In this document: positions 1-38,186 of the stretch, piece by piece
Layout: each line of letters opens with the position of its first letter
Position numbering within the stretch: the stretch's first letter is position 1
From: a virus
IMG/VR virus record: IMGVR_UViG_3300020467_000015
Span: 1-38,186 of that record
DNA: 38,186 nucleotides
Strand: one strand, 5' to 3'
The notes under the pieces: generated by a model
Database searches by the model: none
What the model was told of the DNA's origin: nothing
What the model saw: only the letters and a program-made list of their open reading frames with translations
Made by a program: the position numbers and the translations under genes

Positions 1-11
1 TATCTACAAGT

Positions 12-521
12 TTATTTAGTATATATGAAAAAGTATCTAAGATCTTTTTCTTTAGTGTACTCCATTTTGAGACACTCTACCCCATATTTATACCGTTCAG
101 CGATTGAATATATTTTTTCTGGTGTCCATTGATACCATTCAATAAAATCATCCCACCCTGCATGTGGTATACCAGGATTGACTCTGAATATTGCCTTTCT
201 TCTCCACAGTGTATGAAGTTTATCTATCTGATTATCAATTGTCTTCTCATCACCAAAATTTATTGATCCCAAACATAGTGCGATGTCATATGGTGCTGAT
301 TTGTATTCTTCTATTGATACCTTAATATCTGCAGCATCATTGAAAGGATCTATGCCTACTAAATTATGAATCTTATCTTTGAGTCTGTTATACCCACACC
401 CAACATCTAAGACACTAGATGGTTTTTGATTATTAACATAATCGACCAGAGAATAGCCAGAATGCTCAAGGTATTGATAATTCGTGTCTTTCCAGATTCC
501 ATTGAAATAAGATTCCATCAT
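12..521 (-). CDS. Class I SAM-dependent methyltransferase
   Basis: A 169-residue protein with a Rossmann-type SAM-binding signature: LDVGCGYN at about residues 38-45 (motif I, glycine-rich loop), VGIDPFN at 55-61 (motif II, acidic residue for the ribose hydroxyls) and a YDIALCLGS strand at 78-86 (motif IV region). It would transfer a methyl group from S-adenosylmethionine to an acceptor that cannot be named from the sequence. It is short for the family and lacks a recognisable substrate domain; the C-terminal half is rich in W and Y. Tandem ATGs open the gene, and the start at 521 overlaps the stop of the upstream gene (ATGA), so the two are probably translationally coupled. It lies downstream of two sulfotransferase-like genes, which suggests a shared role in decorating a glycan or small metabolite. 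The fold call is firm; the substrate is unknown. Confidence 0.8.
   Translation of the reverse strand: MMESYFNGIWKDTNYQYLEHSGYSLVDYVNNQKPSSVLDVGCGYNRLKDKIHNLVGIDPFNDAADIKVSIEEYKSAPYDIALCLGSINFGDEKTIDNQIDKLHTLWRRKAIFRVNPGIPHAGWDDFIEWYQWTPEKIYSIAERYKYGVECLKMEYTKEKDLRYFFIYTK
13..20 (-). promoter_or_regulatory. Possible T4-type late promoter
   Basis: The minus strand reads ACTAAATA here (CTAAATA core at 19-13), one or two mismatches from the T4 late octamer TATAAATA. It overlaps the stop codon of the methyltransferase gene and would serve a gene beyond the window edge. It was chosen by eye for resemblance to the motifs before gp25 and the fibre gene. Confidence 0.3.
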
Positions 522-1312
522 GAGAAGTCTATCACATCATGACAATTGTAAAATGCAATTGATGTATCCCAAGTAGGTGATTTAGTATTTTCAAAATCTA
601 TACAATAATTACGTATGTATGCCATATATTCGTGCCATCCAATATTACTATTCCAATCAAAATCTAATTTACTCAAAAAGTATTTGGTTGGAGCTGTGAT
701 AAAGTTTGGTTTTTTTGCTGTTCTCAAAAATTTTCTCATACTTATATTATGTTTATAATTTAATTTTTTAAAATTTTCTTCATTCACTGGAAGATGGTTA
801 CCTACTCCCCTCTCTTCAGTAGGGTCATCTACAACCTGCCATGCAGTATATTTGGGATAAGTTTTAGCAAATGTCATGGAGGTCAACCACCTATCATCAC
901 AAAGATCTTTATCTCTTAATACAAAGATCATCTTGTTGTTAGGAAATGTTTCATCTAACCACTCCAAGTTATGTTTCTCACAAAAGAAATGACATTTTAC
1001 CATGTAATTATGTTCGTTATCTACCTCTGCATATGGTTTTAGACATTCTTCAATAAAACTTTCTTTAGTATAATTTGCAGCTATGTCATCGAACCCATTA
1101 CCAAACTCCATACCAGGTCCACTAAAGTGACCTTTATGTTCAATATAATATTTCAATCCTTTCTTCTCTTCATATCTATCTTTATTGAAATCTGAGGTAC
1201 TAAAATTGAATTTTTTACAATTCCTCAATAAAGAATCTATTTTTGCCCACCCAGAACCAGGTATGCCAATAAAAAAAATTAATTTTTCAGGATTGAATTG
1301 TGAATAAGTCAT
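518..1312 (-). CDS. P-loop sulfotransferase-like protein (divergent copy A)
   Basis: The reading frame gives 264 residues from the ATG at 1312. A phosphate-binding loop, PGSGWAK, sits at about residues 18-24 after a hydrophobic strand. A second strand ending in FVLRDKDL (about 130-137) is where sulfotransferases keep the arginine that binds the 3'-phosphate of PAPS. Those two elements suggest a sulfotransferase or related nucleotide-dependent transferase, although the second motif departs from the usual RDPxxRxxS. It is a tandem paralogue of the next upstream gene, sharing the GSGWAK loop, an FG(N/D)GFDDI segment and NYTKESFIEECLKP. The frame stays open to a TTG at 1342, but alignment with the paralogue favours 1312. 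The gene overlaps the upstream gene's end by 26 bases and the downstream methyltransferase start by 4. Confidence 0.7.
   Translation of the reverse strand: MTYSQFNPEKLIFFIGIPGSGWAKIDSLLRNCKKFNFSTSDFNKDRYEEKKGLKYYIEHKGHFSGPGMEFGNGFDDIAANYTKESFIEECLKPYAEVDNEHNYMVKCHFFCEKHNLEWLDETFPNNKMIFVLRDKDLCDDRWLTSMTFAKTYPKYTAWQVVDDPTEERGVGNHLPVNEENFKKLNYKHNISMRKFLRTAKKPNFITAPTKYFLSKLDFDWNSNIGWHEYMAYIRNYCIDFENTKSPTWDTSIAFYNCHDVIDFS
1033..1072. repeat. 40-base direct repeat, copy 1
   Basis: This 40-base block is identical to 1766-1805. It lies inside divergent sulfotransferase-like copy A, in the part encoding the YTKESFIEECLKP segment. It is a conserved remnant of the tandem duplication that made copies A and B. 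Confidence 0.9.
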
Positions 1313-2033
1313 TACAATTATAAAAAACAAATGGTGCATCAAACATCGGCACCTCTGATTTGAAGAATTGATGAGTCATGATCAACTTCATGTATTCCTC
1401 TTTACCCTCTTCATCCCAGACATATCCTAATTTGTTGATGAAGGATTTATTTGGTTGAATTATATAGCAGTCATTATCACGTACAAACTCTCTTATCATT
1501 ATATCATGCCTACGTATCAACGTTTTAAGTTTTTCGTAATTATATGGATGATCATCTTGAGTTTTCAATCTCATCCATGCTTTGTAATTAGGATAATGAC
1601 CTGTAAATGTCATACCTGTTGTCCAACCCTCATAGCATAAGTCCACCTCCCTCAAAACAAATATTATTTTATTGTTTGGAAAGTTTGTTGTCAACCACTG
1701 TAGATTTTTTGTTTCCGCAAAGAAGTGAGATCTTATCAAATAATTTTGGTCGTTGATATTATTAAATGGTTTTAGACATTCTTCAATAAAACTTTCTTTA
1801 GTATAGTTTGCACCTATGTCATCAAACCCATCACCAAATTCTCTTTGAGGATCCCAGTAAGCACCTTTATGAAATATTACACCACAGTCACCTTGCTTGC
1901 CTCGTTCTTCTCTGTCAGGACTTCTGTCAGATTTATTAAGATTTAATTTGGCACAACAACCTAATAGTAGAGACAGTTTTGCCCATCCACTACCAGGCAC
2001 TGCGATGTAAAATATTAATTGTTCGTCCTTCAC
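1287..2033 (-). CDS. P-loop sulfotransferase-like protein (divergent copy B)
   Basis: A 248-residue paralogue of the gene at 518-1312. Residues 7-19 form a strand and phosphate loop ending in PGSGWAK, the FGDGFDDI segment lies at about 66-73, and FVLREVDL at about 125-132 is the position of the PAPS 3'-phosphate arginine in sulfotransferases. The start is the GTG at 2033, which overlaps the TGA of the upstream coiled-coil gene (GTGA); the N-terminus then aligns with the paralogue. It lacks the canonical RDPxxRxxS motif of the sulfotransferases at the other end of the window, so the name is an inference from fold elements. The neighbouring methyltransferase suggests that both act on a glycan or similar acceptor. 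Confidence 0.68.
   Translation of the reverse strand: MKDEQLIFYIAVPGSGWAKLSLLLGCCAKLNLNKSDRSPDREERGKQGDCGVIFHKGAYWDPQREFGDGFDDIGANYTKESFIEECLKPFNNINDQNYLIRSHFFAETKNLQWLTTNFPNNKIIFVLREVDLCYEGWTTGMTFTGHYPNYKAWMRLKTQDDHPYNYEKLKTLIRRHDIMIREFVRDNDCYIIQPNKSFINKLGYVWDEEGKEEYMKLIMTHQFFKSEVPMFDAPFVFYNCNDLFTIQS
1766..1805. repeat. 40-base direct repeat, copy 2
   Basis: Identical to 1033-1072 and offset by 733 bases. It lies inside divergent sulfotransferase-like copy B. Flanking sequence is similar but not identical, so this is either the best-conserved stretch of an older duplication or a short gene-conversion tract. Confidence 0.9.
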
Positions 2034-2200
2034 TTTGATGGCGGTGTTTCTTCTATCTCTCCCCCATCTATTTGTGCTTGTTTTACTTCTAATTGTTTAG
2101 TGAGAACAACAACCTTCGCCTCAAACGCAATGTTCTGTGCAGTGAGTTGATTGATTCTACCTTGATATACTTGAAGTAAGGCATTTACTTCGTCATTCAT
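2030..2200 (-). CDS. Small coiled-coil protein
   Basis: A 56-residue frame starting at the ATG at 2200 (MNDEVNALLQ...) and ending ...EETPPSK at a TGA that overlaps the GTG start of the next gene. Hydrophobic residues spaced in heptads over about residues 5-40 (V, L, L, I, L, I, F, V, L, L) predict one amphipathic helix or short coiled coil, followed by an acidic, proline-containing tail. It has no cysteine, signal peptide or membrane segment. It starts 28 bases after the fibre-like gene ends and is probably cotranscribed with it, so it may be a fibre-associated factor or chaperone; that role is inferred only from position. Confidence 0.78.
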   Translation of the reverse strand: MNDEVNALLQVYQGRINQLTAQNIAFEAKVVVLTKQLEVKQAQIDGGEIEETPPSK

Positions 2201-2228
2201 TACAAATTATATAACTGGTTTATATATG

Positions 2229-3215
2229 CTAGAACGAGCCACCGTCTATGGTAATATTTTCTAATGATCTTGTTGTACCAGAGCATGATATGACTTGTGA
2301 TGCACCTGCACAATCATTTAAATATAGTGATCCAATTTCTAAAGCACCATACGCACTAACTGTTAGAACACTAGCACTCTCAGATACCTCAGATCCTACT
2401 GTAATTCTGCCTGTAGAGTCATCCCAAAAGACTGCAGCTTTCTTTGCTGACCCACTGTAGTAGTTCATTATTATACCAACGTCCTTGTTGGTATCAGTTC
2501 CTAGTGCAGAACCATCTACAACTTGTAACTCAAGAAGTACGTCTTCAATTGTTGTGTTGACTGTGTTCAAGTTTGTGACTGTGCCACTAACTGTAAGGTC
2601 ACCACCCACTGAGAAGTTACCAGTTGAGTTTATATTACCTGTAACATTCAATTGTGATCCGTTGAATGTTAGATTACCACTGTCTTGTAGTTCACCATTA
2701 GAACCAGCTGTTACAACTCTACCAGAGGTAAGATCTGCCACCTGTGCAGATGCCATAGTAGCAACACCAGATACATTTACATTAGTTGTTTTCAAGAAAG
2801 CAACTGTACCTACACCAGATACATTCACCTCTGCAGCTCCCGTGCCACCTGCAGCAGCATTGTTAGGGGTTGTATCCCATGATAAGTTACCAGAACCATC
2901 AGACTTCAAGTAACCAGTATTGACAGCAGCTGCTGGCATCACATAGTCTTGATTGCTTGAAACTGATAAAGGTGCTTTTATTGTTATTGCATGTGCTCCA
3001 TTATTTCTTGCTTCTGTAAGTTTTACTCCAGATGATGCTGTAGCACTACCTTCCTCCCAAAATCTTCCTGATCCAATAAATTGATTATTGCCTGTTGTAG
3101 AGTCTATACCAACATATAAATCATACTTATCAACGGTGAATCCTGGTTCACCTGCTTGTAGACCTGGTAAACTTGCGAGATTACCTCTCTTAAACTGTAA
3201 TACAGGGTTCGCCAT
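2229..3215 (-). CDS. Tail-fibre-like structural protein
   Basis: A 328-residue protein. The N-terminus (MANPVLQFKRGNLASLPGL, then QAGEPGFTVDKYDLYVG) matches the short attachment-type domain that opens many phage fibre and baseplate appendage proteins. The middle is a low-complexity beta-rich region of V-x-V-S-G-x-x-T and L-x-V-x-G type repeats (about residues 125-215), as expected for a trimeric fibre shaft. The C-terminus ends ITIDGGSF. It is short for a cyanophage fibre and has no obvious receptor-binding head. It follows a possible late promoter, with GAGGAAA about a dozen bases before the ATG. It may be a short fibre, or an adaptor carrying a separate tip encoded elsewhere. Confidence 0.72.
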   Translation of the reverse strand: MANPVLQFKRGNLASLPGLQAGEPGFTVDKYDLYVGIDSTTGNNQFIGSGRFWEEGSATASSGVKLTEARNNGAHAITIKAPLSVSSNQDYVMPAAAVNTGYLKSDGSGNLSWDTTPNNAAAGGTGAAEVNVSGVGTVAFLKTTNVNVSGVATMASAQVADLTSGRVVTAGSNGELQDSGNLTFNGSQLNVTGNINSTGNFSVGGDLTVSGTVTNLNTVNTTIEDVLLELQVVDGSALGTDTNKDVGIIMNYYSGSAKKAAVFWDDSTGRITVGSEVSESASVLTVSAYGALEIGSLYLNDCAGASQVISCSGTTRSLENITIDGGSF

Positions 3216-3237
3216 TTTTTAAAAATTTCCTCAGTAG

Positions 3238-3245
3238 TATTTAGA
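3238..3245 (-). promoter_or_regulatory. Possible T4-type late promoter of the fibre gene
   Basis: The minus strand reads TCTAAATA at 3245-3238, one mismatch from TATAAATA, 22 bases before the ATG at 3215. The same octamer occurs before gp25. A GAGGAAA ribosome-binding site follows it. Confidence 0.5.
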
Positions 3246-3247
3246 TT

Positions 3248-3589
3248 TTATGTCCAAGTTCCAGCATCAAGGTCAATTTTATCATCTAATTCGGTTGCCA
3301 AATTGTTCACAACACTCGTGCTAAACCCTGCAGGTCCTGATAAAGATCCTACAGCAGAGTCAACTACAGCGTCAGGACTTACAAAGACAAAGTTATCAGC
3401 GTTAGGGTCATATGACAATACAAAATTAGTTCCTATACCAGTTCCCACTGATGTAGAAATAATGTCTGTGATGTCTCTTAGGTTTGCCACTCCTTCCTCC
3501 TCTACAGTAAATGCGACGATTGGTTGACCGTCAAGATTTGTGTCCGCATGGTCTGATACGATTCCGACTTTAACAATTTGAATTGACAT
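3248..3589 (-). CDS. Small virion-associated protein (putative)
   Basis: A 113-residue protein of unknown family. It has a beta-rich start (MSIQIVKVGIV), an acidic middle containing a GTGIGTNFVLSYD segment (about residues 49-61) of the style seen in neighbouring structural proteins, and an acidic C-terminus ending DLDAGTWT. No catalytic motif, signal peptide or membrane segment is visible. It starts one base after the previous gene's stop, so the two 113-residue genes form a coupled pair just upstream of the fibre gene. That position suggests a tail or fibre accessory role, which is inference. Confidence 0.6.
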   Translation of the reverse strand: MSIQIVKVGIVSDHADTNLDGQPIVAFTVEEEGVANLRDITDIISTSVGTGIGTNFVLSYDPNADNFVFVSPDAVVDSAVGSLSGPAGFSTSVVNNLATELDDKIDLDAGTWT

Positions 3590-3590
3590 A

Positions 3591-3932
3591 TCATTGTGAT
3601 GCTGTTGGAATTACTAATGCTTGACCTTGGAAAACCTTTGTCTTTACATTATTATTCCTGTTTATAATCAAAACATCATACTCATACCTGCCAGCAGTTA
3701 TGATACCAGTTTGTGCAGCAGTAAGACTTATGGTAATATTACCTTTTGAAGGTTGTCCACCATATGTAGCAGCAAAAGCAACATTACCTGATGCTTCTGC
3801 ATGCTTCCTCATTTTTGCTTGGAAATCATAAAAAGTTAGATCCAATGGAGAATTATCTCTCTTACTTAGATCAAAAGTAGAAGAGAAGTCTGTGCCTTTA
3901 TCAATTTGTATATTGACTGATGGTACTGCCAT
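3591..3932 (-). CDS. Small virion-associated protein (putative)
   Basis: A 113-residue protein that looks like one compact beta-sandwich: alternating hydrophobic strands (SVNIQIDKG, LDLTFYDFQAKM, GNITISLTAAQ, YEYDVLII, KVFQGQALVI). The opening, ending in the words TDFSSTFDL, and the YEYDVLI strand resemble N-terminal domains of phage fibre or baseplate accessory proteins of the BppU kind; I recognise only the general style. It has no enzyme motif. A possible late promoter lies 20 bases upstream, and the fibre-adjacent 113-residue gene follows immediately. Confidence 0.62.
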   Translation of the reverse strand: MAVPSVNIQIDKGTDFSSTFDLSKRDNSPLDLTFYDFQAKMRKHAEASGNVAFAATYGGQPSKGNITISLTAAQTGIITAGRYEYDVLIINRNNNVKTKVFQGQALVIPTASQ

Positions 3933-3950
3933 AGATCTTGTTCAGTATTT

Positions 3951-4160
3951 CTATTTATTTTGTTGTAAAATTAGTGATTTCAATAAGTCTATCTCAGCAC
4001 GTAGAACGTTGATTTCTTCTTTGGTAGAAAGACGTGCTCTCTTATCACTCATATATCTTTTGTAAGCAGCCTCGTCGTTATTGACTATCGCTGTTGTCCT
4101 CAGATCCCTCATCAGTGACGGATGATTTTCTACTTTCGCTTTTGATTGGGTAGGTTTCAT
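3951..4160 (-). CDS. Small helical protein
   Basis: A 69-residue basic protein. The N-terminal half has no recognised motif. The C-terminal third (about residues 46-66, KEEINVLRAEIDLLKSLILQ) is a clear amphipathic helix with leucine and isoleucine in heptad spacing, suggesting a coiled coil and oligomerisation. The ATG at 4160 has a strong GGAGG ribosome-binding site nine bases upstream, the best in this cluster, which supports it as a real gene. Its first 83 bases overlap, in another frame, a possible 43-codon gene (4078-4209). Function is unknown; it sits among the virion genes. Confidence 0.72.
   Translation of the reverse strand: MKPTQSKAKVENHPSLMRDLRTTAIVNNDEAAYKRYMSDKRARLSTKEEINVLRAEIDLLKSLILQQNK
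3952..3959 (-). promoter_or_regulatory. Possible T4-type late promoter
   Basis: The minus strand reads AATAAATA, one mismatch from TATAAATA, 20 bases before the ATG at 3932 and overlapping the stop of the preceding small gene. Confidence 0.42.
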
Positions 4161-4209
4161 CTAGAGTGCCCTCCAATACTTCGTATGCTAGTGCCCATGC
4201 GTTGATCAT
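4078..4209 (-). CDS. Possible overlapping small gene
   Basis: A 43-codon frame begins with an ATG at 4209 that overlaps the preceding TGA as ATGA, a coupling used throughout this phage. It starts MINAWALAYEVLEGTLDE and ends in an acidic, serine-rich tail (TDEGSEDNSDSQ). It overlaps the gene at 3951-4160 by 83 bases out of frame, and that gene's GGAGG site lies inside it. It may be a real leader peptide that couples translation to the next gene, or an accidental frame. The ordered N-terminus and the ATGA junction favour the first. Confidence 0.42.
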   Translation of the reverse strand: MINAWALAYEVLEGTLDETYPIKSESRKSSVTDEGSEDNSDSQ

Positions 4210-4343
4210 AATTTTTTAGGGGATTTACCAGGTTCTTGTGTAAAAGGTTTATCTCCAGGTTGAGACTCGATTTCTTTTTTTACCTTTTTAAGAGTGACAC
4301 CGATGTGTGTGAGACCCTCTTTAAATTCTATAAAAGATTTCAT
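4206..4343 (-). CDS. Very small protein
   Basis: A 45-residue frame starting with the ATG at 4343 (MKSFIEFKEG) and ending SPKKL before a TGA at 4206. It has an amphipathic, lysine-rich helix at about residues 5-27, then a proline and lysine tail. The start overlaps the stop region of the upstream 50-residue gene by four bases (ATGA-type), and its own TGA overlaps a possible ATG at 4209. The composition and junctions look genuine; the function is unknown. Confidence 0.6.
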   Translation of the reverse strand: MKSFIEFKEGLTHIGVTLKKVKKEIESQPGDKPFTQEPGKSPKKL

Positions 4344-4492
4344 TTTTTAGGATAAAGTGATTCGACTCTTTTACGTCTGAGTTCCTTCTCTTTACGTTTT
4401 GCTTCCACTTTCTCATCCCACCATTTTACTGGCCACTTATTGATTTTAAGTGCAGCGTCAAATAATTTTTTTTTAGGTAGTTTGAGTTTCAT
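4340..4492 (-). CDS. Very small basic protein
   Basis: A 50-residue, strongly basic protein (MKLKLPKKKLFDAALKIN..., then NKWPVKWWDEKVEAKRK and a run of K, R and E). It is likely one long charged helix with a tryptophan cluster at about residues 20-25. The frame is open to a TTG at 4528 inside the upstream gene, but the ATG at 4492 sits eight bases after that gene's stop and is the more likely start. It follows the DUF4815-type gene directly. The charge could suit nucleic-acid or virion binding, but nothing specific is recognised. Confidence 0.68.
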   Translation of the reverse strand: MKLKLPKKKLFDAALKINKWPVKWWDEKVEAKRKEKELRRKRVESLYPKK

Positions 4493-4499
4493 ATCTCTA

Positions 4500-7400
4500 T
4501 TATGCCACAGCGATGGCACGGAAGTCAAGTAATTCTGGATCCTGTGCTTGGTTAGTTGACGCTATGTCAACTTTGATTTGGAATCCAGAAAACGGTGGTA
4601 AGTCATCCACAGTGTATTCATACTCTATAAATTGATTTTCCAAACTAGGAACTATGTTTCTGTCTGGTCTACCACTATTGTTCTTAGATTCTATGACAAA
4701 CCCTGCAGCATCAAGATTATCAAAACCTGGCATCAATTCAAACACCTTATCTATACTATCAGAATCTGCTCTGAATAGTCTATACAATACTCTGATATCA
4801 GATGCTGGTGGTCTAAACGCAGCGAACAATACCTTCAATGATGTTGCAGGGTTTTCAAGTTTGATAACCTTAGTAAGATAAAGATTATCATGTGGGTCAT
4901 CTACATTATTTGCCTTATTACTTGTAGCATAATCACCTATTGGGCTGTTAATTCTCGATGTTGAAGTTAGTATTGAACTCTTGAATACGTCTACTACAGG
5001 AGATACATCTTCATTATTACTGCTTAGTTCCATATCTAAAGTAAGAGATTTCTCACCAGGTAATGACCCTAACTGTGCAGTTTCATTGACCTTTGATGCA
5101 ACCATTCTTGGTTCTAAGAAATCAGTTTGATTGACAAGAGATATTGGTTCATATCCCTTATCTTGGAATGATGTCTCTCCACCGCTTATACTCGTAGCAG
5201 TGGTAGTTCTGAGTGTTGCATTGATACCAGTTCCCTTAGGAACACTATGTGCTATGTTAGGTGTAATAGATTCAAATTGAATATTCTTACTTGCTTTTCC
5301 TCTTGTTCCTCCACCTGGCTTGTCCTTATCAAAGAGAACAGATCCAGTGATCTTGACGTGATAAGAGTCAAGTGTAACCTTATCTTCAATAGAACTTGTT
5401 ACACTGTTGAGAGAGTGTTGTGTATTGATCTTTCTGAGAGATACACCTGATAACTCATACTTCTGCACTGGAGTTCCGATAGGATAAGTTCTTGCAAAGG
5501 TGCTGTCATTACCTCTTGTTATAGTACCACTCAATTGATTTGTACCAACAGATGTGTATTGTATAACTTCATCACCTATGAGAGCAAAACCAGGATTGCT
5601 GGCTGATACTTGTACTCCCTCAAAGAAATTGAATCCTGTGCTGCTTGCAACACTTACAACACTGGTAGCACTCACACCGTATGCTACTGTTGTCTTTGTA
5701 GGCACAGAGTCACCTGTGATGCCATCAATCGATACAGTATTGTTTGTTGCGTGATGACCATGATTAGGATGAATTACTTTAAAGTGTGATCCATCATATT
5801 TGTCTGTGTTTGTAGTAACTGTGGTAGGTATGATATTTGGGAGTGTAGTTCCACCAGATATAATTGTATTTGTAGTATCAAATGTTCCTGTGTTATTAGT
5901 CAATACAAGAGCATTTGTTCCTGTTGTCACACCAACAGTCAATGTAAGATTTTGTCCAAGACCCTTGAGACCAAGAGCAGCAGTTACTGTGTCACCTACC
6001 TGATACCCAGTTCCTGTATGTGATGATATAACTGTAGCACCCACCGCCACACCACCGACAACAGTAATGTCTGCTTTAGCACCCGAACCTGATCCAGTTA
6101 GTGTAACCAAATCAGCAGTATTGTACATTCCATTCTCATATCCTGTACCTGCATTTGTAAGTGTCAATGCTGCAGCATCTAAGTGAGATAACTTCTCTGC
6201 AACAACACCTCTAGCAGTAGAGTTTGAGGTTTGTGTTATAACAGATCCAACGTCAGCACCATTGGTGGCAATAGCAGAACCTAATCCTACAGTAACTCTT
6301 TTAGAGTATGTCTCTATGGGATTCTCAGGTAAATTATTTCTTGTGTCAAATGTGCTCAACTGAGGGTTGTACAATCTAACAGTGCCAGGATTAGTTACAA
6401 ACTTTGCCTTCCTTGCATAATACTTCATGTCCTCCAACTGAGAAGGAGTCCATGTTCCAGCTGTCTGACCTTTGAAAAGAGATCCAAGAGAAGGTTGTTT
6501 TGTTACTATAACTTGTCCCAGCTCTGTATTATCTGCAGTGGAAATCTCTGTCTCACCAACTTGACATATCCACTGATTGTATTCAGATGTTGCAGTTACG
6601 ATAACAAAAGCATACTCACCTCTAGGTAAGTAGATTGGAGATGGGAATGTAAATGTGGTGGGTACAGTAGCATCTGCTGACACATTGACTTGATCAGGAT
6701 TCAATATAACTTGTCCATTCTTGACTATACTTCTTGATGGATATCCATTGACTACATCTACAACTCTCACATCTATAGGTATAGTTTCAGATTTAGTTGC
6801 AAAGTAGAAGTCTACTGATGTCATAAAGATACCAGGATTCTCTTCGACTTGGAAAGTCTGTGCAAGAGGGTCATCATCCTCTTCAATCCAACGTTGAACA
6901 ATAGTGTTTTGAATATTAGTAATATTCTGAGTAATATTCGTAATGTTGAATGTAATAGGTGCAGGTATGACAGGTGGTGCTGGCTCTGTTCTTTCAAGGG
7001 TAGTATTTGTTATCAATGTACCTTCAGAGAAATGATCTGCTGCAGCTCTTGAAAAGTTCAATCCAGGATAATTATCCTGAGGTCTTAGACTTGATAGTAA
7101 TGCTGTGTTTGTACCATTCTCGAATCTATTAGGTGGTATGTAATATGACCCAAGAACTGCACCGAGGTTATCTGTGATAAGTCTTATATTAGTGATTATT
7201 GCCTCTGCACCACTTGTCTCACCAACAAGATACATACCAACTGAAGCAAACCCAAAGAAGTTTCCATCTGACTTCTGATTCAGTGACTGTATGTCAATGT
7301 TTAGAACTGTAGTGGTTTCAGAATATGCAGATGAGAGACCCACATTTGGTGCGTATGGGTTTACTACGAAAGTAATTGAAGGGTTATTGAAAGGTCCGTC

Positions 7401-10400
7401 TTTGTGATTAGGTGATGCTAATCTAAATCTCAAATCTACACCTTGACTTGCATTTTGTGTTGATACTGCTAATCCTCTAACTGTTTCACCTATTTGGAAA
7501 GCACCTTGTATTGGTGTTACCTCTAATAATTTTGGTATTGTGCGAATATTATTTTCTATCATATCCTCACCAGCAAATGAGTTGAAGTGTTGCGTACCTG
7601 GTTTCAATCGAGAGCCTGTGAACGCAATGTTCTGCTCTCTCATGTTTGGAATAGCTTCTTCGTTGACTATAATATCATTTGAGAATCCAACACCATCGTC
7701 CTGTACTTCAAATACTCTTTCTGTGAATATATCTGATTCGGGATTTAGAGTCAAATTACCACCCCAATTTCTTTCCATATATGGGTTGATATTTTCTACT
7801 CTTGTAGCAAAAGGTTGCTCTCTATCCAACACCTCAGTGTAATTCAAAGTGACAAGATCACCTGTTTTTTTGATATTAGGTGAATTTAGGTCTGTGGCAT
7901 ATCTGGGATCGACTGATAGATCTGGAGTGCCATTAGTACCCACAACACTAGCAGAACCGATAAGCAAATCAATACTGTCTGTGTGCTTTCTAGAAACGAG
8001 TTTTCCTTCATTGATATCGTACTTTAGAAATGGTACAGTTTTGTCAGCAACATCAAAGTTATTGAATGGATCAACTACAAATCCATTTTTGAATCTGTCT
8101 AATCCAGTGGTAGGATCAGTAATTACAAGACTCTCTGTTTTAGATTCAAGTAATGATAGAGATGTTATCTCTTCTAAACTTTCTATTCTATCTTCAAGGA
8201 CACCAATGTCCTTCATTGTAAATCGTTTGTTACCACGGAAAGTGATTGTTACCTCTCTCTTCGCATCATATACATACGGTTTATATTCTATCTTGGCAAG
8301 TTCAAACGATTCAGATATACCTTCTGGTTCTACTGGTTTTACAGCAGGGGTTCCCTGCTTTACAGTAAACGTAGAGTCTCTGTTGATGAACAATCTATCT
8401 ATTCTACCAAGGTAATGTTTGTAATCAAACGTAAGATTTTCATTAGAAACTAAAACACTAGGTGATTGTCCACCACCACTGAAATCTCTTGAATCAAATT
8501 CAAATGGTGATCTAGTACCAGAGTATGCTGCTACTCTTGGTCTAAGATCAATTACATCTGTATTTCTTATATTATCAAAAGCAGGTACATTATCAAAATT
8601 TGTATAACTGTTGGCTGTAATTATGTCACCAGAATCTTCTGAGTTTATAACATAATGATCGAAGTAAATTTTCAACTGACCTTGTGGTTCAGGGAATCCT
8701 TGTTTACGAACAATTCTACCATAATCATAGAACTCTGCTCTTTGCCCTGTGTCAAGAACGAAGTTACGTCTGATATTAGGATCTCCTGTATTGACATCAG
8801 ATAATATTGCTTTGACACCACTTTCTTGGAATGTCACCTCTTCACCTTCTTTGAAGGCACTAGAATTTTTGAATATTACATCTACCTTGGTTGTGCTATT
8901 TCTTCCTAATACCATAGCAGCAGCACCAGAACTCTTACCAACACCAATCTCACCGACTATCACGTCAGTATTGTTTCCATTAGGTCCGTTGTAAGAACCT
9001 AAAGTTAGATTAGGAATAGATGGTGCTCCTGTGCCTGATGATTCAAACACTGCAGCAACTGATACAACATCAGGAACGTCTAAAGATACTTCTCTATCCT
9101 GTACTCTCTTACCAAATACCTCGCTCGGTGTCAATCCATCAGTTATACCTGTAGTAACACCTGAGTTTGATCTACTTGACCCGTTGACAACAAGAGTTGC
9201 ATTTCTTGTAAGTGTCTTTTGTTTTGATTTAACTTTAGATCTTTGTTGTGTACTATGCACCACAACATTACTTGACTGAGATGCAGTCAATCCTGATATT
9301 GTGACACCTTTACCACCACCTGTCAATATAACTTGATCAGATGTCAGTGCTTGTATAGATCCATCAGTGTATATTATTGTATATCTTTCTTCATCAAAAG
9401 GTGCATATACTAAATCTGTGCCTGTCAAAGATGGTAAATCCATTTGACCATTTCCATCTGTACTTTGACCTGTATTCTCAACTCTTACTTGTAGAAGAGA
9501 GTCAGTGAGATCTAGTGATTCTATATTAGTGTTTGGTAATTCTGCATATAAGAATCCACTTGTAGAACCTCGTAGTTTACCTGCTACAATTTTGAGGTCA
9601 CTTACAGTTGTAGTAGAACTAGGTAGTGACTTATGACATATACCTGAAATTGTATTTGGTGCTGCTACTACAGTTATATTATTGTTAGGAGGACTGACTG
9701 CAGTTACAACGTTGTATGTTACATCAGTTTGTCCACCACGTTTATATGCAATGACATCACCGATCTTGAAGTTCCTCACCCATCCAGTTGTACCACTGGT
9801 AATTACACCACCACTTGTGATACTAAATGATCTACCTGTAAAATCTTTTTTTGTTTCAAGCAGAACATCAGCAGAGAATGTTCTACTTGCTGCTGTTGAC
9901 CTAATTGATTTGACATCACTTAGATCAAACTCTGAAATTGCATTTATTACTCTACCATTTAAATCACCATTTATTATTATCTGTTCGCCTGTCACAAATT
10001 GACCAGACACCTGACTCAATACTATTGTTGTAGAGTTAGATACTGCAGTTTTCAGGAATCCTCTTGCACCACTTCTCTTACCTTCTATTGCAGCAGGTAA
10101 TGCTATTGTGTGTGCTTGGTTGACTGTAAGAGATGTATCTGTTTGTATATCAAATAAGAATATCTCAAATACACTGGTATTGTCAACATAGCCTGCATTT
10201 TGGAGTTTGTAGTCATAGACTCTTGCCCTTCCAATACTATCGCCAGCTGCTGTAGACTTTGTGGAGCCTAATCTGGCACTTCTCAAATCTACATAATCAG
10301 ATGTAGCAGCAGATAACTTGATCTGTGCTGCGTTCAAAACATTGTTCAATCTTAGTTTGTTTCCAGCTTCAAAAGGAACAGCAGAGGATTCAACCAGTCT

Positions 10401-11543
10401 AGTTGTTCTTGGTTTTTGTACGTCAATATAATTGGAACCAACTGAACTGGTCTCATATCCCTTGACGTACGCTTTACCAGGACCTACTCTTATGTTCAAT
10501 AGATCTTTAGATGGTGTATTTCCTTCGTCTGTTTTATTTTCTGGGAAGAATGTTCCAAACACTGAGTGTCTATCATTCAAACATTCTTTTGCTTCTAAAT
10601 CAAACTTTCTAACATAATAATCACCACTCTCATCATATGTTCTTCTTGCAAATTCTTTCGCTATCTCATTGTATAGCGTTGTTTCTATAATTTTTTTGCT
10701 TGCACCTGTTTTAAGACGTTGTAACTCGATGAAAGATTCATCTTGAAAGTCAGTTAGTTCTTTCTTAGTAAGTGATAAACTAATCTTGAGTCTATCAGCA
10801 CCAGGAGCAGTGTAATTGGAGAATCCAGCAGCATTATCAAATAAACTGTTATCATCAACAGCAGTAACAATCTCTTCTTTAACCTCGAATCCTACCCTGT
10901 ATGATGGTACGTTTGAATACTGATCAAGGATAATTGTTTCAGGGTTGACCTCTATAAAAACACCTCTGGCAAAGAATACACCTCTTGTAATCGAAAATGC
11001 AGATCCAATTGATGTGGCACCTGAATTTATAGCAGTGGCAAAATCAGATCCATTCGATATAGTTGTTGTACCATAAGTAATGTCTGCAAGTGTTGTTAGA
11101 GTTTCACCGTCTGTAAATTGTTCAGACAAATAATCATCAGAACTCTTCTCGTACTTGACAAATAATGTTGTATTACTTGTAACAGAGTTGGTTGATGATA
11201 ATACTTTGACAACCTTTGCTGTGATACCAGATGTTTTACCTTTTATAGTTACACCAACTAATTTGTCATAATACAATTCTACTGGAACACCAAAAAATGT
11301 AGATTCTATTTTGACAGATGTATACTGGTTATCATATCTGAACACACCAGGAATCACCATTGATCCCTCTTTGAAGAAGTGTTTACCCATCTTCTCAACC
11401 TGTCCTTGTAGGATGGATTGTAGGGTAGTTAGTTCTCTTGCCTGTATTGGACTGCCAGGTTTGAATAAGACTCGATTGAAATTCTTCGACGAGTCGAAAT
11501 CATCAAAATATGGACTGACGTTTAGGTTGGTGTTCTGTGGCAT
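4500..11543 (-). CDS. Giant virion structural protein, DUF4815-type
   Basis: A 2347-residue protein. The N-terminus (NLNVSPYFDDFDSSKNFNRV, then a PIQARELTTLQSILQGQ segment at about 32-48) has the signature of DUF4815-type phage proteins, a family of large tail or baseplate proteins in cyanophages. The middle is beta-rich. Residues about 1530-1715 carry an NITNITQNITNIQN heptad-like stretch, then DDPLAQTFQV and a lectin-like or jelly-roll-like segment. Residues about 1790-1870 have G-x-G-Y repeats (AGTGYENG, GTGYQVGD) also found in gp8 and the two other giant proteins here. No signal peptide or protease motif was seen. It starts 4 bases after gp8 and is likely expressed late with it. It may form a long peripheral baseplate or fibre structure. 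Confidence 0.85.
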   Translation of the reverse strand: MPQNTNLNVSPYFDDFDSSKNFNRVLFKPGSPIQARELTTLQSILQGQVEKMGKHFFKEGSMVIPGVFRYDNQYTSVKIESTFFGVPVELYYDKLVGVTIKGKTSGITAKVVKVLSSTNSVTSNTTLFVKYEKSSDDYLSEQFTDGETLTTLADITYGTTTISNGSDFATAINSGATSIGSAFSITRGVFFARGVFIEVNPETIILDQYSNVPSYRVGFEVKEEIVTAVDDNSLFDNAAGFSNYTAPGADRLKISLSLTKKELTDFQDESFIELQRLKTGASKKIIETTLYNEIAKEFARRTYDESGDYYVRKFDLEAKECLNDRHSVFGTFFPENKTDEGNTPSKDLLNIRVGPGKAYVKGYETSSVGSNYIDVQKPRTTRLVESSAVPFEAGNKLRLNNVLNAAQIKLSAATSDYVDLRSARLGSTKSTAAGDSIGRARVYDYKLQNAGYVDNTSVFEIFLFDIQTDTSLTVNQAHTIALPAAIEGKRSGARGFLKTAVSNSTTIVLSQVSGQFVTGEQIIINGDLNGRVINAISEFDLSDVKSIRSTAASRTFSADVLLETKKDFTGRSFSITSGGVITSGTTGWVRNFKIGDVIAYKRGGQTDVTYNVVTAVSPPNNNITVVAAPNTISGICHKSLPSSTTTVSDLKIVAGKLRGSTSGFLYAELPNTNIESLDLTDSLLQVRVENTGQSTDGNGQMDLPSLTGTDLVYAPFDEERYTIIYTDGSIQALTSDQVILTGGGKGVTISGLTASQSSNVVVHSTQQRSKVKSKQKTLTRNATLVVNGSSRSNSGVTTGITDGLTPSEVFGKRVQDREVSLDVPDVVSVAAVFESSGTGAPSIPNLTLGSYNGPNGNNTDVIVGEIGVGKSSGAAAMVLGRNSTTKVDVIFKNSSAFKEGEEVTFQESGVKAILSDVNTGDPNIRRNFVLDTGQRAEFYDYGRIVRKQGFPEPQGQLKIYFDHYVINSEDSGDIITANSYTNFDNVPAFDNIRNTDVIDLRPRVAAYSGTRSPFEFDSRDFSGGGQSPSVLVSNENLTFDYKHYLGRIDRLFINRDSTFTVKQGTPAVKPVEPEGISESFELAKIEYKPYVYDAKREVTITFRGNKRFTMKDIGVLEDRIESLEEITSLSLLESKTESLVITDPTTGLDRFKNGFVVDPFNNFDVADKTVPFLKYDINEGKLVSRKHTDSIDLLIGSASVVGTNGTPDLSVDPRYATDLNSPNIKKTGDLVTLNYTEVLDREQPFATRVENINPYMERNWGGNLTLNPESDIFTERVFEVQDDGVGFSNDIIVNEEAIPNMREQNIAFTGSRLKPGTQHFNSFAGEDMIENNIRTIPKLLEVTPIQGAFQIGETVRGLAVSTQNASQGVDLRFRLASPNHKDGPFNNPSITFVVNPYAPNVGLSSAYSETTTVLNIDIQSLNQKSDGNFFGFASVGMYLVGETSGAEAIITNIRLITDNLGAVLGSYYIPPNRFENGTNTALLSSLRPQDNYPGLNFSRAAADHFSEGTLITNTTLERTEPAPPVIPAPITFNITNITQNITNIQNTIVQRWIEEDDDPLAQTFQVEENPGIFMTSVDFYFATKSETIPIDVRVVDVVNGYPSRSIVKNGQVILNPDQVNVSADATVPTTFTFPSPIYLPRGEYAFVIVTATSEYNQWICQVGETEISTADNTELGQVIVTKQPSLGSLFKGQTAGTWTPSQLEDMKYYARKAKFVTNPGTVRLYNPQLSTFDTRNNLPENPIETYSKRVTVGLGSAIATNGADVGSVITQTSNSTARGVVAEKLSHLDAAALTLTNAGTGYENGMYNTADLVTLTGSGSGAKADITVVGGVAVGATVISSHTGTGYQVGDTVTAALGLKGLGQNLTLTVGVTTGTNALVLTNNTGTFDTTNTIISGGTTLPNIIPTTVTTNTDKYDGSHFKVIHPNHGHHATNNTVSIDGITGDSVPTKTTVAYGVSATSVVSVASSTGFNFFEGVQVSASNPGFALIGDEVIQYTSVGTNQLSGTITRGNDSTFARTYPIGTPVQKYELSGVSLRKINTQHSLNSVTSSIEDKVTLDSYHVKITGSVLFDKDKPGGGTRGKASKNIQFESITPNIAHSVPKGTGINATLRTTTATSISGGETSFQDKGYEPISLVNQTDFLEPRMVASKVNETAQLGSLPGEKSLTLDMELSSNNEDVSPVVDVFKSSILTSTSRINSPIGDYATSNKANNVDDPHDNLYLTKVIKLENPATSLKVLFAAFRPPASDIRVLYRLFRADSDSIDKVFELMPGFDNLDAAGFVIESKNNSGRPDRNIVPSLENQFIEYEYTVDDLPPFSGFQIKVDIASTNQAQDPELLDFRAIAVA

Positions 11544-11547
11544 CTTA

Positions 11548-13086
11548 TCAGAATTCTAAGATAATTTTAATATCTTCACGTTGGTTAGTTGCTCTGGTCA
11601 CTTCTGGTCTTTGATCAATGTAGATCATGTTACCAGAGTATTTTTTGATCTCTGGATTTGCAAGTCCACTGTTATATGTCTGACCAAAATAATATGTTCT
11701 TGAGTTCACTGTAGTGGAGACTCCTGTAAAACCTGTATCTATTGATAAGGTTTCTGTACCTCCTGTGGTTTTGACGATTAAATTCGTAGTACCACCAGTT
11801 GCAGGTGTTGCAGTAAATCTATTTAGTTTGTATCCGTAGGTGGGTTTATTGCCTGAGGAGTCATTGATAGCAACGGATCTGTCTTGCCAATATTGTAGGG
11901 ATTTAGTCACAGGGTCATATCCTATGATTTTACCTATCGCAGTAGATCCCACGCCCACAGTTTGAGTTACATCACCATCTACCTGCACCGTCATACTTGT
12001 GGTTGCAGCACCAGCGAGTCTCAAACCATATACTCCTGATGCAGAGGATGCAGTAAGAAGATTAGTGCTACCAAATTGTTGTGGATTTTCTATGATACCA
12101 ATGCGAGCAAATTGGTTACCTGTTGGAAAATCAGGGTTAGTAACATCACTATTTTCTATTCTAGAATATACAAGAACTTTATTTGCACCAAGTTCTCTGT
12201 ATATGTCAGCACCGTGACCGCCAGGTGGAGGAACGATGACAGAGAAAGATGCACCACTACCAGTTACAACATCATCAAGATCTAAAGTGGCAAATGAATA
12301 TCCACTACCACCATTAGTCACCTGCACAGCAGAGGGTTTACCATTAATAAATGTCACAGATGCCAGCCCATCTGATCCATCACCCCTTATCGGCACTGCA
12401 TTCTTAGTGCCATTAAATTGATATGATGCGTTAGTGACATCCTCAATTACAACAGTCTCAATCTTACCATCTACTGCAGAATTCCTTACATCTGCAACAG
12501 CACTATTGGTTGCCCAATCTGCTGGTACAGGTATGTACTCCGCACTGTCAAATTTTATAATATCACTTGGTTTTATAGTATAAAGATACTTCCAAATATA
12601 TCCATCACTCTCAAGTCTTGGTTGCAAGTCAGTGTGAGTTGGTTCTTCTAGTGATATAACACCTGCACCACTATTCGATGGTAGAGCACCATTGTATATA
12701 CACTCATATACTCTGAAATCAGAGTTCATCGCATAGTAGTTTGTATTATACAAACTTGTTGAACTTGTCTGTGGACTTAATTTATTAATACTATAATCTG
12801 GACGATACATCTCATATATCGTTCCACTTGTCCATGAGATTTTTTTTATTACCCTCAATACGTCGCTTGAGGTTATTTTCTTGGCAGAAATTAGAGTGTC
12901 GTAAATGTTATCATGTTCATCAAAGTTATCAATAGGTGATGGAGTATTTGTATTCCAATCAGACGCTACTGAAGTTGCATTTGGTAGACCTATGAAAACA
13001 TAATAACTGTTGTCAGTCGTCGAAATTCCACTAACGAAATTCGTCGCATTTAAAACTCTTATCTGGTCGGTGATGACTGCTGGCAT
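11548..13086 (-). CDS. gp8: Baseplate wedge protein gp8
   Basis: A 512-residue homologue of T4 gp8, the wedge component that joins gp7, gp10 and gp6 in the baseplate arm. The N-terminal half is diagnostic: ITDQIRVLNATNFV at 5-18, YYVFIGLPNAT at 28-38, W near 44, then IYEMYRPDYS and a DGYIWKYLYTI segment at about 180-190, typical of phage gp8 proteins. It is longer than T4 gp8 (334 residues). The extra C-terminal sequence includes a G-x-G-Y beta module (GGSGYSFATLDL followed by GSGASFSVIV, about 250-285) shared with neighbouring giant proteins. A late-promoter-like CATAAATA lies upstream, and the next gene starts 4 bases after its stop. Confidence 0.88.
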   Translation of the reverse strand: MPAVITDQIRVLNATNFVSGISTTDNSYYVFIGLPNATSVASDWNTNTPSPIDNFDEHDNIYDTLISAKKITSSDVLRVIKKISWTSGTIYEMYRPDYSINKLSPQTSSTSLYNTNYYAMNSDFRVYECIYNGALPSNSGAGVISLEEPTHTDLQPRLESDGYIWKYLYTIKPSDIIKFDSAEYIPVPADWATNSAVADVRNSAVDGKIETVVIEDVTNASYQFNGTKNAVPIRGDGSDGLASVTFINGKPSAVQVTNGGSGYSFATLDLDDVVTGSGASFSVIVPPPGGHGADIYRELGANKVLVYSRIENSDVTNPDFPTGNQFARIGIIENPQQFGSTNLLTASSASGVYGLRLAGAATTSMTVQVDGDVTQTVGVGSTAIGKIIGYDPVTKSLQYWQDRSVAINDSSGNKPTYGYKLNRFTATPATGGTTNLIVKTTGGTETLSIDTGFTGVSTTVNSRTYYFGQTYNSGLANPEIKKYSGNMIYIDQRPEVTRATNQREDIKIILEF

Positions 13087-13118
13087 TATTTTTGCAAACT
13101 ATTTTAGTTCGTAATTGT

Positions 13119-13126
13119 TATTTATG
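13119..13126 (-). promoter_or_regulatory. Possible T4-type late promoter of gp8
   Basis: The minus strand reads CATAAATA, one mismatch from TATAAATA, 32 bases before the gp8 ATG in the only sizeable gap (35 bases) of the baseplate block. It overlaps the stop codon of the 1044-residue gene. Confidence 0.5.
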
Positions 13127-16100
13127 TGTAATCTAGTGACAATTTCGTTGTCCTTTGAATTTGAGGAGCTGTTGATAATCCTGTAAGTCCATTCAATGCG
13201 TTCACAGTATACGCTAAACCCACAGCTCCTGTTGTAAATTTGGCGTAAGAATATGCACCATAGTAATTACCTGCACCTGAACTAAGTCCAGTTACACTAA
13301 CCCCATGATTCGCTGAAATCTCTGTGTGCACCCTCATAGTTTGTCCTGATCCAACCCTTGTGATATGACTCACTTGGTATACACCATCAAGACAAATCGT
13401 GCTCATCCCGACGACTGCTGATCCATTTGATGTCCTCGCTGTGACACCATTTCCAATATTAGATCTACTGATGACAAAATAATCACCAGTTCCTATTCCA
13501 GTTTCTGTGAATCCACCAAAATCATTATCTCTTAGCACAGAGTTAGATGGAATAGAAAACTCAAATTGTATACCTTTTGTGGTAGATCCAATACCAACTA
13601 TGACTCCTTGATCACCCTCCATCGACACACCAGAAATCGATTTGTATGGATTGGTAAAGGTGGTCGTTCCAAATCCACTATTATCTTTATCAGTATCGAC
13701 AATCTTTACACCAAAACTAGAGGTGTTGGGGTCTTCAGTTTTTGTAAACCCAATAATACCTGATTGTCCATACACTACTGTGTCTGTGGTAGCAACATCA
13801 GCTATGATTCTAGTTGCAGGGAAAATTTGACCTGCATATAATCCTCTCGCCTTACTTACTTTAGAACCATCTACAATTTTATCATGTGATTGTTTTCTCC
13901 ATGTCACAGGTCTAAGAGGTGTTTTAGCAGCAGTAATCCCTTGACCTTTGTATATCGTAGTCTGTAATGTATCTCTTGAGACTGTTTCTCTGATTGTTCT
14001 TGGGTCTTGTGTAAGAACAGATCTGTCTGATGGTGGACTATTGACGGTAATGATGTCGCCCTTAGTGATTGTCTCTACTGCTTCTGCAGTTCCTATATCA
14101 GCATCAGTTCCACGATAGAATAACACTTGTAATGAAGAACCTAATGGTGGTGCTTCAGTAAATTTGATTTGTGTGCCACCAGTAAACCGATATGCTACAC
14201 CTGGTTTCTGCAACACATCATTTATGAATATGAGTAGCACATCATCAAGACTTATCGGACTACCTGCTTGTGTTTCTATACTGATTGGTGTATTGTCTTC
14301 GGTGATTGTAAATTGAGTTTTACTGCCATTGAACTCGTCAGAGAAATCATCTAATATCTGGAACTTACCTAACACCCAACCAGAGAATTTATCATCACTG
14401 GTCTCAGTCACAGTAAAGGTGGCAGGTTGGAAATTAGTGCCAGCACTAAAGTTTGTAGGTATACCTGCTACAGTAAGTTGTTCACCCACAGTAAAACCAT
14501 ATCCTGTATTTGTAATCTCTGTCTGGGATATACTGTCCCCTATACCAATCTTGATTGATACAGATGCACCAATACCAGTATTAGCACTGATAAGTTTTAT
14601 ATCATCATAACCATATGGAGAGTCAAATTCTAATAATGGTACGCTAGTGTAAGTGTAACCTACACCAGGTGTGCCATCCATGAATACTTTCTTGATCCTA
14701 CCATCTTGCACAGAGAATGTACCTGCTGCTGCAGTTGTTGGATTACCACCTATGACCCTGACTTTGAATTGTGTTTGGTCACTTCTATAACCTGAACCTG
14801 TGTATCCAATTGCCACAGTTATAGTACCAAAACCAGAGACCACAGCAGTTCCATAACCTGCTTTTATTTGCTGATATCCGAATCCTTGTGTATTACCAAG
14901 ACCAGATATGATACCTTTTCTAGGTAATCTATTTGCGTTTACATCAGAGGTGCTATAAGTCTCTGTCAATCCTGATATGTTATTCCCAGTAAATGTAATT
15001 GAAGTGGCACCACCAACCTCGTTATAATTGTAGTCAGTATCAGGTTTTTGAAATGTGTTGTTGAGTAGAATCACACCAAAGTCAGTGTTGATACCTGTTA
15101 TATTACTACCACCAGATTGCATGGTAAATGTTTTAGCGATACCAGTGAATCCAGATGAGATATCATCTAAGAGGAAATTACCTGAATAATCTGACCTTAT
15201 GAATGATCTACCCTGAAATTCAGATCCCTCCACGACATCAGCAACAAGAAGATTATGAGTACCTATCCCTGCTGATGTAAGTGTTATACCAACACCTGTG
15301 AGTGCATCACCTTGAGTCTGTGCAAATGAAAAATTATTAGTAGCATTCTTGATAATAAAATAATCTCTATTTCCTGTCAGTGGTGCAGGTGGGGTGATTG
15401 ATCTTAGTTTGACTTTAGTACCAGTGTCAAATATTTCTGTCAATGCAGTAAATACGCTTGCTCCTACATCAATTGATGCTGATGATACACCTATCTTCTG
15501 TCTAGTTCCTCCAAATGGAACATCAGCAAAATGTATTTTATCTTGTCTGATATTATAATCACCTTCTAATAATGTTACTGTTGCATTTCCTGAATGTGGT
15601 TCTTCAAATGTACCCATCCATGCCCTATCTAACAATACATTATTAGACATTGTACCAAAACCTATAACTTGAATTCTAAGTATCTCATTACCTATTTGCA
15701 CCAAGTCATATTGACTAAAACCCCTTATGTCAGCGAATCTTACCTCACGATTCAACATCGTGTTCTCTGTAGTTGTTGCTGTGCCAGTATTACTTAGAAG
15801 TGGTGATTGTATAACGTTGTCTATTGAAATTATGCACTTTGTATCAAGTTTCTTAGCAGTAAATCTATGTGTAGAACCCACACCCACGGTGGTCAATCCT
15901 ATAGGATCATTCGCTAAAGCTAATCCTTTAGAAGCAGCAAGTTTGAATCTATCTTCATCTACTTTGATTACAAATACTGTAGAAGGTAGAGAAGTGTCGG
16001 CACCTATACCACTACTGGTGTGATCTATACCAATAGCAGTGTTTCCTGTTGCATCATATGTCAATTCCTCACCAGTAACATAAAAATGATTCTTGATAAC

Positions 16101-16256
16101 AAAAGTATTCAATCCAAGTAAAACATTTGTACTAGATGCACCATCAAACTCATGAGAGAAAATAGGATCACCCTTGTGTGTAAGGCTGAATGACCTTTGA
16201 AAACTCTCACTTTCAGTATTGAATTGTTTATTGAGTGACCCTAATTGAAATGACAT
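13122..16256 (-). CDS. Large virion structural protein of the baseplate block
   Basis: A 1044-residue protein rich in G, T, S, F and I with no enzyme motif. Two copies of a repeated module are visible: a strand-turn with (V/G)xGxE/KxxYD, then YF(V/I)IKxDxxxFxL, then GxGxTHxF. They lie at residues 44-136 and about 259-337. The same module occurs at least four times in the 2758-residue protein. G-x-G-Y beta repeats (YTGSGYRSD, PGVGYTYTSVP, NTGYGFTVGE) fill about 470-620. The start at 16256 overlaps the upstream stop by one base (TAATG). Its position between the gp7-position protein and gp8 suggests a baseplate wedge or peripheral role; I cannot tie it to a T4 gene by motif. Confidence 0.8.
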   Translation of the reverse strand: MSFQLGSLNKQFNTESESFQRSFSLTHKGDPIFSHEFDGASSTNVLLGLNTFVIKNHFYVTGEELTYDATGNTAIGIDHTSSGIGADTSLPSTVFVIKVDEDRFKLAASKGLALANDPIGLTTVGVGSTHRFTAKKLDTKCIISIDNVIQSPLLSNTGTATTTENTMLNREVRFADIRGFSQYDLVQIGNEILRIQVIGFGTMSNNVLLDRAWMGTFEEPHSGNATVTLLEGDYNIRQDKIHFADVPFGGTRQKIGVSSASIDVGASVFTALTEIFDTGTKVKLRSITPPAPLTGNRDYFIIKNATNNFSFAQTQGDALTGVGITLTSAGIGTHNLLVADVVEGSEFQGRSFIRSDYSGNFLLDDISSGFTGIAKTFTMQSGGSNITGINTDFGVILLNNTFQKPDTDYNYNEVGGATSITFTGNNISGLTETYSTSDVNANRLPRKGIISGLGNTQGFGYQQIKAGYGTAVVSGFGTITVAIGYTGSGYRSDQTQFKVRVIGGNPTTAAAGTFSVQDGRIKKVFMDGTPGVGYTYTSVPLLEFDSPYGYDDIKLISANTGIGASVSIKIGIGDSISQTEITNTGYGFTVGEQLTVAGIPTNFSAGTNFQPATFTVTETSDDKFSGWVLGKFQILDDFSDEFNGSKTQFTITEDNTPISIETQAGSPISLDDVLLIFINDVLQKPGVAYRFTGGTQIKFTEAPPLGSSLQVLFYRGTDADIGTAEAVETITKGDIITVNSPPSDRSVLTQDPRTIRETVSRDTLQTTIYKGQGITAAKTPLRPVTWRKQSHDKIVDGSKVSKARGLYAGQIFPATRIIADVATTDTVVYGQSGIIGFTKTEDPNTSSFGVKIVDTDKDNSGFGTTTFTNPYKSISGVSMEGDQGVIVGIGSTTKGIQFEFSIPSNSVLRDNDFGGFTETGIGTGDYFVISRSNIGNGVTARTSNGSAVVGMSTICLDGVYQVSHITRVGSGQTMRVHTEISANHGVSVTGLSSGAGNYYGAYSYAKFTTGAVGLAYTVNALNGLTGLSTAPQIQRTTKLSLDYT

Positions 16257-19200
16257 TATAGGTTATATGTTTGATTACTTGATACTGAATCTGGTTTATC
16301 AATCTTGAGTTCAGCTACTCTTACTGTATATGCCTTGTTTGCAACTGGTAAGAAGCGTAACTGAGTATTACTACCAGTAATATGTATGTCAGTATTATCA
16401 ATGTTACGTTTCTCAGCGTCTGCTGTGTACAGGTTATTATATTTGTTGTATGATGCATTACCACCATAGGAATTAGCACCGACTATGAATACAGAGTATG
16501 TGCCATCTGTGGTATTCTTGATTTCAACATGGAATCTACAAGTTGTGTAGTTACTGTACGATTTTTCTGATATAACTTGTAGTGATGGTGATCCATTTGC
16601 AACGATTGTTGTAAATGTGCCGTCAAGTTCAGTATCCCCTACCACATAAGAACCAGTGATACCAGTATTACCATGAGTTTGTGCTACACCCACTGATCTT
16701 GATAATGCTGACACTGTGACTGCCATACCAACAGGAGATGTATGCCTTAGTTTCAATACATTACTCAACATATTGACTTGGAATGTTCCTATATCAGTGT
16801 CAGCGTCCATACCACCAGTATTTGTGAATAAAACTTTGTTCGATCCATCTGCTAACCATGTGTATTCATCAACTTCTTTCTCACCTAAAGGACCTCTAGC
16901 TGAGACTAAGATGCTTCCAGATTTGTATAAATTAGCGTCAATTGCATCTACCTCTTGTACAACAGCAGAACCAAATACATTGAGTTGCTTTGTCATACCC
17001 TTGTACTCTTGGAATCCAAATGAAGTTGAAGCAACACCCACACCATTAGTGATAACTTCTTTGTGGAATGTTATATCATAACTGAATGATGAGTTATTAG
17101 GAACAAACAATACACTTGCTAAAGGTCCGCTTACATCAGTTGTAAACTCTCCAAGATCTTCAGCATCACTTAGTTCTGAGTATGTGTTTAGGTATGCATT
17201 TGTGCCATCATGGAAGACTACAAATTCAGAATATTGAGTTGCATTGAATGATAGTCCAAGAGATGTATCAAGCACTACTTGTGCATAATATTTGATTGCA
17301 CTGATGCCATCACCACCAGGTCCTCCTGTCAACATGTCAAATGTATCGAGTTCTACGGATCTAATAAGGTTAGGATCAGAGTAGAACTGAGGACTTAGAT
17401 CATCAATATCTAATACTCTGTTTGATTTACATATAATCGCATCACCAAATCTTCCAGATGTAAATGTTACTTCATCACTTATATTCTCATCGAGGTTTGT
17501 ATTCTCACTTACAAGATCAAAATTAGATCTATCAAGCAACGATGCCTGTGCATCAATAACAACTACATTACCTGCCCCTGAGGATATACCTGCAGGTTGT
17601 GGTGCTGTTGTTGGAACAGAATTTATAAGAAGATCTGAGTGTTTTTTGAAACCTGCTATATGTGCAAGTGAGTCAACTGGTTCACTCCAACTGTTGATTC
17701 CTACAAAACTCTTGAGAGAGTATGCAAAACTTTGATAGTAATCATTGTCTTGTATTCTTTGATAGAAATCACTTGTTTTTCCTGTATCTCTCTCCCATCC
17801 AAATGGTTTTTCTGTAGATGTGTCAAGAGTAAAGTGACCAGTATACTCCTGACTTGAATCTATTATACCACCTGCTTTAGAAAACTTACCTGTCACTACG
17901 TCACCAGTATTGAATCCAACAAGGGTGTCAATACGTAAAACATTTCTTGTTTTACCTTCACCTATAATTACTTTTGCCTCTTTACCTGATGATGACACAA
18001 CTGGTTCACCATTCAAGAAGGTTGATTCAATAAGATTTACTTTGAATTTAGCGAGATCCTTATCTTTTGTTACTGTACCATACTTAGCGAAGTCATGTGT
18101 GCCAGGATCTTTATCAACTACGTATGTTATTGTCGCTCCATTTACATTTCCAAAAGCAGTATCAATTCCAGTAAGTGTAAATGTTTGATATCCAAAATCA
18201 GACGAATTATAACCATTACCTGTTGTCACACCAACATTCTCGACAAATACTTTATCACCAACACTGAATGGCATCGGCACGGCTGTATTAAATCCTGTAA
18301 GAGGAGTTTGTAGTCTAAGTGTTACGTTAGGATCACTATATGTGGCACTTATAATACCAACACCATTACTATTGTTTACAGCAAGTAATTCAACATCACC
18401 TGAGCTTAGATTTCCTCCAGCAGTGACAATCTTGACACGAGATACTGCTCCACCCTCTATTTCCGCCTCAAACTTAGCATTTTCATTTACTGTATTTGTT
18501 TTACTGTTGTAAACAACAAACTCAGGAGGTGTAAGATAGTTTTTTCCTGTAGATGTTATGGCAACACTATCAACAGCAAAGTTATCTTTCAAAAATAAGA
18601 CCTGTGGCACTGCTGCCTGTGGTTGAAGTGTCAAGTCAGATGGATAATCATAACCAGTGTCAACCATTTGCACCTTATCAATAGCACCTATGACATTACT
18701 GTATGCCTTTAGGTTTGCTGATGACCCTGTTGTTGACGCTACAGATACTTGTGGTAAGTCTTTGTAGAATACACCACCACCTTGTAATAAGACTCTTGCC
18801 ACCCCACCAGTGACATTAGTAGAGTTAGTAATATATGAAAGTTGAGATGCACTTGAGTATCCCACTCTTTCAGGCACTCTAGTCAAGTTGAATCCAAATG
18901 TATTTGTTGTAGTGGTTGAGATTGTATATCCACCTGTAAACTCACTTGTGTTCACAAATATTTTAGAGAAGTCTTTTATGTCTTTGTCAGTCTCAATTAT
19001 TTTTGTATTTTGTAGTGGTAAAAACTTATAGTATAATACGTTTGGCACACGATTGGTAAAGTGTATGGATGTCTTTGATCCAGCATTGCCAGGTATACCT
19101 GAATTGACTACTTCTATTGCAGATTTACCTGTGCCTACAAAAGGTTTATTGAAGTTTTTATCTAAGAAGAAAGATAATTTTGTATTGTTAAGAGTTCCAT

Positions 19201-22200
19201 CAGATGTATCGATTTCAAGAGTATCTCCAATTGTAAGAGAGATAGGTGGGTTCACAGAACTACCAATACTTACAAATCTTGTGCCAGGATCATATACTGC
19301 TGTGACAGAACTGGTTGCAGATGATACAACTGTAAGATCAATTTTATCATCAGGTCTAAATGAGTGATTATTAGATGTGGCACTTACATCTATTATTCTT
19401 ACTGTTCCTGTTACAACATCTCTCTTTGTTTTGAAGAAATGAGTATTACCAATACCTACATTAGCACTCAACATCACTCTTTCTAAATCAGATCCTATAC
19501 CAGTTCTTGTAGTAACGATACCTATAAGATTATTATCAATCTTTTGGACAAATACCTCTGGTGGCATTGGTCTTGTAAAAGTGGTATTAGCACGTTTCAT
19601 AGCATCGGTCTGATACTTGATTGATGTACCAGCACCAGGATTGTACTCTACTTTGTCACCTGTCTTAAATGGGTGATCTGGTAAGTAAAAAGATCTTGTT
19701 GGTATGAATATATTTTTTGTTTCATTATTATGGAATGAAGTAATTTGATTACCACCTCTTCCAGCTACTGTAACTGTGGTGCCGATTCCTACACCAAATG
19801 TACTACCTGTACCCACAGAACTCTCTGCATTGAAATAGTAACTTACATCCTCTGGTGTATCTAATATTACTGATTTCTCTAATTCGTATGTAAACTCATT
19901 CTCAAGTCTTGTTATTACACTACCAAATGTATGGGCAGCACCAGCTGTCCCATTCTGTGCTCTCAATAATTCTAGTCTATTGTTCTTGACATCAAAGTTG
20001 ACTATCTTGAGTTGCTCGCTATCAATCTGAACTACATCATTGATCTTGAATTTATTATTTGCAGTAACTTCAGGCATCCACTCATTTATAATTATACTGG
20101 TTGTCAATCCTGTAGCAGCAGATGTGCCCATAGACACACCCAGACCAGTGCTCACATCTTTTAGACTTATTGTTTTATTTGCTGTAAGATTAGAGTGTGT
20201 ATCAGTCGATATACCTATAATTTCTACAGATATATTATTAGTAAGTCCATGAGGTTCTGAATTTATAGCAGTCACCACATTACCATTAGATACTAATACC
20301 ACATTTTCTTTAGTGGTGATAGTTGACGTAATTGTGGTTATGCCAGGTCCTTCAACATAACTGACTTTTCCTATTGCACCTTTACCCTGTGTAAATTCAT
20401 TATCAAATACAAGACTATCTCCAACATTATAATTTTTACCTGCTGTTACTATATCAATTCTCTGTATACCACCATTCTTAGTGTTTGATATTTGAGCATT
20501 TATATTAGTATTCTTGTTTGCATTAGGTACGAATTCATACTCATCTATATTGTATGGTTTAGTATTTCGTACAAGATTCAATGATACTGGATCAAGATCT
20601 TGTATAGACTCAAATGCAATATTAAATTCTTGTAATTTTGAGTAATACGTATCACCAATAATGTATGGGAATGTAGGAGTTCTAACACCATTGAAAGGAC
20701 TGTTAGCGTTCTGTACTTCTATAGGATTGACTGTGGTGTAATATGCATACACTCCATTAGGGAATTCAGGTGTAGCAGCAAATCTACCATTATGCTCATC
20801 AAGATCACCAGTGCCCTCAACGTATGTAAAATCTTCTACAAAGAAACCAGCTGGATATATGCTGATGTTAGGTCCATCAACCCTTTGACTTGCTAACTTA
20901 CGATAACTGGATTCGATATACTTCTTACTACCATCCACTATAGCGTAAGGTCCGTAGATTGGATTACCATCGTAAGCCCAACCTATAATTGGTGAATGAT
21001 CCTGTCCCAAATCACCTAAGAAGTTTCTGAGGTTTCTAGGAACATAGTAATTTACATAAGGATTACCTAATTCTGTAACTCTTGGTGTCTCTAAGAATCC
21101 ATCATCATCCTTTACATCACCAAACTTAGCATATCTCTCTACCTGATTGATTCTCCACTCTTTTACAGATCCAGAGAGTATAGCACCCTCTCCTGGTGTT
21201 TTAGCTGACGCTGTTGTGGCCGCTTGAGAATATCCAGCACCTTTTACTATAATATCAATACTGGTTATCGTACCATTAGCAACGTTAGCTTTTGCTTTAC
21301 ACCCTACACCATCACCAGAAATAATTATATCAGGTGTACTAAAGAAATTTTCTCCACCATGTTTTATAATAATTTGATCAACTCTACCATTCACAATAAA
21401 TGGTTGTAAGAATGCATTCTTACCAACTGTCGTCTCTATAGTGGGTTTGTAGTTGTCATTTATAACTGTAGATCCATATTCACTTCCTTTCTCATTTACA
21501 TGAACAGAGATGATATTACCACGTATAATAGGTGTGGCAGTAGCGTTTGTTGTAGAAATACCTTGTCTACCACTAATGTCTACTGATATGGGAGGATCTT
21601 GAAATACATGTGTTCCTAGTCCATTGTCCCTGAGTTCTACATGAGTAGCAAGACCGACTACCTCACATAACCTAAAGTTGTTATCATCGATCTTATCAAC
21701 AAAATATTCAGCATTGTTTGTAAGACCGCCAACAGGACTAAGGTTTGACGAATATTTGATTTTCTCAGCATCTTCAAAACCATGATCAGATATATTTACA
21801 GTGTTTGTGAATGTATTGATACCTGTGACAGTTCGTATATCTCTATTCTTGAATAAACCAGTATTCTCTACGAGAACCTTATCCACCTTCTGTCTTCTTG
21901 CTGTTGTTGTAAGTCTTTGTAATCCACCACCATTTGATGTAAGTGGTAGTGTGCCAATACCAGCAAGTGCCTTAGTTCTTGATTCTGATAGGTGAATTTG
22001 GAAATCATCTAACTTTACAATAAAATATGGTGCAGTATCTACAAGTGTGCCAGGTGTCACTCCTATACCTATAGTGTTACTTCCATTTGCATCGTATATC
22101 ACCTCTTCTGCATCTTTGAATCCATGTGGAGTAGGAAATACAAGTCGATCAGTTGCAGTATTGACTACACCACCAGTTGAAGTGGCATCAAACTCTACAG

Positions 22201-24532
22201 TCTGTTGGACAAACTTCATCTTTGCTTTCGCTATGGCTGTTGTATTATTACCACCAAGAATTTTTACTGTGGGTGTTTCTTCATAGTCAAATCCTTCAGT
22301 ATCAACAAATATTTCTTCTAGTATTCCCTCTACTTGTGCTATTACAGACGCACCAGCACCTGTGTGACCGTCTTGTGTGATTGATAAAACTGGTGGATTT
22401 ATAATATCATATCCAGATCCAGTATTGAGAACCTCTACATTTTGAAGAGGACCGAAATAAACTATGTCAGATGATTTGTAAGAGTATGCCTCTACTCCAT
22501 TCGCAAATAAACCAATACCACCCTGCACTGTTTTGTCTTTAGTATCACCAAACTCAGGGTCATCAAATTTTCTCAATATTTTTTGAGCACCTAATTCATA
22601 TCCAAATATAGAGAATGGAGTAAGTGAATGAGATGTACTTCCTTGTATATCATCACCGTAGAACGCTGTAAGGAACTGTCCTCTTCTTACGTTTTCTCCA
22701 GTATATGCGAGTTTTACAGTGTTATCATCTACCTTTTTGATGTAGTATGCTTCACCCTCATTTAAATTAGTGAGTGTGCCTATACCAGATGATGAATATA
22801 CCACAAGATCTCCGTCATGAAGATTATGATCTGGCACACTTATCTCTACCTTTGTTGTGGATATGCCAGAATTAGTGAATGATCTTATTCTTTTTTGTGG
22901 ATCGATAGTCCAATGAGGTAGACTGTTTGATGCAACATACGCAGAAGTATCATCTGTATATGTGTTCTGTACATCAGCTGTAAAATTCTGTTGTAGTTTT
23001 AATTGTCTTCTTATCTTATATTTTTTATCGAAATCTAAAGCTGGAACGTTTACAGAAACTGATCCAGATGGGTTATCAATATCAAATACAAAAGTGATGC
23101 TACCAAGCAAAACGCTGGTGGGATCATTTTGATCTATAACTTCTATTTGATCACCAACATACAAAGTCCATTCGGCTGCAAGTTTTAGGACGTAATTATT
23201 TGTGCTTTGTAAGAAGAACGTTTCAATAGTGTAACATGATGCGGTATTGTATATCCATGTTGTATACAATAAATCTGATTTTAGTTTTCCTAGTTGTGAT
23301 ATATTGATTTCAGCATCTTCTTGCTGATTTATTGCTGATCCTACAAATTTATTAAGAACTCCTAGCACGTTAAATCTTACGGGAGCATTCAAATCACCAT
23401 TCTCATAAGAAGTGGCAAGTATACCCGATCTAACAGTTGATCCTATACCACATGGTGATGTAAGGGCATCAATACCTGTAAATTGGGTATAGTTCTTACC
23501 TGTGTATTCTAAAGTTCTGTTTTCAAATGATATTGTGCCTGTAGCTCCAAATCCTATGGTAGAATCCACATTGAGTATAGTAGCACCTACACCTGAAGTG
23601 TTTGTAATAAATGTCTTACCAATCTGTTTGAATTTACCTATTGTAGTTCCTTTTGATATGGCAATTTTATAATATGATTTGTCACCTATAACTGCCCTCT
23701 CAACACTATTGATTGAACCACTTGTTTGAAGAGGTGTTGTCTCTTGTATCAAACTTTGACCAGATATTTTGAGTGGATCACCAGATACTAACTCACATAG
23801 TAGTACATCATTTACAACATAATCAGCATCAGATGGTTTTATAACAAATTTTGATGGTTGAATCATATCAACCTTTTCACCATACAATGCACCAAATAAT
23901 AACTTGAACGCTTCTTCAGTTCCCTTAGATTTGTAGAAATCTTTTGATTGTCTTATAAAATTTCTTTGATCTAATTTTTCAGATAGTCCTCTCTGTGAAA
24001 AACCAGGCAATATTTGTTTCTTGAGTTTTTCTGAAAACTCATTCAAAAATACATTACTTAGATTTGTTACCTTATCATTTACTCCATGTGTGCCAATACC
24101 TGTCTGAGTAAAGGTAAGATACTCAGGATTATTTGTTTTTCTATTATTTTCTATACCACTAAATCCTCTCACACATCCAGTAAATGATGTACTACCTATA
24201 CCTGTGTAGGTTATTATCTCATTATTGATTTTTAGAAGACCCCATTGATTCGGCCATCCTTTTGTAGAGTCAACAAATATTGTGGTATCTCTACCATTAG
24301 CATACTGTGTTACTGTCGTAAACCCAGTCAGAGTCTCGTTGTTTAGATAATCAAGACTTTTATACTCTACTAGATTGTCAACAATATCAATCGCTCCTCC
24401 TTGAAATTCTTGAGAAAGATAATATTGCTTCATAAACTCGCCAAAGCGAGGATTATCAGTATCAATTACCTCTGGTATTTGACTCTGAATTATTTCATTT
24501 ACTTTTACTTTTGTAATTGATGTCTGGATCAT
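16256..24532 (-). CDS. Giant baseplate-region structural protein with YHYH domain (gp7 position)
   Basis: At 2758 residues this is the largest gene here. The first 250 residues form a distinct domain (TKVKVNEIIQSQIPEV, FGEFMKQYYLS, a KSKGTEEAFKLLFGALYGE helix) that opens large cyanophage tail proteins. A YHYH-type domain (Pfam PF14240) is visible at about 1175-1270: GWAYDGNPIYGPYA, then NGVYAYYTT. At least four copies of a repeat (HxFxxGDxVxY ... YFVxKxDDNxFxL ... GxGxTH) occur at about 565-640, 795-875, 914-977 and 1620-1697, interspersed with G-x-G-Y modules. By order it replaces T4 gene 7, but homology to gp7 is not evident to me. It overlaps gp6's stop by one base and is probably late and coupled. 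Confidence 0.85.
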   Translation of the reverse strand: MIQTSITKVKVNEIIQSQIPEVIDTDNPRFGEFMKQYYLSQEFQGGAIDIVDNLVEYKSLDYLNNETLTGFTTVTQYANGRDTTIFVDSTKGWPNQWGLLKINNEIITYTGIGSTSFTGCVRGFSGIENNRKTNNPEYLTFTQTGIGTHGVNDKVTNLSNVFLNEFSEKLKKQILPGFSQRGLSEKLDQRNFIRQSKDFYKSKGTEEAFKLLFGALYGEKVDMIQPSKFVIKPSDADYVVNDVLLCELVSGDPLKISGQSLIQETTPLQTSGSINSVERAVIGDKSYYKIAISKGTTIGKFKQIGKTFITNTSGVGATILNVDSTIGFGATGTISFENRTLEYTGKNYTQFTGIDALTSPCGIGSTVRSGILATSYENGDLNAPVRFNVLGVLNKFVGSAINQQEDAEINISQLGKLKSDLLYTTWIYNTASCYTIETFFLQSTNNYVLKLAAEWTLYVGDQIEVIDQNDPTSVLLGSITFVFDIDNPSGSVSVNVPALDFDKKYKIRRQLKLQQNFTADVQNTYTDDTSAYVASNSLPHWTIDPQKRIRSFTNSGISTTKVEISVPDHNLHDGDLVVYSSSGIGTLTNLNEGEAYYIKKVDDNTVKLAYTGENVRRGQFLTAFYGDDIQGSTSHSLTPFSIFGYELGAQKILRKFDDPEFGDTKDKTVQGGIGLFANGVEAYSYKSSDIVYFGPLQNVEVLNTGSGYDIINPPVLSITQDGHTGAGASVIAQVEGILEEIFVDTEGFDYEETPTVKILGGNNTTAIAKAKMKFVQQTVEFDATSTGGVVNTATDRLVFPTPHGFKDAEEVIYDANGSNTIGIGVTPGTLVDTAPYFIVKLDDFQIHLSESRTKALAGIGTLPLTSNGGGLQRLTTTARRQKVDKVLVENTGLFKNRDIRTVTGINTFTNTVNISDHGFEDAEKIKYSSNLSPVGGLTNNAEYFVDKIDDNNFRLCEVVGLATHVELRDNGLGTHVFQDPPISVDISGRQGISTTNATATPIIRGNIISVHVNEKGSEYGSTVINDNYKPTIETTVGKNAFLQPFIVNGRVDQIIIKHGGENFFSTPDIIISGDGVGCKAKANVANGTITSIDIIVKGAGYSQAATTASAKTPGEGAILSGSVKEWRINQVERYAKFGDVKDDDGFLETPRVTELGNPYVNYYVPRNLRNFLGDLGQDHSPIIGWAYDGNPIYGPYAIVDGSKKYIESSYRKLASQRVDGPNISIYPAGFFVEDFTYVEGTGDLDEHNGRFAATPEFPNGVYAYYTTVNPIEVQNANSPFNGVRTPTFPYIIGDTYYSKLQEFNIAFESIQDLDPVSLNLVRNTKPYNIDEYEFVPNANKNTNINAQISNTKNGGIQRIDIVTAGKNYNVGDSLVFDNEFTQGKGAIGKVSYVEGPGITTITSTITTKENVVLVSNGNVVTAINSEPHGLTNNISVEIIGISTDTHSNLTANKTISLKDVSTGLGVSMGTSAATGLTTSIIINEWMPEVTANNKFKINDVVQIDSEQLKIVNFDVKNNRLELLRAQNGTAGAAHTFGSVITRLENEFTYELEKSVILDTPEDVSYYFNAESSVGTGSTFGVGIGTTVTVAGRGGNQITSFHNNETKNIFIPTRSFYLPDHPFKTGDKVEYNPGAGTSIKYQTDAMKRANTTFTRPMPPEVFVQKIDNNLIGIVTTRTGIGSDLERVMLSANVGIGNTHFFKTKRDVVTGTVRIIDVSATSNNHSFRPDDKIDLTVVSSATSSVTAVYDPGTRFVSIGSSVNPPISLTIGDTLEIDTSDGTLNNTKLSFFLDKNFNKPFVGTGKSAIEVVNSGIPGNAGSKTSIHFTNRVPNVLYYKFLPLQNTKIIETDKDIKDFSKIFVNTSEFTGGYTISTTTTNTFGFNLTRVPERVGYSSASQLSYITNSTNVTGGVARVLLQGGGVFYKDLPQVSVASTTGSSANLKAYSNVIGAIDKVQMVDTGYDYPSDLTLQPQAAVPQVLFLKDNFAVDSVAITSTGKNYLTPPEFVVYNSKTNTVNENAKFEAEIEGGAVSRVKIVTAGGNLSSGDVELLAVNNSNGVGIISATYSDPNVTLRLQTPLTGFNTAVPMPFSVGDKVFVENVGVTTGNGYNSSDFGYQTFTLTGIDTAFGNVNGATITYVVDKDPGTHDFAKYGTVTKDKDLAKFKVNLIESTFLNGEPVVSSSGKEAKVIIGEGKTRNVLRIDTLVGFNTGDVVTGKFSKAGGIIDSSQEYTGHFTLDTSTEKPFGWERDTGKTSDFYQRIQDNDYYQSFAYSLKSFVGINSWSEPVDSLAHIAGFKKHSDLLINSVPTTAPQPAGISSGAGNVVVIDAQASLLDRSNFDLVSENTNLDENISDEVTFTSGRFGDAIICKSNRVLDIDDLSPQFYSDPNLIRSVELDTFDMLTGGPGGDGISAIKYYAQVVLDTSLGLSFNATQYSEFVVFHDGTNAYLNTYSELSDAEDLGEFTTDVSGPLASVLFVPNNSSFSYDITFHKEVITNGVGVASTSFGFQEYKGMTKQLNVFGSAVVQEVDAIDANLYKSGSILVSARGPLGEKEVDEYTWLADGSNKVLFTNTGGMDADTDIGTFQVNMLSNVLKLRHTSPVGMAVTVSALSRSVGVAQTHGNTGITGSYVVGDTELDGTFTTIVANGSPSLQVISEKSYSNYTTCRFHVEIKNTTDGTYSVFIVGANSYGGNASYNKYNNLYTADAEKRNIDNTDIHITGSNTQLRFLPVANKAYTVRVAELKIDKPDSVSSNQTYNL

Positions 24533-26658
24533 TAGTATCCGTATCCACTACTTGATGATGTCGAACTTGAGGATGATGATGTTGTCGATGTCGATGAGAC
24601 TGGGGTTGATGAAGTATCTATCGCACTTGTCGGGGTGCTAGTTATAGGTAGACTATCAGGTGAGTGGGATGCTCCTGTCATTTTATTTCCATTAGGCATA
24701 GTATGGAAAGCACCATAGTAAGGTTGACCGTTCACATATCCAACCAGAGTGGTAGCAGATGAAGTACTCAAGATCATCGCTCCTCTGACTTTTGCACCAT
24801 TTGAGTAACTTGATTGAGGATCATATCTTGTACCTGATGTATTTGCACCAGAAGATATTGGATCTTCTCTCATATAGAAATTACTATTCGATACGTCAAA
24901 TTGTAGGTATAACTCTTTTCTTGCTAATACATCGTTAGACTGAGGCACTGCTTGTATCTCTACGATATTATCAGATTGCACTGTAGAAGTAATATTTACA
25001 GTATCAATAATAATTTCACCCTTTGCATAATCTACAGATCCAAATGATGAAGACAATATCTTGACTGATGAGTCAGAATCTATTTGGAATAGGAACAATG
25101 ATCCCTTATCACCTGAAGTATATTGGTCAGAGAAGTATACAGTTCCCTGTACTCCAGATACATTGAATCCAGTTGATTTTATGTTATAACTTGCTTCATT
25201 TCTATGGAAGGTATTATCAAAACATATCTCATATTGACTGAATACATTGATTTGTGCAACTAAATTCCTTCTTATTCTAATCGTGGTTATATTTGATGTT
25301 ATTGAGTCGCTGACACGATCAATAAGAGACAAAACTTTACTATATTTGAATCTACCACCAAATTTATTCAACTCTGTACCACTAGCGAAAGTGTTTAGTG
25401 ATGAGATAACGTCAGTTTTCAAGTTATCAGGATCACCAACAAAATTAGAGTTATAATACACATAACTATCAATTTCAACATATAAAAACTTTAAATCTAT
25501 AAGTTCTGGAACAATACCTGCTACAGAATAACTTTTCAATGATGATAATATTTGTTTCTTAGTAAACTCTGATAAGTAAGAACCATTTTTAGGTTTAGCA
25601 GCGATATAAACCCTACCATACTTGGGAGGTGTCAATTCTTCGCCACCAAAAGCACTTACTGATTCTATGTTGGCATATACAGATGGCACTATTGCCTCGT
25701 AATCACTTGCGGTTACTGCTCTATGTTGTGATGAGTATAATTTAGGTGCATAGTACCTAACACTTCGTAAATCCTCGATATCATCACCATTTTCAGTAGG
25801 GTACTGAGGTCTAACCACAGAAGTTGTATTAGTTTCTGTTCCACCATCTTCATTTGTTATGATACCAGTGAATTGAACTCTACTTACACCGTTTCCATTC
25901 TTACCCTCTGTCTTGATATATGAAATATCAACAACATTTCCATTATCTAACTTAGAACCAAATATACCATCACCAAATAATATCTCATACTTCTCATCAG
26001 TCGTCTCTTGTATAAGATATATGTTTGAGGTAGATGTAATTCCTATTATGTTATCTACAAGTTTATAATCAGTAGATGTGGTGCTTGCATTGTTCTCTTT
26101 TACACCAACCCTTATTGTTGATGTATCAATTCCATTGTTAGGTAATATAAACCTTTGATTCGGCTGTGAATCGTTGATAACAAATTTTGTTTCTAAGTAT
26201 TGACCTTGGTATATTTCAAAAGTACCTCGTGCTTCACCATCCTCTGCAGTGCCTGTAACTTTTTCTGGTAAAGAAAATATGTAATTCACATTTGATACAG
26301 TACCGTTTGCAATTACACCAGGTTGAAATGTTATTGTAGATGCGGTAGTAGTTATTCCAGTGACATAATAATCGAGTAAGGTTCTTGCTGCTCTTTTTGA
26401 TCTTGGAACATATCCTATATTTCTTGCAAGAGATACAACATTTTCTCTAAGTGTCGCACTGTCAATGAATGTCTCATTGACTAACATATTACTATTATAC
26501 GCTGTAGTATATGAATTATACGCTAATAAATTTACTATTACTGATAGGTTAGACCCCTCAAAATCCATATCACTGAAATTTGAGTTTTGTCTTAAATAAT
26601 CTTTTATGGAGGATTTTATATCCTCAAAATTAAGATTAGTGAATTGTTGCAGTGCCAT
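24532..26658 (-). CDS. gp6: Baseplate wedge protein gp6
   Basis: A 708-residue homologue of T4 gp6, which forms the ring that ties the baseplate wedges together and belongs to the baseplate J-like family. The N-terminus is highly characteristic: FEDIKSSIKDYLRQN, DFEGSNLSVIVNLLAYNSYT, NMLVNETFIDSATLRENVVSLAR, NIGYVPRSKRAAR. A TASDYEAIVPSVYANIESV segment near 330 and YGRVYIAAKPKNG near 360 are the usual J-domain landmarks. It is slightly longer than T4 gp6 (660 residues) owing to a C-terminal serine/threonine-rich tail of about 35 residues ending GYGY. The ATG at 26658 overlaps gp25's stop by one base (TAATG). Confidence 0.93.
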   Translation of the reverse strand: MALQQFTNLNFEDIKSSIKDYLRQNSNFSDMDFEGSNLSVIVNLLAYNSYTTAYNSNMLVNETFIDSATLRENVVSLARNIGYVPRSKRAARTLLDYYVTGITTTASTITFQPGVIANGTVSNVNYIFSLPEKVTGTAEDGEARGTFEIYQGQYLETKFVINDSQPNQRFILPNNGIDTSTIRVGVKENNASTTSTDYKLVDNIIGITSTSNIYLIQETTDEKYEILFGDGIFGSKLDNGNVVDISYIKTEGKNGNGVSRVQFTGIITNEDGGTETNTTSVVRPQYPTENGDDIEDLRSVRYYAPKLYSSQHRAVTASDYEAIVPSVYANIESVSAFGGEELTPPKYGRVYIAAKPKNGSYLSEFTKKQILSSLKSYSVAGIVPELIDLKFLYVEIDSYVYYNSNFVGDPDNLKTDVISSLNTFASGTELNKFGGRFKYSKVLSLIDRVSDSITSNITTIRIRRNLVAQINVFSQYEICFDNTFHRNEASYNIKSTGFNVSGVQGTVYFSDQYTSGDKGSLFLFQIDSDSSVKILSSSFGSVDYAKGEIIIDTVNITSTVQSDNIVEIQAVPQSNDVLARKELYLQFDVSNSNFYMREDPISSGANTSGTRYDPQSSYSNGAKVRGAMILSTSSATTLVGYVNGQPYYGAFHTMPNGNKMTGASHSPDSLPITSTPTSAIDTSSTPVSSTSTTSSSSSSTSSSSGYGY

Positions 26659-27062
26659 TATAACCTAGTTGGTTCGAGTATAAAATTGACTGATTGGTTG
26701 GGTGCATTAAGTCCAACAATATCATAAAATATGGTTGCATCAATTGAGTTCTGATCAGGTGTGGATTTGAATTTCACATCTGTAAGGGTGACTCTTGGTT
26801 CAAAGTTTGCGATTACGGTCTCAATTTCTGACTTAATTGGATCAGTGTAATCATCATTCGCAAGTTCAAATAAAGAACCACTTATACGTGTTCCTAGTAA
26901 GTCATTAAAAAACACTTCTCCCAGATTAATGCGAACTAGATTTTGAACAGAACGTTTTATTGCATCTTCGTTTTTCAACACAAGAATATCATCCGTCACG
27001 GGATGTTTTTTAAAAGATAAAGAAATATCTTTGAATCCTTTTGAAAAAGTCTGTGCTGGCAC
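26658..27062 (-). CDS. gp25: Baseplate wedge protein gp25
   Basis: A 134-residue homologue of T4 gp25 (132 residues), the small lysozyme-like-fold wedge protein that helps nucleate sheath polymerisation. Family landmarks are present: FKDISLSFKKHPVTDDILVL, the NEDAIKRSVQNLV helix, INLGEVFFNDLLGTRISGSLFE, then the IANFEPRVTLTDV strand. The start is a GTG at 27062, with two late-promoter-like octamers 22-39 bases upstream. It is the first gene of the virion block and couples to gp6 through TAATG. The family's E-P-R segment (FEPRV) is intact. Confidence 0.94.
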   Translation of the reverse strand: MPAQTFSKGFKDISLSFKKHPVTDDILVLKNEDAIKRSVQNLVRINLGEVFFNDLLGTRISGSLFELANDDYTDPIKSEIETVIANFEPRVTLTDVKFKSTPDQNSIDATIFYDIVGLNAPNQSVNFILEPTRL

Positions 27063-27083
27063 TAGATATTTGTAGTCTGGGTA

Positions 27084-27101
27084 TATTTATCATTATTTAG
27101 A
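27084..27101 (-). promoter_or_regulatory. Double late-promoter-like site before gp25
   Basis: Two octamers one mismatch from TATAAATA overlap on the minus strand: TCTAAATA at 27101-27094 and GATAAATA at 27091-27084. They lie between the intrinsic terminator and the gp25 start, where a late promoter for the baseplate operon is expected. Confidence 0.6.
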
Positions 27102-27103
27102 GC

Positions 27104-27129
27104 AAAAAAAAGACCCTCTATTGAGGGTC
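27104..27129 (-). terminator. Intrinsic terminator
   Basis: On the minus strand a perfect 7-bp stem GACCCTC / GAGGGTC with an AATA loop (27129-27112) is followed by eight T residues (27111-27104). It closes the two-gene unit that starts at the promoter near 28118. Its stem includes the last codons and stop of the 62-residue gene, and it insulates that unit from gp25. Confidence 0.9.
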
Positions 27130-27306
27130 GTCTTCATGACCGAGGTATCTAACCTCTATTTCGTCAGGATGTGGGAATCCTTCTTTGTAATAATCCTCTG
27201 CTAGTTCCTGTATTTTGTCCTCCATTTCTTCTTCGGTAATTGACTTGAACTCTAGTGACCCTTTGATGTATATGTCATATAATTCCATGTTCGTTATATT
27301 GATCAT
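27118..27306 (-). CDS. Small acidic protein
   Basis: A 62-residue acidic protein. It opens with a beta strand (MELYDIYIKGSLEFKSI) and continues with an acidic helix (TEEEMEDKIQELAEDYYKEG) and a short strand (DEIEVRYLG), giving a beta-alpha-beta pattern like small phage proteins seen near structural genes in cyanophages. It begins nine bases after the glycosyltransferase stop and shares its promoter and terminator. An internal ATG at 27288 is an alternative start that would remove six residues. No function is recognised. Confidence 0.72.
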   Translation of the reverse strand: MINITNMELYDIYIKGSLEFKSITEEEMEDKIQELAEDYYKEGFPHPDEIEVRYLGHEDDPQ

Positions 27307-27315
27307 CGGAAGTAT

Positions 27316-28068
27316 CTATATGATTCTTGTTTTCTCGTGACCAACTCTACACTGCGGATCTATCCATATTTCATAACCTGCTTTGATTGCATCAAGACAG
27401 AATGAAACGTCTTCACCACACATATCTTGTACCTCACCAGAATCAAATACTTGCATCTGGGGTGCAAACCAAGGATACTTCATCTCTTGATGTTCAAATA
27501 CACCCTTCTTGATAAGTAACCAACCAAATCCAGAATAATCAACAGTAAATGGTTTACGTCTTTTGACAATACCATCAACCATCTCATGATTCATCACACC
27601 ACCATTTTCTTTGAAATCATCCTCTTCTAACCAGTGTGCACATGATGTAGTCTTACCATCCTCTGTTGCATACCATCCACCTGCAATATCTTTATCCATT
27701 GCAAGCACACGGTAGAAACTTTCATTAGTAAAAACTATATCACTATCAATCCACAATTGATAATCATAGTTTAGTTTGCCATCCCAAGGTAATTGATCAG
27801 GTCCTCGTAATACATTTGCACCTAAAACCTTACATCTAGCAAAGTTTACCATAGAACTATAGTCTTGTGCTATTTGTATATTTGCTCCGTTCTGTACCAA
27901 CTCAAAGCAGAGTGATACGAAATTCTTTAGAAAGATATATGAGACACCTCTGCCTGGTAAACAAAATACAATACTTTTACCTTTGAGAAGTTCCTTTGTC
28001 TTTTCAATATCAAAAGCACCTTCTTTCGCAGTAGGTGATTTAGATACCACCTTGAATCCTTTAGCCAT
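27316..28068 (-). CDS. GT-A-fold glycosyltransferase
   Basis: A 250-residue protein likely to transfer a sugar from a nucleotide-sugar donor in the cytoplasm. SIVFCLPGRG at 32-41 is the first strand and loop. YQLWIDSDIVF at 103-113 has the D-x-D (D108, D110) that coordinates the metal and donor diphosphate. YSGFGWLLIKKGVF lies near 180-193, GEDVSFCLDAIKAGY near 216-230 has the catalytic-region E-D pair, and a C-terminal histidine sits in VGHEKTR. These are the standard landmarks of single-domain GT-A enzymes. There is no signal peptide or membrane segment. It has its own sigma70-type promoter, so it may be expressed before the late genes around it. The acceptor is unknown: host surface glycan, phage DNA or phage protein. 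Confidence 0.82.
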   Translation of the reverse strand: MAKGFKVVSKSPTAKEGAFDIEKTKELLKGKSIVFCLPGRGVSYIFLKNFVSLCFELVQNGANIQIAQDYSSMVNFARCKVLGANVLRGPDQLPWDGKLNYDYQLWIDSDIVFTNESFYRVLAMDKDIAGGWYATEDGKTTSCAHWLEEDDFKENGGVMNHEMVDGIVKRRKPFTVDYSGFGWLLIKKGVFEHQEMKYPWFAPQMQVFDSGEVQDMCGEDVSFCLDAIKAGYEIWIDPQCRVGHEKTRII

Positions 28069-28089
28069 AATTACAGTTCAGTCATAATC

Positions 28090-28118
28090 ATTATAACACT
28101 TTATATAGCGTCTATCAA
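28090..28118 (-). promoter_or_regulatory. sigma70-type promoter of the glycosyltransferase unit
   Basis: On the minus strand: -35 TTGATA (28118-28113), 17-base spacer, -10 TATAAT (28095-28090). That is 5/6 and 6/6 matches with ideal spacing. The -35 lies in the end of the SGNH-like gene, and the predicted transcript starts about 15 bases before the ATG at 28068. Confidence 0.8.
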
Positions 28119-28745
28119 CTCAATGATTTTATTTGCTATTGCTTTATGTCCTTCTGCACTTGGATGCCCACCATCTAGACCATTTGCATAATAGTTTGGA
28201 TTATCTCTTGTATGTTTAAATAAATCCATATGCGTCCACACTGGTTTATAATCTTTACACAAACTTCTCCAATATCCTATTTTGTTACGATAGAATTTTT
28301 CTGGTCTTCTTAGTGTGGGTTCATAGTGATCTGCTATAATAGACACATATTTTTGACCAATGCTCTTGCAAAACGAATCAAATAAAAATATATTCTTCCA
28401 CAAATTCTCATTACCTAATACATCATTGTATACTCTTGTATAGTAATATCTCTGTTTCATACTACTTACCCTTTGTGGTGTCCACGATAGAGGATCTCCA
28501 TTTTCAACATAATACTCTATTCTTGAAGTCACGGTATATTGTATGACAGCTATGTCTGCTTTATTATTCTGAAGGTAATTAATTGAGTTTCTTACAATGC
28601 AATCATTACTGATGCCACATTCTGATAAGTTAGTGTGTTGAGATTTATAATGATTAGAGACAAGTGTGCTGAACCTTTCATTATGTCTGTCTTTTAATTC
28701 ATCTCCCCATGTTATGCTACACCCACTAAAAAACAGTGACATCAT
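28101..28745 (-). CDS. SGNH-like protein, copy 1
   Basis: A 214-residue protein with SGNH/GDSL-hydrolase layout. Block I is FFSGCSITWG (residues 5-14), with the nucleophile serine in a G-C-S context instead of G-D-S. Block II is NLSECGISND (about 39-48). Block V is DGGHPSAEGH (about 191-200), an intact D-x-x-H dyad. The family includes esterases, carbohydrate O-deacetylases and acyltransferase partners. No signal peptide is present, so it would act inside the cell. The ATG at 28745 has GAGG six bases upstream; the frame is open to 28769. It overlaps the carbamoyltransferase end by about 20 bases. Of the four paralogues here, this is the one with the complete D-x-x-H. Confidence 0.75.
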   Translation of the reverse strand: MMSLFFSGCSITWGDELKDRHNERFSTLVSNHYKSQHTNLSECGISNDCIVRNSINYLQNNKADIAVIQYTVTSRIEYYVENGDPLSWTPQRVSSMKQRYYYTRVYNDVLGNENLWKNIFLFDSFCKSIGQKYVSIIADHYEPTLRRPEKFYRNKIGYWRSLCKDYKPVWTHMDLFKHTRDNPNYYANGLDGGHPSAEGHKAIANKIIELIDAI

Positions 28746-30102
28746 ACTTTTCCTCAAATAATTTTGCATCTTGAATTGTATTTACCATGGGTTTTCCCTT
28801 TATATTCAGAGATGTATTCAATAATACAGGACATCCAGTACGTTCGTACCAGCACTCCAGTATGGGTCTTAGAATACTGTCTGAGTCTTTTGGTACTGTT
28901 TGTACCCTAGCAGACCCATCGACGTGTATACAGGCAGGTATCGCCCTTGGTTGCTTACATTTATAAACGTAAGACATATACCTTGATTGTTTAGGCATGT
29001 CAAAGTAATCTTGACAGTGCTCTTCAAGTATAGCAGGTGCGAAAGGTCTGAACAAATCTCTTTTCTTGATGTTGTTTACTAAGTCTTTTGTTTCTGCTTG
29101 TCTCGGATCCGCCAGAAGACTTCTATTGCCGAGAGCACGAGGACCAAACTCAGCACGACCATTCGCAACCCCCACGACTCTTTTTTCGAGGAGTGCATCA
29201 ACAACTCTCCTTGGATCACAGAACTTTTGTATATTATATCCTAGGTAGGGACTGAAGGCAACCTTCTTACCATATGCTAGACATGCTGCCCCCAGAGCAC
29301 CCCCTGCGTCACCAGGACAAGGCATAATCCATAAGTTATACATTTCCCTCAATCCAGTGTTTACTACACAGTTGAGGGCAACACCACCCCCATAGCATAT
29401 GTGTTTGCTATATTGTGCTGCTCTAGCAAATATATTATTGAGTTCTAATTGTAATATTCTCTCTGCACTCTTTGCGATATCACACTTATCATAGTCTCCT
29501 ATCCTCGCTCCCTTGTGATTATTTCTATGTAACTGTCTCTCGACCACATTCATATTCACTGGTTTGCCATACGCTGCCATACCCATAAAGATATACTCTT
29601 CATCAAGTGGACGCAAACCTGCCCACTTAGTGAGTGCTGAGTACCATAAACCTATAGATTGCGGATACCACTGCGACCATCTCTTTTTATATACTGCTTT
29701 TCCGTCTTTATATTCCGCAGTCCATATTGATGTAGTATCCCATTCTCCTATACTATCAACCACTACACATGCTGCTTGTTCAAACGGAGAGGTTTGAAAC
29801 GCTGCTGCTGCATGAGACTTATGATGACTGTGATACTCAGTGGGTTGAAGTGATAGATTCCTAGGTCTATACCATGCCTTCTGACCTGCAAAGAACTGTC
29901 TAGTCCTCTTCAACCAAGGTCTCTCATAGAACGCTATCTTACCATCAGTAGAAATCAATAGTGCTGTAGACGCTGCTGTCAGATCAAGATGCTTGTCATG
30001 CTTTATCTTTGAGTATCTCTCTGAGTGTGCTGCATAACAAATTTTACCATTGTTGACTACAGCGACTGCTGCGTCATGGAATCCTTCAGCGAATCCAATC
30101 AT
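28726..30102 (-). CDS. NodU/CmcH-family carbamoyltransferase
   Basis: A 458-residue enzyme expected to transfer the carbamoyl group of carbamoyl phosphate, through carbamoyl-adenylate, to a hydroxyl on a sugar or metabolite. All family landmarks are visible: GFHDAAVAVVNNG at 7-19; the metal-binding H-x-x-x-H of SHHKSHAA at 92-99; VVVDSIGEWDTTS at 113-125; GGGVALN at 238-244; GDAGGALGAA at 264-273; the hallmark GRAEFGPRALGNRSLLADPR at 315-334; HVDGSARVQTV at 393-403; and LLNTSLNIKGKP at 427-438. It is shorter than typical bacterial members (about 570 residues), but both the Kae1-like and YrdC-like halves remain. GGGGA lies upstream of the ATG. Overlaps with both neighbours indicate one operon. 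Confidence 0.93.
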   Translation of the reverse strand: MIGFAEGFHDAAVAVVNNGKICYAAHSERYSKIKHDKHLDLTAASTALLISTDGKIAFYERPWLKRTRQFFAGQKAWYRPRNLSLQPTEYHSHHKSHAAAAFQTSPFEQAACVVVDSIGEWDTTSIWTAEYKDGKAVYKKRWSQWYPQSIGLWYSALTKWAGLRPLDEEYIFMGMAAYGKPVNMNVVERQLHRNNHKGARIGDYDKCDIAKSAERILQLELNNIFARAAQYSKHICYGGGVALNCVVNTGLREMYNLWIMPCPGDAGGALGAACLAYGKKVAFSPYLGYNIQKFCDPRRVVDALLEKRVVGVANGRAEFGPRALGNRSLLADPRQAETKDLVNNIKKRDLFRPFAPAILEEHCQDYFDMPKQSRYMSYVYKCKQPRAIPACIHVDGSARVQTVPKDSDSILRPILECWYERTGCPVLLNTSLNIKGKPMVNTIQDAKLFEEKYDVTVF

Positions 30103-31198
30103 ATATTCTTCCCCTTTTTCTCATATCTTTCATTTTTCTCATTGTAACATACTCTTTCGCCAATCGCTCATAATATTTACGTTCGGGGTAATTACCAGGA
30201 TGTGTAGCAGTTCGTGGTAGACTGTTATTATCAAAACCAAAGAATTCTTTGTAATCGTCTCGATCCATATTAAAATAAATTGGTTCCAAACCTCTTTCTT
30301 GAAAATACCATTCAATTCTTCTTAGATTTTTTACGATATTATCAAAGTAATTCCATACTACGCTTTTGTCGATTTTTGATATATCTGAAATATCCTCAGT
30401 AGACATTCTTTCTAATACATGTTTATTACTAAATCTTTTTAATTTACTGGCAAGACAATCAATTATATCTTCTTTGTATGGAATGATATTTTTTCTTTTC
30501 TTAAATATTTTTAGAACATATTTTTCAAGATCACTTATATCTGACATATTCATATTCATACTACCTATCATTTTTCTACCCATCACATGAAAGGGTTCAA
30601 TGATTATATCAGCATCTAACAACTCATCCAAACAAGGCAAAATATATTTTGTATTATTCTCCATATATGGATCTAAAAATGAATTTAGATAGTTTCTACA
30701 TGGTGATACTGGAAAATACTTGAGCAAATCGCAAAAATATTTGTCAGTAAAGAATACTTCAACAGGATCTTTATCTTTCATCAAAGTATCTGGAGGTCTT
30801 CTTTCTTCAACACCTCCAAAGTACTTTTTCATCAAATCACCCCCTTTTTCAAGAGTATTAGAAGTAAGTTTGATTCTTAGTCCTAGCATTTCGTCTTCAT
30901 CGGGATTATTCGATAAAGAATTTACAACCTCTAGGTATTCATGTAATTCTGGACATATTACACCTTTTGATTCTTGACCAAACGTTGTTTTGGTTTTTAC
31001 AGGTGTTTCTACCTCATTTTTTCCTTTTCTTACAACATAAGACTTCTCTATTCTTACACTGTAGTCATTTGGGTCATGCGTCTGTTTATAAAAGAAATAT
31101 GGGAACTTATTTTTTACATATGACTTTTTATTGATTTCTATAAGTTGCATCAAGTGCATTTTACCCATATTGGGTATTGCCCAATAATTAATCATCAT
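30086..31198 (-). CDS. Protein of unknown function
   Basis: About 370 residues, basic and rich in K, Y and M, with no motif I recognise. Visible features: an N-terminal YWAIPNMGKMHLMQLIE segment; a central charged region (DKDPVEVFFTDKYFCDLLKYFP); a long helical stretch with many I, L and K (about 200-290); and a conserved-looking tail containing RRIEWYFQERGLEPIYFNMD and LPRTATHPGNYPERKYYERL before a basic end. No signal peptide or membrane span. The frame is open to a GTG at 31249, but the tandem ATGs at 31198/31195 follow a GAGG and overlap the end of a 29-codon gene, so I place the start there. It sits between a sulfotransferase and the carbamoyltransferase and may belong to the same pathway. 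Confidence 0.68.
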   Translation of the reverse strand: MMINYWAIPNMGKMHLMQLIEINKKSYVKNKFPYFFYKQTHDPNDYSVRIEKSYVVRKGKNEVETPVKTKTTFGQESKGVICPELHEYLEVVNSLSNNPDEDEMLGLRIKLTSNTLEKGGDLMKKYFGGVEERRPPDTLMKDKDPVEVFFTDKYFCDLLKYFPVSPCRNYLNSFLDPYMENNTKYILPCLDELLDADIIIEPFHVMGRKMIGSMNMNMSDISDLEKYVLKIFKKRKNIIPYKEDIIDCLASKLKRFSNKHVLERMSTEDISDISKIDKSVVWNYFDNIVKNLRRIEWYFQERGLEPIYFNMDRDDYKEFFGFDNNSLPRTATHPGNYPERKYYERLAKEYVTMRKMKDMRKRGRIYDWIR

Positions 31199-31277
31199 CC
31201 TCGTAAATGTAAGGATCTTGGCGACGCAATTTCCATAATTTATACTCACCTTTGATCCAATTCCAAAGTTTTTTCAT
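31188..31277 (-). CDS. Tiny 29-residue peptide gene
   Basis: A 29-codon frame with ATG at 31277 overlapping the TGA of the sulfotransferase (ATGA) and a TAA at 31188 overlapping the start of the next gene. The peptide (MKKLWNWIKGEYKLWKLRR, then QDPYIYEDDD) is amphipathic: a basic, tryptophan-rich helix followed by an acidic tail. The tight junctions on both sides and the non-random composition argue for translation. It may be a leader that couples the two genes, or a small functional peptide. Nothing similar is recognised with certainty. Confidence 0.58.
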   Translation of the reverse strand: MKKLWNWIKGEYKLWKLRRQDPYIYEDDD

Positions 31278-32155
31278 TTTTTCAACCATAACTGAGGTAT
31301 ATATCCAAATTCTTTTTGGAAGTTGTTATAAACCCATTCTAACTTATTTCTACCGTATTGTAAATCATTATTTGACAAATCTTGCATATCTGAACTCCAC
31401 TGATCTCTGAGACCTTTTATTTCTGGTCTTTTTGTTCCTCTCTCTGGAAAATATACATTATCATGCATTTTTTCAATTTTCATGCCTATAAAGTCAGACA
31501 ATCCACTTGGATCTTCCCATACTTCTTCCATAATAACAGGATACACTTTTTTGAAAGCGGATTTCCAATTATTCAAGTTTTTAATGTAATCTGGCACCAA
31601 AAAAGGTTCAGGGCGATCTAATTTTGATTTCCAATAAGAAATACTGTCAGGATACTGCTTTTTTATCATCTGCCACTCAATATGATCTTCAGAACTCATT
31701 TTATACTTTTTATACTTCGCTGAAAGATGTGAATATGATCTACGCACAGGATCCCTCCAAATCATCGTAACTCTTACATCAAATTCTTCTTCTAATGCAG
31801 GTGCTATCTCTTTGAGGAAGTAATCTGGTAGATCACCGTTGCTATTTGAGAAATCACAAACACCTCTATGACTATCCTTTACTTTACTCTTCATATACTG
31901 AATATACCATAGCAATGTGGTATTTTTTCTTATAAAATCAAACTTTCTATGTTTTTGTTTATTGTGCCATATGCTTTTCGCTAAAACTGGATTATATTTA
32001 CTCTCATACAAGTAGTGTAACATATGAGGTTCTGTAATCGATTTATCACCTGATAAATTATGATGAACATAACCCACTTTATCAAAAGTGTAGCATAATG
32101 GTTTTGTGGCAGACCAACCAACACCTGCGTTTATGTGAAGAATCGGTTTGGTCAT
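31274..32155 (-). CDS. PAPS-dependent sulfotransferase-like protein (C)
   Basis: A 293-residue protein from the ATG at 32155; the frame is open to 32275, but that extension covers the divergent gene and has no counterpart in the paralogues. The 5'-phosphosulfate loop is GVGWSATKPL at 11-20, and the 3'-phosphate motif is WRDPVRRSYSHL at 133-144, matching the R-D-P-x-x-R-x-x-S signature of sulfotransferases. A FSNSNGDLP segment (102-110) and a C-terminal GLRDQWSSD block are shared with D and G. It would move sulfate from PAPS to an acceptor hydroxyl or amine. It is cytoplasmic with no membrane anchor. It lies head-to-head with gene D across 31 bases and is the first gene of the unit leading to the carbamoyltransferase. 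Confidence 0.82.
   Translation of the reverse strand: MTKPILHINAGVGWSATKPLCYTFDKVGYVHHNLSGDKSITEPHMLHYLYESKYNPVLAKSIWHNKQKHRKFDFIRKNTTLLWYIQYMKSKVKDSHRGVCDFSNSNGDLPDYFLKEIAPALEEEFDVRVTMIWRDPVRRSYSHLSAKYKKYKMSSEDHIEWQMIKKQYPDSISYWKSKLDRPEPFLVPDYIKNLNNWKSAFKKVYPVIMEEVWEDPSGLSDFIGMKIEKMHDNVYFPERGTKRPEIKGLRDQWSSDMQDLSNNDLQYGRNKLEWVYNNFQKEFGYIPQLWLKK
32100..32128 (-). repeat. Imperfect inverted repeat, left arm
   Basis: Read on the minus strand, this 29-base arm (GCAGGTGTTGGTTGGTCTGC...) matches 32217-32245 on the plus strand at 22 of 29 positions. Both arms encode the sulfotransferase phosphate loop, so this is the trace of an inverted gene duplication. Confidence 0.75.
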
Positions 32156-32186
32156 AATATTTTTAATTTCAGGTATATATAAATTT

Positions 32187-33107
32187 ATGAAGGTAAGAAC
32201 TCCTCTTATAATTGGTGCAGGGACTGGTTGGTGTGCTACAAGTCCGCTTTTTATGACTTTGCAGTGCTTCCACAAGTGTGCTCATGTTGGTTTACAAAAA
32301 GAGGATCATCTTTTATACCATGTATACACTGATGATGCTTGGAAGTGGAGAAAACCCAGTTATGAGAAAGTTATAAGATCTTCTATGAGTCCAGTTTCTA
32401 AAGAGGAGTGGGGAAGACAGTGTAAATATGCTTTTCATCAAAATCTTGACGAAATTCATGAATTATTCCAAAAACCGACGTTAGAAACTTATATTAAGTA
32501 TTATACAAGACATTATCAGAGAGTAAAACACGAATATCAGTATGTTGCTGATTTTTCTAACAGTAATTCTGAATTACCAGTTAGTTTTTTACAAGAAATC
32601 GCACCAGAACTCAAAAAACACTTTGATATCAAGGTTTTAATAATTTTTAGAGATCCAGTTCGCAGATCGTACAGCGAAATGTCTGCAATCTACCAAAAAT
32701 TCAAAAATATTCGTGAAAAATACCCAACATCTAAAGATTATTGGAGAAGTTATCTTAAGATGAAATATTATAGCATGAATTTCGAGTATGTCAAGAGGAT
32801 AAAGTATTATAAGTCGGTTTTTAGTACGTTACCCATCGTTTCTGAGGATCTTTGGGGTGGAAAAAACGATTCTTTAGCAAAACTTAGTAATTTTTTACAA
32901 TATGACATCAAAAAACTATGGCCAAATTGCTATTATCCTGAAATGGGAACAAAAACACCTGTTCTTGAAAGAAAATGGAATCTTAGTGACCAGTGGGGAT
33001 CTGATTTAGAGGATTTAACTGATGAAGACTTGAGTTTTGGTCGAAAATACCTTGAAAAATACTATGATGAGTGGTATAATGAGTTTGGAACAACTCCTTG
33101 GGGGTGA
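32187..33107 (+). CDS. PAPS-dependent sulfotransferase-like protein (D)
   Basis: A 306-residue protein from the ATG at 32187 (the frame is open from 32148, but the paralogues begin where MKVRTPLIIGAGTGW does). The 5'-phosphosulfate loop GTGWCATSPL is at 12-21 and the 3'-phosphate motif FRDPVRRSYSEM at 154-165. It shares DFSNSN at about 122-127 and a C-terminal DQWGSDLEDL block with protein C, its closest relative by eye, although C lies on the opposite strand. The TGA overlaps the next start (TGATG). It is the first of three consecutive sulfotransferase genes, probably one operon. The acceptor is unknown. Confidence 0.83.
   Translation: MKVRTPLIIGAGTGWCATSPLFMTLQCFHKCAHVGLQKEDHLLYHVYTDDAWKWRKPSYEKVIRSSMSPVSKEEWGRQCKYAFHQNLDEIHELFQKPTLETYIKYYTRHYQRVKHEYQYVADFSNSNSELPVSFLQEIAPELKKHFDIKVLIIFRDPVRRSYSEMSAIYQKFKNIREKYPTSKDYWRSYLKMKYYSMNFEYVKRIKYYKSVFSTLPIVSEDLWGGKNDSLAKLSNFLQYDIKKLWPNCYYPEMGTKTPVLERKWNLSDQWGSDLEDLTDEDLSFGRKYLEKYYDEWYNEFGTTPWG
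32217..32245 (+). repeat. Imperfect inverted repeat, right arm
   Basis: Partner of 32100-32128; it encodes the phosphate-loop segment of gene D. The arms flank the 31-base divergent intergenic gap. Confidence 0.75.
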
Positions 33108-34021
33108 TGATTGAGCAAAATATCACTCCTAGACACCCAAAAATGCTACTAATAGCTGGATGGCGTTGGGCAGCGACCTCGCCATTGATCTATACTCTAC
33201 AAAGATACTCAAAATATGCACATTTTGGTTATACAAAGCGGTTCACATCTAGTTTAAATACCGATATCTACGAACGTGTATGCAATAATACATGGGAAAA
33301 CTATAAAAGTTATGAACCATCCAGTCATCGAATGAATCTCACTGTTGATCTTGAACCTCTTCATGATTTTTCTACCACACATTTTACTCGACTCATGGCA
33401 GGTGACCATACTATATCAAAGCAAATTGATTTTTTTCATGCACTTCATGATCATGTCCTTACTAAAGGTTATAAGTCTGTGGGTATCATGTTGACAGATG
33501 AACAAAAATATAGTGAATTACTCATGTCTGAGTTTGATATCAAGGTTCTTTGGATTGCAAGAGATCCTGTTCGTCGTGCCTTTTCAGAATTTCTTCACCA
33601 CTCTAAAATAAATTGCGATTTCTATCGTTTAAACGAAAAAATGTGCTTATTCTTTCGTTTTCATGTTATTGATTATATAAAAAAGATCAATAAATTAAAT
33701 AAAAAATTTGGTGAGGATAAAACTCATATAGTTGTTATGGAAGAACTATGGGAAGGAGATGGCACTGCTAAAAAAGAACTTTCAGAGTTCTTAGACCACC
33801 CTATTACAGACCTTTGGAAAAACCTTTACTGTCCTGATAGAGGACACCATGTAAAATACGACAAAGATGTCCCTTGTCAAGCATATGGACAAGACTTATT
33901 TGAACTTACACCTGATTTATACAATAATATAAAAAAACAATATCAACATATCTACGATGATTGGGAGAATCATTTTGGTTCTCTTCCTCTACATTGGGGA
34001 CAACCAGTAGCGTATTCATGA
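33107..34021 (+). CDS. PAPS-dependent sulfotransferase-like protein (E)
   Basis: A 304-residue protein. The phosphate loop region is GWRWAATSPL at about 18-27, with R replacing the usual small residue; the 3'-phosphate motif ARDPVRRAFSEF is at 151-162. A VVMEELWEGDGTAKKELSEFL stretch in the C-terminal half matches the segment that precedes the last helix of sulfotransferases. E is a tandem duplicate of F, with long identical DNA stretches between them. The ATG at 33107 overlaps D's TGA, and E's TGA overlaps F's ATG. Compared with F, it lacks about ten residues before the DEQKYSELLMSEFDIKVL block. The acceptor is unknown. Confidence 0.8.
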   Translation: MIEQNITPRHPKMLLIAGWRWAATSPLIYTLQRYSKYAHFGYTKRFTSSLNTDIYERVCNNTWENYKSYEPSSHRMNLTVDLEPLHDFSTTHFTRLMAGDHTISKQIDFFHALHDHVLTKGYKSVGIMLTDEQKYSELLMSEFDIKVLWIARDPVRRAFSEFLHHSKINCDFYRLNEKMCLFFRFHVIDYIKKINKLNKKFGEDKTHIVVMEELWEGDGTAKKELSEFLDHPITDLWKNLYCPDRGHHVKYDKDVPCQAYGQDLFELTPDLYNNIKKQYQHIYDDWENHFGSLPLHWGQPVAYS

Positions 34022-34944
34022 AACCAAAAATGCTGATATGGGGTGGGTTTGGTTGGTGTGCAAGTTCTCCTCTCGTATACACACTTCAAAGAAATGCGAA
34101 GTATGCTCATTTTGGTTATACAAAAGTATGGAACTATTTTAAAGAAGAAAATAAAGGTATGTTGGATTTTTACCAAGTTTTTGATGGAACTTGGGAAAAC
34201 TATAAGAGTCATGAAGAACCATCTCATCGATTGAATCTTACAGTTGATCTTGAACCTCTTCGTGATTTCTCTCTTTCACACCTTAAAAAACTTATGGAGA
34301 GTGAAAGGACAGAAAAAAACTTGATAGATTTTTATCACGCACTTTATGATCATGTTATTACTAAAGGTTATAAGTCTGTAGGTGATTATAACTACCGTAG
34401 TAATTGTGTCAAAGGTGATGAAAAAAAATATAACGAATTACTCATGTCTGAGTTTGATATTAAGGTTCTTGCAATTGTAAGAGATCCTATTCGTCGTACT
34501 TTTTCACGCTATCTTAATAAAAAGCGTATGGCAGAAACTGAAAATCTGCTTCTCAGTAATCTTAATTGGAAGGGAACTACGATGAAGATTACTGATTATA
34601 CGAAGAAGATAAATGCACTCTATGAAACATTTGGTAGAGATAGAACTCATGTTACTGTCATGGAAGAACTATGGGAAGGAGATGGTACTGCCAAGAAAGA
34701 ACTCTCACAGTTCCTAGACCACCCGATTACAAATCTGTGGAAAAACCTTTATGCTCCAGACAGAGGTCACCTTGTAGAGTATGATAAGGATGTACCCTGT
34801 CAGGCATATGGACAGAACTTAGCAGAACTTACACCTGAGATGTATTATCAGTATCGTAAGGAGAATGATCACATATATCAAGCATGGAAACAGGAATTTG
34901 GATCACTTCCTTTACATTGGGGAGAACCAATTGAATATAGTTGA
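34018..34944 (+). CDS. PAPS-dependent sulfotransferase-like protein (F)
   Basis: A 308-residue protein from the ATG at 34018 (ATGA with E's stop; the frame is open from 33961). The phosphate loop GFGWCASSPL is at 10-19 and the 3'-phosphate motif VRDPIRRTFSRY at 154-165. It is the closest paralogue of E: both share AKYAHFGYTK-type, LTVDLEPL, LLMSEFDIKVL and MEELWEGDGTAKKEL segments and a C-terminus ending GSLPLHWG. The stop overlaps the -35 of the downstream sigma70-type promoter, so the D-E-F operon ends here and a new transcription unit starts. It is presumed to sulfate the same class of acceptor as E, perhaps at another position. Confidence 0.82.
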   Translation: MKPKMLIWGGFGWCASSPLVYTLQRNAKYAHFGYTKVWNYFKEENKGMLDFYQVFDGTWENYKSHEEPSHRLNLTVDLEPLRDFSLSHLKKLMESERTEKNLIDFYHALYDHVITKGYKSVGDYNYRSNCVKGDEKKYNELLMSEFDIKVLAIVRDPIRRTFSRYLNKKRMAETENLLLSNLNWKGTTMKITDYTKKINALYETFGRDRTHVTVMEELWEGDGTAKKELSQFLDHPITNLWKNLYAPDRGHLVEYDKDVPCQAYGQNLAELTPEMYYQYRKENDHIYQAWKQEFGSLPLHWGEPIEYS

Positions 34945-34969
34945 CAAGTATATGAAGAGGTGTTATACT
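34941..34969 (+). promoter_or_regulatory. Strong sigma70-type promoter
   Basis: Perfect -35 TTGACA (34941-34946), 17-base spacer, -10 TATACT (34964-34969, 5/6). It reads into a leader of about 140 bases and then the 35117-38182 genes. The sequence suits host RNA polymerase, so this unit may be expressed early. Confidence 0.85.
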
Positions 34970-34987
34970 ATATTTGTTGGACGCAAC

Positions 34988-35092
34988 ATGGGAGTGACTG
35001 AATAAACTTACTGGCAACTGCTGGTTAAGGTGATGAGACACAGGTGGTGCTGCTTCGAGAGAAGAACCGACTCAACCAGTCGGGTCTCAGGC
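34988..35092 (+). ncRNA. Structured 5' leader (putative regulatory RNA)
   Basis: This untranslated stretch can fold into a three-way junction. The outer stem is GAGAC/GTCTC (35035-39 with 35084-88). One arm is CTTC-GAGA-GAAG (35053-35064), a stem capped by a GNRA-type tetraloop. The other arm is CCGACT-CAACC-AGTCGG (35067-35083). A six-codon frame (MGVTE, 34988-35005) lies upstream. It could be a riboswitch-like leader, an sRNA or an RNA processing site. It was found by eye and no covariation is available. Confidence 0.4.
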
Positions 35093-35128
35093 AATAACGT
35101 TTTTACTACTGTAGTAATGCCCGTTATT
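35093..35128 (+). promoter_or_regulatory. Nested palindrome at the start of the small membrane gene
   Basis: AATAACG (35093-99) pairs with CGTTATT (35122-28), enclosing TACTAC-T-GTAGTA (35104-35116). The ATG at 35117 sits at the foot of the inner stem. It could hide the start codon in the RNA or bind a dimeric protein in the DNA. Confidence 0.5.
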
Positions 35129-35272
35129 TGTTGGTACACAGGAATCCAACCTCCCTCTTTCTTTTATATTATTGTTATGCCTTTATTTTTGATAGTACTC
35201 GGAGCATCTGGTATCGGTGCTGCCATCGCACTCTACATCATGCGTAAATATGACGACCCTAATACATTATGA
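35117..35272 (+). CDS. Small membrane protein
   Basis: A 51-residue protein from the ATG at 35117. Residues 15-42 (FFYIIVMPLFLIVLGASGIG and onward) form one long or two short membrane spans with a G-A-S-G-x-G-A-A helix-packing pattern, followed by a charged tail MRKYDDPNTL. There is no clear ribosome-binding site. The frame is open back to a GTG at 35030, and an internal ATG at 35177 is also possible, so the start is uncertain. Its TGA overlaps the next ATG (ATGA), pairing it with another small membrane protein. A holin-like or envelope-modifying role is possible, but no family is recognised. Confidence 0.6.
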   Translation: MPVICWYTGIQPPSFFYIIVMPLFLIVLGASGIGAAIALYIMRKYDDPNTL

Positions 35273-35445
35273 ATCCTAAACTCAAACTCTTTGTCAAAGT
35301 TGGATTTCCTCTTGTCATTATCATACAACTGACTTCAGTTCTCTTCATGCTTGCTTATAATGGACGAGACAAAGCATTGTCTTGTAAGACACTCGGTGAG
35401 TACCTTGTATGTAAACAAGTTGAGATACCTAAAGGTGTCAAGTGA
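35269..35445 (+). CDS. Small membrane-anchored protein
   Basis: A 58-residue protein with one predicted membrane span at residues 7-30 (LFVKVGFPLVIIIQLTSVLF onward) after a basic N-terminus (MNPKLK), suggesting N-in topology with a short C-terminal domain outside. That domain has two cysteines (C39 and C48) that could form a disulphide. It starts within the stop of the upstream membrane gene and its TGA overlaps the GTG start of the first SGNH-like gene (GTGA), so all three are probably translated together. Function is unknown; it could anchor or partner the SGNH-like proteins. Confidence 0.68.
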   Translation: MNPKLKLFVKVGFPLVIIIQLTSVLFMLAYNGRDKALSCKTLGEYLVCKQVEIPKGVK

Positions 35446-36041
35446 AGATATACTTTGATGGTTGTTCATGGACAATGGGAGCAGAATTAGAGAATCCAGA
35501 AGAAGAGAGATTCTCGAAGTTACTATGTGATGAGTTGGGGGCAGAAGAAACTAACGTAGCAAAAAGTGGTGGGTCAAATGATCGAATCGTCAGAAATCTT
35601 TTAGTTCGTAAGACTATTGAAGACTATGACTTGGCAGTGATACAGATGACCTTACCTACTCGCACTGAATATTATGATGACAAGTGGGTCAGAGTGAATC
35701 CACCTCATAATTTCAAAAAACCATTTTATCAACGTCAATCTATTACTAAGTGGGTAGATGAGGTAGGAATGAAACATGGTGATTTCTGGAAGTATTGGTA
35801 TACGGACATTACAAATGTAAAATACTTTGAAACCATAGAGAAAATTCATTATCACACAATTCGGAACATTCGTAAGATACCTTTGATATTACTTACAAAC
35901 AATCGGTGGACTAAACTTCCTTTCGATCTACAATTGGAAAATGGCACTCGTGATATGAAACATAGATATAATCACCCCAACAAAGAATATCATAAGTTGA
36001 TAGCAAAACAAATTAGAGAGATTTACGATGATACTTTTTGA
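35442..36041 (+). CDS. SGNH-like protein, copy 2
   Basis: A 199-residue paralogue of the 28101-28745 protein. Block I is YFDGCSWTMG (residues 4-13; G-C-S instead of G-D-S), block II is AKSGGSNDRIVRN (about 40-52), followed by an LAVIQMTLPTRTEYY segment. The C-terminal H-P motif (RYNHPNKEYH) keeps the histidine but has no acidic residue three positions before it, so the catalytic acid appears to be lost or relocated. The start is the GTG at 35442, with AAAGG six bases upstream. It overlaps the next gene by 14 bases. No signal peptide. It may be a weak esterase or acyltransferase, or a non-catalytic carbohydrate binder. Confidence 0.72.
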   Translation: MKIYFDGCSWTMGAELENPEEERFSKLLCDELGAEETNVAKSGGSNDRIVRNLLVRKTIEDYDLAVIQMTLPTRTEYYDDKWVRVNPPHNFKKPFYQRQSITKWVDEVGMKHGDFWKYWYTDITNVKYFETIEKIHYHTIRNIRKIPLILLTNNRWTKLPFDLQLENGTRDMKHRYNHPNKEYHKLIAKQIREIYDDTF

Positions 36042-36708
36042 TGGTTGTTCTTGGACTTTTGGATGTGAATTGGCAGAAGATGTCGAAAAGATAGAAGAAC
36101 AAAGATGGTCAACTCTCGTATCAAATCATTTCAATACTGAGCACGTAAACCTCAGTCATTGGGGAAAATCTAATGATGGCATTCTTCGCACCACAATGCA
36201 TCATTGTGAAAACCACAAAGTAGACCTTGCAGTCATTCAATTTACGAAGAATAATCGAAGAGAGATACTGAATGGAGATTCTTATTATCGTATGAAGCAT
36301 GGTAAAGCTAACACATTGAAGGATCAGGCATGTCTCGATTATTACAAATATTTGAATACTCCAGAAGATAATGTTGCAAACTACTACAAGAATAAATTTT
36401 TACTTGAGCAATATTTCAAAGTTCACGAGATACCATACTTATTTGTCAAAATAAATCTTAAAACAACAAAATATTATTCAAGGAAACACTCTGAGACCGA
36501 CTCGGTAAAACCATCTTCATGGCAAATGATGAGCGACCCTTCACCTGTGCCCTGTCTCTATGATGTTTTAGGTGGTTGGAATAATCCTCCTTACTACGAT
36601 TATGAGACTTACAGAAAGCAAAAAGTAAAAAAGGAAGGAACTCACCCAAACGCAAAGGGTCATCGTAAGATAGCAGATTTCCTTATAGATAATATAGATC
36701 TTTCTTAA
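36028..36708 (+). CDS. SGNH-like protein, copy 3
   Basis: A 226-residue paralogue. Block I is LFDGCSWTFG (residues 3-12), block II HWGKSNDGILR (about 47-57), then an LAVIQFTKNNRREIL segment. The C-terminal block is EGTHPNAKGHRKIADFL, where E-x-x-H replaces D-x-x-H, a plausible working dyad. The ATG at 36028 is preceded by AGAGAG and overlaps the upstream stop. Relative to the other copies it has an insertion of about 25 residues before block V (KPSSWQMMSDPSPVPC region). It probably has the same kind of activity as copy 1 with a different acceptor. Confidence 0.73.
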   Translation: MILFDGCSWTFGCELAEDVEKIEEQRWSTLVSNHFNTEHVNLSHWGKSNDGILRTTMHHCENHKVDLAVIQFTKNNRREILNGDSYYRMKHGKANTLKDQACLDYYKYLNTPEDNVANYYKNKFLLEQYFKVHEIPYLFVKINLKTTKYYSRKHSETDSVKPSSWQMMSDPSPVPCLYDVLGGWNNPPYYDYETYRKQKVKKEGTHPNAKGHRKIADFLIDNIDLS

Positions 36709-36713
36709 ACATA

Positions 36714-37331
36714 ATGCATAAAGACTTATTATTCGTTGGTGACTCTGTAACTTTTGGAATGGAGCTAGAACCGAATCATGAACAATTCAGATTTTCTCAA
36801 TTAGTTGCAAAAGATAAGAATCTATCTTATTATAACAACTCAAAGAGTGGTGCATGTAATGACTGGATAGTCAAGACCGCTACTCAGTATTTTCTACAAG
36901 GTCATACCTGTGATACAGCAATCATTCAATTCTCAGCACCAGAGAGATGGTCATTCTTTGATGCAGGTAGAGGTTTTGCAAATATTGGTAATGCAACGAC
37001 AACTAATAATCTTAGAACCAAGAGAATGAAATGGGCACATTTAGCATACTATCAACGAATCTATACAACAGAACTTGCACATGAGAACTATTGGAAGAAT
37101 GTTTTCTTCATGGATGAGTATCTGAAAGATAAGTGTAAAACCATATATCTGACACTTGGAAATCCCGCAAATCAAACTTATACTGTAAAAGATGAAGTCA
37201 TACCATATCATTATATGAAAAATGTAGAGATCGGAAGTGTCAAACAAATTGTAGGACAATCTAGACTGGTAGGACATCCTAGTAAAGAGGGACATCGCAA
37301 AATTGCAGATTACGTAATTTCTAAACTATGA
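36714..37331 (+). CDS. SGNH-like protein, copy 4
   Basis: A 205-residue paralogue with the classical block I, LFVGDSVTFG (residues 6-15), so this copy keeps G-D-S. Block II is SKSGACNDWIVK (about 44-55), followed by TAIIQFSAPERWSFF. Block V is VGHPSKEGHRKIADYV: the histidine remains, but L rather than an acidic residue lies three positions before it. It starts five bases after copy 3's stop without a clear ribosome-binding site, and its TGA overlaps the ATG of the sulfotransferase that follows. The operon of three SGNH-like genes plus a sulfotransferase suggests that acyl and sulfate groups are placed on one acceptor; that is inference. Confidence 0.73.
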   Translation: MHKDLLFVGDSVTFGMELEPNHEQFRFSQLVAKDKNLSYYNNSKSGACNDWIVKTATQYFLQGHTCDTAIIQFSAPERWSFFDAGRGFANIGNATTTNNLRTKRMKWAHLAYYQRIYTTELAHENYWKNVFFMDEYLKDKCKTIYLTLGNPANQTYTVKDEVIPYHYMKNVEIGSVKQIVGQSRLVGHPSKEGHRKIADYVISKL

Positions 37332-38182
37332 AACCTCTGATGGTCTTTAGTTTCGGTGGTTGGAGTGCCTCTACACCACTATATGAAACTTTATGCCAAA
37401 ACAAAGTGGTGCGTAGGAGCACAGTCAAAGAACCAAATATATTACCTGCAATCATATCAAAAAACTCTGATAGTATATCCGATAAGTATCAAGATTGTAA
37501 GAAGAAGAATAGAGAGGGTTGCGAAGTATTTCAGTGTACAAGTATCGATGATTATATTGAATGGTTACTGAAACATCATAACAATGAGTATCTGGGAGTC
37601 TCTGATGCCACTAATACTCACATCTTCTTTGATGTTCAAGATATTTCAACATTCGCTTTCAAGTTCAAAGAGGCATTTCAAGTCAAGATACTGATAATTT
37701 GCAGAGATCCTGTGAAAAGACTCTTCTCACATCTGAACTCAATACTCAATCCTGGTCACTCACTTGACAATCTAGGTCAGAATGAAAGACTTGAACTTGT
37801 GATACCATATCTTGATAAACCTGAACCAATACAATTTCCTGGTCAAGGTTGGGATTATAGACAAAAAGCATATGAACCATACATGGAAAGCAATTACCCA
37901 GAGATGATTGAGAACTGGTCACAGTTCTTTGACACACATGTCATCTGCATGGAAGATCTATGGGGCGATAGGAATAATGCATTAGAGAAACTCAATACCT
38001 TCCTAGGCACCTCCATTACTCTCACTCCCAATGTATATTATCCAGATCTAGGTCCAAACGCCCCACATCATAAAGGATTGAAAGACCAATGGAGTTCGGA
38101 CACAGAATTCATTACAAAGAAAAACTATGACCTTGCAAGAGAAAAACTGCAGTGGGTCTATGATAGTCTTCACTACTGGTAG
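37328..38182 (+). CDS. PAPS-dependent sulfotransferase-like protein (G)
   Basis: A 284-residue protein. The phosphate loop GGWSASTPLYETL is at 10-22 and the 3'-phosphate motif CRDPVKRLFSHL at 125-136. The C-terminal half has CMEDLWGDRNNALEKLNTFLG, then PDLGPNAPHHKGLKDQWSSD, a block shared with C and D rather than E and F. Its ATG overlaps copy 4's stop (ATGA), so it is coupled to the SGNH-like genes. The stop at 38180-38182 is just inside the window edge, so the gene is complete. No membrane anchor. The acceptor is unknown. Confidence 0.83.
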   Translation: MKPLMVFSFGGWSASTPLYETLCQNKVVRRSTVKEPNILPAIISKNSDSISDKYQDCKKKNREGCEVFQCTSIDDYIEWLLKHHNNEYLGVSDATNTHIFFDVQDISTFAFKFKEAFQVKILIICRDPVKRLFSHLNSILNPGHSLDNLGQNERLELVIPYLDKPEPIQFPGQGWDYRQKAYEPYMESNYPEMIENWSQFFDTHVICMEDLWGDRNNALEKLNTFLGTSITLTPNVYYPDLGPNAPHHKGLKDQWSSDTEFITKKNYDLAREKLQWVYDSLHYW

Positions 38183-38186
38183 CCAC

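Follow-up and report, generated by a model that had tools for sequence, protein, structure and literature searches.

A fast-changing gene island beside gp25 of T4-like cyanophages encodes predicted glycan-decorating enzymes

What does a phage do with a dense set of enzymes of the kind that decorate polysaccharides, and which glycans would they decorate? The question is raised by the window analysed here, the whole stretch of 38,186 nucleotides (IMGVR_UViG_3300020467_000015, positions 1-38,186), in which an earlier sequence-only reading had marked such an island at 28101-38182. The island contains five sulfotransferase-fold paralogs, four SGNH-like proteins, one NodU/TobZ-type carbamoyltransferase (CT) and an adjoining soluble glycosyltransferase (GT) (Table 1). 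The earlier inventory largely stands. All five RDPxxR proteins were found and can be aligned with one another, all four SGNH-like proteins align with SGNH motifs, and the CT lies far over its Pfam cut-offs; the GT keeps its identity but sits just outside the marked range. Judged by its genes, the source phage is a T4-like cyanophage from an uncultured ocean group, with gp6 63% identical to that of AG-345-D19 and about 50% to those of Synechococcus phages. Genes of the psbA/psbD photosystem type occur in AG-345-D19 and in two large related records, and because AG-345-D19, a single-virion relative, carries psbA, the hosts are cyanobacteria. We give an even chance to the island being a cytosolic cassette for glycan decoration that changes fast and is specific to this clade of T4-like cyanophages, with glycans of the phage's own tail, baseplate or fibres as its likeliest acceptors.

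Table 1. Features of the window, with position, strand and basis of assignment.
Feature	Position	Strand	Basis or remark
Putative methyltransferase	12..521	-	PF13489 E 0.007, below cut-off; usual gene after fibre gene in clade
P-loop protein, weakly sulfotransferase-like	518..1342	-	weak family support; no PDB relative by profile
P-loop protein, paralog (48%) of 518..1342 protein	1287..2033	-	weak family support
Tail-fibre-like protein, anchor of second site	2229..3215	-	marginal Mtd N-terminal domain, PF18454 1.4e-5, just under cut-off
Baseplate wedge gp6	24532..26658	-	phrog_219 6e-185; nearest named homologs come from AG-345-D19 and cyanophages
Baseplate wedge gp25, island anchor	26658..27062	-	PF04965 2e-8; phrog_261 1e-44
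GT, soluble, phrog_1574 family	27316..28068	-	PHROG match 2e-114
SGNH-like protein 1	28101..28769; likely start 28745 or 28742	-	SGNH motifs, paralog alignment; GDSL Pfam matches below threshold
NodU/TobZ/GdmN-type O-carbamoyltransferase (CT)	28726..30102	-	Pfam, PHROG and PDB matches
U387, 387-aa protein, no family	30086..31249	-	mid-island; present in 24 locus groups
Sulfotransferase-fold protein 1	31274..32155	-	paralog alignment; family profile matches PDB sulfotransferases
Sulfotransferase-fold protein 2 (modelled member)	32187..33107	+	AF2 model, structural alignment
Sulfotransferase-fold protein 3	33107..34021	+	paralog alignment; sub-threshold PF00685/PF13469 matches
Sulfotransferase-fold protein 4	34018..34944	+	paralog alignment; PF00685 E 0.0085, below cut-off
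Sigma-70 promoter TTGACA-17 bp-TATACT	34941..34969	+	sequence; ends 5 bp before manA RNA
manA RNA, RF01745	34975..35160	+	188.6 bits, E 3e-51, full length
31-aa one-TM micropeptide, conserved	35177..35272	+	directly after manA RNA; homologs in relatives
58-aa small membrane protein	35269..35445	+	homologs at 82-87% identity in loci L034 and L101
SGNH-like protein 2	35442..36041	+	paralog alignment
SGNH-like protein 3, DUF6071-like	36028..36708	+	profile and paralog alignment
SGNH-like protein 4	36714..37331	+	profile and paralog alignment
Sulfotransferase-fold protein 5	37328..38182	+	paralog alignment

Relatives were sampled among IMG/VR loci with the GT as bait and divided at a GT identity of 81%. 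At or above this value the same CT, sulfotransferase and SGNH neighbours stand beside gp25 in 22 of 23 loci; below it they do so in 3 of 23. The island therefore recurs in the comparison of gene content around gp25 that had been proposed earlier. The GT is at most 6 kb from gp25 in 73 of 74 IMG/VR loci, and the conserved order is gp7-gp6-gp25-GT-[SGNH]-CT, after which comes a variable block. Median identities in 25 close relatives are 94% for the GT, 90% for the CT and 83% for gp6, while in the same relatives sulfotransferases 3-5 and SGNH-like proteins 2-4 are only about 29-38% identical. GT and CT form the fixed core, and the majority of the sulfotransferase and SGNH genes change between one phage and the next. 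Variable neighbours can accumulate without a shared pathway, and the site beside gp25 might be a hotspot that gathers unrelated metabolic genes; one isolate has 2OG-Fe(II) oxygenases, ferredoxin and PurM at the same place, and HNH-like endonucleases (f9) sit in many islands of relatives. We regard this as quite improbable, since the larger island genes of the clade come nearly all from two expanded families together with CT, GT and U387, the island is nearly universal where the GT is at least 81% identical, and the island families are under purifying selection (dN/dS of 0.15 for sulfotransferase-fold and 0.18 for SGNH-like genes). What emerges is a clade that conserves decoration enzymes as a set, has multiplied and exchanged them, and links them to GT, CT and baseplate genes.

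Overlaps of 1 to about 45 nt are common between neighbouring island genes. The sequence-only reading took stop-start overlaps as a sign of joint expression; the overlaps are there, but 'expressed together' is wrong in detail for the whole island. The island does not form a single operon: its two arms diverge from a gap of 31 bp that separates the start codon at 32155(-) from the one at 32187(+), and an extra promoter and a manA RNA split the plus-strand block. The RNA matches RF01745 over its full length, far above the gathering threshold of 55.2 bits; its minimum free energy is not below that of shuffled sequences (z -0.66), and the evidence is the covariance match. The strict promoter pattern precedes the manA RNA in 20 of 21 instances from relatives and isolates, compared with about 0.0009 per site in shuffles. 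T4-type late promoters (TATAAATA) were rejected for lack of enrichment (1 match against 4.7 expected). Homologs of the micropeptide after the manA RNAs of relatives are 70-100% identical, with pN/pS of 0.19. The manA RNA, its own conserved sigma-70 promoter and the conserved micropeptide start the SGNH block, an arrangement new here. In isolates the RNA is found next to pstS/talC or in the interval from gp23 to gp3, whereas here it is upstream of micropeptide, SGNH and sulfotransferase genes. Both manA and wcaG RNAs of cyanophages have been linked to sugar or exopolysaccharide genes (PMC2864571). The placement of this orphan RNA upstream of glycan-decoration genes could give a lead to its ligand or role.

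The five RDPxxR proteins carry RDPVRR (three), RDPIRR (one) or RDPVKR (one) and are 27-42% identical to the first of the set in alignment; since they are mutually alignable, they are true paralogs and not chance motifs. The window's own members score below Pfam cut-offs, some members from relatives reach PF13469 at 3e-10 and PF00685 at 1e-7, and the family profile matches 3rnl (2e-9) and heparan 3-OSTs (1.5e-4) in the PDB. An AF2 model of protein 2 (pLDDT 91, pTM 0.91) gave its best VIA alignment with 3-O-sulfotransferase 3 (6xkg; Z 16.0, rmsd 3.8, 226 residues), with further scores for NDST (Z 15.9), TPST (about 11) and SULT (10-11); the best Foldseek match was 4gox (5e-6). By this model the fold is nearest to that of glycan (heparan-sulfate) sulfotransferases. 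The 3-O- and N-sulfotransferases of heparan sulfate are the best structural match (Z 15-16), yet the phage family shares 14-20% identity with them, and its P-loop basic residue has given way to an aromatic one. Two pattern scans of genome contigs found no cellular relatives of the family, a weak negative given the narrow patterns.

Can such proteins transfer sulfate? In about 226 family sequences the 3'-phosphate-binding residues are kept (R155 in 96%, S163 in 94%), and a K38/E39 pair is conserved in 86 and 81%, its Glu being a candidate, by sequence position, for the catalytic base that follows the P-loop helix in canonical enzymes. At position 15 of the P-loop, where known PAPS sulfotransferases have a basic residue, the family has W in 67%, F in 16%, H in 7%, Y in 7% and K in 1%, an aromatic share of 97%. 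Because the Lys/Arg is replaced, the family is not classed as a canonical PAPS sulfotransferase; with the 3'-phosphate motif retained, sulfate transfer is likely on the modelled fold. The structural check proposed earlier for the RDP proteins thus returned the sulfotransferase fold and the 3'-phosphate motif but not the expected lysine. The aromatic residue, and the failure of most single members to reach Pfam cut-offs, would also suit a family that has left PAPS chemistry for another group transfer, or for nucleotide or glycan binding without catalysis; the conserved 3'-phosphate motif and KE pair and the purifying selection make this unlikely. The earlier remark that no APS/PAPS synthesis gene is visible extends to the relatives, in which no APS kinase was found (a cyanobacterial control genome has one), and a PAPS supply of the phage's own is rejected on this ground.

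The four SGNH-like proteins share GCS/GDS, G, SND/CND and HPxxxxH motifs in alignment, and in their family the catalytic S18 (99%) and H202 (98%) and the oxyanion residues G52 (90%) and N55 (99%) are conserved. They are named SGNH-like because the Asp of the DxxH motif has been lost from most of the family, position 199 being mostly K, N or R. The window's members lie below the Pfam GDSL cut-off, and the best family member reaches Lipase_GDSL_2 at 1.1e-6 and DUF6071 at 2.1e-9. They are putative esterases or acyl-transfer enzymes, which would remove or add acyl groups. The CT matches PF16861 (183 bits, 5e-54; cut-off 27), PF02543 (115 bits, 5e-33; cut-off 24), the Nol-like phrog_1601 (5.5e-94), the PDB carbamoyltransferase 7xb6 (1e-45), GdmN and TobZ; its match to the NodU NCBIfam (4e-44, 151 bits) is far under the equivalog cut-off of 1000 bits. 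The GT has weaker matches to phage glycosyltransferase PHROGs besides phrog_1574, and its homologs in isolates and AG-345-D19 are 72-88% identical. U387 has no Pfam family, no relative by profile and no relation to the sulfotransferase-family profile. Foldseek searches of PDB and BFVD with its AF2 model (pLDDT 79.5) gave no match, and VIA aligned the model weakly (Z about 7) with Stf0 sulfotransferase and a kinase-like protein; U387 is perhaps a divergent P-loop transferase. For ten of the proteins PADLOC gave zero matches, and identity as a defence system was rejected.

The CT and other transferases might instead decorate a modified base, as a phage carbamoyltransferase with the same Pfam domains makes 5-carbamoyloxymethylcytosine, 5cmdC (PMC8670742). 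A hydroxymethylase of the thymidylate-synthase type accompanies that enzyme. No such gene was found in 40 related records (five of 119-172 kb), whose fragments cannot fully exclude one, or in the nine AG-345-D19 contigs (about 167 kb). With this partner missing from the relatives DNA carbamoylation was rejected. As the sulfotransferase fold is also nearest to glycan enzymes, we consider DNA hypermodification highly improbable.

The analysis shows what the genes are, by profile or by fold, that they are conserved or turned over and under purifying selection, that the hosts are cyanobacteria, and that the promoter and the RNA are there; the chemistry, acceptor and benefit of the cassette we infer. 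In the cytosol of the infected cell the GT would put a sugar on the acceptor, after which the CT, sulfotransferases and SGNH enzymes would attach or remove carbamoyl, sulfate and acyl groups, with PAPS drawn from the host. The host-type sigma-70 promoter and manA leader RNA would drive part of the SGNH/sulfotransferase block, and each phage would obtain its own glycotype. Glycans of the phage tail, baseplate or fibres would be the first acceptors and lipid-linked host surface-glycan precursors the second. The earlier proposal of glycan decoration by the phage gains from the fold and from the SGNH, CT and GT identities, but is qualified by the replaced P-loop lysine for PAPS.

Surface glycans are classically decorated with sulfate, carbamoyl, acyl and methyl groups. 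The same enzymes might decorate lipid-linked LPS or exopolysaccharide precursors of the host during infection, blocking superinfection or grazing. A sigma-70 promoter would permit early enough expression, and the ties of manA and wcaG RNAs to sugar and exopolysaccharide genes and the LPS clusters of other large cyanophages point the same way. However, signal peptides or membrane segments are absent in 229 of 230 sulfotransferase-fold and 224 of 228 SGNH-like proteins, and the island lies inside the tail module. The Wzx flippase (PF01943) is absent from 14 records of relatives, with none in the near-complete AG-345-D19 or five large records, which argues against a complete O-antigen pathway. 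These features speak for an acceptor in the cytosol, for example virion proteins. The GT is moreover a core gene in cyanophages that were isolated on a variety of Prochlorococcus and Synechococcus strains. Decoration of the host surface is rather unlikely, and the cassette more probably acts on virion tail glycans. A more specific form of the virion reading, less likely than not, is a hypervariable glycotype system in which tail or baseplate proteins glycosylated by the GT are sulfated, carbamoylated and esterified by quickly exchanged enzymes, including the altered-loop sulfotransferases, and which would control adsorption or escape environmental recognition. The question becomes testable by virion proteomics and glycomics.

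Rhizobial Nod factors are decorated by the sulfotransferase NodH, the carbamoyltransferase NodU/NolO, the acetyltransferase NodL and the methyltransferase NodS. The island has the same combination of decoration chemistries and its CT matches NodU, but its multi-copy phage sulfotransferases are distinct, SGNH proteins stand in place of NodL, and no chitin-oligomer synthesis is seen. Serotype conversion by temperate phages, through gtr and oac and their multi-TM Gtr or Oac proteins, is likewise phage-encoded and changes glycan modifications; the island, in contrast, has soluble enzymes in a T4-like phage, with no multi-TM Gtr/Oac and no flippase. The T4-like cyanophages P-SSM2 and S-SSM7 carry LPS/glycan clusters of unknown function (PMC3037559). 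Those clusters are near hli03 or phoH, whereas the island lies at gp25 and combines sulfotransferase, SGNH and CT genes without a flippase.

A second candidate decoration site lies at the left end of the window. The methyltransferase and two P-loop transferases claimed there are present as genes, but their family support is weak. Of 53 fibre-bait loci, only 7 have sulfotransferase or P-loop genes beside the fibre gene, and the tail-fibre site was rejected as a general sulfotransferase carrier.

The putative glycan-decoration island is real and conserved, and has received little description in the literature found. The window is an IMG/VR fragment of 38,186 bases from a relative of the T4-like cyanophages. 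Its minus strand, read right to left, carries ST1 (one of five sulfotransferase-fold proteins, ST1-5), the 387-aa protein U387, a carbamoyltransferase (CT), an SGNH protein, a glycosyltransferase (GT), gp25, gp6, a gp7-like and a gp10-like giant (labels deduced from their location and size), a tail-fibre-like protein, two P-loop proteins and a putative methyltransferase. The plus strand carries ST2, ST3, ST4, a manA RNA, two tiny membrane proteins, SGNH2-4 and ST5. The sequence-only reading had counted the island genes correctly, with the GT lying just left of the range 28101-38182 in which it was placed. That reading also took them to be expressed together; they are arranged as divergent units, not as a single operon. 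The start codons of ST1 and ST2 diverge with 31 bp between them, scant space for two promoters.

Features of the proposed decoration island and of related sites (window positions unless a locus is named)
Feature	Position	Strand	Remark
Fibre-like protein	2229-3215	-	
GT	27316-28068	-	
SGNH1	28101-28769	-	
CT	28726-30102	-	
U387	30086-31249	-	
ST1	31274-32155	-	
ST1/ST2 gap	32156-32186		
ST2	32187-33107	+	
ST3	33107-34021	+	
ST4	34018-34944	+	
manA RNA	34975-35160	+	
Micropeptide	35177-35272	+	31 aa, one TM; begins MPLFLIVLGASG; conserved directly after the clade's manA RNAs
SGNH2	35442-36041	+	
SGNH3	36028-36708	+	
SGNH4	36714-37331	+	
ST5	37328-38182	+	
f9 protein, locus L061	9144-9527		
f9 protein, locus L097	6499-6897		

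Scanning IMG/VR with ST and CT baits gave 89 groups of non-identical loci, including the window and contigs of the single-virion relative AG-345-D19. ST genes are present in 75 groups, SGNH in 73, GT in 75, CT in 71 and gp25 in 71. Gene order is fixed as far as CT and variable beyond, with 0-8 ST and 0-9 SGNH genes per locus in both orientations; clustering at a 60% identity limit leaves 78 ST and 102 SGNH representatives. Because these baits favour the island, the test was redone with GT alone, on loci whose upstream sequence spans 2.5 kb or more. CT, ST or SGNH genes accompany the GT in 11/11 loci at ≥85% GT identity, 11/12 at 81-85% and 3/23 at 76-80%; the island is therefore the hallmark of a single lineage. 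At the equivalent site, isolate S-8S55 carries 2OG oxygenases, ferredoxin and PurM.

Turnover was compared in 25 relatives (CT at ≥80%), some with incomplete loci, so that absences are partly technical. Median identity to the window is 94% for GT, 90% for CT, 83% for gp6 and 81% for gp25, against about 29-31% for ST3-5 and 30-38% for SGNH2-4. ST1, ST2 and SGNH1 lie close to the core or to the divergent junction and fall in between, at 57-71%. Closely related pairs give dN/dS of 0.15 (ST) and 0.18 (SGNH); hence these genes are maintained for function. Many islands also hold small proteins that, judging by sequence alone, resemble HNH endonucleases (cluster f9, in L061, L097 and others); they may drive island exchange.

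None of the window's ST members reaches the Pfam cut-off or finds a convincing PHROG match. A profile built from 73 family members finds sulfotransferases of solved structure (3rnl, 2e-9; heparan 3-OSTs, 1.5e-4), and the PF13469 hits of some members reach 3e-10. In the AF2 model of ST2 (pLDDT 91), about 230 residues align with heparan-sulfate 3-OST and NDST (Z 15-16); Z is clearly lower for sulfotransferases of the tyrosyl-protein (11) and small-molecule (about 10.5) types. The 3'-phosphate motif (R155 in 96%, S163 in 94%) and the KE pair are retained. The P-loop lysine has an established role in PAPS sulfotransferases; known PAPS enzymes have Lys/Arg at this position, but it is aromatic in 97% of the family. 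We therefore name these proteins sulfotransferase-fold and withhold the label PAPS sulfotransferase; they probably sulfate glycans. All four SGNH proteins retain Ser, Gly, Asn and His; the DxxH Asp is not conserved across their family. CT is a complete two-domain O-carbamoyltransferase. GT belongs to phrog_1574, found near gp25 in cyanophage isolates and annotated there as hypothetical or glycosyltransferase. Profile and Foldseek (PDB/BFVD) searches found no recognisable relative of the U387 family, which is mostly restricted to close relatives, at times in two copies (L074).

Glycan decoration is the supported reading, as first proposed, in which the exact chemistry and target are putative. 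A simple hydropathy test finds no signal or membrane segment in any GT, CT or U387 protein and in hardly any ST or SGNH protein, and no Wzx-type flippase was found in 14 records, which points to cytosolic acceptors, either virion proteins or lipid-linked precursors. Virion proteins would be our first choice, given the tail-module position and the spread of GT across phages of different hosts. DNA is an unlikely target: the known DNA carbamoyltransferase occurs together with a hydroxymethylase (PMC8670742), and none was found in 40 records of relatives, some of them fragments, or in the nine AG-345-D19 contigs.

AG-345-D19 was sorted, in the gate for extracellular particles, from a South Pacific sample taken at 180 m (PMC6122165) and thus represents a single virus particle outside cells. 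On its nine contigs lie genes for STs, SGNHs, CT, GT and the P-loop pair, together with one for a photosystem reaction centre; the hosts are therefore cyanobacteria. Two large relatives also have reaction-centre-type genes. APS kinase was not found in the relatives and is present in a cyanobacterial control genome, so the host would have to supply the donor sulfate, as the sequence-only reading had proposed.

A 2010 description (PMC2864571) presents the manA RNA as a candidate riboswitch that usually precedes sugar or nucleotide genes. It occurs in 12/40 related records. In the window, a sigma-70 promoter at 34941-34969 (TTGACA-17-TATACT) ends 5 bp before the RNA, and its expected start site coincides with the RNA 5' end. 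Of 21 manA RNAs in relatives and isolates, 20 have the strict pattern, those of Prochlorococcus phages P-SSM4 and P-HM1 among them; shuffled sequence gives it at about 0.0009 per site. Directly after the RNA, members of this clade encode a one-TM peptide of 26-31 aa that is under purifying selection (pN/pS 0.19); SGNH, ST, U387 or other genes come next. The micropeptide was not found at isolate loci L170-L172; isolate manA RNAs are located either next to pstS/talC or in the gp23-gp3 interval.

At the window's other end, the fibre-like gene, whose product has a marginal major-tropism-determinant N-terminal match, is followed by the two P-loop proteins and the methyltransferase. The methyltransferase is the usual fibre-gene neighbour in most close relatives; 7 of 53 fibre-bait loci have ST or P-loop genes in addition, so that the transferases remarked on at this end hold up as a minority arrangement.

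Follow-up and report, generated by a model that had tools for sequence, protein, structure and literature searches.

Comparison of manA RNA copies suggests an autonomous RNA gene with changing sites in cyanophage genomes

Since 2010, the manA RNA (Rfam RF01745) has been regarded as an orphan riboswitch candidate; among its carriers are some of the most abundant phages of the ocean. It was described in the 5′ untranslated regions of mannose, fructose, nucleotide, chaperone and photosynthesis genes, a riboswitch or leader role was proposed for it by Weinberg et al. in 2010 (PMC2864571), and Rfam files the family as cis-regulatory. Our literature search found no data on manA transcripts. Here we report the analysis of a manA copy in a virus sequence of 38,186 nucleotides (IMG/VR record IMGVR_UViG_3300020467_000015, positions 1–38,186; hereafter the window), together with its homologues in phage genomes and viral contigs. 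The comparison, which covers more than 100 copies, suggests that manA stands alone as an RNA gene and changes its site from one phage genome to another. On the sequence evidence, we consider manA to be probably an autonomous noncoding RNA gene, and favour this reading over that of a riboswitch.

The window encodes T4-type baseplate wedge genes, and its baseplate protein is closest to those of a marine single-cell virus and of Synechococcus phages. A Nol-like carbamoyltransferase gene (28,726–30,102, minus strand; PHROG 1601, E = 5.5e-94) lies near the tail genes. The only gathering-level Rfam match in the window is manA, which scores 188.6 bits against a gathering score of 55.2 (E = 2.9e-51) and covers positions 1–192 of the 192-position model; membership of the family is certain. 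The structure itself is not new, as manA is already a known cyanophage family, found here in 37 phage records, and the window shares its occurrence in T4-like cyanophages and marine samples. A preliminary description of the window had noticed a structured leader behind a promoter and proposed a covariance search against Rfam, and it is this search that identifies the fold as manA. The three-way junction, GNRA-capped arm and nested palindrome recognized in that description are all helices of manA (Table 1). Its boundary was drawn too early, at position 35,128, since the RNA goes on, first with another hairpin and then with the 3′ strand of the closing helix; the start codon at which the palindrome was said to end is not there, and the first conserved open reading frame (ORF) begins at ATG 35,177.

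Table 1. Coordinates of the manA RNA, its helices and the neighbouring features in the window
Feature	Position	Strand	Remarks
Sigma-70-type promoter	34941–34969	+	TTGACA 34941–34946, 17-nt spacer, TATACT 34964–34969
manA RNA (RF01745)	34975–35155	+	Full length; Rfam match runs to 35160
P1 hairpin UGUUG-GACG-CAACA	34975–34988	+	At predicted transcription start
Six-codon frame ATG GGA GTG ACT GAA TAA	34988–35005	+	Not a conserved gene
Closing helix	GGGAG 34990–34994 with CUCCC 35151–35155	+	Paired in 57/57
H2	34997–34998 with 35030–35031	+	100% of cells paired
H3	35010–35015 with 35020–35025	+	96.8% of cells paired
Three-way junction	35034–35089	+	Stem 35034–35039/35084–35089; 97.7% paired, with two-sided changes at all 6 pairs
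Three-way junction arms	35041–35052; 35053–35064; 35067–35083	+	Second arm GAGA-capped (GNRA)
Nested palindrome, outer stem	35093–35099/35122–35128	+	95.7% paired, with two-sided changes at all 7 pairs
Nested palindrome, inner stem	35103–35106/35113–35116	+	70% paired, among the weakest elements
Last hairpin GUUGG...CCAAC	35130–35150	+	100% paired; 3/5 pairs with double changes
31-aa membrane-type ORF MPLFLIVLGASGIGAAIALYIMRKYDDPNTL	35177–35272	+	Likely read-through target
58-aa ORF, then SGNH-like ORFs 35442–36041 and 36028–36708	35269–36708	+	Sub-threshold DUF6071 and GDSL matches

The folding energy of the window RNA is unremarkable (z = −1.28), and covariation was therefore used as evidence for the fold. 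The alignment comprised 57 manA sequences, taken from phages, viral contigs and a single metagenome-assembled genome (MAG). Compared against the Rfam structure minus P1, 93.8% of its cells were paired, as against 84.9% in shuffled alignments and at most 47% when the partners were slid by 1–3 columns. Changes on both sides were seen in 28 of the 47 pairs (14.6 after shuffling), with 216 double-change cells against 62 in the shuffled set. The stems are thus preserved by compensatory change among homologous leaders, a test on which the preliminary description had staked its fold. In the closing helix, one pair switches from A–U to U–A in 5 of the 57 sequences. The tetranucleotides UGGU (35,045–35,048) and ACCA (35,075–35,078), a candidate loop–loop contact, are invariant across the alignment, so covariation is silent on this contact. 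P1 is too variable for alignment; nevertheless, of 118 copies among the matches listed, 113 have a stem ahead of the GGGAG. Its GACG loop (34,980–34,983 in the window) occurs in 91 of those 113 listed copies while the stem sequence is free to change, and this constancy possibly reflects a contact with protein or RNA.

The host-type TTGACA–17–TATACT promoter named in the preliminary description is present in the window, where it matches the consensus at 11 of 12 positions, has a TG before the −10 box and overlaps, with its −35 box, the stop codon of the upstream ORF (33,961–34,944). A near-consensus sigma-70 promoter, defined as agreeing with TTGACA/TATAAT at 11 or all 12 positions, with a spacing of 16–18 nt and a location within 80 nt upstream, was found at 95 of 103 manA loci among the matches listed, compared with 9 of 1,814 background 80-mers. 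The P1 stem begins 3–7 nt past the −10 box in 108 of 109 listed loci, so the transcript should start at P1. A predicted promoter with P1 at the expected start is what an autonomous small RNA gene, transcribed on its own, has. Four promoterless loci (L010, L058, L110 and L120) directly follow a tRNA gene with zero gap, and a fifth (L059) adjoins a tRNA-like sequence.

Two further observations concern the promoter region. In 40 of 109 loci among the matches listed (L013, L014, L024, L037, L046 and others, and L139 of phage P-HM1), the −35 box lies inside the terminator hairpin of the upstream gene, in the arrangement GAGGG-TTGACA-CCCTC-TTTTTTT, so that TTGACA forms the hairpin loop and the T-run serves as the promoter spacer. 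Moreover, L189 matches the window sequence up to the promoter, whereas L179 matches it from manA onward and has a different promoter region, a split similarity that places manA at a recombination joint (34,941–35,272 of the window).

In the genomes and contigs searched, manA occurs at most once. Infernal searches of 20 complete cyanophage genomes found exactly one copy in 14 and none in 6, 12 of the 14 having been picked because BLAST had already shown manA; one copy was found in each of 40 viral contigs selected for manA and in 9 of 50 further contigs, and in neither set were there ever two. The sites differ. The RNA lies between gp23 and small genes in P-HM1, MED4-213, MbCM1, P-RSM4, S-SSM5 and P-RSM1, between pebS and gp32 in P-HM2, next to pstS in P-SSM3 and P-SSM4, upstream of talC in P-RSM6 and P-TIM68, between regA and purL in P-SSM2, next to a ferredoxin gene in P-SSM7, and between a hypothetical gene and tRNA-Gly in S-SSM7. 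P-HM1 and P-HM2, which are filed under one species, have manA at two different sites, each of which is empty in the other phage; as the flanks are 88–93% identical and the manA copies 78.6%, the two sites seem to hold distinct alleles. The P-HM1 copy has its promoter within the gp23 terminator and is followed by its own terminator. Near relatives retain the gp32 or GC432 gene in place without manA. The ORFs downstream of 103 loci among the matches listed represent about 40 families, of which gp32-like (22) and transaldolase (8) are the largest. In 98 of 100 listed loci, the RNA and the next ORF share a strand, and this ORF often lies 10–50 nt past the RNA; in these counts the ORF calling is simple and several phage records are duplicates. 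The loci were gathered through a conserved sequence word, which, with counts over the matches listed, biases the set towards close relatives.

As for host range, the manA matches come mostly from phages isolated on Prochlorococcus, and most gp23-bearing records are named Synechococcus phages; a rough tally thus points to a possible association of manA with Prochlorococcus phages. A search for bacterial copies returned 17 genome-scan matches, of which only L128, L129, L131 and L137 are manA-like, the rest being likely chance matches to the search word; these four are on marine MAG or single-cell contigs and may be phage.

On the 3′ side, an intrinsic terminator lies within 160 nt of the RNA in 33 of 106 loci (background, 64 of 2,736), a U-tract directly behind it in 49 (138 of 2,736) and a tRNA gene in 10 (16 of 2,736), among the matches listed. 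The terminators, where present, lie past the conserved fold. The tRNA starts exactly where the manA match ends in L021, L048, L080 and S-SSM7, and 2–13 nt later in L049, L085, L032 and L006. About 60% of the listed loci have neither a terminator nor a tRNA before the next ORF. The window is among them: no terminator, tRNA or U-tract was found behind its manA copy, only a U-rich stretch, and this inspection of its 3′ side showed no expression platform either. Separately, a hairpin of the form GACCTAAGATGCAACTC...GAGTCGGGCAGATGGTC recurs 5–20 nt past manA (L016, L041, L045, L050, L185 and others), with a conserved asymmetric internal loop and often with Ts behind it; it had no Rfam match in L016 or L018. 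A late-promoter-like motif, [ACT]TAAATA, occurs within the first 50 nt past manA in 16 of 57 loci that lack a U-tract, compared with 123 of 3,660 background sequences, and the next gene in such loci may carry its own late promoter.

In the window, the 31-aa ORF begins 21 nt past the end of the RNA on the same strand. Homologues of this ORF lie downstream of manA in L035, L179, L185, L188, L190 and L192, a recurrence that makes it likely that the window transcript reads through into this conserved 31-codon membrane-protein gene. The preliminary description had placed small membrane proteins, SGNH-like genes and a sulfotransferase under the control of the leader, and only the first of these links finds support, in the form of this plausible read-through. 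Of the first SGNH-like ORF, viral contigs contain 76 relatives, most of them lacking manA; an RNA copy was found in the surrounding DNA of 8 of the 76 and is directed away in 7 of the 8, in a set in which some flanks are short and a more distant manA could escape detection. Among these loci, the gene order of the window recurs only in the near-identical L179. The sulfotransferase resemblance consists of weak matches, below the Pfam cut-off, in genes that precede the promoter. A PHROGs search of the genes flanking the RNA returned no matches, and Pfam returned a single one (DUF6071), under the cut-off.

The single copy, the changes of site, the own promoter, the terminators and the tRNA junctions are all explained if manA is a free RNA gene. 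Under this reading, the host sigma-70 RNA polymerase would start at the P1 hairpin, presumably soon after infection, and the RNA would fold into a closed domain whose ends are clamped by the GGGAG/CUCCC helix. Its 3′ end would be made by a terminator or by processing at an adjoining tRNA; in the window, it would be made by processing, or the transcript would read through into the next genes. The RNA would act in trans, because genomes keep a single copy of it although neither its site nor the adjacent genes are constant. We hold the full form of this proposal, an autonomous, trans-acting RNA made from a host promoter early in infection, sometimes set free by tRNA processing, kept as a single mobile copy and typical of Prochlorococcus phages, to have a little better than an even chance of being right. 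The preliminary description had left the element as riboswitch-like or a phage small RNA; single copy number, changing neighbours, an own promoter and occasional contact with tRNAs favour the latter, and the riboswitch-like alternative loses ground. Counting against an autonomous gene, among the matches listed, are the majority of loci with neither a terminator nor a tRNA, the shared direction of the next ORF and the recurrence of gp32 and transaldolase as neighbours. A strong promoter alone would equally explain the codirectional next genes, since it must not run against its neighbour. A search for a trans target in host rRNA found complementarity of at most 9 nt to either 16S or 23S rRNA, no better than in shuffled sequences, and pairing with either rRNA was rejected.

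The principal alternative is the one proposed with the family (PMC2864571) and adopted by Rfam, in which manA acts in cis as a riboswitch or leader, sensing a metabolite or the state of infection and controlling the next gene. The close, codirectional downstream ORFs are what it predicts, many unpaired bases are highly conserved, and the terminators behind one third of the copies could be expression platforms. However, a riboswitch would be expected to stay with a particular gene or pathway, and manA does not: the downstream ORFs belong to too many families for a consistent target, the neighbourhoods differ across the 14 genomes, and near relatives keep the gp32 or GC432 gene without the RNA. 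In addition, the terminators lie beyond the conserved fold, an expression platform would have no space where a tRNA gene directly adjoins the RNA, and there is one copy per genome. These observations disfavour a role in cis, and we regard the riboswitch reading as unlikely.

Alternatively, manA and its promoter could form a portable expression cassette, in which the 5′ hairpin and fold shield the mRNA or tRNA precursor that follows and sense nothing. The promoter and fold do travel as a unit, P1 is at the 5′ end of the predicted transcript, and the next genes are diverse yet codirectional. A stabilizer, however, needs neither near-invariant internal loops nor a three-way junction, and should occur several times in a genome, whereas only one copy is kept; in P-HM1, a terminator even separates manA from the next gene. 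We find this explanation distinctly improbable. A leader-peptide attenuator built on the six-codon frame, which does exist in the window, can be given almost no credence: the frame sits inside the fold, not ahead of it as the preliminary description had it, P1 occupies the transcript up to the ATG and makes a ribosome-binding site impossible, and a conserved peptide is excluded by the start position, which among the matches listed reads ATG in just 49 of 118 copies (ACG in 19, CGG, TTG and TCG in 9 each, CAG in 8) and an in-frame TAG in 7.

If manA is a free RNA gene, the hunt for a ligand through its neighbouring genes has been misdirected, and what matters instead is the host or phage component that the RNA binds. 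P-HM1 and P-HM2, with their common Prochlorococcus host and differently placed manA copies, provide a natural experiment.

Among known systems, the window copy agrees with the manA family in sequence, in its full-length fold and in its occurrence in T4-like cyanophages and marine samples, and differs from the published contexts in preceding a 31-aa membrane ORF and SGNH-like genes. The RNAs wcaG (RF01761) and PhotoRC-II (RF01717) are likewise structured cyanophage RNAs filed as cis-regulatory, but the window contains no Rfam match to wcaG, PhotoRC-I or PhotoRC-II. The glutamine riboswitch (RF01739), which lies within a few hundred bases of manA in L049 and L075, is a separate element with no match in the window. 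Bacteriophage T4 encodes two stable RNAs, C and D, in its tRNA cluster, with no function assigned to them. As stable phage RNAs transcribed beside tRNAs, they would be a parallel to manA; unlike them, manA usually has its own promoter and often lies away from tRNA genes.
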